Source: Candidatus Aenigmatarchaeota archaeon
GTDB taxonomy: Archaea; EX4484-52
Direction of reading: 5' to 3'
Assembly (NCBI GenBank): GCA_023137195.1
Contig: JAGLPV010000021.1
Coordinates: forward strand, 1-50,822
Length of the DNA stretch: 50,822 bases
The translations under genes and the position numbers were made by a program. The notes beneath the pieces were generated by a model. It did no database searches and had not been told where the DNA came from. It saw only the letters and a program-made list of their open reading frames with translations. Below are positions 1-50,822 of this stretch, piece after piece; the first letter of the stretch is position 1, and every line of letters starts with the position of its first letter.

Positions 1-642
1 TGTGATGACAAAAATCTCTGCACTGATGATTTTTGCTCTGAACAAACAAATTTTAAATGCAGTCATAAAGAAATCACCCCCTGTTGCGGCAATAAGAAAT
101 GCGAACAAGGAGAAAATTATCTGAATTGTAATGACTGTACTAAACCAATAAAAACAGCAATGAAACCATCAAAATTAGCTTTTGACTTGAAAGACCTGCC
201 GGACAATTATATAATTAAAGAAAACAGACCGGTATCTAAATCTGAAGTAAATATGTCTGAAGCACCCAATATTTCAAAAGAATTAATGGAATGGGACGAA
301 GGATATCTTGCTTCGTTTATAAAAAAAGATTCATTCAACTCAATAGGGCAAATGATTTATATTTATCCATCAACAGAAGATATCGCAAAAACAGATTTCT
401 CTCAAGCTATTTTTTTAATGGACGAAAATTCACAAAACACTTACGAAGAAATACCATGCGACATAGGAGACAAATGCACATCCTGGAAAATAACAATCAC
501 CACCAATGACAAAGGAGACAAAGCAACAGTGTATACACTATTGTTTATCAAAATGAATGTTTATGAAGAGATATTTGTATTTCATCTAGACTATGAACTG
601 TTAGTTGATTTAGCAAAAAAAGCTGAAGTAAAAATAAAATAA
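1..642 (+). CDS. C-terminal part of a Cys-rich, probably secreted/surface protein; 5' end lies outside the window
   Basis: Frame 1 is open from base 1 (CDDKNLCTDDFCSEQTNFKCSHKEITPCCGNKKCEQGENYLNCNDC...) into the 160..642 ORF, so the Met at 160 is probably internal. Confidence 0.75.
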   Translation, partial: CDDKNLCTDDFCSEQTNFKCSHKEITPCCGNKKCEQGENYLNCNDCTKPIKTAMKPSKLAFDLKDLPDNYIIKENRPVSKSEVNMSEAPNISKELMEWDEGYLASFIKKDSFNSIGQMIYIYPSTEDIAKTDFSQAIFLMDENSQNTYEEIPCDIGDKCTSWKITITTNDKGDKATVYTLLFIKMNVYEEIFVFHLDYELLVDLAKKAEVKIK

Positions 643-749
643 CAAAAGACATCATTCCATCTTATGATTTGAAACATACCTTTGTGCAACAAAAACTCAT
701 AAACCACAATATCAGAAATATTAATAAACATAATCTTCTATTTATTATC

Positions 750-2060
750 ATGGAATCTCTAAAACCCTACGACACAGTCGAAGTCAAGATAAAAAAGAAC
801 AGCAAAACAACAACAATAAGCGGAATAGTAATGCCCAAAGAAGAAGACGATGCAAAAAACGAAATCTGCATAAGAATGGAAAACGGCTACAAGATGGGAT
901 TGATTCTGGACAAAAACACAACCATAAAAAAAACAGGACATGTAAAAGAAACCCCAACAACAGAAAATAACCCCAATAAATCACCCAACAAAAACAACCA
1001 AAAAATCCTTTTTATCTCAACCGGCGGAACAATCGCAAGCAAAATCGACTATAAGACCGGCGGAGTCATCGCAAAATTCACCGCAAGAGAACTGGAAGAA
1101 AAAGTCCCTCAACTAAAAGAAATTGCCCAACCTGAAGCAAAAACAATATTCAGCGAAATGAGCGAAAACCTGACTCCAAAACACTGGAAAATCATTGCAA
1201 AAGAAATCGCTCTAAACATAAACCGAAACGACATCGCCGGAATCATCCTAATGCACGGCACAGACACCCTTGGATACACAGCATCCGCATTATCTCTTAT
1301 TCTAAAAGACATAGGAAAACCAGTCTGCGTTGTAGGTGCCCAGAGGTCATCTGATAGGGGAAGTTCAGACACTTTCATGAATCTAATCTGCGCAAGCCAT
1401 GTCGCAGTCGGAAACTTCGCAGGAGTATTCTGTGTAATGCACGCAAACACAGACGACAATTATTGCTCGGCAATAATAGGAACAAGAGCAAGAAAGATGC
1501 ACAGCTCAAGAAGAGATGCATTTAAATCCATCAATGAAAACCCAATAGCTTTTATCTATCCTAACGGCAAAATAAAAAACATAACCAACTCAAAAAAAAG
1601 AGACAACAATCTAAAAACAAGAATTGCCGGAAATTTCGACTCCGATGTCATGCTAATAAAAACCTACCCTGGACTAAACCCAAGCATAATTGATTTTGCA
1701 ATTGAAAACTCAGTCAAAGGGATTGTAATAGAAGGAACCGGACTAGGGCATATCCCTACAGCCGGGAAAAACAATTTTCTCCCTCATTTAAAAAAATGCG
1801 CCAAACTAAAGATTCCTGTAATTATGACAACCCAAACAGTCTACGGCAGGACAAACCCTAATGTATATTCTGCCGCAAGATACATCAGAGAAACAGGAGT
1901 AATTTATGTAGAAGACTGCATAAGCGAAACAGCGTATGTAAAATTAAGATGGGTTCTGTCCCAGACCAAAGACATAAAAGAGATTGAAAACCTGATGACA
2001 AAAAACATCGCCGGCGAGATTAGCGAAAGGAGCGATATTATTGAGGACGATTGCAATTGA
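750..2060 (+). CDS. gatD: Glutamyl-tRNA(Gln) amidotransferase subunit D (archaeal GatD)
   Basis: N-terminal GatD-type barrel (MESLKPYDTVEVKIKK...) followed by asparaginase fold (FISTGGTIASKIDYKTGGV, LMHGTDTLGYTASAL); ATG at 750 fits family better than the ORF start at 669. Confidence 0.93.
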   Translation: MESLKPYDTVEVKIKKNSKTTTISGIVMPKEEDDAKNEICIRMENGYKMGLILDKNTTIKKTGHVKETPTTENNPNKSPNKNNQKILFISTGGTIASKIDYKTGGVIAKFTARELEEKVPQLKEIAQPEAKTIFSEMSENLTPKHWKIIAKEIALNINRNDIAGIILMHGTDTLGYTASALSLILKDIGKPVCVVGAQRSSDRGSSDTFMNLICASHVAVGNFAGVFCVMHANTDDNYCSAIIGTRARKMHSSRRDAFKSINENPIAFIYPNGKIKNITNSKKRDNNLKTRIAGNFDSDVMLIKTYPGLNPSIIDFAIENSVKGIVIEGTGLGHIPTAGKNNFLPHLKKCAKLKIPVIMTTQTVYGRTNPNVYSAARYIRETGVIYVEDCISETAYVKLRWVLSQTKDIKEIENLMTKNIAGEISERSDIIEDDCN

Positions 2061-2096
2061 GTTATTAATTACAGAACAACAAACAAGGTAAAAAAA

Positions 2097-2201
2097 ATGG
2101 CAGACCTACAACAGCAAGACAGTAAGGATGTCTATGATAGCATAAAGCAAATAAACTATTTTATCCACGAACGAATTGCTTTGGGCAAAGACAAATATTA
2201 G
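2097..2201 (+). CDS. Possible 34-aa small protein MADLQQQDSKDVYDSIKQINYFIHERIALGKDKY
   Basis: ATG..TAG open frame just upstream of dinD; no recognised family. Confidence 0.25.
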   Translation: MADLQQQDSKDVYDSIKQINYFIHERIALGKDKY

Positions 2202-2235
2202 GTAAAAATAAACAAGTATCAAATGTGTTATAATC

Positions 2236-3075
2236 ATGAAAAAAGAAATAATCACAGGATTGACAAAATCTTTTGAAGAGTCAGCATACCGGAAAGGAGA
2301 TGTAGATTATTGGCTCGCAAGAGAGTTACAGGAATTGCTTGAATATTCTGAATGGAGAAATTTTGCATTAGTAATTGAAAAGGCAAAAAAAGCATGTGAA
2401 AACTCAAAACAAAATGTATCAGACCATTTTGTTGACGTCAACAAAAAGGTAGAAATAGGTTCAGGAAGCGAGAGAGAAGTAGACGATTTAATGCTCACAA
2501 GATACGCCTGCTATTTAATTGCACAGAATGGTGACCCAAGAAAAGAAATAATCGCATTTGCGCAAAGTTATTTTGCAATACAGACAAGAAAGCAGGAATT
2601 AATCGAGGAAAGGATGCAACTTGTAGAAAGAATAAATGCAAGAGAAAAATTAGTTGAAACAGAAACAGAACTATCAAAAAACATTTATGAAAAAGGTGTT
2701 GATAATCTGGGATTTGCAAGAATCAGAAGCAAAGGAGATTATGCATTATTTAGAGGAAACACCACAATCCAGATGAAGAAAAAATTAAATATTCCTCAAA
2801 AAAGACCTTTAGCAGACTTCTTACCAACAATTACAATTAAGGCAAAAGATTTAGCAACAGAAATTACTAATTTTAATGTGAAAGAAAAAGACATGAATGG
2901 AGAATGTTCAATCACAAACGAACATGTAAAGAACAACAAGGATGTAAGAGGATTACTTGCAAAAAGCGGAATAAAACCGGAAAATCTCCCGCCTGAAGAA
3001 GACATCAATAAACTGCAAAGAAGAGTAAAATCAGAAAATAAAAAAGTATTGGCAGAGGAAAGAAAAATAATATGA
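2236..3075 (+). CDS. dinD: DNA damage-inducible protein D-like (DinD, BRO-N-like domain)
   Basis: WLARELQELLEYSEWRNFALVIEKAKKAC, DDLMLTRYACYLIAQNGDPRKEIIAFAQSYFAIQTRKQE and GDYALFRGNTTIQMKKKL are typical DinD motifs. Confidence 0.92.
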   Translation: MKKEIITGLTKSFEESAYRKGDVDYWLARELQELLEYSEWRNFALVIEKAKKACENSKQNVSDHFVDVNKKVEIGSGSEREVDDLMLTRYACYLIAQNGDPRKEIIAFAQSYFAIQTRKQELIEERMQLVERINAREKLVETETELSKNIYEKGVDNLGFARIRSKGDYALFRGNTTIQMKKKLNIPQKRPLADFLPTITIKAKDLATEITNFNVKEKDMNGECSITNEHVKNNKDVRGLLAKSGIKPENLPPEEDINKLQRRVKSENKKVLAEERKII

Positions 3076-4262
3076 AACAAAAACTAATTTACTTAGAAGA
3101 AAACCTATGCTCCTTCAAACCACTATCACCAAACTTCAAAGGAGGCAAAGGAGAATACCAAAAAGCAGAATGGCTCAAAAACTATTTAACCCAAAAAAAA
3201 TTGGGAAAAATCACAGAATACAACACCTCTGACGAAAGAGCAGAAAAAAAAATAAGACCAAACTTTAACCTATTCTACAAAGGTCAAACCGACCAAAACC
3301 TGTGGATTATCTCCCACCTTGATGTCGTCCCTGCAAATGACACGGACAAATGGAACTCAGACCCGTTTAAACTAAAAATTGCCGGAAACAAATTGTACGC
3401 AAGAGGTGTATTTGACAACAACGGAGGACTATGCGCCTCTGTCCTCGCCTTAGAATCCCTGAAAGAAAAAAACAAAAAACCCTACTTCAACGTAAACCTC
3501 CTTTTCATAAGCGACGAGGAATGCGGCAACAAATACGGGATGAAATACCTTCTCGACAACTTCACTTTATTCAAAAAAAATGATTTAATAATTGTCCCGG
3601 ACGCAGGCGACCAAAACGGATTAAGAATAAACATCGCAGAAAAAAGCCCCTTGTGGCTAAAATTCACAATCACCGGCAAAGAATCCCATGGCTCAAAACC
3701 AGACAAAGGCATTAACGCAGCAAAAGCCGCAGCTTATTTTACAGTTGAACTAGACAAACTAAACAAGATTTTTTCTTCAAAAGATGACCTGTTCAGCACA
3801 GGCTCAACATTTGAGCCCACAAAAAAACTCGCCAATACAGAAAACATAAACGCAATCCCCGGAATCGATGTATTCTTCATGGACTGTCGCCTCCTACCCT
3901 CAATAAACTCAGAAGAGGTACTAAAAGAAATAGATAAAATGACAAAAACAATAGAAGAAAAAACAGGCGTAAAAATCAAAAGAGAAATTGCAATGCACGA
4001 GCCAATCGCCCCGGCAACTCCCAAAAATGCACAAATTGTCAAAATCCTGACAGAATCAATCCAAAAGACAAAGAACAAAGAGCCCTATCTCAAAGGAATG
4101 GGCGGCGGAACATTTGCCTCTTTATTGAGAAAAAAAGGACTGGAAGTTGCTGTATACTGCACAACAAATGATTCTCTTCACTGCGCAAATGAATACTGTG
4201 AGATGGATAAAGTAATTGAAGATTCAAAAGTATTTGAGAGGGTTATGAGTAATAATGAATAA
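3072..4262 (+). CDS. M20 family metallopeptidase / succinyl-diaminopimelate desuccinylase-like
   Basis: WIISHLDVVPANDTDKWNSDPF, GVFDNNGGLCASVLALES, SDEECGN motifs; overlaps dinD stop (ATGA). Confidence 0.9.
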   Translation: MKQKLIYLEENLCSFKPLSPNFKGGKGEYQKAEWLKNYLTQKKLGKITEYNTSDERAEKKIRPNFNLFYKGQTDQNLWIISHLDVVPANDTDKWNSDPFKLKIAGNKLYARGVFDNNGGLCASVLALESLKEKNKKPYFNVNLLFISDEECGNKYGMKYLLDNFTLFKKNDLIIVPDAGDQNGLRINIAEKSPLWLKFTITGKESHGSKPDKGINAAKAAAYFTVELDKLNKIFSSKDDLFSTGSTFEPTKKLANTENINAIPGIDVFFMDCRLLPSINSEEVLKEIDKMTKTIEEKTGVKIKREIAMHEPIAPATPKNAQIVKILTESIQKTKNKEPYLKGMGGGTFASLLRKKGLEVAVYCTTNDSLHCANEYCEMDKVIEDSKVFERVMSNNE

Positions 4263-4901
4263 TTACTCTGCTCTTTTTTCAATTCTTTCCAAAATAATTT
4301 TAATTCTTTCCACAATAGACACTTCCTCCTTATCGCTTGAAGATTCATAACTAGGAATTATTTTTGTTATCAGATAATACAGTCCATGAAAAAAATTATA
4401 AAAAGCAACCATGAGTGCCACTAATGCCATAAAAGAAAAAAGACCATCTAACCAATCTGCGGTTATGGAGATGCCATAAGGATGGATATCTTCGTAAATA
4501 TAAATTAAGCTAATTATATAAGTACTTAGAAAAAACACAGTTGAAGTAAAAAATAATTCAGCACTTTTTTTCAAATGTTTTCTTTTTTCTTTACTCTCTT
4601 CATCTCCTTCAAATAGTTTTCTGTATTCTATGACCAATAAACAAAACGTAGCTGAAAGTATGATTATAGGATTATATTTTACTAAATCTATTTTTTTAGT
4701 ATCGCCAGCAATATTTTCTGAAAAAGAATATATCATGTTTAAAAATACAATGACTAATACGGTAAGAAGCACCAAATACAATATTTGTTTAAATATCTCG
4801 CAAAAGAAGAAGAACGCATATTTGATCGAAAACCAAGACTCTTTTAGTATCTTGTTGAATTCTCTTAATTCTCTTTCTAAATCACTCATTATCTTAGTCA
4901 T
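4263..4901 (-). CDS. Hypothetical multi-pass membrane protein
   Basis: Long ORF with several hydrophobic segments (YLVLLTVLVIVFLNMIY, FFTSTVFFLSTYIISLIYIY, FMALVALMVAFY). Confidence 0.7.
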   Translation of the reverse strand: MTKIMSDLERELREFNKILKESWFSIKYAFFFFCEIFKQILYLVLLTVLVIVFLNMIYSFSENIAGDTKKIDLVKYNPIIILSATFCLLVIEYRKLFEGDEESKEKRKHLKKSAELFFTSTVFFLSTYIISLIYIYEDIHPYGISITADWLDGLFSFMALVALMVAFYNFFHGLYYLITKIIPSYESSSDKEEVSIVERIKIILERIEKRAE

Positions 4902-4948
4902 ATATATTAATACCTCTCATTCTTTAATAATTTAACTTTATCTTTTAG

Positions 4949-4991
4949 TAGGGGATACAAAAACAACAACCTTAAATAAATGTATCCCCTA
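4949..4991. promoter_or_regulatory. Perfect 11-bp inverted repeat flanking a TATA-like sequence upstream of the Fic gene
   Basis: TAGGGGATACA (4949-4959) / TGTATCCCCTA (4981-4991); CCTTAAATAAA lies between the arms; ATG at 4999. Confidence 0.7.
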
Positions 4992-4998
4992 TATTGAC

Positions 4999-5907
4999 AT
5001 GGTAACTGTAGAAAAAATAAAAAAAGGCGAAAAAGAATACTACCGCCTTGTCCACAGCATCAGAAAAGGAGAAAAAATAATCCATAAAACAAAGTACCTT
5101 GGCACACAACTACCTCCAAAAGCCAGATTAGAACAATTAAAAAAAGAATTTCTTAGCCAGATACAAGACCAAAAATACAAGTACTTCTCAGACAAAGACA
5201 TTAAAAAAATAGAAGAAGAAAAAGCACAATACAAAGCAAAAATTAAAAAATTAGGTCCATTAGAGAAAAAAGAAATGCTGGACGAATTCATCATAAGGTT
5301 TACTTATGACAGTTCTAAATTATCCGGCGTGAATGTAACATTGAGGCAAACCTCATTAATATTAAAAGAAGGCATCATCCCCAAAGATATCAAAAACATA
5401 AAAACTCTAAAAGAATTGGAAAACCACAAAAAAGGAATTATCGCAATAACCCAATACAAAGGAAAATTGGATTTGACATTCCTAAAGAAACTCCATAAAA
5501 TCCTAATGTCTGGAGTCTGGGATGAAATTGCAGGACTTACCAGATATGAATTAAAAAGCGATGTTAAAGTAGCAGGAACTTCCTACGTACCTCCAAAATG
5601 GCAGGAAGTTCAAAAAGAACTGGATTACTTCTTTAACTGGTATAAAACCAAAAACAGAAGACTACATCCATTGGAACTGGCATCATTAATCCATTTAAAG
5701 ATAATATCTATCCAACCATTCAGGGACGGCAACAGCAGACTGTCAAGATTGTTGATGAACTGGATCCTATGGAAAAAAGAGTATCCTCTGGTGGATATTC
5801 CAATCGAAGACCTTGAAACTTATTATGACGCCTTAGATATGTACCAAATAGAGAAAAAAGAAAAACCTTTCGTGGATTATATAAAAAGAAGATATTTGAT
5901 TAGTTGA
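4999..5907 (+). CDS. Fic-fold protein with degenerate catalytic motif (QPFRDGNSRLSR)
   Basis: Fic core HPLELASLIHLKIISIQPFRDGNSRLSRLLMNWIL; N-terminal extension and C-terminal Fic helices. Confidence 0.9.
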   Translation: MVTVEKIKKGEKEYYRLVHSIRKGEKIIHKTKYLGTQLPPKARLEQLKKEFLSQIQDQKYKYFSDKDIKKIEEEKAQYKAKIKKLGPLEKKEMLDEFIIRFTYDSSKLSGVNVTLRQTSLILKEGIIPKDIKNIKTLKELENHKKGIIAITQYKGKLDLTFLKKLHKILMSGVWDEIAGLTRYELKSDVKVAGTSYVPPKWQEVQKELDYFFNWYKTKNRRLHPLELASLIHLKIISIQPFRDGNSRLSRLLMNWILWKKEYPLVDIPIEDLETYYDALDMYQIEKKEKPFVDYIKRRYLIS

Positions 5908-6017
5908 AATCACCCATAACACATTGTATTTTCAAATGAAAGTCTTTTAAATGCTTCTGATAAAATAATACAATAGCATTATGCTATTAAAAAATGGTAC
6001 TATATTCAACCATAAAT

Positions 6018-6053
6018 AAAATTGCGAACTTCAACCATTTCAAAAGCAATTTT
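6018..6053. repeat. 8-bp inverted repeat in mdh leader
   Basis: AAAATTGC (6018-6025) / GCAATTTT (6046-6053). Confidence 0.5.
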
Positions 6054-6072
6054 ATGTTGGTGAATACTGGGA

Positions 6073-6105
6073 AAACACAACTGATTCAAAAAAACAGTTG
6101 TGTTT
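6073..6105. promoter_or_regulatory. 11-bp perfect inverted repeat immediately upstream of the mdh start
   Basis: AAACACAACTG (6073-6083) / CAGTTGTGTTT (6095-6105), loop ATTCAAAAAAA; ATG at 6115. Confidence 0.65.
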
Positions 6106-6114
6106 GAGTATATT

Positions 6115-7005
6115 ATGACTAAAATCTCTATTATCGGCGCCGGAAAACTAGGTTCAAAAATAGCCTACACTCTTGCGCAAAGAAAAAGCTCCGATGAAAT
6201 TGCCATCGTAGATATAATGAAAGACGTAGCCCTAGGCAACGCAATAGATATCTCACAATCTATAGCTTACTCAAATAACACAAAAATAATTTCAAATGGC
6301 TATGAAGACATTTCCGATTCGGACATTGTCATCATCACTGCCGGAAAACCACGCACACCAGACATGAACGACCGGCTGGAACTTGCAAAAATTAATGCAA
6401 ATATTGTCTCTTCTGTATGCGAACAAATACTCAAACACGCACCGAACAGCATCGTAATTACCTGCTCCAACCCAATGGACCTCATGAATCACATTGCCTT
6501 CAAAAAACTGGGATTCGAACAACAAAGAGTCATAGGATTTGGAGGCAGGCTTGACGGCTCAAGATTAAAATACATTATCGCAAATCACATTAATGTAAAA
6601 ACGAGTGACATCAACTGCGACGTCATAGGAGAGCACGGTCAGTCAATGACCCCTGTATTTTCAAGACTCACAGTCAATGGAGAAAAACAGGAATTCAGCA
6701 ATACTGAAAAAGAAAAAATCACAGCAGAATTACGCGGTATTGCACTCAAAATCATCTCTCTCAAAGGCATCACTGATTTTGCCCCGGCAAGTGGTGTTGC
6801 CGATATGGCAGATGCTATTTTAAATAACACTAATCTTGTTGTACCTTGCTCAATGAATCTTGAAGGCGAAAATCTAAGCATTGGAGTGCCGGTCCAACTA
6901 AACCAAAATGGCGCCAATATTCTGGAATGGAAAATAACAGACGAAGAAACAAAAATGTTTAATGAAGGCAAAAATAAGCTAAAAGAACTAATCTCTTCAT
7001 TGTAA
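6115..7005 (+). CDS. mdh: Malate dehydrogenase (LDH/MDH superfamily)
   Basis: KISIIGAGKLGSKIAYTLA Rossmann motif, GKPRTPDMNDRLEL loop, CSNPMDLMNHIA, GEHGQSMTPVFS. Confidence 0.92.
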   Translation: MTKISIIGAGKLGSKIAYTLAQRKSSDEIAIVDIMKDVALGNAIDISQSIAYSNNTKIISNGYEDISDSDIVIITAGKPRTPDMNDRLELAKINANIVSSVCEQILKHAPNSIVITCSNPMDLMNHIAFKKLGFEQQRVIGFGGRLDGSRLKYIIANHINVKTSDINCDVIGEHGQSMTPVFSRLTVNGEKQEFSNTEKEKITAELRGIALKIISLKGITDFAPASGVADMADAILNNTNLVVPCSMNLEGENLSIGVPVQLNQNGANILEWKITDEETKMFNEGKNKLKELISSL

Positions 7006-7085
7006 TCCAACTCATCTCACAACACAATCACCATACCGACCCCACCAATAGGCAATTATATAAATATAAAAAGACAATATCAATA

Positions 7086-7307
7086 ATGTCAGAAATACCA
7101 GCCGCCCCCATGGACAGAATCCTAAGAAACAAGGGCGCAGAAAGAGTCTCTTTTGAAGCAGCAAAGCACTTCAGCGAAGAACTTGAATACCTAGCAAACA
7201 GCATTGCAGAAGATGCAATAAACATATGCAACTACTCAGGAAGAAAAACAATAAACAAAAGCGACATAGAATTCGCAATAAAAAATTTCAAAAAAAAATA
7301 CATGTAA
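7086..7307 (+). CDS. Archaeal histone
   Basis: 73-aa histone fold: IPAAPMDRILRNKGAERVSFEAAKHFSEELEYLANSIAEDAINICNYSGRKTINKSDIEFAIKNF. Confidence 0.93.
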   Translation: MSEIPAAPMDRILRNKGAERVSFEAAKHFSEELEYLANSIAEDAINICNYSGRKTINKSDIEFAIKNFKKKYM

Positions 7308-7352
7308 TTCCCCTGTAAACATCAACAAGGAACTAATTTAATCCATAGAAGA

Positions 7353-7393
7353 CCACAAGATTCTATCTTGTTTTCATCGCAAGAATCTCGTGG
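7353..7393. terminator. Strong hairpin between convergent histone and zinc-ribbon genes (3' structure/possible terminator)
   Basis: CCACAAGATTCT (7353-7364) / AGAATCTCGTGG (7382-7393), one wobble position. Confidence 0.5.
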
Positions 7394-7414
7394 ATTTCAA
7401 TGGTTCCTGTGGAT

Positions 7415-7726
7415 TTATTTAGCCGCTTCCGCCGCCTTTTTCTTTTCAATCGCTCTTCTCTTTTTCAATGCCTCTTTGAGTTTCCCAATCCTTATTATCT
7501 TATCGCAGGCAGGACACCTGAACTTGTATGGCTTTTTTTCAAATTCTATACTCTCGCACTCAGAATGCTCCTTACAAAAAGGGCAGTCCAGGATATATTT
7601 AAATTCTTTTTCTCCTTTCATACGCCACAGGATAATCTCTCCTGTTATGCCGCCACCCCTGTCGTCTAATGTCCTCTTGGTAAAATAAGCTGCCTTGTTA
7701 AAATCTGGAAGTTCCATTTCAATCAC
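7415..7726 (-). CDS. Small zinc-ribbon protein
   Basis: 103-aa ORF with CPFC...CPAC Cys pairs and Lys/Ala-rich C-terminus. Confidence 0.7.
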   Translation of the reverse strand: MIEMELPDFNKAAYFTKRTLDDRGGGITGEIILWRMKGEKEFKYILDCPFCKEHSECESIEFEKKPYKFRCPACDKIIRIGKLKEALKKRRAIEKKKAAEAAK

Positions 7727-7740
7727 TCTATTTTTATATA

Positions 7741-8220
7741 TTATACTTCAAATTCCTCTTTCCCGAATTTCCTTTTAAATTCTTCTATCTTAGCTTCCCA
7801 GTCCATTCTCATCTTTTCCATGTCAACAATTATCCTTTCCTTTTCTTTATCTAACTGTTTTACAAATGTGTACGGCAGAGTAGCTCTCCTAAAATCATCC
7901 ATCTCAATCATAGCATATCGCGTATTTGCCATATCTTTTGAAATCAACGTCAAAATTCTACTCAAAAACATATTTGTAGCAACTTTCACTTTGGACGAAA
8001 TCATCTTCCCTTCAGAATGTCTCCTAATCTCTCTTGTAATTGGAGCCAATGGAAATATCAAATCATTGCTTTCTTCCAGCTTCTGATCTTCTTCTTCATC
8101 CGACTCTTCACCTTCACCTTCACTACCTTCTGTCTTTTCTTCTTCAATATCTTCAACATTTTCCTGTTCTTCAACATTCTCTTGTTCTTCAACATTTTCC
8201 TGCTTGTTTTCTTCTTCCAT
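7741..8220 (-). CDS. Putative divergent histone-fold protein with acidic N-terminal tail
   Basis: Acidic repeats (ENVEEQENVEEQENVED) then FPLAPITREIRR...MISSKVKVATNMFLSRILTLISKDMANTRYAMIEMDDFRRAT, similar in layout to archaeal histone alpha1-alpha2-alpha3. Confidence 0.65.
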   Translation of the reverse strand: MEEENKQENVEEQENVEEQENVEDIEEEKTEGSEGEGEESDEEEDQKLEESNDLIFPLAPITREIRRHSEGKMISSKVKVATNMFLSRILTLISKDMANTRYAMIEMDDFRRATLPYTFVKQLDKEKERIIVDMEKMRMDWEAKIEEFKRKFGKEEFEV

Positions 8221-8255
8221 TTTATCACTTTAATTAGTTAAACATTACTTTTATC

Positions 8256-9044
8256 TTACTTATTCTTAACTTTCCCTGCTTTTTCTTCCAATGAATCAAA
8301 TTCAGCTTTTATCGCTCTTTGCTCATCAACTATATTTGGAATCACATCTTTAAATGCATTTTCCACGCTTTTGACACGTGGAACAAGATCAGAAATCTTC
8401 TCTTTTAAATTCAAGCTTTCTTTCTCATTATTCTTCCTAAACATCTCAAAATTCTTTTTAATTTCATTAACCGCCGATTCAATAGCATTCACTTTCTTGT
8501 TCGTCTCCTCCAGGCTCTTGACTGTCTTTTCCTTAAACTCATATATTTCATTAAGCTTTGCGTAAAGCATTTCATTCACTATCTCTTCAACTTCTTCTAT
8601 ATTCAGCCCTTCGGTAGGTAAAGGGGGCAGATTATCCATACCTGGTTGAGACGCAGGATAATTCATATTGTTTGGATGATCTACCAGAAGCGGGTCCTGT
8701 GAAGAATATAACGCATTTTGCTGTTGTGGTGCCTGTGTATTCACCGCCTGCATTGTTTTTTCCTTTAATATCCCGGTCATCGCCGAATCTATCTGGTCAA
8801 AACCATAACCCTTCTCTTTCAGACTCTTTATTACCTCTCCCTCAGACATACCCTTACTCAATCTATCACTTATCTCTCTCTGGAGATTTTCATCAGCACC
8901 TTGTGGGACAGAAGAACTTTCCTGCCCTTCGTCCAACTCAATAGAACCCACCGGCTCCTGTAAATTGTCAAAAGAAGCAGTACTTTTCTTGGAATCATCT
9001 GCCTTTTTCTTAAGCCGTGCAAAAAGTTTGAATTTCATATTCAT
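8256..9044 (-). CDS. Hypothetical coiled-coil protein
   Basis: 262-aa ORF; basic N-terminus, low-complexity linker, long C-terminal coiled coil. Confidence 0.7.
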   Translation of the reverse strand: MNMKFKLFARLKKKADDSKKSTASFDNLQEPVGSIELDEGQESSSVPQGADENLQREISDRLSKGMSEGEVIKSLKEKGYGFDQIDSAMTGILKEKTMQAVNTQAPQQQNALYSSQDPLLVDHPNNMNYPASQPGMDNLPPLPTEGLNIEEVEEIVNEMLYAKLNEIYEFKEKTVKSLEETNKKVNAIESAVNEIKKNFEMFRKNNEKESLNLKEKISDLVPRVKSVENAFKDVIPNIVDEQRAIKAEFDSLEEKAGKVKNK

Positions 9045-9160
9045 TTGTTAATCAACTATTAGGTATATATAAAACCTACATTTTTATAATTTTCTTTTAT
9101 TGTTATAGTATCAGATATAGGTATGCAATCCTAACTGAAAAAAATAAATCAAGGAATATT

Positions 9161-9616
9161 ATGGAACAAGAAAAAACACTCGTTATATTAAAACCAGATG
9201 CAGTTCAAAGAGGCTTTATAAGTAAAATCCTGGGCAGATTCGAAGAAAAAGGAATCAAAATAGTAGCTTTAAAGATGCTTTTTGTTGAAAAAGACAGGGC
9301 GCACAAACATTACGCAGACCACAAAGAAAAACCTTTCTTTAGCGGATTAGTAGACTTTATCACTTCCGGACCGGTATGCGTAATTGCTCTTGAAGGAGAA
9401 GATGTAATAGAAGTCACAAGAAACATGGTAGGTGCAACAGACCCAAAAAAAGCCCAGCCAGGAACAATAAGACATGATTTCGGCATGCACATCGGAAGAA
9501 ATCTAATCCACGCATCAGACTCTCCCGAATCAGCAAAAAAAGAACTCGACATCTTCTTCAAGAAAGAAGAAATTGTAGAGTGGGAGCACAACCAATACAC
9601 CTGGGTCTATGAATGA
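9161..9616 (+). CDS. ndk: Nucleoside diphosphate kinase
   Basis: LVILKPDAVQRGFISKIL, GATDPKKAQPGTIRHDFG, NLIHASDSPESAKKE active-site motif. Confidence 0.97.
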   Translation: MEQEKTLVILKPDAVQRGFISKILGRFEEKGIKIVALKMLFVEKDRAHKHYADHKEKPFFSGLVDFITSGPVCVIALEGEDVIEVTRNMVGATDPKKAQPGTIRHDFGMHIGRNLIHASDSPESAKKELDIFFKKEEIVEWEHNQYTWVYE

Positions 9617-10181
9617 CCCAAAAACTTTGCGTCTCTTCATCGCCCTTGACTTCCCAAAACAAATCTGCTCAAAATTATTCTATCTGCAGGACAAAATAAC
9701 CCCGGATATCGCCAAAATAAAATGGGTAGAAGAAGAGAATTTCCACATCACTCTAAAGTTCTTAGGCGACGTTAATGAGGACAAAATACCCCAAATAAAA
9801 GAAAAATTATCTTTAATCAAATTCAAAGACTTCTCATCATCAATAAACCAATCCGGCATCTTCCCTTCCAACAATTACATCAAAGTAATCTGGCTTGGGC
9901 TAATGCCATATGAAAAAATCTGCCTTTTGCATAACAAAATCGACAATTCCCTTCTAACTTTAGACTTCACCAAAGAAGACTCTTTCCAGTCCCATGCAAC
10001 TTTGGGAAGAGTAAAATATGTCCACAAAAAAGAGTTGCTGATAGAAAAAATAAGGAAAATAGAAGAACTTATCCTGGGAGAAATATTCACCATCTCCTCT
10101 TTTTCCTTGAAAAAAAGCACACTAACAAAAAAAGGTCCTGTATACAAAGACATCGCAATATTCAACAGTAAAAGCCAATAA
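9609..10181 (+). CDS. thpR: RNA 2',3'-cyclic phosphodiesterase (LigT/ThpR)
   Basis: Two HxT motifs: FHITLKFLGDV and SHATLGRVKY; RLFIALDFP start. Confidence 0.92.
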   Translation: MNDPKTLRLFIALDFPKQICSKLFYLQDKITPDIAKIKWVEEENFHITLKFLGDVNEDKIPQIKEKLSLIKFKDFSSSINQSGIFPSNNYIKVIWLGLMPYEKICLLHNKIDNSLLTLDFTKEDSFQSHATLGRVKYVHKKELLIEKIRKIEELILGEIFTISSFSLKKSTLTKKGPVYKDIAIFNSKSQ

Positions 10182-10228
10182 ACTTAATTCTGCCATAATA
10201 TTTTTATAATTACTCGTAAAAGATATAT

Positions 10229-11440
10229 ATGTTTGATTTTTTCAAGAAAAAGATAAAGGAAACCTTCGATAAGACATTCAGGAAAGAGGAAAAAGAACCT
10301 GAAAAAGAAAGTATAAAAGAAAACCAAACTGAACCTGTCCTGGCACCTGAAACTATTCCGGAAAGCACAACAGAAAATATTGAAGAACAATCAAAGGAAC
10401 CTGAAATAAAAAGCACAACCCGAACCATTCCGGAACCCAAAATTATAAGCGAAAACCCACCGGAAAGCATAAATGAACCATCAAAGGAAAGTCCGACAGA
10501 AAGCCCAAAAGAACAGGCAAAGGAAAGTATCGCAAAAAGCGTAAAGGAAACCCTTAAAGAAACCTTCCTATCTGTAAAGAAAAAAGCAGTAGAAAAAGAG
10601 ATAACCCAAAAAGAACTGGATGCCTTTTTCTATGACATTGAGTTGGTTCTGTTAGAAAACAACGCGTCCTATGGTGCAACAAACCAGATTATAGAAAGCG
10701 CAAAAAAAGAACTTGTAGGAACCAAAGCAGACAGATTTAAATTAAAACAAGCCTTGGAAACCTCAATAAAGAACAGCATCTTTGATATTTTAAACCAGGA
10801 AAAAATTGACTTAATAGAAAAAATAAAAGAAGTAAACCAAAACGGAGAACCATGCGTAATCGTATTCCTGGGATTCAATGGCGCAGGAAAAACCACGAAT
10901 CTGGCAAAATTAGGCTCCTTGCTAAAAGAAAACGACCTAAAATGCGTTTTTGCCGCCGGAGACACCTTCAGAGCAGCAGCAATAGAACAATTAAAAAAAC
11001 ACGCCGAAATACTCAATATCCCTCTCATTTCCCACCAGTACGGTGCAGATTCTGCCGCAGTAATATTTGATGCAAAAAAATACGCCTCTGCCCACAATCT
11101 GGATGTAGTTCTATGCGACACAGCAGGACGTGTCCATACAGACAAAAACCTGATGGAAGAACTAAAGAAAATAAAAAGAGTAAACAACCCACATTTAATG
11201 ATTCTTGTAGCAGAATCCATCACCGGCTCAGACATAGAAAACCAGGTCGAGCAGTTCTGTAAAATTGGAATGGACGGCACAATACTGACAAAAACAGACA
11301 TAGACGGAAAAATCGGCTCTGCAATATCGGTGTGCTACATATCAAAAAAACCAATCTTGTATCTGTCATGCGGACAGAAATACAAAGACTTAAATGAATT
11401 TGATGCAAAAAAAGTCTTGGATAGTGTGTTTGAGGAATGA
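10229..11440 (+). CDS. ftsY: Signal recognition particle receptor FtsY
   Basis: FLGFNGAGKTTNLAKLG, AAGDTFRAAAIEQLK, DTAGRVHTD, LTKTDIDGKIGSAIS; charged low-complexity N-terminus. Confidence 0.96.
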   Translation: MFDFFKKKIKETFDKTFRKEEKEPEKESIKENQTEPVLAPETIPESTTENIEEQSKEPEIKSTTRTIPEPKIISENPPESINEPSKESPTESPKEQAKESIAKSVKETLKETFLSVKKKAVEKEITQKELDAFFYDIELVLLENNASYGATNQIIESAKKELVGTKADRFKLKQALETSIKNSIFDILNQEKIDLIEKIKEVNQNGEPCVIVFLGFNGAGKTTNLAKLGSLLKENDLKCVFAAGDTFRAAAIEQLKKHAEILNIPLISHQYGADSAAVIFDAKKYASAHNLDVVLCDTAGRVHTDKNLMEELKKIKRVNNPHLMILVAESITGSDIENQVEQFCKIGMDGTILTKTDIDGKIGSAISVCYISKKPILYLSCGQKYKDLNEFDAKKVLDSVFEE

Positions 11441-14400
11441 TTAAGTCTTCCCAACCTCCTTCTTAACTTCCTCTATTTCCACATTATTAACAGCAGACGA
11501 TTTCTTAATCTTCCAGAAAAGCAGAAGTATCACCAATATTGCCGCAACTATAATCCAATAATAAGCACTAGGTACCTTCAAACCAACCTTACTCCTCAAC
11601 TCAACAATCATCTGTGAAAACGCATAAGTATTCTGGTCTGCCCCTATAATAATACTCCCCCTACAGATATCCGCATCATTTGTCCTGACAGCAACAGAAA
11701 TAGAAAGACTCTCATTAACATCCAATGAAGGATACTCCGTCTGGTTCGTATCACTCTCAACAACAGACAGACAATCCAGTGCATCCAACTGCACACTAAT
11801 ATTTGTAAGATTCACCTCCCCTGTATTTTTCACCAGAATCGGTACTTTCGCAAGAGAATTCTTCTTCAATCTTATCCTTGAAGGAGACTCCATAATCTCA
11901 ACCCGTGCAAGCCGAAGAATCTTCAAAACCTGCAATTTGAAAAATCCGATACCTCCTTGCTCTTCACCAATCAAACCGCTTATAGGAACAACATAAAATC
12001 CAGGTTCAGTAGTTGTTGACGGCTGAACCATAACCGTCCTCAAGACACTTTCCCCAACATCCAACTTTTCAATATTTGAATCAGTATAAGCCCACCCTTC
12101 AAACTTCACTCCAACAATATCTATATTCTCAAGCATTTTCTCATCAATATTTGTTATATTCAATACGACCGGAACCGCACTCCCCTGGTAAGTAGACTGC
12201 GTAAAATTAAGCGGCTTAATCTCTAAAACAACCCTATATCCCATCTGTTTTTCTGACGGTGGTTTCGGAGGTAATGTCTCATCTGCCCTAACTTCCAACT
12301 TGTAATCTACCCCATTCGCAGAATATTCTTCAGGCGTTGGCTGTGGAGATTTTTGCGGTGTTGGTACAGGCTCTGGCTGAGGTACATACTCAATAACAGT
12401 AACATTCTTGTATAAAAAATCTTTTGACAAAAGAAACAATCCTGGATTGTAATTAGTCGACATCGACATATTAGAATACGCATACAACGGTACAACCCAG
12501 TCAGAAAAAGAACTTGAATTAAACACCAAATCAAGCGTAGCAGAATTCTTATCTGCCATTGAAGAAGAATAAGTTATCGAAAGCAAATTATTATTAATCC
12601 CTGCAGTTATATTTTTTTCTACAATATCACACATCCCTCCACCAGACGAGAACTGGCAATCAGAAACAGTAATATCATCAGGAACAGTAATATTAATCAA
12701 CACGGGTGACGGAATGGTATTATCTCCTGCAAGTGCCGAAAAAGACAAAGTTGCATTATTTACCTCATCTATCATAAAAGACCGGTTGTTATGACTCGCA
12801 TTTTCAGACACACTGAAATAATAATTCATTGATGAATTTTGCGTCAGATACAAAGTGTTTGCAAGCAAAGGATTGTGTATCTCATCAGTCTCTGTTGAAG
12901 TAAGCACATCCCTTATCTGATTCTGGTAATCCACAATCCCGTCAAATTCATAATATGAAACAGAAGAATAAGCATTCATATCTTGTGCAGGAGCAAAAAT
13001 ATATTCTATGGACACATAATTTCTCGGGTATAATGGTTTTGTAATATTAAACACAAGTGTATTATTGTCCCGCTTCTCGCACATGATTACAGGCAAAGAA
13101 TAAGTGCCGTTTGACTCATTATAAACAGTCCAGTTCACAACAGAGTTAGCAGGGCATTCAAAATAAAGAGGCTGACAATGTGTGCTTCCAACAGAACAAT
13201 AACTCTCGGTCCAGCTCTCTGTGTAGATTATATCTCTTGCCTCTGTAGCCCCTTTATTGTATAAAAACACACGATTTACAAAATACTCGCAGGTACCAAA
13301 TGTATTGTTGGAACTGCAAAGAGTCTTTTGCGGTATTGATTCCGGCATCTCCCGTATTATATTAATTTGAGGATTCAGTTGAAATGTCTCTGTTGGTTTC
13401 TTGACCAGGACAAAAAAGCCCGGGTTATAATCCCTGTTACTTTGAGGAACACTATTCATAGTATAATTCGACCGCACAATAAATCCACCTGATTCATGTG
13501 GTGAAACAACAACTTTCACATAATCACTGCTTGTTTTTGTTATATTTTTCTGCGCAATTATATCCACAGTATCTAAATCAACCAAAGTGCAGTTGACCAA
13601 TGAAGATGAAGTAGTGCATGAACTCACAACAAATCCATCAGGAAAATCTAAAGATACGCTCGAATCAGCAGGCAGACTTTCAAAAACAGAAGACAACTCC
13701 AGCTTAAAATAAGAACTCTTACCTGAAAATAAATACCTCTCCTTTTGCGTGGTCATGATATAAGTATCCACATCAAAATCAAATTCGCTTATATTTGATA
13801 GATACATATAATTGGAATAAAGAGGATTAAAATATCCATCTTCCTCTCCCGCAGGTCTCATTCCAGTCCCCTCTTCATTAATATACTGACCAATAGCAGA
13901 AAAAGAGTAATAATTGACATTATCATACAAACTCATATTTTTTGTCCCGTAAACCTTATACTCTGCAACTGCATATTCCTGTGGCTCAATGCTGTTATCA
14001 AAAGTAAATGTAATGACATTATTAGAAACTGAGCAATTATAATTATACTTGTAATTTTTTTCTTCCTCTGTCAGGCATTCAAGTCTGCGAATACTACAAT
14101 TTCCAACGCAATGTTCTGAAAGAGCATCATCAAGAGTTATATTATATGCACTTCTTGTCCCGAAATTATACAAAAACAACCTGTTCTTCACATAAATGCA
14201 ACGGTTATCATTAAACTGGCAGAAGAAATCCTGTGCCATTACTTCAGGCAATTCACGTACAATATAAAGAAAGGGATTGATTCCAAACTCTCTTTGTTTT
14301 TCTTTTGAAAGCAAAAAAATACCGGGTATGTTCTCTGTCGTATGATTGTTTATTGTATAATTCACCCCGATAAAATCTGCCTCTTCCTCGTAATTTGTCG

Positions 14401-17400
14401 CAGTAAATGTAAAATCATATGTTTGTTGATCTTGTTTTGGCAGTAACGAAGAAAAGGTTAATGTTTTATTGACACTATCCACAATGCATGAATCAAGAGG
14501 ATTTGCCGGGTTGCAGACATACAAATCCCACAAACTGTCGAAATAAAACACAACGCTTGCATTATCCACATTATCTCTCGCTTTTATCTGGACAGAAAAG
14601 TAGGTCACATTCCCTCTATCTGCAAGTCTCTGTTCTCCTGTTGTCAGTGCAATTGTATCAAAATAAAATTCAAAGGAAGCATTCTTTTTAAGATATATTT
14701 TATTTGCCTCTTCGGGGTTGAACTCCCCGTCATTTTCCCTGGAGGTAGGATATTGCGTCCCGGCAACATCCGTATAATCCATGTATGCATTGAACCAATA
14801 ATAATTTTCATTATTCTCATACATTGTTAAATTCAAAGCAGGTATATATTCATACCTCAATATCACATATCCTTTTGGCTCTATCATGGTATTTACCTCA
14901 AAATGAATATGCGACTTTTGAAGCCCTTCAATTGAATCAACAGAGCAATTATAATACGGGAGGTTCTCGATACACCTCGCGGCAACAGGATTGCATGAAG
15001 AAGTATTTGCACTGTCGCAATGGCTAAATGAAAAATCATCCAAAGATACATTTATCGCATCTTTATTTCCTCTGTTGTAAATGATTATTTTGTTTTCTGC
15101 CCACTGGCATGTCGCCCATGGATTGGAAGGGTCGCAATTATCTGTCTGGTTGATATGCTCTGCCATCTCCCTGATGATAACAAGATTAGGTGATGGAATA
15201 AAGTCCGGCTCTTCAATATAATTAGACTCCAGCTTCGTCAACAAAAATACCCCTCCAATATAATCCATATCTATATTGCCAAAACGATATGAAGCATTCA
15301 GCAAAAAGTCATTCACCTCGAGGGTGCTTACCTCTGCTGTTACAATAATTGTCTGGTTTGCATCAACTGCCTCTTTTCCCTCGCAAATTACTTGTGGATT
15401 TTCCGGGCTGTTGTCAAATTCACACGAACACAAAGGACCGCTGACATAATCTGCACTATATATAGTAAAAGAAGGAGGAAACAAAAGAGTAACATTCCAT
15501 GAACTTTCATTGCACTCATCCATCGCATTTGCCATAAAAGTCAATTTTCTTGTTGAGCCGATAGGAAAATCTCTCTCCTCTACAACCTTTGAATTCTCTT
15601 CAGAATAAGAACCAGAACCCACATCCACCCGATGTGCATCAAGCGCAAAATCAAAACCCGAACTTTTCACAAATCCAATATAAGATGCCCTGTCTGGGTT
15701 ATATAGTATGCTGTTCTCTATACTAAAAACAGATTTATTGTATTGTGTGTAATTTGCAATAGCCTGGAATTTAAACAATGAACCATTACCTGCATAAGTA
15801 GATGCTGTTTGAGGAGGACTCACATCATATTCTAAAACAACATAATCCTGGCTCTGCAGACGGTTTACATGAAAATCAACATTATCATCTGCATCAATCC
15901 CACAGGTATAATAATGAATATCATCGGCACCAACGGGAGAACTTACGCACGATTTTACCAGACTACAACCCCCTGCCTCGAAACTCGTGCATAAATCAAT
16001 ATAAGATACATCTTCTACATTGATGTCTGTTGCATATTCTCCTGAATTGAACAAAATCAATTTTACTCTAAATGTCTCGTTAAAAGTAGTCTCGGGCATT
16101 TCCCTTATTATTTTTATATTCTCTTCCTGCACAGCAGGATATGTTCTTCTTGAAAGAGTAAATATCCCCGGCATAAAATTGCTGTTTGCTGAAGAGTTGT
16201 CCTGTGTGTTGATTGAAAACATATATATTCCTGTGCTCGTCGCTTTTGCATCAAACCGTATGACTCTCTCTTCTGAATCGCTCAAATTCTTTGAAGTAAA
16301 CACGCAATTGATTATGCGGCTTATTGAATTATAACTGCATGTATTGTCTCCACCATAAACATTCAAGACACTAAGGACATCCATCCTTTCAGGGATAATA
16401 ATGCTCATCTGCTGCGGTGCAAGAGACATAGTGTCTGCTGTCTTTGCAATAAGAGATATCCGGAATGTTGTATTTTCCATCATAAGAAATTCTCTTTTCG
16501 TTGAATTCCCGTCTATTGAAATATTATAGTCAAATGATGGCTTATTTTTAAGATAAAGTATATTTGATCCAAAAGGATTATATGTCTCATCATTCTCATA
16601 AGTGCTATAATCATAATCCTGCTCATCCTTGTAATCACCGCTCATATAAAAATCATAATTGTTTATGCCCTCCGCCGTATAAAGGGATGTTTTGCTGGTC
16701 GGATGAAAAGAATATTTCAATAATACAAATGTCCCTGCCTCGATGCTGGTTATATTGTATTCTAATGTTGTTTTTGTCTGCGACGGGCTGTCTACTGTGC
16801 ACGAATAATCTCCATCAACACAATATGCACGAATGACAGAACAATTCTCATCACTGCATGAATGTGTTATTTCATCCTCCATAGTGACATTGACGGCACT
16901 CCTTGAACCGTCATTGTAGACAATCAATCTCATATCAACTCTCTCGCAGGAAGACCTGTTATTTAAACTACAGTTTTCCTTTTGTGGAATTGAATCAGGC
17001 ATTTCTCTGACAATTATCAAATGAGGAGCCATAGATGTCGTCTCACCATACAATGCATTGATAAACAATCCCGGGATATATTCATCAGATTGCATATTAT
17101 TCATGAAACTTGCATTTACATTAATCAAAAAACCGCCCTGTGCTACTGATCGGGCACTAAAATAAACAGGAAATATATGAGTCAGGTCATAGGTATCAGA
17201 CCAATATGTTATTTTATGCTCTGTGGGGGAGAAAGAACAATTAATATTGACCGAAAAAGTGCTGCATGAAGAAATAGTTATATTTTGCGGTAATGATAAA
17301 TCAATAGTCCACGGAGCAGTTAGTTCACCTTCGAACGGATCTATATTATATTTAAATATCGTTTGTCTTCCTGCACTGAATGTTCTTCTTTTATTGGGTA

Positions 17401-19906
17401 ATGCATCCCGGTTTGCATAAATATCGTAATTTGAAGATTTATTATGGGAAAGTAGAGATATTCTTGAATCCATTGTATTAAAGTGAATGTCGTCCTCCAA
17501 TGTAGTATTCATCTGGTAAAAATAATTGATATTATTTTCTATTTTCCACAAGCCATACTCTGAAGTTGCATCAAACTGATAATATGCCGTTGTATCTTCA
17601 TAATTTGCCTGTTCTGCCGTTGGATAAACATCATATTCTATTACAATATAACTTTTTGCTTCAATTTCTTCAGTTATATAAAAAGTAAGATTTCCGCCGT
17701 TGTTGATTATCTCGTGCGCGCATGTATATGACTCTGTGTTTGAGCAGTCTATCTTAACAGGACTGCATGTGGTTCCCCCCGTATAGCAAAAAGGATACAT
17801 TCCTTCATCAACAGCCCTGAAAAAGTCTGTAACATTTACTTCCTGGGCAGGTTTCCCACCGCGATTATATATTATTAACCTCACAGGCAAACTGTAGCAG
17901 GAACTGATATTTTCAAGACTGCAATTTGCTCTCTGGTCAACCTTTTGAGGCATTTCTCTTATTATTACAAGATTTGGCGCAGATTCCGGAGCTCCGATAG
18001 GTACCGGATTGGGAAATGGCACAAATTCTTTGTCTGTACCTTCTTCGTCAAGAATTGTAAAATTAATAGATAAATCCGCGTACTTGTTACAGATACAGTC
18101 ATCACCAGTATAACCTGGTCCTTTTTCTTCACAGACCGTTTCATTGTAATTTTCATAATTAGCCTGGGCAGTCGCAGTATAGTTGCCAGGATATAAATAA
18201 AATTTTGCAAGATACGCATAAAAATATTCATAATTATAACTCATAAATGCCGGCATATATATATTTGTTTTATTGTATTCACAAAAAAATGAATTGGCAT
18301 AATCATCCCAACAGCAATAGCTGACAATGTTTGTTGAATTGTCCCCTGTAATTGTAATGACTTCGTCCCCCGGAAGCAAAGGATTTTTCCTAAAATATAT
18401 ACAATTCTCTGTAATATTCACATTCACATTTCCGCAATTGGATGCTGTGCTTGTAAACAGCATCAACTGATATACAGAATAATCATAAGTAGGATCATAA
18501 CTCGGGTAATTCCAAAAAAGCTGAGTTTCATTTATATCTTCAGTGAATCCAAGGTACTCAAACCTTAGACAACAATAAGGCGGAACTTCCACGCTCACAT
18601 TGACCTCTTCTGATGCCCTGTAATCTGAAAAAGCCAGGTAAGTAGGATAAGCAAGATTGCCGCGCGAGTCATTTGCATTAATATAAAAATAGTGCCATCC
18701 TTCATTTTGAACAGTATATATCAGCGTGTAAAAATCAACTCCCGTTTTATTGAAAAAAACTTTTTCCTCCACAGGCGAAGTAATATTAATCCATGCTTCC
18801 TCAAAATCACCATGAAAATCACCAAGATTCATTGTTATTGTAACATTTTCTCCTATTGGAATGTTTACCCATTTCGGACGGATAGTAACATTATAAAACC
18901 ATGGTCTTGAAACAATAGTCTTAAATGTACTTGAATCTTGCGTTATTATCCCTTGAGTATCTTTTGCTTCAAAAGTAAAAGTATGTATTCCTCCTATCGT
19001 CGGATGATAAGTGTAGTAATAATAGTCACTTGTATTGGATGGCGTGTACTCTTGCCTTGTGCCGTTTGGAAGGTCAATGAATAATTTTACGTGCTCGTTC
19101 TCTCCAAACTCATTAACAATGGTTGCACTCATCGTTATATTTGGCTCTCCCATTGCCAATGGAAGATTTACATAAAAAAAAGAATCCTGATCATGAGTGA
19201 CATTGGTAATAACTGCATATGGTCTTATTGCAGTAAAATATCTTTTTTTCTGAAAGCATAACCCCAATACATTGCACTGTGTCTCGTGCGCAATAGTTCC
19301 TTTATCATCGCTTGCCCAAATATAATAAGAATAATTCGCATACTGGTCTGGTGTGTAGTTGACACCATATTGTCCTGTCGTCACATTGATTGCATTCATG
19401 GAAATATTTTCTTCCTCGCCAAAAGGAGTAAGTATTTCCACCCATACATTATTTATATTTAAGTCAGCATCTGTTACATTGGCATATATTTCTGTATCGT
19501 AGTCCTTCACCGCCGGGTCTGGGTCAACCCACGAATTCGTAATATTCGGGGAATCATCCATCGAATAAAAATAAAATGTATCTGAAACATCGCTATCCCC
19601 ATTATTGTTTCTTGCCCATAGATAAAAATGATAATATCCTGTTTCATTAGGCCAGTATGTAATATTGTAAATATCCCCTCCGACATTTTCTATATTGTAA
19701 GTCCCTGCCTCCGGACTGATAGTCACAAACAATGCCAAATCAATACTGCCTCCGACATCATCATAAATTGTCGAAGAAATAGTAATATTACTATTCTTAA
19801 ATGTTGAAGAAGGATAATTTACATTTGTAATGACAACAGCCGCAAAAACGACATTCACACAAAAAAACAAAAAAAACAATATTGCAAATACTGTATTTTT
19901 ATACAT
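11441..19906 (-). CDS. Giant (2821 aa) cell-surface protein: signal peptide, Ig-like N-terminal region, six ~300-aa repeat modules, C-terminal TM anchor
   Basis: N-term MYKNTVFAILFFLFFCVNVVFA; repeated [IL]x[IV][IV]RE[ML][PA]... to PG[LIF]F.L; C-term YYWIIVAAILVILLLFWKIKK; abundant NxS/T sequons. Confidence 0.9.
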   Translation of the reverse strand: MYKNTVFAILFFLFFCVNVVFAAVVITNVNYPSSTFKNSNITISSTIYDDVGGSIDLALFVTISPEAGTYNIENVGGDIYNITYWPNETGYYHFYLWARNNNGDSDVSDTFYFYSMDDSPNITNSWVDPDPAVKDYDTEIYANVTDADLNINNVWVEILTPFGEEENISMNAINVTTGQYGVNYTPDQYANYSYYIWASDDKGTIAHETQCNVLGLCFQKKRYFTAIRPYAVITNVTHDQDSFFYVNLPLAMGEPNITMSATIVNEFGENEHVKLFIDLPNGTRQEYTPSNTSDYYYYTYHPTIGGIHTFTFEAKDTQGIITQDSSTFKTIVSRPWFYNVTIRPKWVNIPIGENVTITMNLGDFHGDFEEAWINITSPVEEKVFFNKTGVDFYTLIYTVQNEGWHYFYINANDSRGNLAYPTYLAFSDYRASEEVNVSVEVPPYCCLRFEYLGFTEDINETQLFWNYPSYDPTYDYSVYQLMLFTSTASNCGNVNVNITENCIYFRKNPLLPGDEVITITGDNSTNIVSYCCWDDYANSFFCEYNKTNIYMPAFMSYNYEYFYAYLAKFYLYPGNYTATAQANYENYNETVCEEKGPGYTGDDCICNKYADLSINFTILDEEGTDKEFVPFPNPVPIGAPESAPNLVIIREMPQKVDQRANCSLENISSCYSLPVRLIIYNRGGKPAQEVNVTDFFRAVDEGMYPFCYTGGTTCSPVKIDCSNTESYTCAHEIINNGGNLTFYITEEIEAKSYIVIEYDVYPTAEQANYEDTTAYYQFDATSEYGLWKIENNINYFYQMNTTLEDDIHFNTMDSRISLLSHNKSSNYDIYANRDALPNKRRTFSAGRQTIFKYNIDPFEGELTAPWTIDLSLPQNITISSCSTFSVNINCSFSPTEHKITYWSDTYDLTHIFPVYFSARSVAQGGFLINVNASFMNNMQSDEYIPGLFINALYGETTSMAPHLIIVREMPDSIPQKENCSLNNRSSCERVDMRLIVYNDGSRSAVNVTMEDEITHSCSDENCSVIRAYCVDGDYSCTVDSPSQTKTTLEYNITSIEAGTFVLLKYSFHPTSKTSLYTAEGINNYDFYMSGDYKDEQDYDYSTYENDETYNPFGSNILYLKNKPSFDYNISIDGNSTKREFLMMENTTFRISLIAKTADTMSLAPQQMSIIIPERMDVLSVLNVYGGDNTCSYNSISRIINCVFTSKNLSDSEERVIRFDAKATSTGIYMFSINTQDNSSANSNFMPGIFTLSRRTYPAVQEENIKIIREMPETTFNETFRVKLILFNSGEYATDINVEDVSYIDLCTSFEAGGCSLVKSCVSSPVGADDIHYYTCGIDADDNVDFHVNRLQSQDYVVLEYDVSPPQTASTYAGNGSLFKFQAIANYTQYNKSVFSIENSILYNPDRASYIGFVKSSGFDFALDAHRVDVGSGSYSEENSKVVEERDFPIGSTRKLTFMANAMDECNESSWNVTLLFPPSFTIYSADYVSGPLCSCEFDNSPENPQVICEGKEAVDANQTIIVTAEVSTLEVNDFLLNASYRFGNIDMDYIGGVFLLTKLESNYIEEPDFIPSPNLVIIREMAEHINQTDNCDPSNPWATCQWAENKIIIYNRGNKDAINVSLDDFSFSHCDSANTSSCNPVAARCIENLPYYNCSVDSIEGLQKSHIHFEVNTMIEPKGYVILRYEYIPALNLTMYENNENYYWFNAYMDYTDVAGTQYPTSRENDGEFNPEEANKIYLKKNASFEFYFDTIALTTGEQRLADRGNVTYFSVQIKARDNVDNASVVFYFDSLWDLYVCNPANPLDSCIVDSVNKTLTFSSLLPKQDQQTYDFTFTATNYEEEADFIGVNYTINNHTTENIPGIFLLSKEKQREFGINPFLYIVRELPEVMAQDFFCQFNDNRCIYVKNRLFLYNFGTRSAYNITLDDALSEHCVGNCSIRRLECLTEEEKNYKYNYNCSVSNNVITFTFDNSIEPQEYAVAEYKVYGTKNMSLYDNVNYYSFSAIGQYINEEGTGMRPAGEEDGYFNPLYSNYMYLSNISEFDFDVDTYIMTTQKERYLFSGKSSYFKLELSSVFESLPADSSVSLDFPDGFVVSSCTTSSSLVNCTLVDLDTVDIIAQKNITKTSSDYVKVVVSPHESGGFIVRSNYTMNSVPQSNRDYNPGFFVLVKKPTETFQLNPQINIIREMPESIPQKTLCSSNNTFGTCEYFVNRVFLYNKGATEARDIIYTESWTESYCSVGSTHCQPLYFECPANSVVNWTVYNESNGTYSLPVIMCEKRDNNTLVFNITKPLYPRNYVSIEYIFAPAQDMNAYSSVSYYEFDGIVDYQNQIRDVLTSTETDEIHNPLLANTLYLTQNSSMNYYFSVSENASHNNRSFMIDEVNNATLSFSALAGDNTIPSPVLINITVPDDITVSDCQFSSGGGMCDIVEKNITAGINNNLLSITYSSSMADKNSATLDLVFNSSSFSDWVVPLYAYSNMSMSTNYNPGLFLLSKDFLYKNVTVIEYVPQPEPVPTPQKSPQPTPEEYSANGVDYKLEVRADETLPPKPPSEKQMGYRVVLEIKPLNFTQSTYQGSAVPVVLNITNIDEKMLENIDIVGVKFEGWAYTDSNIEKLDVGESVLRTVMVQPSTTTEPGFYVVPISGLIGEEQGGIGFFKLQVLKILRLARVEIMESPSRIRLKKNSLAKVPILVKNTGEVNLTNISVQLDALDCLSVVESDTNQTEYPSLDVNESLSISVAVRTNDADICRGSIIIGADQNTYAFSQMIVELRSKVGLKVPSAYYWIIVAAILVILLLFWKIKKSSAVNNVEIEEVKKEVGKT

Positions 19907-19936
19907 ACAAATATAGGGCAGTTGAGTTTTTTAATT

Positions 19937-19980
19937 GTTGTGTAATTATTGTACATATCGTAAGGAAATAATTACACAAC
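19937..19980. repeat. Hairpin element copy 1 (perfect 14-bp arms)
   Basis: GTTGTGTAATTATT (19937-19950) / AATAATTACACAAC (19967-19980). Confidence 0.8.
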
Positions 19981-20015
19981 ATTAAAAGTAGTATTCCTCG
20001 TAAGGCTCTTTTATT

Positions 20016-20059
20016 GTTGTGTAATTATTGTACATATCGTAAGGAAATGATTACAAAAC
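20016..20059. repeat. Hairpin element copy 2 (79 bp from copy 1)
   Basis: GTTGTGTAATTATTGTACATATCGTAAGGAAATGATTACAAAAC; one mismatch and one wobble in the stem. Confidence 0.8.
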
Positions 20060-20069
20060 AATAAATGTA

Positions 20070-20088
20070 TTTTCTCCGAAGGAGAAAA
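20070..20088. repeat. Small perfect hairpin
   Basis: TTTTCTCC GAA GGAGAAAA. Confidence 0.6.
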
Positions 20089-20163
20089 CATTGAAAGCAG
20101 TATCTATTACAAGGAAACATTCATTGAACTTCCATTGGTGAATTTCATAAGGCTCTTTTATTA

Positions 20164-20194
20164 TTGTGTAAATCATAGGGAAACGATTACAAAA
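20164..20194. repeat. Hairpin element copy 3 (degenerate), overlapping the stop codon of the histidine kinase
   Basis: TTGTGTAAATC ... GATTACAAAA; preceded by TAAGGCTCTTTTATT shared with copy 2. Confidence 0.6.
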
Positions 20195-22211
20195 CAGATT
20201 TATCATCTGGTCTTTTACCCAACGGCAAAGCAAAGCAAATTGTCGTCCCTTTATTCAATCCATCACTTTTCACCCATATCCCGCCGTGCATTTTCTTGAG
20301 CATTCTTTTGCATATGGACAGCCCCAATCCGGTACCGCCAAGATTATGTCTTGATTCATCTGCCTTGTAGAATTCCTCGAAGATTTTTTCAAGTTTTTCT
20401 TTTTCTATCCCTATTCCTGTATCAGATATAGAAACAATAACCTCTTTCTTGTTTTTTTCTGCACCAAATGTTATGGTTCCGCCACCCGGCATAAACTTTA
20501 CAGAATTCATCTGTATATTCTCCATTATTTCCCTAACCCTAAGTCTATCGCAAAGAACAAAGACCCTGTCTTTTATATTATTGACTACAACCACATTATT
20601 CTGTTTGTATGCTGTTTTATTTGTCTCTATTACTTCTTCCACAATTTGCAATATATCAATAGTTTTTATGTCAAACTTCATTGTATTGCCCTGGAGTCGC
20701 GCAAGGTTCAATGTATTGTCTACTAAAGAATTCAAATATTTGACATTCTTCAATATCACCTCCAAATCATATCGTGTATCTTTGTCCTTTGAATGTTTTA
20801 TTGCTATTGGAAGAAGAGTAAGCATAGGCGAAATAGGTGTCCTCAAATCATGGCTTAGCTGGTTGACAAACTGGTTTTTTTGTTCCAGCAATAACTCAAC
20901 ATGCTCTTTTTCTTCTTCCAACTCTTTTGTCCGGTCAACTACTTTTTTCTCAACATTTTGTTTTTCTTTTTTCAATTGATTCTTAGCATCAAGCAATTCT
21001 GTGTTTGTTTTTTTTTGCCTCTCCAGAATATATAGCATAGCTTCTGACGTTTTTTCTTCTTTGTTCAATTTTTCTGCAAGTTCTTTTGTCTTTTGATGGA
21101 CTTTGTCTTCAAGCGACGCTCTTGATTTTTTGACTTCAATCCTCATCAATTCAAATGATTTTGAAAGGACGCCAATTTCATCATCAGTACCCATTTGTAT
21201 TTTTGTATCAAGATTTCCTTTTGTGATTTCCTCTGCTGATTTTTTTAGATTAATCAAAGGCAGAGTAACTAAACGCGCTGTGAAAAAAGACAGCATTATG
21301 GTCAATATGATTATTATCGGGAAAACCACCAAAATCGTCTTTTTTAATTGCACTAAGGACTCAAAAGCTTTTGCTTCATCTATTTCAGCCAATAAGCACC
21401 ACTGCATTTCAGTAATGTGAGCATGAACTCCAAGAACATCATTTCCCACATAATTATCGTATGCCATTACATTGAGTTCATGCTCTGTTTCAGAATGAAC
21501 AATATGTTCAAGGCACTCGTTTGCGTTCCGGGTATCAACTTTTTGTACTAAAAATGTATTATTTAAATATTTTGAAGGAGTTATCATATAACCATCCTTA
21601 TCTATGAGGTATATCTCTCCCGCACATTCCATACCAGGTAATTGAGTCATTATTTTGAATATTTCTTCTTCTGCATCAAAATTAACGATAACAACACCGG
21701 AAAATTCATTGTTAATCAAAATTGGCGCAGAAACACTTACAACACTATTTTCAGTAAATCTGGAAATGTGCATATCTCCAATATAAACACCCTTTTTTGC
21801 TTTTATGAATATTTCCTTTGCACTCAGGTCATATCCAATATCTGTATGACTGGAAGCAATCACTATTCCTTCTTTGTTCAAAACCCGAACCCTTGAAATA
21901 CTTTGATAGGATTGTATCAGATTTTTTATTCGTATATTGGTCCGGTTCATTTCTTCGGTGTATTTTTTCGCAACCAGAATATCTTTAAAAGTATTTCCTG
22001 TTGCTATCATTCCTGTAGTGTCCTTATATGTACCTAAAATTGTTTCGATGTGATCTGCTTTTGTTTCTGCTGCTGTTTCCAGATGGGATTCAATTCCATG
22101 ATTCAGGGAATTATAATTTGTGTTGATAGATAAATAAATGAGAACTAGGATGGGCACTAATGATATAATCAAAAACATTAGGACAAGTTTATTATTTATA
22201 TTATTCTTCAT
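20187..22211 (-). CDS. Membrane sensor histidine kinase (Cache-like sensor, HAMP, HisKA, HATPase)
   Basis: NQLSHDLRTPISPMLTLLP H-box, SISDTGIGIEKEKLEKIFEEFYKADESRHNLGGTGLGLSICKRML; N-terminal TM and Cache-like region. Confidence 0.93.
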   Translation of the reverse strand: MKNNINNKLVLMFLIISLVPILVLIYLSINTNYNSLNHGIESHLETAAETKADHIETILGTYKDTTGMIATGNTFKDILVAKKYTEEMNRTNIRIKNLIQSYQSISRVRVLNKEGIVIASSHTDIGYDLSAKEIFIKAKKGVYIGDMHISRFTENSVVSVSAPILINNEFSGVVIVNFDAEEEIFKIMTQLPGMECAGEIYLIDKDGYMITPSKYLNNTFLVQKVDTRNANECLEHIVHSETEHELNVMAYDNYVGNDVLGVHAHITEMQWCLLAEIDEAKAFESLVQLKKTILVVFPIIIILTIMLSFFTARLVTLPLINLKKSAEEITKGNLDTKIQMGTDDEIGVLSKSFELMRIEVKKSRASLEDKVHQKTKELAEKLNKEEKTSEAMLYILERQKKTNTELLDAKNQLKKEKQNVEKKVVDRTKELEEEKEHVELLLEQKNQFVNQLSHDLRTPISPMLTLLPIAIKHSKDKDTRYDLEVILKNVKYLNSLVDNTLNLARLQGNTMKFDIKTIDILQIVEEVIETNKTAYKQNNVVVVNNIKDRVFVLCDRLRVREIMENIQMNSVKFMPGGGTITFGAEKNKKEVIVSISDTGIGIEKEKLEKIFEEFYKADESRHNLGGTGLGLSICKRMLKKMHGGIWVKSDGLNKGTTICFALPLGKRPDDKSVL

Positions 22212-24438
22212 GTTTTTTCAATCTCCTGAGCTCTCTCTTTATGTTCCTGTTTTCTTCCTCAATTTCCTTCATTTTAAGAATCTGGTCGACTGTCGAATCC
22301 TTAAATCGCCCGAGTATAGTTACCTGATGATTTAGCTTATCCTGCACCTGTTTTAGTCTTGTGTTTGCCAGTTCAAGTTCTGATGTTCTTTTCTGAAGCT
22401 GAACTGTATGGTCTTCTCTTTCGTCTTCATATTTTTTTCGATAAGTAACATCCCTAAAGAAACCAACATTGCATTTTGTCTCATCCAGAATAGCCAGGGT
22501 TGTATTGATATCAGCGTAAATTATTGTCCTGTCTTTTTTCAGGCAGGGGATATTTTGCGCAAGACTATTTTTACCTCTTGCCTGCGCTTCAAATTCAGAA
22601 ATTATATGCTTTAGCTTGTCTTTTGGATGAATGTCACTTACATTCATTTGTTTCAGTTCTTTTTCTGTGTAACCAAGCATCCTGCATATTGCAGGATTGA
22701 CATACATGAATTTTCTTGTTTTAATTTCAGCTATAATTATACCATCTGTGGCTGATTCAAATAGCAGGCGGTATCTTTTTTCAGATTGCCTAACTGCATC
22801 TTCTGCTTTTTTTCGTTCAGTAACGTCTCTTGATACAAGGAGGAGTTCATCTTTCATTATACTTGCACGACATTCGAGATTATGCCAGTTTCCTTTAATA
22901 TCCTTCACTCTAAACTCAATAGATTCATAAGCAAATTCAGATTTCCCGGTAATAATCTTTTTTGCTTTCAGCGCAAGATATTTTTTTATCAATGGAATAA
23001 TCTTTTTTTTGTCATCAGGATGGGTTATATCAAACCCGGTTTTTCCGGTGTATTTTTTAGGGTCATAACCAAGGATTCTCTTATGGGATGGACTCATGTA
23101 AACATACTTGGGCGTACGCTCAAACGTCACTACTGCTATCAAGTCACTGGCATTCTCTGTTATGAGACGGTATCTTTCCTCAGACTTTTCAATTTCGCCC
23201 TTTGCCTTCATCAGGGAAACAACATCTTTTTCTGCGGTAACGTCCCGAATCAATCCCTGCATACCATTGACATTCCCGTGAATATCTTTTATGAACGACG
23301 TGGAGATAACAACATAGCGCTTTTTGCCTTTTGATGTCTTAAGACACAATTCCTTTTCTATAATCTCTTTCCCCTGCTTTCCTGTGAATCTTTCATAGTC
23401 CTTTGAATTCTGCCAGAACTGCAAAGGAAGAAACGGCTTATTTAAAAAAACCTTTTTATCATCTGCTTCAACTAATTTCATCAAAGCAGGATTTATATAG
23501 ACAATATTCCCTTCCGAATCAGACGTGTAAACACAGTACTCTGACTTTTCAAGCAGTTTCATGTTTTCTTCTTCTTCATTATGTAGTTTACTCTTAACTG
23601 CCCTGAAAATATCTGTCTGCGTTACGATACCACACAATTCGCCCAACCCCACAATAATCAGCCTGCGGATATTAAGCCGTTCCATAAGCCGACTGGCACT
23701 AAATACTGAATAATCAGGATGCACATATATTGCGGGAGTAGTCATTATCTCCTTCATTCGCGTGGTATGGGGATTCTTTTTCACTGCCACTACTCTTTTG
23801 ATTATATCCCTTTCACTGACTATGCCTGCTAATTTTCCATTATCTAAAACAACAATACATGAAATATTTCTGGATGACATTTTTTTTGTGGCATCTATCA
23901 CAAATGCATCTTTTTCTATCGTGACCACTTTTTTCGTCATTATTGCCCTAAGTGTAGTCCATATACCATAAGAAGTCAGCACCCTTGTAAGATCAGTTTG
24001 GGTTACAATCCCCTCTAGTTTACCTTTATTTATTACCGGCAGACGACGGATATGTTTTTTATCAAGAATTTTACTTGCCTCAAGTACAGATAAGCACGAA
24101 TCAACAGAATACACAGGAAAAGACATCACTGATTCTATCCTTATCCCACTGTGTTCTTTTACTTTAGAAACAGTATGCACCAAATCTCTTTCAGTAAGTA
24201 TTCCAACTATAACATTCTTATCCTTCACAACAACACACGATATATTCCTATCTGCCATTTTTTTTGCCGCAGAAGAAAGAACCTCTCTCGGAGATACAAC
24301 AACCACATTCTTGCTCATCACATCCTTTACTTCCACCCAGACCTTAGATGATGTCACTGCATGCTCCGGCATACCACTACCAATCCTTGCTTTAAACAAA
24401 TTATTTCTCAGAACCATATTATTATTCTCGTTCTGCAT
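22201..24438 (-). CDS. CBS(x4)-PAS(x3) sensory protein without kinase domain
   Basis: Four CBS units (VKDVMSKNVVVVSP.., IESVMSFPVYSVD.., LRAIMTKKVVTIE.., MKEIMTTPAIYVH..), then PAS/PAC segments (GLIRDVTAEKD, LVSRDVTERKKAEDAV, GFFRDVTYRKKYEDE) and coiled coil. Confidence 0.9.
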   Translation of the reverse strand: MQNENNNMVLRNNLFKARIGSGMPEHAVTSSKVWVEVKDVMSKNVVVVSPREVLSSAAKKMADRNISCVVVKDKNVIVGILTERDLVHTVSKVKEHSGIRIESVMSFPVYSVDSCLSVLEASKILDKKHIRRLPVINKGKLEGIVTQTDLTRVLTSYGIWTTLRAIMTKKVVTIEKDAFVIDATKKMSSRNISCIVVLDNGKLAGIVSERDIIKRVVAVKKNPHTTRMKEIMTTPAIYVHPDYSVFSASRLMERLNIRRLIIVGLGELCGIVTQTDIFRAVKSKLHNEEEENMKLLEKSEYCVYTSDSEGNIVYINPALMKLVEADDKKVFLNKPFLPLQFWQNSKDYERFTGKQGKEIIEKELCLKTSKGKKRYVVISTSFIKDIHGNVNGMQGLIRDVTAEKDVVSLMKAKGEIEKSEERYRLITENASDLIAVVTFERTPKYVYMSPSHKRILGYDPKKYTGKTGFDITHPDDKKKIIPLIKKYLALKAKKIITGKSEFAYESIEFRVKDIKGNWHNLECRASIMKDELLLVSRDVTERKKAEDAVRQSEKRYRLLFESATDGIIIAEIKTRKFMYVNPAICRMLGYTEKELKQMNVSDIHPKDKLKHIISEFEAQARGKNSLAQNIPCLKKDRTIIYADINTTLAILDETKCNVGFFRDVTYRKKYEDEREDHTVQLQKRTSELELANTRLKQVQDKLNHQVTILGRFKDSTVDQILKMKEIEEENRNIKRELRRLKKHEE

Positions 24439-24459
24439 TTATATGCATTTGCATCCGGA

Positions 24460-24834
24460 TTACACCTTCACGCCCATATTTTCAAGTTTCAGATAAAAAC
24501 TATGCCCTAAATCTCCCTTGAACTCGCATGAAAAATATTCTCTATCTGAACCAAGCACTTCATCGACGCATGATAGTAATTCCTGTATTGCCTTGCCTAC
24601 TTTCTTCGGCTCTATTGAATTTATCTTAGAGTCTATAATTATAACCTCTGAATCACTTGAAAAACTGGTTGTATTTATAGTTACATACTCCAGAAAACTG
24701 TATTTGGATTTTAATTTTCCTATCAGGGAATCCATCACTATCAAAGAATAATGCGAAGAAGAATTTCTGGATACCATACCAATAAGTGTGCGTAACACTT
24801 TATCTGCAATTATCGAGTTTTTTGTTGCTATCAT
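24460..24834 (-). CDS. Hypothetical protein in sensory operon
   Basis: 124-aa ORF tightly spaced between the CBS/PAS gene and a response regulator gene. Confidence 0.65.
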   Translation of the reverse strand: MIATKNSIIADKVLRTLIGMVSRNSSSHYSLIVMDSLIGKLKSKYSFLEYVTINTTSFSSDSEVIIIDSKINSIEPKKVGKAIQELLSCVDEVLGSDREYFSCEFKGDLGHSFYLKLENMGVKV

Positions 24835-24847
24835 TTTAATTTCTTTG

Positions 24848-25219
24848 TTATTTAAACACTTTATCGATCCTCTTTTTCAGGTCAAATGTATCAAACGGCT
24901 TTTCAATATAGTCCTCTGAAACAACATTTCCTAATCCTCTGCTTACCTCATCTGTCTTTGCTGTCAGAAAAATGATAGGAATTTTTTTCCATTTTAGCTT
25001 AGACCTTATCTGCGCCGCCGTCTCCCATCCATCCATGTCCGGCATCATTATATCCAACAGGATAAGATCAGGTATTTGACCCTTTTTTAACAAAGATATG
25101 CATTTCTCCCCACTATCTGCTTCTATAAACTCATAGCCTGACGCCAAATCATCAAGACCTCTCTTCACACTATATATCAAATCCAAATTGTCATCAACTA
25201 TCATTAATTTCTTTTTCAT
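24848..25219 (-). CDS. CheY-like single-domain response regulator
   Basis: MIVDDN, LILLDIMMPDMDG, FLTAKTDE, IEKPFD. Confidence 0.92.
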   Translation of the reverse strand: MKKKLMIVDDNLDLIYSVKRGLDDLASGYEFIEADSGEKCISLLKKGQIPDLILLDIMMPDMDGWETAAQIRSKLKWKKIPIIFLTAKTDEVSRGLGNVVSEDYIEKPFDTFDLKKRIDKVFK

Positions 25220-25286
25220 AATATCGCCCTACATTAAATCAATCTTATGTATTTTAATGAACAATAAACTATATATATCTTGTCCT

Positions 25287-25380
25287 CGTAAATAAAGCAT
25301 TCATTTACGGCATAAAAATCCTGTTGCGAAAATTTAAATCCACAGGATTTTTTCCTGTTGGTTAATCACATAAAACCAAC
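25287..25380. other. Three consecutive stem-loops in the intergenic region (candidate structured RNA/leader)
   Basis: CGTAAAT/ATTTACG (25287-25309); AAAAATCCTGT/ACAGGATTTTT (25314-25352); GTTGGTT/AACCAAC (25357-25380). Confidence 0.5.
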
Positions 25381-25457
25381 CATATTGACAATCCACAGAC
25401 ATTCAATTTTATGTATTTTATCCTCTTTGCAACCGGAAATAAATCCTCTTTTTATTT

Positions 25458-26318
25458 TCAAAACCCTTCAAGAATCTCTTCAATCTGCCTCTTGTTAATC
25501 GGCTTTTTCATGTAGTCTTTCGCCCCAAGTTCAATACACTGTTTTTTCGTCTTCTCATCATACACAGAAGTCTCCATCACAACAACAACACCCGGGTTGT
25601 CTTTCTTAATCTTCCCTAATGCCTCTACTCCGTCCATCTTCGGCATTTTGATATCCAAAAGAACAAGCGCTGGCTTCTCTTCCTTCGCCTTTGCCACAGC
25701 CTCCACTCCATCGACCGCCTCAATCACATTATATTTACCTACATCAATATAACTCTTGAGAGTCCCTCTCATCATTGACGAGTCATCCACAATAAGAACC
25801 TTTTTTTTCTTCCCTATGCTTTTCTCCTGTTTTCCTGCTTCTGCAATAAATGCTACTTCCTTTGCCTCAAGCACTTTGCCAAGATCTACAAGTATTATCA
25901 ACCTCTCATCAAGTATCCCAACACCCTGTATGTAATCGGAATTAATCTTTTTGGTTATCGCAGATGGAGCCGGCTCAACCTTATCTCCTGTGATTCTCAG
26001 CACTTCATTACACTCATCAACCACCATGCCGACAGTATTGTCATGTATATCTGTAATCAGCACCCTTGTGTTCTTGTCTTTCTCCTTAACAGGCAGGTTT
26101 AGTTTTTTTGCAAGGTCTATCACAACGATGATTTTTCCTCTTAAGTTTATGACGCCGAGGATGTAGTCTTCTGTATTTGGAACTTTTGTGACATCCTCCA
26201 TCTTGATAATTTCTCTTACATCATTTATGTCCACGCCGAATTCTTCATTCTCTATTTTGAAGACCACCAACTGTCTCTCGAAGAATTGCTTTTCTGTGTC
26301 TTTTTGTTCATCTGCCAT
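25458..26318 (-). CDS. CheV-like protein (CheW domain + REC domain), copy A
   Basis: CheW motif VFKIENEEFGVDINDVREIIKMEDVTKVPNTEDYILGVINLRGKIIVVIDLAKKL; REC VLIVDDSSMMRGTLKSY, LVLLDIKMPKMDG, YMKKPINK. Confidence 0.94.
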   Translation of the reverse strand: MADEQKDTEKQFFERQLVVFKIENEEFGVDINDVREIIKMEDVTKVPNTEDYILGVINLRGKIIVVIDLAKKLNLPVKEKDKNTRVLITDIHDNTVGMVVDECNEVLRITGDKVEPAPSAITKKINSDYIQGVGILDERLIILVDLGKVLEAKEVAFIAEAGKQEKSIGKKKKVLIVDDSSMMRGTLKSYIDVGKYNVIEAVDGVEAVAKAKEEKPALVLLDIKMPKMDGVEALGKIKKDNPGVVVVMETSVYDEKTKKQCIELGAKDYMKKPINKRQIEEILEGF

Positions 26319-26339
26319 ACGAAGCCTCCTTATATGAAA

Positions 26340-28652
26340 TTATTTCTTTACCTCCTCTTTGCCTTTCTTTTTATTTCCATCCGGCTTGTCTCCTTTTTTC
26401 ACAGATTCTTTCTTATGCTCTATTTTTTTATCCTCTCTTACTGTATCTTCTACAGAAGAATCATCCAACTTAAATTCTGAAACAATCTTCTTTAAGTCCT
26501 CTGCTCCCTGGGCAAGACTCTGTGCTGCTTCACTTACCTGTGTCATGGACGCTGTTGTCTCCTCCATAGATGCTGATACTTCCTCGGATGCTGCTGCACT
26601 CTCTTCTGCTATTGCACTGACCTCTGCTGCCGATTTTGAGACTTTTTCCACACCGGCCTGCGATTCCTGTGCCGCAGCACTTACTTCCTGCACCTGTCCG
26701 GCAATGCCTTTCACAAGCTCACTGATATTTTCAAGCGATTGTACTGCTTCATGGATTACCGCCGAACCCTTATCTACTGCCTTTTTCGTGCTGTCCATCC
26801 CGGAAACAGATGTTTTTGTCTCTTCCTGCACAGCTGTTATCAAATCTGCAATCTGTGTTGTTGCTTTCTGCGACTCTTCTGCAAGTTTTCTTACCTCATC
26901 TGCAACAACTGCAAATCCTCTTCCGGCTTCTCCTGCCCGTGCCGCTTCAATTGCAGCATTCAATGCAAGAAGATTTGTCTGCTCTGAAATGTTGTTTATG
27001 ACATCTATAATCTTGCCGATTTCCTGGCTCTTTGTATCCAAAGCCGCTATATTTCCTGATGTTTTCTCTGCTGTCTCCATTATCTGGGTCATCGACTCGC
27101 CTGCTCTTTTTCCTGCTCCAAGACCATCAACAGCAGTTTTCTGCGCATTAGAAGCATTTTCAGCGGTTTTCTGGGAATTGTCCGCAACCATTTTTGTAGC
27201 ATTACCGACTTCCTCGATAGATGATTTTGTTTCACCGCTAAGCCTTGAAAGATCCTGTCCTCCCTTTGCAACTTCCTGTATTGTGGATGACACCTGCTGG
27301 CTTGATGCATTTACCTGCTCCGATGAAGCAGAAAGCTCTTCAGCAGATGATGCCGCAATATTAGCATTCTTGGTTATATTAGATATAAGACTTCTCAGGT
27401 TGCCAAGCATAGTTTTCATTGCATTTGTAAGCACAAGAATATCTCCCTTAGCATCTATATTTATATCCTTTGTCAAATCCCCTTTCGCAATAGTCTTGGC
27501 AATTTCTGTCAATTTTTGCGCAGGTCCTGCAACATTATCAAGCATTGAATTCAATGAATTTCCAAGCATACCGATTTCATCTTTGCTATCTACAGTAGCC
27601 CGCCTATCTAATTCAACGGTCTCTTCCAGTCCTCTAAGTTCTCTTACAAGACGGTCAATTGGTTTAGTAATAAGTTTTGCAATAAACAATGCAATTAGAA
27701 CGCTCAAAATTACAGCAACAATTGTAAATCCTACAATCATTGTATTTGCAGAAGATTGTGCAGAAAGCATCTCATCTTTTTGATCCGCACGAATTTCATT
27801 TGCTATATTCTCAAATTCCCTTGCTGCTGCAACAACATTTTCTTCCTCTGCCAGTTGTTCATGATAGAGGGATATGTACTCTTCTCCGGCAGTCTCGTAT
27901 TCTCCCAATGCCTTTGTAATCGTATCAATCTGGTCTAAATTCACCTGCTGATTGAACTTTGCTCTTGTAGTCTTGCACTGGCTGTCTATATCCTCAACAA
28001 GACCTCTCCATTCTGCTGCATATTTTTCATCCTTCCTAAGCATGTAGTTCTTTTCAGCAACCCTTACCGATTCCGCGTATTTTATGAGTCTGTTCGCATC
28101 ATCTGCCTTTCCTATTCTATCTGTAAGCTCTGCTGTTGATTTTCCTGATGCTAAATCTGCATCCAACTGCTCCTTCTGAGATATCCTTAGGGCATCGCAT
28201 TCTGCTTCAACAATCCTCGCTTTCTCAACCATTATCATTTTTGCATCTTCCTGTTCATCGTATATGTCCTCAAATTCCGCAATAGAAGCTTCGTATTTGT
28301 CAAGTTCTTCTGAAAGAGCATCCATCTGCGCTATATTGTCAACGCTATTGAACTTGGCTTTTGTTTGGGCAATCTGGGTATGTGCTCCTTCAACAACAGC
28401 GTTTAGTTTCTGTATAGAATGTTCAGTATCGCTCCCCTGAAGGTCGTATCCTCTCAGCTGGAAGTTCTTTTCCTGCTGTCTTGCCTTCAATACATCTTTC
28501 ACAAGACGATTCGCATCATCTGCCTTATCTACTCTATCAACAACAGTAGACATACTACTATATCCGGTATATCCAATTATAGCAGCAATCAATACCACAA
28601 CAACAAACCCGCAAAGAATTTTCGAGCCGATTTTCATATCCTTGAATCTCAT
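26340..28652 (-). CDS. Methyl-accepting chemotaxis protein A with HBM-like sensor
   Basis: [40 protein letters not shown] signalling tip; HAMP; two RxxEKNFxLR-type sensor motifs; ATG at 28652 preferred to GTG at 28661. Confidence 0.95.
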
Positions 28653-28710
28653 ATTTTTCACACTATTTTATTTTTATTATCCTATATAAAAAATACTGCA
28701 TATATAAACA

Positions 28711-28729
28711 TACACTACAAAATAGTGTA
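28711..28729. promoter_or_regulatory. Inverted repeat in MCP-A/HxlR intergenic region (candidate operator)
   Basis: TACACTA CAAAA TAGTGTA; related CACTATTTTA next to the MCP-A start. Confidence 0.5.
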
Positions 28730-28738
28730 GTTATATTA

Positions 28739-28756
28739 TATATAATGCATTATATA
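28739..28756. promoter_or_regulatory. Perfect 18-bp palindrome upstream of HxlR gene
   Basis: TATATAATGCATTATATA. Confidence 0.45.
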
Positions 28757-28764
28757 ACTCTACT

Positions 28765-29127
28765 ATGAGCAATCATTATTATGATGAACTAAAAAAAAGC
28801 ATGTTGCTGAAACTGCTTCAACTGCTTGGCAAAAAATGGTCTATGTCAATTTTAATTTCATTTATTGATGATGAAAAACAGCAATATTGCACAATAATGA
28901 AAAAATTCAAAAAAGCAATCAATCCTACTCTTTTGTCAGAGAGGCTAAAATCTTTTGAAAAACACAGCATCATAATGAAATGCGATGACGGCTGTTACCA
29001 GATTACAGAACTGGGCAAAAAAGTAATCACTTATCTCGATACTTTTAAAGAGGAAATGGAAAAAAATAATTTCACCTTCCCTGAAAAACTCAAATCAAAA
29101 AAGTATTTTGGTAATGTATATTATTGA
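28765..29127 (+). CDS. HxlR-family winged-helix transcriptional regulator
   Basis: LLGKKWSMSILISFIDDEKQQYCTIMKKFKKAINPTLLSERLKSFEKHSIIMK...YQITELGKKV. Confidence 0.85.
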   Translation: MSNHYYDELKKSMLLKLLQLLGKKWSMSILISFIDDEKQQYCTIMKKFKKAINPTLLSERLKSFEKHSIIMKCDDGCYQITELGKKVITYLDTFKEEMEKNNFTFPEKLKSKKYFGNVYY

Positions 29128-29144
29128 AAAGAGCAATCGCTTAT

Positions 29145-30542
29145 CTAAAAATCATCCAGATCAAAGACGACAAACCCGCTCTTTCTTAATTCATCTTTAC
29201 CCTCTATTTTTCTGGCAATCAAACCAAAATGCTCTTTCCGACTCTCATCACGCCACTGGACATAATACGATTTCTGCTTCAACTTTTCAAGAATATCCAA
29301 TGCCTTATTCTTACCCAAATCCATCCATTTGCATTCAAAGAACCCAATCTCTTTTGCATCCTCATTCAACGCAACAAGGTCTAACTCCACCTCTTTCCGA
29401 CCATTATCCGACTTATAATGCCCCCACCAGTTGCCGATTTTTTCAAAATGAAATTTTAATTTATTCTTTCTATTCAAATCAATCAAAAATTCCTTTGATA
29501 TACCTTCAAACACATATCCAATATAAGAATCAAGATTGTCATAGATTAACTTTGCAATCTTGTCTTTATCCCCTCCTTCAATTTCAGACAGATTGGGATA
29601 AATAAAACGAAACCAGAACTTAAAATAATTATCTGAAATCACATAATGCGTATTTTTTGTTTTTACTTTTTTTTCTGTAACCTTTATTATCTTTTTTACA
29701 AATCTCAAATTAGACAGAACAGACAAATATTTAGGCAGTTTATTTACATCTATATTTGACTTGGATGCAAGTATACTCATTCTCAATGGTCTGTCCTTGA
29801 TTTGCTCTAAAAGAGTAAGATACGTCCCTGTATCCCTCAACTCCTGTTTCAACAAAAACAACGGCTCCTTGTACAATATCTTATCCTGTCTGAGGATATT
29901 TTCTTCTATATTTTTTCTGATTGATTTCTTATCATCAAATTCAAGCAGATACATCGGGATATTTCCCAGTATTGAATGTGCCTGTATTTTTTGCCCTAAA
30001 TTATATTTGGGGAAAAACTCAAAAACATTTTTCAAAAACATAGGCAATAACTCGATTTGTCCTGTCCTCCTGCCGTAAAGCGGACTCTTGTAATCCAGCA
30101 AATCCTCCATCATGCTAATAGAAGAGCCGCAAAGAATCAAAAAAATATTTGTATCTTTAAAATACTCATCCCACGCCATCTGGAATAAAGAAGCCATTGC
30201 CTTGTTTTTCCCCATCAAATAAGGAAATTCATCAATTACAAGAATCAATCTTTCCTTAGATTTTTGCGAAATATATTCAAATAAATCCTCCCAACTCTCA
30301 ACAAGAGGTGTCATTTCATCAAAACTCTCAGCAATTCTTTTTGCTATCTTTTTTATCTGGATCAGATCATTTTCCTGGCTGCACAAATAATATATGTATT
30401 TCTTGTTTTTGCAGAATTCTTTAATAAGAGCAGTTTTCCCAACTCTTCGCCTACCATAAACCAGTAAAAATTCAGGATTTCCTGAATCATGCCTTTGATT
30501 TAATGCTGTCAGTTCCTGTCTTCTGTTAATAAACAAACTCAT
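29145..30542 (-). CDS. Archaeal AAA ATPase (ATPase_2 + DUF234-type C-terminus)
   Basis: FINRRQELTALNQ, LLVYGRRRVGKTALIKEF Walker A, LILVIDEFPYLM Walker B, C-terminal nuclease-like ELDLVALNEDAKEIGFFECKW. Confidence 0.92.
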   Translation of the reverse strand: MSLFINRRQELTALNQRHDSGNPEFLLVYGRRRVGKTALIKEFCKNKKYIYYLCSQENDLIQIKKIAKRIAESFDEMTPLVESWEDLFEYISQKSKERLILVIDEFPYLMGKNKAMASLFQMAWDEYFKDTNIFLILCGSSISMMEDLLDYKSPLYGRRTGQIELLPMFLKNVFEFFPKYNLGQKIQAHSILGNIPMYLLEFDDKKSIRKNIEENILRQDKILYKEPLFLLKQELRDTGTYLTLLEQIKDRPLRMSILASKSNIDVNKLPKYLSVLSNLRFVKKIIKVTEKKVKTKNTHYVISDNYFKFWFRFIYPNLSEIEGGDKDKIAKLIYDNLDSYIGYVFEGISKEFLIDLNRKNKLKFHFEKIGNWWGHYKSDNGRKEVELDLVALNEDAKEIGFFECKWMDLGKNKALDILEKLKQKSYYVQWRDESRKEHFGLIARKIEGKDELRKSGFVVFDLDDF

Positions 30543-30580
30543 AATAATAATTATTACAAGTATAATTTTAAATAGTTTTC

Positions 30581-30673
30581 TTAAAAATCATCCAAATCAA
30601 ACACAAAAAAACCAATCTTCCTCAATTCTTCTTTTCCTTCAATTTTTCTGCCAATCAACCCGAAATGCTCTGT
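30581..30673 (-). pseudogene. 3' fragment of a second ATPase_2/DUF234 gene
   Basis: Reverse translation EHFGLIGRKIEGKEELRKIGFFVFDLDDF* versus intact EHFGLIARKIEGKDELRKSGFVVFDLDDF*. Confidence 0.85.
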
Positions 30674-30746
30674 CTAATTAATTTCCTGAATTATCATGTA
30701 TTAAGATTAAAACTACTTATATACTAAATTATATAAATATAATCTC

Positions 30747-31034
30747 TTGTATAATGATACCTATTCTACAAACAAACAAAATGGTGGTAATATTTCAAGA
30801 CACAAAACCCAATCAGAACAAAAACAAAAAGATATTGACGAACTTACAAATATTCTAAAAGAAGCAATAAAATCAGATGGCTGCTGTTTCTGCAATAATT
30901 CTCATCCCTGCCAGACACTGGAAACTGCAATCCTCTGCAAATACAAAAAAAGCTATGTGCACATAGAATGCTGCTCTTCAAAATGCAGTTGGCATGGTGA
31001 ACCATGCAAGCATGCAATCAACATCCATATGTAA
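30747..31034 (+). CDS. Possible Cys-rich small protein
   Basis: 95-aa ORF with clustered Cys/His (CCFCNNSHPC...CC..C..HGEPCKH). Confidence 0.4.
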   Translation: MYNDTYSTNKQNGGNISRHKTQSEQKQKDIDELTNILKEAIKSDGCCFCNNSHPCQTLETAILCKYKKSYVHIECCSSKCSWHGEPCKHAINIHM

Positions 31035-31048
31035 ACTCTAAATCACAG

Positions 31049-31213
31049 TTACTTGTTCTTAATATTCTTCAACACATCGCCAATCTGTCTCTTGTTAATC
31101 GGCTTTTTCAGGTAGTCTTTCGCCCCAAGTTCAATGCACTGCTTTTTTGTCTTCTCATCATACACAGAAGTCTCCATCACAACAACAACACCCTGGTTGT
31201 CTTTCTTAAGTTT
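31049..31213 (-). pseudogene. C-terminal REC fragment of a third CheV-like gene
   Basis: KKDNQGVVVVMETSVYDEKTKKQCIELGAKDYLKKPINKRQIGDVLKNIKNK*; 31081-31209 differs from 25481-25609 at 6 positions by my count. Confidence 0.9.
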
Positions 31214-31455
31214 GTATATTGATGTTTAATTACGAGGAAATTTTTGAGATATCCTTTAAAATAATCATAAATGTTTCCTTACAATCGACTCTACTATTAC
31301 ACTTCATTTCACCTCCGCTGGAGCAAAAGGTATTACAAAGAATCATAAAAAAAGGATTTTTATAACTCATTCCTACAAACGAAGTCATACTACATAACCT
31401 TATATTAAATGTTTGTATATATTCTTATTTACTATTATTGATAATATATTTTTAT

Positions 31456-31671
31456 ATGAGCAAATACATCCCCATGATAATGGACATTTTAGATGAAAAA
31501 GAAATCAAAAGCACAAACGAGATTTTAAAGAAACTCGAAGAAAGAAGCGGAAAAACAATCAATTGGCATTATATTTACCATATTTTAATGAAATTGAAAG
31601 AAAACGGAGAAATTGAACGATATAAAGCAAATGCCGGCTTTTTTTGGAGAAAAAGAAAAGCAAGAGAATAG
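31456..31671 (+). CDS. Small winged-helix DNA-binding protein
   Basis: MSKYIPMIMDILDEKEIKSTNEILKKLEERSGKTINWHYIYHILMKLKENGEIERYKANAGFFWRKR. Confidence 0.6.
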   Translation: MSKYIPMIMDILDEKEIKSTNEILKKLEERSGKTINWHYIYHILMKLKENGEIERYKANAGFFWRKRKARE

Positions 31672-31682
31672 AAAAATCTTTT

Positions 31683-32102
31683 TTAAGTAAACTTTCGACA
31701 ATCGCTGAGTCTATCCTTTCCACTCTTTTGATAGCCAACTATTTTATCTATCCTCTTTTTCAGGTCAAATATATCAAACGGCTTTTCAATATAATCTCTC
31801 GAAACAGCACTACCCAATTCTCTGCTTACATCATCTGTTCTTGCTGTCAAAAAAACAATAGGTATCTTTTTCCATTTAGGCTTTGATTGTATCTGCGCTG
31901 CGGTCTCCAAACCATCTATGCCCGGCATCATTATATCCAGCAAAATTAAATCCGGTATTTGTCTGTTTTTTAACAAAGATATGCATTCCTCCCCACTATC
32001 TGCCTCCATAAAAGAATAACTCGATGAGATATCATCAAGACCTCTCTTCACACAATGAATCATATCATAATTGTCATCTACAATCATTATTGTTTTTTTC
32101 AT
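31683..32102 (-). CDS. CheY-like response regulator, copy B
   Basis: MIVDDNYDMIHCVKRGLDD, LILLDIMMPGIDG, FLTARTDD, IEKPFD; close paralog of 24848..25219. Confidence 0.92.
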   Translation of the reverse strand: MKKTIMIVDDNYDMIHCVKRGLDDISSSYSFMEADSGEECISLLKNRQIPDLILLDIMMPGIDGLETAAQIQSKPKWKKIPIVFLTARTDDVSRELGSAVSRDYIEKPFDIFDLKKRIDKIVGYQKSGKDRLSDCRKFT

Positions 32103-32113
32103 AACTTTCCTTT

Positions 32114-32986
32114 TTAGATACTTTTCAAAATATCAACAATCTGCTTCTTGCTAATTGGTTTTTTCAGGTAATCCTTTGCCCCTGATTTAAGACACAACTC
32201 CTTTGTTTCATCCTCGTAAACTGATGTTTCCATCACAACAACAGTCTTTGGATTCACCTCTTTAATCTGTTTGAGTGCTCCAATTCCGTCCAGCTTTGGC
32301 ATCTTAATATCCAACAGGATAAGAGAAGGCTTTTCTTCCTTTACCTTCAATACAGCTTCCTCCCCATCTCCTGCCTCAATCACATCATATTTATCTGCAT
32401 CAATATAACTTTTCAATGTCCCTCTCATCATTGACGAGTCATCCACAATAAGCACTTTTTTCTTTTCCTCTTTTTTTTCTGGTTGCCCTGAATGTTGATC
32501 TTCCACCTGCTTTATATAATCCACATCCTTGTTTTCAAATACTTTCCCCAGATCAAGCAGAATCAGAATCCTATCCTCCAATATACCAACACCCTGCAGA
32601 TAATCTGAATCTATTTTTTTGGTAATTGTGGAAGGAGCCGGCTTTATTTTATCTCCGGTAATTCTCAATACCTCATTACACTCGTCAACAACCATCCCAA
32701 CGGTATTACCTTCAAATTCTGTTATTATTACTCTTGTATTTTTATCTCTTTCTTTAGCAGGCATACCTAATTTTTTTGCCAGATCAACCACAACGATTAT
32801 TTTGCCGCGCAGATTTATCACACCAATAATGTAGTCTTCGGTTCTGGGAATATGGGTAATATCCTCCATCTTAATGATTTCTCTCACATCATTAATGTCC
32901 ACCCCGAATTCCTCTTTCTCGATTCTGAAGATAACGAGCTGGCGCTCGAAAAACCGTTTTTCTGTATCTTTTTGCTCTTCTTCCAT
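32114..32986 (-). CDS. CheV-like protein (CheW + REC), copy B
   Basis: IFRIEKEEFGVDINDVREIIKMEDITHIPRTEDYIIGVINLRGKIIVVVDLAKKL; VLIVDDSSMMRGTLKSY, LILLDIKMPKLDG. Confidence 0.94.
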   Translation of the reverse strand: MEEEQKDTEKRFFERQLVIFRIEKEEFGVDINDVREIIKMEDITHIPRTEDYIIGVINLRGKIIVVVDLAKKLGMPAKERDKNTRVIITEFEGNTVGMVVDECNEVLRITGDKIKPAPSTITKKIDSDYLQGVGILEDRILILLDLGKVFENKDVDYIKQVEDQHSGQPEKKEEKKKVLIVDDSSMMRGTLKSYIDADKYDVIEAGDGEEAVLKVKEEKPSLILLDIKMPKLDGIGALKQIKEVNPKTVVVMETSVYEDETKELCLKSGAKDYLKKPISKKQIVDILKSI

Positions 32987-32999
32987 TTTAATCACTGCT

Positions 33000-35087
33000 T
33001 TATTTTTTTACCTGTTTTTTCTGTTTTGGTTCTTCTTTTTTGACAGCAGGCGATTTTGCCTGCTGTTTTGTTTCCTGCTGCTGGATGAGGCTCTCATCAA
33101 TCTTAAACTGACTGATTAGCTTCTTCAGGTCTTCTGCGCCTTGTGCAAGTAGCTGGGCAGATTCTGCAACCTGTGTCATGGATGCTGTAGTCTCTTCCAC
33201 AGAAGCTGAAACCTCTTCCGAACCAGCGGCAGATTCTTCTGCAACCGCGCTTACTTCATTGATTGATTTATCTACTTTTTCTGCATTTGCAAGCTGTTCT
33301 TGTGTGGATGCACTAATCTCCTGTATCTGGTCTGCAACACCGGAAACTTTACTGCTTATAAGTTCCAGCGACTTCAATGCCTCATTTACTGTCTGGCTTC
33401 CTTCCTCAACTTCCTTTGTTCCTACCTGCATGGAGTCAACTGCCTTGTTAGTGCTTTCGGTAATGTCACTTATCATTGTCTCAATTTGCTTTGTTGCTTT
33501 TTGCGACTCCTCGGCAAGCTTTCTTACCTCATCTGCAACAACTGCAAATCCTCGTCCTGCTTCTCCTGCCCGTGCTGCCTCAATTGCAGCATTTAATGCC
33601 AGAAGATTTGTCTGCTCTGAAATAGAGTTAATCGCCTCAACGATTTTTGTTATCTCCTTGCTTTTTTCTCCAAGCTCACCAACAACCTTTGCAGAAGTAC
33701 CAACAGCACTACTAATATCACCCATTTTCTCTCCTGCTTTTTTTGCTGCCGCAGCACCACTCAATGAAGCCTCGTTTGCCTCAGTAGCGTTTTTGGCAGA
33801 ATCCTGTGCAGATTCTGCAACTGCCTTTATTGAAGCAATCAATTGCTGGGCTCCTTCTTTTGTTTCACCTGCATTCTTGCTCAAGTTCTGTCCTCCTTTA
33901 GCAATCTCCTGTATTGTTGAACTCACCTGCTCTGTTGATGCATTAACCTCCTGCGCACTTGCCGAGAGTTCTTCTGCAGTTGATGCTGCCATCTGTGAAT
34001 TCTGCATGACTTTTGCTACCATATTAGAAAGATTATCAGCCATCATATTTAATGCATTTGCCAGAGTTCCTATTTCATCCTTACTCTGGTAATTTATCCT
34101 TTTGCTTAAATCACCATTAGCCATTGTCTTTGCAAAATCCACGCCTTTCAACAATGGTCTTGTAATTATTCTGGCCAGGAACAGGGCTATAACCACACCA
34201 AGTATCACAGCAATAATTATCGAAGCAATGATTATCATATTTGCCGTTGAACTCAACTCCTGTGCCTCGTTCTTTGCAACTTCCAACTGAGCATAACCTG
34301 CATTTTCTGCTGCCTGTGCCTGCTCTATAACAGTTAGCCCCATGGTGTTCATATCAACCAAAATAATTTGCAGTTTTTTGACATTTTCAATCCAGTCCAC
34401 GCATAGTTTTTTATATTCTTGTACCTGTATTTTTGCCTGCGCTATTATTTGCCTGTCGGCAGGAGTAGCTACAGTCATTTCCTGTTCATTAAGAAGTACC
34501 GCCAAAGAAGCAAAATCAATCATTAATTTCTCTTCAGATGCCTTATCCTTCCTTAACATGTAATTTTTTTCCTGTACTCTACATTCTTTCACAAGAGCAT
34601 ATGCTTCTTGATTGTTTTTTAATAAATTCTCGATTACTCTTGCATTCTCAACAATTGTTGTTTCAGTTTCCCTGTTTTGGACAAGTAGTGCAACTGCTTC
34701 ATGGTATTTTGCCTCATACGCTTCTGTTTCTTCTCTTGCCTCCCGGGAGAGTTTAAGCAGTTCATCATTATCATACTCTGCCGCCAACTCGTCAACTTCA
34801 TCCAAAAAACCATATAGTTCTGCAACATTTTGCTTTGCACGCTCATAAATTTCATCCTCTTCTTCAAGCAGATAATTCTTCTCTTCCAGAATAGTGGACA
34901 GAGCCATTCTCTCAACGCCTGTCGCATACTCGACGGCTTTTGCATTATTGTCTGTTATGCCAAACAAGGCACCAGATATATTTCCGATATAGCTATAAGC
35001 CAATATCCCTAAAATTACTGTAATTGCAACAAGGGATAAAGAACCACCTAATATCTTATTTCTTACACTCATATCATTTAGATTCAT
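33000..35087 (-). CDS. Methyl-accepting chemotaxis protein B with HBM-like sensor
   Basis: [55 protein letters not shown] and [13 protein letters not shown] sensor motifs. Confidence 0.95.
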
Positions 35088-35374
35088 ATTTTCTCACATT
35101 TTATTCATTTAATCATATATATTTTTGTATATTCAAATATTTATATATTAAATATTATATATAAACCTTTATATATTTTACGGTAACTATTATCATGTAA
35201 TTTTATCATAACAAAATCCTTCGACTTCACAAAATTTCCTAAAAATCAGGGTAAACTTTTCATCTCTATCTTTAAACAATCAAAAACCGCCCTCTTAAAT
35301 ATCTATAAAAATAAAAAGACAATGCATAAATATATATAAAACCTTATATATTTTAAGTAATATAAATAAACCTT

Positions 35375-36205
35375 ATGGAAACCGATGAAGAAAAAAAATG
35401 GCAGAATCTAAAAAAAACAATCACCAAAGAACTTAATTTTGACACAGAAAATTATACCAATAATTTCATAAAAAGAAGAGTCGCCTGCCGGATGAGAGCA
35501 ATTAAAATAGATGATTATTTCGCCTATTCACTCGCTCTTCAAAAAGACAAAGAAGAACAAAAAAAACTCCTGAAGGAACTTACAATCCATGTCACAAATT
35601 TTTTCAGGGACAGGGAAATGTGGAACACTCTGGAAACAAAAATTTTAATCCCTCTAATTGATGCAAAAATTGATGCAAACGACAAAAACCTCTCTTTCTG
35701 GTGCGCCGGTGCATCTTACGGGGATGAACCCTATTCTCTTGCAATCCTCCTGTCAGAAATATTAAGCAAGAAAAACAAACTGTCTAACTTTCACATCAGG
35801 ATAACAGCAGAGGATATTGAATCAAAAGTAATTGAAAAAGCAAAAAAAGGAGAGTTTGTAGATACGCACTTTTCTGAGATGGATGTGTCTCTGCTTGAAA
35901 AATATTTTGACAATATCAATAGTTCTTTTGTTATAAAAGAGGACATAAAAAAGCTTATCTACTTCAGGACAAGAGATATATTATCTCCCTTCGGAGCGCC
36001 AAAAAATATAGATGTCCTTTTTTGCAGGAACACTGTAATCTATTTTGAACGGGAAATAAAAGAAAACCTTTACACGAAATTTTCAGAAATACTCAAACCA
36101 AAAGGATATTTTGTAATGGGTAAAATGGAAACTCTTAGCGGACCTGCAAGAGATGATTTTAATTGCATTGACACCTCAAACAAATTTTTCCGGAAAAAAT
36201 CATAA
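35375..36205 (+). CDS. cheR: Chemotaxis protein methyltransferase CheR
   Basis: LTIHVTNFFRDREMW, FWCAGASYGDEPYSLAILL, DVLFCRNTVIYFERE, YFVMGKMETL. Confidence 0.95.
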   Translation: METDEEKKWQNLKKTITKELNFDTENYTNNFIKRRVACRMRAIKIDDYFAYSLALQKDKEEQKKLLKELTIHVTNFFRDREMWNTLETKILIPLIDAKIDANDKNLSFWCAGASYGDEPYSLAILLSEILSKKNKLSNFHIRITAEDIESKVIEKAKKGEFVDTHFSEMDVSLLEKYFDNINSSFVIKEDIKKLIYFRTRDILSPFGAPKNIDVLFCRNTVIYFEREIKENLYTKFSEILKPKGYFVMGKMETLSGPARDDFNCIDTSNKFFRKKS

Positions 36206-36331
36206 ATATCCTCGAGAAGACATTTACTCCATCTAATAATACTATTTGTATTGTTATCTAACCAGAGGGGGAACTCATGAGAAAAGAAGAATAACCACAA
36301 AAGTATCTTAAAATTCAACGGTTCCGTGTGT

Positions 36332-36449
36332 CATTCAACAAAGTTGAATGTGCAGAAAATCATGGAGAGTCATCGGTCTTTGACTGATGTGCGGAAAATC
36401 TTTGAGTCATCTGTCTCGAACAGATGTGCGGAAAATCTCTTTGATTTTC
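36332..36449. repeat. Array of three hairpin + TGYRGAAAATC units with covarying stems
   Basis: CATTCAAC-AAA-GTTGAATG-TGCAGAAAATC; CATCGGTC-TTT-GACTGATG-TGCGGAAAATC; CATCTGT-CTCGA-ACAGATG-TGCGGAAAATC, then TCTTT-GATTTTC. Confidence 0.75.
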
Positions 36450-36476
36450 TTGCATTCCTACATCTCATGGATATAA

Positions 36477-37508
36477 TCATCTTTTTCTTCTACAAATCAA
36501 ATCTACCCTCTTTATTATATTCCCAAGTGGCTCAACATAATCTGCCAGATTATTATCAACAATCGACTTAGGCATCCCATATATCATACTGGTCGCCTTA
36601 TCCTGCGCTATAACAACACCATTATTCTTTTTTATTGCTCTTGCCCCATCTGTACCGTCCTTTCCCATTCCGGTAAGCACAACTCCTATCACATTTTTAC
36701 CTGCAGCCGCAGCCGCAGACCGGAACATCATATTCACGCAAGGTCTCACATATTCTTCCTTTGGCTTTTGATTTAGGGATATATACAGATCAATCCCTTT
36801 TTTTATCTCAATATGATGATCTCCCGGGCAGACATAAACAGTCCCTTTTTTCAGTGCCTCTCCATGCCTGGCTTCCTTTACATTAACCTGGCAGATGGAC
36901 TTCAACCGATTAATAAAATGAATCATAAAATTCCCCGGCATGTGCTGTACAAGAACAACAGGCAGGTAATAATCCTCCGGAAGCGTAATCAAAATCCTCT
37001 CCACGCATGGGGGACCTCCTGTAGATGCACCAATCAGGAGAATCTTTTGTGTCTCCTGTGAATGTATTTTAGGCACAATTATCCTCTTCGTAAACTGATT
37101 CAAATTGCTCCCCGCTGCCGCCAAAACTTTTTCCCGTATCTCTTTTTCAAAAGCAATCTTGTTTTCCGGGATAATCAACCTCTGCGGCTTCTCGATAAAA
37201 TCAACCGCCCCAAGCTCAAGCGCCTTGATTGTTATATCCCCATCCTTCCTTGTATAGGAACTGATCATAACAACAGGAGTTTTCGTCGTATTCATTATCT
37301 GCTCTAAAGTAGAAAGACCGTCTAATTTTGGCATTTCAACATCAAGAGTGACAACATCGTATTTTTTTAACTTTAGTTTTTCCAGAGCCTCCAGACCATT
37401 CACTGCTCTATCGACACAAACATTATCAAAAGACAAAATCGTTCTTGAAATCAGATTCCTGATAAATAAAGAATCATCAACAACCAGAACATTAATTTTA
37501 TTTTTCAT
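36477..37508 (-). CDS. cheB: Chemotaxis response regulator protein-glutamate methylesterase CheB
   Basis: REC (VLVVDDSLFIRNL, DVVTLDVEMPKLDG) + methylesterase (LLIGASTGGPPCVERIL, VVLVQHMPGNFM, VVLTGMGKDGTDGARAIK). Confidence 0.96.
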   Translation of the reverse strand: MKNKINVLVVDDSLFIRNLISRTILSFDNVCVDRAVNGLEALEKLKLKKYDVVTLDVEMPKLDGLSTLEQIMNTTKTPVVMISSYTRKDGDITIKALELGAVDFIEKPQRLIIPENKIAFEKEIREKVLAAAGSNLNQFTKRIIVPKIHSQETQKILLIGASTGGPPCVERILITLPEDYYLPVVLVQHMPGNFMIHFINRLKSICQVNVKEARHGEALKKGTVYVCPGDHHIEIKKGIDLYISLNQKPKEEYVRPCVNMMFRSAAAAAGKNVIGVVLTGMGKDGTDGARAIKKNNGVVIAQDKATSMIYGMPKSIVDNNLADYVEPLGNIIKRVDLICRRKR

Positions 37509-37532
37509 ATAACTATTCAACTATGTAAACAT

Positions 37533-37889
37533 TTACAACTTAGACAACTCTTCCAGGATTTTTGCTTCCTGGAACGGTTTTACAATAAACCCCTTTGCCC
37601 CGTTTTTTATAGCATCGCTTACAATAGACTGCTGACCGGCAGAAGAGCACATCAAAACATTCGCATCAGGAAAATCCGCCTTTATCTTTTTCAGACAATC
37701 TATACCGCCAAGATTCGGCATGACAACATCCATAAACACAACATCCGGCTTATTTTGCTTATATTTTTCATAACCGTCATTGCCATCAACTCCCTCTGCA
37801 ACAACCGTATAATTATTCTTGATAAGAATTTTCTTGATTATCATTCTCATGAACGCAGAATCGTCAACAAGCATTACTGTTTTTGCCAT
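37533..37889 (-). CDS. cheY: CheY
   Basis: MLVDDSAFMRMIIKKIL, VVFMDVVMPNLGG, LMCSSAGQ, IVKPF. Confidence 0.93.
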   Translation of the reverse strand: MAKTVMLVDDSAFMRMIIKKILIKNNYTVVAEGVDGNDGYEKYKQNKPDVVFMDVVMPNLGGIDCLKKIKADFPDANVLMCSSAGQQSIVSDAIKNGAKGFIVKPFQEAKILEELSKL

Positions 37890-37922
37890 ATTCTATATTA
37901 TTAATTATACATATTTAAAAAC

Positions 37923-38282
37923 TTATCCGCAAAGCGTCTTCACAGCATTATTTATATCATCGCCCCTAAAGGGTTTAGTAATGTATATTTTTGCGCCCAG
38001 AGCCTTTGTTTCAGCTTTTGTCTTTTCATTCAACACAGAAGAGCACATCACAACTTTCGCAAGAGGATTTATTTTCTTGATTTCTCTTAGCGCACTAATC
38101 CCATCTGTCCCGGGCATAAGTATATCTAAAAATACCAGATTTGGTTTTTTTTCCTTGTACACATCTACTATTGCCGCACCATCTGCCGCTTCCCCAACCA
38201 CCTCACAACCGGCTTTTTTCAGGAAATTCTTTAATATTGTTCTCATAAGACCAGAGTCATCTGCCATAATTACTGTTGTCAT
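37923..38282 (-). CDS. cheY: CheY (second)
   Basis: IMADDSGLMRTILKNFL, LVFLDILMPGTDG, VMCSSVLNEKTK, ITKPF. Confidence 0.93.
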   Translation of the reverse strand: MTTVIMADDSGLMRTILKNFLKKAGCEVVGEAADGAAIVDVYKEKKPNLVFLDILMPGTDGISALREIKKINPLAKVVMCSSVLNEKTKAETKALGAKIYITKPFRGDDINNAVKTLCG

Positions 38283-38391
38283 TTTTTCACCTATCTATTA
38301 ATCATACATCATATATTTTTATATTTATATATTTTATCATTACAAGTAAACTCATATATTTAAAATCATATAGTATCTACAACATTGCCTC

Positions 38392-40377
38392 TTACTCAAA
38401 CAAAGTCCCTACATCCACAATCAATATCACCCTCCCGCTCCCAAGGATTGTAGCTCCTGAAAATCCATTTGTTTGCTTTAAAATATTCTCAAGAGGCTTT
38501 ATGATTATATGCTGCTCACCTATAACTTCATCAATAATCAACCCGATTTCTTCTCCCTTCCTCTCGACAACAAGCACAAAATGCATATCCTTTTCTTCAT
38601 CACCTTGATTCTCTTCAATGCAAAGCAGTTTTTTCAGCCAAAATAAAGGCAAATCAGAGTTCCTGTAAATGATTGTATCCTCATTCTGGATTTTTTTTAT
38701 ATCACTTTTCTTTATTGTGATTATATTATTGACAACATCCATTGGCACTGCATATTCGCGAGTTCCCGCACGGAAAAAAAGACTTTGTATAATCGCAAGC
38801 GACAAAGGCAGCCGGAGAGTCACTGTTGTTCCAATATCTTTTTCTGAATTTATTGTGTATGTACCTCTCAAACTGCGTATTGTGGACTGGACAACATCCA
38901 TCCCAACACCCCTACCCGAAACATCTGTTATTACCTCTGTTGTACTAAACCCGGGTAAAAATATCAGATTAAATGCCTCCTTCTCAGTCATCATGCCTGC
39001 TTCTTTCTCTGTTATGAGCCCTTTCTTTATCGCTGTCATTTTCAGCACTTCGGGATTCATTCCATTACCATCATCACTAATCTCTATGACACATGTATTT
39101 TTTTCTTTTTTTGCAACAAGCTTCACAACTCCGGTCGGCTTTTTGTTGTTCTTCTTCCTCTCCTCAGGAATCTCAACCCCATGATCCACTGCATTCCTCA
39201 ATAAATGAACCAAAGGATCTCCAATCTTATCCAACACAGTCCTGTCAAGCGTAATCTCCTCTCCCTCGACAATAAAATTAACTTCCTTGCTCTGCTTCTT
39301 TGCCAAATCTCTTACCATCCGTGGAAATTTATCAAAAATATGCTTTACCGGAACCATCCTTGCTTCAATCACTTCATCCTGTAATTTTATTATCATCTTG
39401 TCTATGTCTGAAATAATTCTGTCAAGTTCTGAAATATGATATCTCTTGCTTAACTCATCAAGCCCTATCTTTGCTATGACAAGCTCCCCTGCCAAATTCA
39501 TCAAAGAATCCAGCTTTGTTATACTTACCCGTATATTCTGCACTGTCTGGACAACATTCTTCTTTGATTCTCCTCCTGCGGGCGCAGAATCTTTCGAAAT
39601 TTCCTGCTTTTCTGCCGCTTTTTTATCGCTGTATTTTTCAATACTCACCTTCTTTATTTCCGCAACACCCATTATTCTTTTTTTAATTTTCCCTTGCTCC
39701 TCTTCTGAGATAATCAACAAATTAAATTCCTTGCCAAAATTACCTTCCTCCAGTAACTTTAAATCAGGATGACTTCCAACCACCTCGCAAACATTCTCAA
39801 GAGCATTGAACACCAGCTGGACACGAACCCCCGGAAACATACAGTCTTCCGTAAGAACAATCTTTGCCCGTAACACCTTATCTTTTGCACCTGCAATTTT
39901 TTTTCTTGCATTATCATCCAGATTAAACTCCACATCTCCTCCCTTATTTCCTGCTCCCTGTTCACCATCCGAATCTTTTTTTTCAACCTCAGACGAAGTC
40001 AGCATTTGTTTAAGTCTCTCTATAATGGCGGCATTCCCGGATGTATCTCCCTCTGAACCTGATGAAGCAACATCATCTACCATTGCCTCTACCTCATCTA
40101 TGCACTCAAAAACCAAATCAATCAAATCGCTATTCACTTTGACCTTATTGTTCCTGACTTCATCAAATACATTTTCAAGCTTGTGCATCATCTCTTTGAT
40201 GCTCATAAAACCCATTGTCGCCGAATTACCTTTTAATGTATGGGCCGCCCTGAATATTACATCTATTGCCTCTTTATCCAACTGATTTTTCTCAAGCACC
40301 AAAATAGAATTATTAAGATTTTCAATCTGCTCTTTTGCATCTGCAATAAATTCTTCTATATACTCCTCATTTGCCAT
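38392..40377 (-). CDS. cheA: Chemotaxis histidine kinase CheA
   Basis: Hpt RAAHTLKGNSATMGF, dimerisation, LLRNAVDHGVEIPEER, DDGNGMN, GFSTTEVITDVSGRGVGMDVV, CheW-like C-terminus. Confidence 0.97.
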   Translation of the reverse strand: MANEEYIEEFIADAKEQIENLNNSILVLEKNQLDKEAIDVIFRAAHTLKGNSATMGFMSIKEMMHKLENVFDEVRNNKVKVNSDLIDLVFECIDEVEAMVDDVASSGSEGDTSGNAAIIERLKQMLTSSEVEKKDSDGEQGAGNKGGDVEFNLDDNARKKIAGAKDKVLRAKIVLTEDCMFPGVRVQLVFNALENVCEVVGSHPDLKLLEEGNFGKEFNLLIISEEEQGKIKKRIMGVAEIKKVSIEKYSDKKAAEKQEISKDSAPAGGESKKNVVQTVQNIRVSITKLDSLMNLAGELVIAKIGLDELSKRYHISELDRIISDIDKMIIKLQDEVIEARMVPVKHIFDKFPRMVRDLAKKQSKEVNFIVEGEEITLDRTVLDKIGDPLVHLLRNAVDHGVEIPEERKKNNKKPTGVVKLVAKKEKNTCVIEISDDGNGMNPEVLKMTAIKKGLITEKEAGMMTEKEAFNLIFLPGFSTTEVITDVSGRGVGMDVVQSTIRSLRGTYTINSEKDIGTTVTLRLPLSLAIIQSLFFRAGTREYAVPMDVVNNIITIKKSDIKKIQNEDTIIYRNSDLPLFWLKKLLCIEENQGDEEKDMHFVLVVERKGEEIGLIIDEVIGEQHIIIKPLENILKQTNGFSGATILGSGRVILIVDVGTLFE

Positions 40378-40392
40378 ATTATTCTATAATAC

Positions 40393-41001
40393 TCAAGCCA
40401 TTTTTTTGTTCAACTCTTTTATTATGCGATTCATCGCCTTTGGCGTTGTCATAAGTATGAATTCTCCTTTAAAATTTTCCTTATCTATGTGCAGTTTTGT
40501 ATTAGTAAGCAAAGCTGTATGCGCAACCATTGCATGCTGTGCTGCAACTGTATTCAAAAGAGAGGCCGCCATATCATAGCAAGAAGACGGAACACTAGGC
40601 AATATCTTCATCTCAAGAAAATCAGCCAGGGAATTTAGGTATGCCGCGCAAATTATATTCCCTACCTCTTTCAAAGTAGAATCTCCCATCTCATCAACAT
40701 CTTTCTTCTCTTCTCCCAATAGCAAAGAAATAAGACGAAGAGCAGTATTTTTTTCAAACATCAAAAGCATTGTGCCGTCAATATCCCCATTAATCTCAAG
40801 AAGTACACCATATACCTGCTCTTCCGGGCGCTCAAGAGTCTCGGCAATTTTTTCTATCGCAACAAAACTCACATCAGGGACCTTTATATCTATCCTCTTA
40901 TTCACCATATCAGATAATGCTGTCGCAGCATTTCCTGCTCCAATATTTGCAATTTCTTTAATCGCATCATGTTCCAGTTCACTTAACATCTTCTTAATCA
41001 T
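40393..41001 (-). CDS. cheC: CheC phosphatase
   Basis: Two active-site-like helices: AIKEIANIGAGNAATALSDM and TLKEVGNIICAAYLNSLADF. Confidence 0.93.
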   Translation of the reverse strand: MIKKMLSELEHDAIKEIANIGAGNAATALSDMVNKRIDIKVPDVSFVAIEKIAETLERPEEQVYGVLLEINGDIDGTMLLMFEKNTALRLISLLLGEEKKDVDEMGDSTLKEVGNIICAAYLNSLADFLEMKILPSVPSSCYDMAASLLNTVAAQHAMVAHTALLTNTKLHIDKENFKGEFILMTTPKAMNRIIKELNKKMA

Positions 41002-41588
41002 TACATCATCTCCTTTACCTTGTCTGTTATTTTCTGTAAAACCATATCAGCACCATCATTGCAGAAATATAAAAATATATGTCCTGTCTTGTCATCCTTC
41101 CCCTTCCAGCAGAATCTTGTATCTATTAAAAATACCTTTCCTTCCTTTGCAACCTCTTTCTCTCCTTCGGAAATGAACACATCCTTTAGAATGTCCACCC
41201 CTAATTTTGAATACTGCTTGCTGAATTCAAATGAATCTTCTATTGAAAGATAATCCTTGCATGAAACAGCATAGCTTGTGCTCATGGCAGTCAGTGATTT
41301 TTTGTCCTTTGATCTCATCTTTACGACAACCATATTATCTGTATCTCTTGGAAACATGACTAAAAGACCGCCTTTGCTTTCTTTCATCTTAAAGTCAAGA
41401 GAATACCTGTTTTTGTCAAGATAATCAAACAAACTACTAAATTTTTCTTCTGTAAAAATATAAGTCCTCGTTACATCAATCACTATTTCTGCACCCGTAT
41501 TCTGGGATATCGCCATTCCAATCCTTCCCGAACCAATATTCCCTATTTCTTTTGCCATTTCATTTTCCATCTCATCGAGCTGTTCCAT
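41001..41588 (-). CDS. CheC-like protein, divergent
   Basis: EMAKEIGNIGSGRIGMAISQNTGAEIVID; adjacent to and overlapping cheC. Confidence 0.75.
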   Translation of the reverse strand: MEQLDEMENEMAKEIGNIGSGRIGMAISQNTGAEIVIDVTRTYIFTEEKFSSLFDYLDKNRYSLDFKMKESKGGLLVMFPRDTDNMVVVKMRSKDKKSLTAMSTSYAVSCKDYLSIEDSFEFSKQYSKLGVDILKDVFISEGEKEVAKEGKVFLIDTRFCWKGKDDKTGHIFLYFCNDGADMVLQKITDKVKEMM

Positions 41589-41701
41589 AGTTCATCTTCA
41601 ATCATATATTTAATATATTTATTAAATAATATAGAAAATATATAAATCTATCCACTGTTTTTTTTGATACTCTCACAAAAAAATTCATCAAAAACCAACA
41701 A

Positions 41702-42577
41702 TTACATCCTCAACTTTTTCAGGAAGGCAATTCTCTTTTCCATGTTAGGATGCGTGGAAAACAACTCAACCACTCCTTTTGTATCTATATACATAGAAGA
41801 CATTGAAGGATTCATGTATTTTTTAGCATCAGGCATACTCACACTATTGTGTATTTTTTCCAGTGCACTAATAAGATGCTGTGGTGTATGCATTGCCTTT
41901 GCACTAAACTGATCTGCCCCATATTCCCTTAACCGACTCAAATACAGCACAGGAATATTAAACACAAAATATACTATCTGAGAAACAAAATTTGCAAGCA
42001 TCCACTTCATAATCCCTGCCCCAAATGAATTGTTATCGTCATCTCCGCTACTCAAAACCAGCGCAAACGCAATGTAACTGACAACCATCGGAAGCAATGA
42101 CGCAATAGTAATCACTGTCATATCCCTGTTCTTTATATGCCCTAGTTCATGATTGATTATCGCCGTCAATTCATCATCGCTCAACTTCCCGTCAATATTT
42201 TTCTGCATCATGCCTTTGGTAAGCACAACGCGGGCAGTACTTTGACCCCTTCCATAAGTATATGCATTCATGACCGGGCTTGGATCTACCCCGACCCGAA
42301 CAGGAGGAAGCCCTGCTTTCTTTGCCTCATCATTCACCTTCCTATAGAGAGAATCACTTTCCTGCGCAAAAACAATATGATTAAAATGGTCAAGCATCCA
42401 CGGAGATACAAAATACTGCACCGCCACAAGAACCACGCCGATAATTGCATAGAACCATATGCCCATGGAAGACTGGAAATAAAACATCCCCACAAGACTT
42501 ATGATTGCATAGAACAAGAGGAATATAAATCCAATCGTAATGTAATTAGTATATTTTAATCTGGCTGACGTAATCAT
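41702..42577 (-). CDS. htpX: Membrane metalloprotease HtpX (M48)
   Basis: LTAIINHELGHIKNRDMTVIT zinc motif; VNAYTYGRG-type (MNAYTYGRGQSTARVVLTKG); SREYGADQFSAK-like REYGADQFSAKA. Confidence 0.96.
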   Translation of the reverse strand: MITSARLKYTNYITIGFIFLLFYAIISLVGMFYFQSSMGIWFYAIIGVVLVAVQYFVSPWMLDHFNHIVFAQESDSLYRKVNDEAKKAGLPPVRVGVDPSPVMNAYTYGRGQSTARVVLTKGMMQKNIDGKLSDDELTAIINHELGHIKNRDMTVITIASLLPMVVSYIAFALVLSSGDDDNNSFGAGIMKWMLANFVSQIVYFVFNIPVLYLSRLREYGADQFSAKAMHTPQHLISALEKIHNSVSMPDAKKYMNPSMSSMYIDTKGVVELFSTHPNMEKRIAFLKKLRM

Positions 42578-42662
42578 AAAACAATATAGATTAAATGTTT
42601 AAAAAAGTAACTGATTTAAATATTATTTTACCATAACCCAAATGAAAGGCTTCTTTCTTCAA

Positions 42663-43718
42663 CTATAAAGAATACTCCCATATTCTTTTCTCCTTAGGCG
42701 TCCTTATATCAGAAACTTCTCCCGCAATATCTTTCAAAAACAATTCTTTTATTTCTTTCATAGAATAATCAGGATAATTCCCAAGAATCCACATCAACTT
42801 AGTCATCTCAGTCTCACTGACCATATCATGCCCGGGAATTGCCCCAACATCCAGCGCTTTCTTTCCGCATTCATAAAGATACATCCATGAAAAACCAATA
42901 GCGCACTGTGAAGACACAATAATAGGAACTCCCTTTTTTATTGCCTTTTTAATTTCAGGTATCAGTGAATTCTCATCTATTGGAACATTCCCTGCCCCAT
43001 ATCCTTCAAGAATTATTCCTTTATAACCAAGATCTATTAACCCGGAAATTATTTTCGGATTGAACCCCGGCGTTATTTTCTGGATGCATACGGCTTCCTC
43101 TAATTTATCAAAAAATTTTAGTTCTGCATTATTATTGTCATTCTGGTAATGCTCCCCTGTATGCCTAATGTCATGCTCAATCACACCCAAAGGCAGCATT
43201 CCGACACTCTCGAATGCCTCAAATTCAAGTTCACGGAATTTTTTAGTCCTATTCCCTCTCAAAATTTTACTATTGAATACTATCATCACTTCATGCATAT
43301 CTGTTTCTGTAGCAACGCGCATCGCATCAAGAACATTTCTCTTTGCATCAGAACCCAGTTTATGAGGCGGTACCTGCGAACCTGTTAAAACGACAGGCTT
43401 AGATAAATCCTGCAATAAAAAAGACAATGCCGATGCACTGTAATGCATAGTATCTGTCCCGTGAGTTATTACAAAACCATCATAATCAGAATAATTATCC
43501 TTTATTTCCTTTGCAATTTCAAGCCAATATTTGGGTTGCATATTGGAGGAATCAATATTAAATAAATCAATAGTTCTAATATCCGCAATTTCTTTTATTT
43601 CAGGAATAAAAGTCAGCAGTTCTTTCTCATTGAATTCTCCCGGTCTCCAACTGCCATTGACCATCTTGGCAGTAATTGTTCCACCTGTCCCAATAAGCAA
43701 AACTTTCTTTTTAGTCAT
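42663..43718 (-). CDS. Type I L-asparaginase
   Basis: VLLIGTGGTITAKMV, GFVITHGTDTMHYSASALSFLL, VLTGSQVPPHKLGSDAKRN. Confidence 0.94.
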   Translation of the reverse strand: MTKKKVLLIGTGGTITAKMVNGSWRPGEFNEKELLTFIPEIKEIADIRTIDLFNIDSSNMQPKYWLEIAKEIKDNYSDYDGFVITHGTDTMHYSASALSFLLQDLSKPVVLTGSQVPPHKLGSDAKRNVLDAMRVATETDMHEVMIVFNSKILRGNRTKKFRELEFEAFESVGMLPLGVIEHDIRHTGEHYQNDNNNAELKFFDKLEEAVCIQKITPGFNPKIISGLIDLGYKGIILEGYGAGNVPIDENSLIPEIKKAIKKGVPIIVSSQCAIGFSWMYLYECGKKALDVGAIPGHDMVSETEMTKLMWILGNYPDYSMKEIKELFLKDIAGEVSDIRTPKEKRIWEYSL

Positions 43719-43793
43719 ACACTTGAATGGAATCATAGTATTATAAATCTTGTATCCTCCTCAAACAATCTCATCGTCCGTTGAATGCATCAA

Positions 43794-44666
43794 TCATGCA
43801 ATTATCAGATAAGCCCCGAAAAACATTATGACACAGCACAAAACCCTTTTTAGCAAATGCTTTTCATGAAACAATCCTCCTCCAATTATCGTTGAAAAAA
43901 TTGTGCTTGTCCTCTTTATCGGGATTACCAAACTGACATAAGCCATTGATACCGCCTGCGCCTGGAAATACCTGTAAGTGCACGTAAGAAGGCTTACAAG
44001 AAGTATCCATTTCCCTGCATTTCTTATCCCATTCTTTATCCCGGCAAATCCATTATGAAACAAATGTATAAGAATAATAAAATTCACCGCAATAAAAAAA
44101 TGCACAAATACAAGATATGTAATTGGAGTAATCCGACCAAGTATTATCTTATCGCAAAGAGAGGAAAAACCATACAAAAAAAGAGCAATAAAAATATAAT
44201 GAATATATTTCGAGTGAATCATCTTTTTTACCGGACCCAGCAAAGTAGGGTGTTTTGTGCTTATCTCAAGCAAATACGAACCAAAAATTATAATCCCGAC
44301 CCCAACCAACTGCTGTAAAGTCAAAACCTCTCCAAGAAAAATCCATGCAAGAAGCATAAGAAAAGCAGGTCCGAAATTAAGCAGAGGAGACACCACAGAT
44401 ATCTCCATATGCCTCACTCCCTTTGCCACATAGAAAAAAGCAAGACCTCCTAAAACAGAAGTAGTATAAATAAAACCCATGGTATAGGGCTCTTTTAATA
44501 CGCTAAAGTCTACATAAGACAAAAAAGGAATGACAAAAATAAAGTTGAATATTGAAAAAACCGTTGAAAATTCCATTGAATGTTCCTTCATCAACGTCTT
44601 CTTCTCCACCACAGCAGATATACTGCCCACTATTGCACATGCAAATGCGAACACATACCACTCCAT
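43794..44666 (-). CDS. EamA/DMT-family transporter
   Basis: About 10 hydrophobic helices; two EamA-like halves (GPAFLMLLAWIFLGEVLTLQQLVGVGIIIFGSYLL). Confidence 0.88.
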   Translation of the reverse strand: MEWYVFAFACAIVGSISAVVEKKTLMKEHSMEFSTVFSIFNFIFVIPFLSYVDFSVLKEPYTMGFIYTTSVLGGLAFFYVAKGVRHMEISVVSPLLNFGPAFLMLLAWIFLGEVLTLQQLVGVGIIIFGSYLLEISTKHPTLLGPVKKMIHSKYIHYIFIALFLYGFSSLCDKIILGRITPITYLVFVHFFIAVNFIILIHLFHNGFAGIKNGIRNAGKWILLVSLLTCTYRYFQAQAVSMAYVSLVIPIKRTSTIFSTIIGGGLFHEKHLLKRVLCCVIMFFGAYLIIA

Positions 44667-44668
44667 AA

Positions 44669-45031
44669 TTATTCCTTATTAAGCATCATTATTGTCTCTG
44701 CAATATCTCCTGTCTCCTCAAGAACTTTCTCTACCTTATCTCTTGTCTTGCCGGTCTGCTCCATTATCATCTTTATATCCTCATCACTAAAAGCTTCCTT
44801 CTCCTCTTCACCGGACTCCAACTCCAACTGGGAATTATCCACTTCAGTTTCAGTCCCCGTTATCTGGAAACTTGTCTGTCCCTGCACTGTTATTTTCTGA
44901 ACATTGGGATTTTCAATAATTATCGTCTTATCCGGGCATATTATCCTGACCTCTGTCGCATCAAGCTCTTTTGTATTCATTCCCATCTGTTGCATCATCT
45001 TCTGCATCTGTTTTGGATTTACATTAAACAT
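44669..45031 (-). CDS. nac: Nascent polypeptide-associated complex protein (archaeal NAC)
   Basis: MQKMMQQMGMNTKELDATEVRIICPDKTIIIENPNVQKITVQGQTSFQITG; C-terminal UBA-like EDIKMIMEQTGKTRDKVEKVLEETGDIAETIMML. Confidence 0.96.
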   Translation of the reverse strand: MFNVNPKQMQKMMQQMGMNTKELDATEVRIICPDKTIIIENPNVQKITVQGQTSFQITGTETEVDNSQLELESGEEEKEAFSDEDIKMIMEQTGKTRDKVEKVLEETGDIAETIMMLNKE

Positions 45032-45165
45032 GTTTTCTCACCATCAATAATATTAGTTATAACTAAATTATAAAAATGTATGAATTTAATCAAAAGCAAA
45101 TCCTTTTAAAAATAATAGGTATATTTAATTTAACCTAAATTTAATTTTACTTGGTGGGTGATGAA

Positions 45166-45432
45166 ATGGTAGAAGAAAAAGAAATACACGAACTGATGAA
45201 TAAAGATATATTTACTGACAGGGGCTCTTTTTGCGGTCATATTGTTGACGCAGAACTGGATTTTGCAAAATACAAAATGAAATCCATAATTGTTGACGCA
45301 GCAAAAGGTTCTTATCTGGCAGAAATAGTCGGCGGGAAAAGAGGAGTAATTATTCCATGGGAAATGGTGAAGGCAGTAGATGATGTTGTTATTGTAAAAC
45401 ATATTACCACTCCTTCAATAGGTGAAGAATAA
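45166..45432 (+). CDS. PRC-barrel domain protein
   Basis: IHELMNKDIFTDRGSFCGHIVDAELDF...GKRGVIIPWEMVKAVDDVVIVK; ATG at 45166 preferred. Confidence 0.75.
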   Translation: MVEEKEIHELMNKDIFTDRGSFCGHIVDAELDFAKYKMKSIIVDAAKGSYLAEIVGGKRGVIIPWEMVKAVDDVVIVKHITTPSIGEE

Positions 45433-45448
45433 AACAAAAGTGAAATCA

Positions 45449-46348
45449 ATGACAGCCATAGACAATTTATTAAATAAAGCAATAAAATACAATAAATACG
45501 GTCAGATAATATGTATTTTACTTATTGTATTCTCCATATTTATCTTATTCTCTCAATACCAAAAAACAGGAGACTTTATCACAAAAGGAATGGACTTCAC
45601 AGGCGGAAGCGAAACAGAAGTATTCCTCGACAAAAGCATAATAATTAGCTCGGATGTAATTTTAAACCTGAAAAATCAATTTTCTTCAATCAGCGAAAAT
45701 AAAGAAGCAGAAGTAAGATTCTCAACTTCTGTATCCCAAAACAGCATTATTATTATCACAAAAAACCCAATTGAACAAAGCAAAATAATATCTACACTAA
45801 AAGAAAACAGCATTGATGTTTCAAAAAATGATATTCAGCAAAACTATGTAAGTTCCGGGTTGAGTGGCAATTTTCTAAAGCAGGCACAAAAAGCATTGAT
45901 TTTTGCATTACTGGCGATGGCAATCGTTATTTTCATAACATTTAGAGCATTTGCCCCTAGTCTTGGCATAATAATTGCCGCAATATGTGATATTCTATTC
46001 ACTGTCGCAATAATGAATCTTTTAGGGCTTAAATTGACCCTGGCAAGCCTTACCGGATTACTGATGTTACTTGGTTATTCTGTAGATACAGATGTATTGC
46101 TTTCAACAAGATTATTAAAAAGAAGATATGAAGGGACTGTAGACGCCCAGATACTGGATTCCATGAAAACAGGAATCACAATGACCCTCACAACAATCGT
46201 CTCTCTTCTTGTACTGTATGCCTTTGCAGGAGGAACAAAAATAGGAGAAATCGCCATAGTAATAATAATCGGACTGTTCGCAGACCTTCCATTCACATGG
46301 TTCCAGAATGTCGGAATACTAAAAAGACATTTAAAAAACAAAAAATAA
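45449..46348 (+). CDS. secF: Protein translocase subunit SecF
   Basis: KGMDFTGGSETEV, LMLLGYSVDTDVLLSTRLLKRR, KTGITMTLTTIVSLLVLY. Confidence 0.94.
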   Translation: MTAIDNLLNKAIKYNKYGQIICILLIVFSIFILFSQYQKTGDFITKGMDFTGGSETEVFLDKSIIISSDVILNLKNQFSSISENKEAEVRFSTSVSQNSIIIITKNPIEQSKIISTLKENSIDVSKNDIQQNYVSSGLSGNFLKQAQKALIFALLAMAIVIFITFRAFAPSLGIIIAAICDILFTVAIMNLLGLKLTLASLTGLLMLLGYSVDTDVLLSTRLLKRRYEGTVDAQILDSMKTGITMTLTTIVSLLVLYAFAGGTKIGEIAIVIIIGLFADLPFTWFQNVGILKRHLKNKK

Positions 46349-46354
46349 TTGATT

Positions 46355-47887
46355 ATGAAAAAAATAAATTACAATGAATTGTTCAAAGAGCCCATGCTCA
46401 TACTACTATTTTCTCTATTAGTACTCTCCATAGTATTCATCCGCCCTATACCAGTAATGGGAGAAGACGGACTATACACAATACAGACCAATCTCAAAAA
46501 AGGACTGGATTTGGAAGGTGGAGTAAAAGCATTAATCCAGCCGACACTTGAAGGAGATGACATCCTCGAAAAATGCCGGGCAATATTAAGTTCAAGAATC
46601 AATGCATATGGATTAAAGGAAATGACTGTGCGCATTATTGATATAGAAGGAACAGGATATATCCAGTTGGAAATCGCAGATGCAACAGAAGAAGACTTAA
46701 GAGATATTATTTCAAAACAGGGAAAATTCGAGGCAAAAATAAAAAAGCCGGTCAGGATAATAAATAATACAGGACAATTAAAACTAGATGGAAAAGCATA
46801 CAACGTCAGCTTCATCGACATGACAAAAGTCATTGCAGATGGACAGGAAATGATTGTTACCCAAAACAACCTGACTGAAAACCAAACCTATGTTGAAGGA
46901 GAAGATGAATTAAGTTGGCCTCTTTATTCATCCAACACAATCCTTATTGATGGCGTGACTCTCGAAGTCTGTAATATAAGCAATGATGAAATTATATTCT
47001 ATACTATAGCATACCGCGGAGAAGATGTAATCTCTACTTCAAAAGATGCCATGGGGTCGCAAATATCCGGCTCAAAAGACCATTGGACATACTCTTTTTC
47101 CATAACCACGAAAAAACAATCAGCAGAGACATTTGCAAAAATAACAAAAGATATAGGAAACACCATAACAGAAACCGGCAACAATTATCTCAATTCCAAG
47201 ATTGATTTATTCTTGGATGACGAACCAGTAAGTTCTCTCTACATATCTACATCCTTAAGAGGAAGAAAAGAAGCAACAACAACAACTATTTCCGGTCCGG
47301 GAAACTCTAAGGAAGATGCCCTGAGCCGCATGAAAACAATGCAGGCAATATTGGATTCCGGTGCCCTTCCATCACCTATAGAAATAGTATCTTCCAGTAA
47401 CATATCCCCCACATTAGGAAAACAATTCCTGCACAAATCCGTACTTGCAATCCTCCTTGCAATATTTGCCGTCAGCATAATAATATACCTGAGATACAAA
47501 AAAGCATCAATAATCATTCCTGTAATATTTACAAGCGTTTCAGAATTAGTCTTAATATTCGGCTTCGCCGCAATGATAAAATGGACAATAGACCTGGCAG
47601 CAATTGCAGGAATTATGGCTGTTATTGGTTCGGGCATTGATGCCCAAATTGTTCTGACTGACGAAAGCACAAAAAAAGAAAAACTAAGTATGAAAATAAA
47701 AATGAAAAATGCATTTTTCATAATCATGACTGCTGCAGCAACAACAATCGCCGCAATGTTCCCTTTACTCACCATTGCCGGTGGAGTAATAAGAGGCTTT
47801 GCAATCACAACAATAGCTGGGGTTGTCATAGGTGTATTGATTACAAGACCGGTTTATTCAAAAATACTGGAATACATAAGAGACTAA
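46355..47887 (+). CDS. secD: Protein translocase subunit SecD
   Basis: LKKGLDLEGGVKALIQP, RINAYGLKEMTVRII, AIAGIMAVIGSGIDAQIVLTDE. Confidence 0.95.
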   Translation: MKKINYNELFKEPMLILLFSLLVLSIVFIRPIPVMGEDGLYTIQTNLKKGLDLEGGVKALIQPTLEGDDILEKCRAILSSRINAYGLKEMTVRIIDIEGTGYIQLEIADATEEDLRDIISKQGKFEAKIKKPVRIINNTGQLKLDGKAYNVSFIDMTKVIADGQEMIVTQNNLTENQTYVEGEDELSWPLYSSNTILIDGVTLEVCNISNDEIIFYTIAYRGEDVISTSKDAMGSQISGSKDHWTYSFSITTKKQSAETFAKITKDIGNTITETGNNYLNSKIDLFLDDEPVSSLYISTSLRGRKEATTTTISGPGNSKEDALSRMKTMQAILDSGALPSPIEIVSSSNISPTLGKQFLHKSVLAILLAIFAVSIIIYLRYKKASIIIPVIFTSVSELVLIFGFAAMIKWTIDLAAIAGIMAVIGSGIDAQIVLTDESTKKEKLSMKIKMKNAFFIIMTAAATTIAAMFPLLTIAGGVIRGFAITTIAGVVIGVLITRPVYSKILEYIRD

Positions 47888-47973
47888 ATCTTATGTGTGA
47901 TGCAAACATTTATAATAGTTATGGCATTAATCAAATGTTGTCAATGCACATTAAAAGAAATAGATATCAAAAT

Positions 47974-48097
47974 GGGTTCATAGCTCAGTCTGGTTAGAGC
48001 ACCGGGCTCTTAAACAGGGTGAAGCTTTTAAGCAGATGAAGCGGGAATCTGTATAGATACCCGGGTGTCGGGGGTTCAAATCCCCTTGGACTCGCCA
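47974..48097 (+). tRNA. tRNA-Lys(CTT) with 46-nt intron (48013-48058) and encoded CCA
   Basis: Acceptor GGGTTCA/TGGACTC, D-arm GCTC/GAGC, anticodon stem CCGGG/CCCGG with loop CTCTTA^A, T-arm GGGGGTTCAAATCCCCT; bulge-helix-bulge at the 37/38 junction. Confidence 0.92.
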
Positions 48098-48132
48098 TTT
48101 AGGATAAAAACCTCTTGCGAAGGGGACCTAAA
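48098..48132 (+). other. Nested stem-loop directly downstream of tRNA-Lys, in the rpoH leader
   Basis: TTTAGG...CCTCTT-GCG-AAGGGG-A-CCTAAA. Confidence 0.5.
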
Positions 48133-48222
48133 GACAAACAAATAAGTCGTAAACAAAAGGGCATTAGACCCTAATAAAAAAACAGAAGATAAAAATAAAG
48201 GAGAATATATAGTGTAATTATT

Positions 48223-48558
48223 ATGGTTAATGAAAAACAGCATGCCTTGGTTCCAAAACACCAGGTACTAAGTGAAGAAGATTCTGAAAATTTATTGAAA
48301 AAATTAAATACTCGTAAAATAAAATTACCGAAAATTTACTCAACAGATGCTGCCTTGAAAAACATCAAAATAAAAATAGGAGATATAATAGAAATCGAAA
48401 GAAAAAGTCACGACGGAAAGATAATAAAATACTGGCGTCATGTTGTGGAAAAGAAAACAACCGGTTCTTCTGATTCTAAAATAGATGCTCCTGATGTGGT
48501 CAAAAAAGATCCAAAAAAGACCAAAGATGCTGACTCAAAAACAAATGAGAAAAATTAA
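48223..48558 (+). CDS. rpoH: DNA-directed RNA polymerase subunit H, with Lys/Asp-rich C-terminal extension
   Basis: ALVPKHQVLSEEDSENLLKKLNTRKIKLPKIYSTDAALKNIKIKIGDIIEIERKSHDGKIIKYWRHVV. Confidence 0.95.
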   Translation: MVNEKQHALVPKHQVLSEEDSENLLKKLNTRKIKLPKIYSTDAALKNIKIKIGDIIEIERKSHDGKIIKYWRHVVEKKTTGSSDSKIDAPDVVKKDPKKTKDADSKTNEKN

Positions 48559-48566
48559 AAGATATT

Positions 48567-50054
48567 ATGAAAAACGATAATCTATTAAAAAAATTTCTGG
48601 CTGAAAAAACAAATCACCATGAACTTGCAAAACACCAGATTGATTCATACAATTATTTTGTAAAATACGGCATGAATAAAGTACTGGATGAAATAGGAGT
48701 ACAGGAAATAAATATCACAGAGGATGAACAGATAAAAATAAAATTCTCCAACATAAAAATAGGCAGCCCTCATATAAAAGAAGTCGACGGCTCCAGGAGA
48801 ATGCTTACTCCACTAGAAGCCCGGACAAGAGACCTAAATTATATGGTGCCTGTATATATAGACATAATCCCTTACTTTGGAGATAGAGAATGCATACCAA
48901 AACAAACAGAACTATACCAACTTCCGATAATGGTAAACTCAGACATTTGTATGTTAAATAAAATGACAAGGGATGAAAAAATAAATGCAGGAGAAGATCC
49001 TTATGACGCAGGAGGATATTTTATCATCAACGGGACAGAAAGAGTTATTGTTAATTTTGAACACATTGCCGCAAACAAATTAATCTTAAGGAAAAAAGAT
49101 ACTGATATTTCCGTAAGAATAGACTCATCCCACAATGGATTTACTCAAAAACATTCTTTTGAAAAAACAAAAAAAGGTCTTGTTGTTGCAAGATTTTCTA
49201 TGTTTTCCAAAGAACCGGTACCAATTGTAATATTAATGAAAATACTGGGAATTGAAAAAGACAAGGACATTGTGGACGCTATTACCACAAAGGATAGCGA
49301 AAAAGAAGATATTTACCTAAACCTAATGCAATGCGAATGCCCGACAAAAAAAGAATGCTACGCTTATATTTCAGAACTACTTAACATAAAAGAAGAAGGA
49401 AAAGAACAGGAAATCATCGACAACCGACTGAATACAAACCTACTTGCCTTCATCGGAACAGATGAAACCTCAAGAAAAGAAAAAGCAATCTACCTGGCAA
49501 AAGTATTCAAGAAACTAATTCAGCTCCACAACAACGAATTATCTGATGAAGACATAGATCATTATTCAAACAAAAGAATAAGAACTGTCGGGGAACTGCT
49601 TGAAAATTTATTCAGATACTCAATAATAGGAAAATGGGGTCTGATTTCAAAACTCCAGTTTAACTACCAGAGATTAATAAGAAGAGGAAAAAAAATCGTA
49701 AGACTCGAAGACATGGTATCTCAAAATACAATGACAAAGCAAATCTTAAGAGCAATGGCAACAGGAAACTGGATTAGTGGAGAAACTGGTGTCTGCCAGA
49801 GACTCGAAAGGACAAATTACATGAGAGCCCAGGAACATTTAAGAAGTATTATCTCTCCGCTTACGCCCTCTCAGGAACACTTTGAAGCAAGAGAATTACA
49901 CTGTACTCACTGGGGCAGGCTATGCCCTGTAAGAACCCCGGAAGGTCAAAATATAGGATTAAGAAAATATCTTGCTGTTGGGGCTCAGATTACCGAAGAA
50001 ATTGACAAAAAAACAAAAGAAGAGGCTAAAAACACGATAAAAGAATTGATGTAA
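48567..50054 (+). CDS. rpoB2: DNA-directed RNA polymerase subunit B''
   Basis: HQIDSYNYFV, GGYFIINGTERVIVNFEHIA, HWGRLCPVRTPEGQNIGL. Confidence 0.97.
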   Translation: MKNDNLLKKFLAEKTNHHELAKHQIDSYNYFVKYGMNKVLDEIGVQEINITEDEQIKIKFSNIKIGSPHIKEVDGSRRMLTPLEARTRDLNYMVPVYIDIIPYFGDRECIPKQTELYQLPIMVNSDICMLNKMTRDEKINAGEDPYDAGGYFIINGTERVIVNFEHIAANKLILRKKDTDISVRIDSSHNGFTQKHSFEKTKKGLVVARFSMFSKEPVPIVILMKILGIEKDKDIVDAITTKDSEKEDIYLNLMQCECPTKKECYAYISELLNIKEEGKEQEIIDNRLNTNLLAFIGTDETSRKEKAIYLAKVFKKLIQLHNNELSDEDIDHYSNKRIRTVGELLENLFRYSIIGKWGLISKLQFNYQRLIRRGKKIVRLEDMVSQNTMTKQILRAMATGNWISGETGVCQRLERTNYMRAQEHLRSIISPLTPSQEHFEARELHCTHWGRLCPVRTPEGQNIGLRKYLAVGAQITEEIDKKTKEEAKNTIKELM

Positions 50055-50055
50055 T

Positions 50056-50822
50056 ATGGGAAAAGTTTATACTGATGGAAAATATCTCGGCGAATGCAAA
50101 GACGCAAAAAAATTTGCTGAAAAAATAAGAGAAGAAAGAAGAAAAAATAAATTGCCTTTATCATTGAATGTTTGCTACAAAGAAAAAGAAGATGAAGTAG
50201 ATATTGCTCTCGATCGTGGCAGAATCATAAGACCATTAATTGTAGCGATTAATGGAAAATCAACACTAACTGATGATTTAAAACAACAAATTCTAAAAGA
50301 AAAAACCACCTGGACTGAACTGGGGGGGAAAGGAGTAGTAGAATATCTGGATGCCGCAGAAGAAGAAAATGCATACATTGCATTCAACGAAGAAGAATTA
50401 ACTCCAAAACACACGCATCTTGAAATTGATGCCTCTTTGATATTGGGTGCTTCTGCCTCACAACTGCCATTCCCTGAAATGAATAGGGGAGATAGACTTA
50501 ATTATGGTTCAAGAATGATTCTTCAGGCATCAGGAATATATTTACAGAATTTTCTTTTAAGAACAGATACCAACAGTTATTTGTTGATGCATCCACAAAG
50601 CCCTTTATGTGCTCCCAAAATACTTGACGTCAACGGCGCACAGTCGCATCCGGCGGGACAAAATTTAGTAGTTGCCCTAATGCCTTACCTGGGCTATAAT
50701 ATTGAAGATGCAATTATACTAAACAAAGCATCTGTCGAACGTGGTCTTGGACGCTCCTTTTCAAGAAGAACATATTCAACACTCGAAAGAAAATACTGGG
50801 GCGGTCAGGAAGATGAAATAGG
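50056..50822 (+). CDS. rpoB1: DNA-directed RNA polymerase subunit B' (partial, runs off window; not in the ORF track)
   Basis: MGKVYTDGKYLGECKDAKKFAEKIREERR..., THLEIDASLILGASASQLPFPEMNRGDRLNYGSRM, VALMPYLGYNIEDAIILNKASVERGLGRSFSRRTY. Confidence 0.96.
   Translation, partial: MGKVYTDGKYLGECKDAKKFAEKIREERRKNKLPLSLNVCYKEKEDEVDIALDRGRIIRPLIVAINGKSTLTDDLKQQILKEKTTWTELGGKGVVEYLDAAEEENAYIAFNEEELTPKHTHLEIDASLILGASASQLPFPEMNRGDRLNYGSRMILQASGIYLQNFLLRTDTNSYLLMHPQSPLCAPKILDVNGAQSHPAGQNLVVALMPYLGYNIEDAIILNKASVERGLGRSFSRRTYSTLERKYWGGQEDEI

Follow-up and report, generated by a model that had tools for sequence, protein, structure and literature searches.

The hairpin array between cheR and cheB

The window analysed here, the whole stretch of 50,822 nucleotides, belongs to a genome (G000) of 1.42 Mb in 57 contigs that is ~85% complete. 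Its genes are archaeal in kind (a GatD-type asparaginase, an SRP54-type GTPase, an archaeal-type RNA polymerase B subunit and SecD/SecF), and we infer that the host falls in the genus of 'Ca. Nanohalarchaeota archaeon B49_G9'. A chemotaxis cluster at 25458-41001 encodes two MCPs, CheW-receiver fusions, CheR, CheB, two CheY-like receivers, CheA and CheC; chemotaxis genes have already been reported from Nanohaloarchaeota (PMC9765267). Elsewhere in the window, a single 2821-aa ORF at 11441-19906, with only a sub-threshold NPCBM_assoc match, is possibly a large surface protein.

The convergent cheR and cheB genes of this cluster are separated by three 33-nt hairpin-plus-linker units, arranged head to tail at 36329-36437 with spacings of 39 and 37 nt. 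Tandem Repeats Finder scores this array above all others in the window (109). The features of the locus are as follows.

35375-36205, + strand: cheR, convergent upstream neighbour (Pfam CheR, 1.9e-47)
36292-36328 (start approximate), + strand: degenerate 5' arm, a remnant of AATCCACAGGAA...TTCCGTG (by-eye alignment with other copies)
36329-36361, + strand: unit 1, module A, TGTCATTCAACAAAGTTGAATGTGCAGAAAATC, with stem 36332-36339/36343-36350 (sequence, covariance model)
36368-36400, + strand: unit 2, module B, with stem CATCGGTC (36371-36378)/GACTGATG (36382-36389) and linker TGCGGAAAATC (sequence, covariance model)
36405-36437, + strand: unit 3, module C, with stem CATCTGT (36408-36414)/ACAGATG (36420-36426) and linker TGCGGAAAATC (sequence, covariance model)
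36431-36449, + strand: closing stem, GAAAATC (36431-36437)/GATTTTC (36443-36449) (sequence, predicted fold)
36450-36472, + strand: 3' arm TTGCATTCCTACATCTCATGGAT, consensus CTGCATTCCCGCATCCGTGGAT, 4 nt from the cheB stop codon (copy alignment)
36477-37520, - strand: cheB, convergent downstream neighbour (Pfam CheB_methylest, 5.2e-60)

An earlier note on this DNA had described three units with their stems, linkers, ~37-39 spacing and GAAAATC/GATTTTC complementarity, and all of these were found in place when the sequence was re-read. Its description is amended in two respects. The linker is not unpaired, for its GAAAATC portion supplies the left side of a further stem that closes the structure, and the three units are modules of one larger mobile-type element with inverted terminal arms. 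This copy has three modules and decayed arms. In its predicted fold, TCCGTG of the 5' arm pairs with CATGGA and closes the structure (z = -2.7 on the + strand and -2.0 on the - strand), and GAAAATC from unit 1 or unit 2 can alternatively pair with GATTTTC at 36443-36449. Read on the - strand, the element would be the 3' UTR of cheB.

Extent, anatomy and covariation of the repeat family

The search for further copies that the earlier note had proposed found them both in G000 and in a congener, B49_G9 (G002; MAG, GenBank QMVB01). In G000, where copies were counted solely through sequence searches, 38 places lie within one mismatch of TGTGCRGAAAATC, as opposed to 1 for a reversed-pattern control, so the array is not a product of chance. 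The covariance model, likewise suggested earlier, recovers 49 units at E<=0.01, ~47 of them strong, in ~30 dispersed elements. The same model gives 8 units in G002, two of them weak, and 6-8 are hence counted; one weak match (C6:21650) is a real element (L258), and the other, on C64, was rejected as the start of an ORF in AT-rich DNA outside any element. All genomes compared are incomplete MAGs. No covariance-model units were found in two further congeners (G001 and G003), and the 30 other genomes of the phylum gave no covariance-model match except one borderline; weak matches occur in G025 (covariance model) and G015. A wider spread was considered and rejected: among 39 matches in GTDB contigs, two from B49_G9 are real and the others carry no matching stem, and none of six exact-pattern matches in viral contigs has one. 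Phage and plasmid collections gave no match.

The earlier note had recognised no known repeat family, and the Rfam search is in agreement: across 4227 families, only a tRNA was matched in the window, and six element loci gave nothing at E<=0.1. The tRNA match is 121 nt long (47974-48094) against a 71-position model, a length as for an intron-bearing tRNA. Among the matches listed in a literature search with sequence strings, a single 11-mer was hit and none was relevant by title; literature searches on small mobile palindromes in DPANN archaea turned up little.

The anatomy of the element was read from a side-by-side comparison of all copies. Outer inverted arms of the form AATCCAC...GTGGATT (AATCCACAGGAACGCACGGAA at one end and TTCCGTGCGTTCCGTGGATT at the other) enclose hairpin 1 and then a closing stem that holds 0-3 extra hairpin modules in its loop. 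The linker TGCAGAAAATC forms the left arm of this second stem, and GATTTTC together with GCA closes it. When the best-fitting right arm is taken, the closing stem pairs at 7/7 positions in 22 of 35 elements, and alternative matched arms (AAAAAGC/GCTTTTT and GAAAATT/AATTTTC) are also observed. The arms, decayed in many copies, flank 0-4 hairpin units, most copies having a single unit and some, the coreless elements, having none. A coreless copy in G002 (C1:45380) is 91% identical over 80 nt to the ~155-bp C21 element of G000 and then skips to the 3' arm; the core thus behaves as a cassette of ~55 bp. A second kind of outer arm, ATCCACAAGATTaacACAAGATT...AATCTCGTGGAAATCTGTGGATT, is attached to the same hairpin core at L186 2150-2290, L175 2030-2130 and L199 2110-2248; the arms that carry cores are thus of two types or more.

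Covariation was evaluated in an alignment of 34 distinct units. Across the 8 stem pairs, 96.7% of cells are paired and 68 cells are changed on both sides, compared with 24.3 +/- 3.4 in shuffles; sliding the pairing by 1-3 columns leaves 0-16 such cells. The stems therefore keep pairing despite sequence change, as had been noticed from the window alone. The double changes behind the term 'compensatory' are counted over sequences; independent events are fewer, since much of the change divides the three module types. In type A modules, both the outermost and the innermost pair can be either C-G or T-A, and all four combinations are represented. Pairing with covariation is also seen for column 4 (C-G in 22 units, T-A in 11), A5-T21 is present in 33/34 units and T6-A20 in 34/34, and 7/34 units start with TGTC or CGTC. 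Most units have 8 pairs and a 3-nt loop, and some module C units have 7 pairs and a 5-nt loop. Template-switch mutation can also keep palindromic DNA matched, so the covariation alone is no proof of RNA function.

Genomic position, movement and shared sites

Copies occur on both strands and in intergenic gaps. Simple ORF calls, which make these counts approximate, put ~14 of the 23 gaps with elements between convergent genes, 7 between tandem genes and 2 between divergent ones; the window, for comparison, has ~4 convergent junctions in 35. On the same approximate calls, one end of ~14/22 elements lies 0-3 nt from a stop codon and often shares the stop (TAATCCAC).

Orthologous genes of G000 and G002 mostly share 73-80% DNA identity (one pair, 88%), and their 4-fold sites are mostly ~43% identical. 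The coreless G002 copy described above adjoins different genes than the C21 elements, and identity of 91% at a non-orthologous place, despite the ~43% at 4-fold sites, points to recent movement.

For a comparison of sites, 14 element-adjacent G000 genes were used as queries: their C-terminal pieces were matched to the congener genomes, and the sequence following each match was read. Nine orthologous gene ends in G002 lack the element found in G000, a count in which some gene ends may be paralogues and absence could also be loss. Taken with the coreless copy, these gene ends strongly indicate that the family moved in the recent past. In G001 and G003, the element is absent from all gene ends that could be read. 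At one gene end, the element is present in opposite orientations (L176 2596-2729 in G000 and L258 in G002), as would result from inversion or from insertion at that stop codon on two independent occasions. None of the three congener MAGs yielded a CheB orthologue with which the site in the window could be compared.

Four sites carry the element in both species (G000/G002: C48/C1, C24/C12, C3/C6 and C38/C8). The 33-nt core is identical at 32/33 positions at C48/C1, where the intergenic DNA outside it is barely alignable, and at 33/33 positions at C24/C12. Site-specific variants are common to both species at shared sites, and this speaks against homogenisation among copies. Each stem at C38/C8 includes one pair in which both bases have changed. 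Unit number differs between G000 and G002, with 4 versus 1 at C3/C6 and 3 versus 1 at C38/C8. A neutral insertion would be expected to diverge far more than the core has done at shared sites, an observation that counts against the mobile reading, and the best reading is that some copies are under structural constraint. The selection on structure proposed in the earlier note fits this conserved core; the structure itself is a palindromic repeat of known kind rather than an unrecognised class of RNA.

Origin, relatives and possible role

The array in the window probably represents a single copy of a MITE/REP/BOX-like palindromic repeat of a nanohaloarchaeal genus, modular in build and mobile but non-autonomous. 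A transposase acting in trans would presumably recognise its folded ends or hairpins. No Y1_Tnp was found in G000 and TnpB was not found either; G002 holds one Y1 fragment (L273 4904-5074), on the contig with the rejected C64 match, which was rejected as a partner since it is decayed and not flanked by the repeat. The search covered the Y1 and TnpB classes. The flanks inspected by eye showed no clean target-site duplication; they are too diverged to give exact empty sites. Insertions would survive mainly in convergent gaps, often ending at or just past a stop codon, and this position would place most copies, as 3'-UTR hairpins, in the transcript of the gene with the adjoining stop. The differences in module number may have arisen by tandem duplication. 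In old copies the core would be constrained, perhaps as a shield for mRNA 3' ends or as the fold that a transposase recognises, and the element may bring its host some benefit.

The 81-aa frame that spans the array (36326..36571) and the 37-39 nt tandem spacing are the points that favour a coding repeat or an array of the CRISPR or attC kind. A coding repeat, the alternative raised in the earlier note, fails since copies lie in intergenic gaps on both strands at ~30 loci. CRISPR and attC arrays were rejected as well: there are no unique spacers, the linker between stems is shared while the stems vary instead, and most copies are single units. Explanations of this kind are extremely improbable. 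Transcription terminators or insulators between convergent genes would suit hairpin-rich elements in mostly convergent gaps. Intrinsic termination in archaea is, however, mainly T-run dependent, and the copies read have no T-run after their hairpins; convergent orthologous gene ends also manage without the element, and this role appears very unlikely.

Another alternative is a true cis-acting 3'-UTR RNA that controls termination, mRNA stability or translation of the gene with the adjoining stop, kept by selection and only incidentally mobile. In its favour are cores of 32/33 and 33/33 identity at two orthologous sites where flanking 4-fold sites are mostly ~43% identical, the compensatory changes in both C38/C8 stems and elements that end at stop codons; E. 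coli REPs <=15 nt from a stop have also been reported to lower translation (PMC12306157). Yet the element is dispensable at the nine orthologous gene ends without it and is not seen in two congeners, the neighbouring genes are functionally unrelated, another locus carries a near-identical coreless copy, and a few copies occupy divergent gaps. We consider this explanation unlikely, and return to a mobile palindromic repeat for comparison with known families.

Among these, the CGTC-tagged REP superfamily (Di Nocera et al. 2013, PMC3733652) shares short dispersed hairpins, a preference for convergent or downstream gaps and the lack of a dedicated transposase, and some of its members are nested in longer palindromes, as here (PMC3733652). 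The stem of the present repeat likewise begins with A-T and T-A, counted from inside the paired C, and type A units often start with TGTC or CGTC. The tag of that superfamily (CGTC, TGTC or CCTC) is unpaired, whereas the tag C is paired here and covaries between C-G and T-A. Stems in that superfamily have 8-9 bp and loops of 4-5 nt; here most units have 8 pairs with a 3-nt loop, and some module C units 7 pairs with a 5-nt loop. The tail here is TGC[AG]GAAAATC rather than CCA, multi-unit copies run head to tail rather than as head-to-head dimers, and the host is archaeal. Because of the mismatches in tag pairing, tail and unit order, the repeat was not filed under the CGTC-tagged REPs. GTAG REPs resemble it in that they too are dispersed hairpins outside genes, with ends able to provide a stop codon (PMC3733652), but they have RAYT transposases; here no GTAG tag is present, and no Y1-type transposase occurs in the ~85% complete G000.

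The BOX elements of streptococci (PMC3049150) offer a likeness in build and position, judged from their description: two end modules surround a variable number of internal hairpin modules, and the elements are enriched between convergent genes. BOX size at one site varies between strains (PMC3049150), and here module number differs at orthologous sites. The host is unrelated, however, the internal modules are covarying hairpins, and neither a target duplication nor a related insertion sequence was found. Like MITEs, the element is small (<300 bp), non-coding, folded, dispersed and apparently mobile, with terminal inverted repeats (AATCCACAGGAACGCACGGAA and its complement, many arms being decayed). 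No clean target duplication was evident by eye in its diverged flanks, and no cognate insertion sequence was found in the incomplete MAGs searched for Y1 and TnpB; unlike in MITEs, the core grows by modules. REPs have been reported in both domains by RepRanger (PMC12306157), and a REP-like repeat in an archaeon is therefore no novelty in itself. The present one is a real repeat family of known kind (REP, BOX or MITE type) that is new as a family and absent from Rfam and the literature searched.

Much is known of small mobile palindromes in bacteria; the present family brings such elements to view in a reduced archaeal genome and has an unusually readable history, which covers the arms, the insertion of a hairpin cassette, the growth of modules in tandem, old sites common to both species and more recent movement. 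A tentative possibility is that in this DPANN archaeon the mobile repeat has been recruited for 3'-UTR control, with a cassette behind stop codons that would tune translation or mRNA decay and be selected at a subset of sites. With its conserved sites and its differences in presence and absence, the family offers a case in which the acquisition of a role at gene 3' ends by a mobile repeat can be tested.
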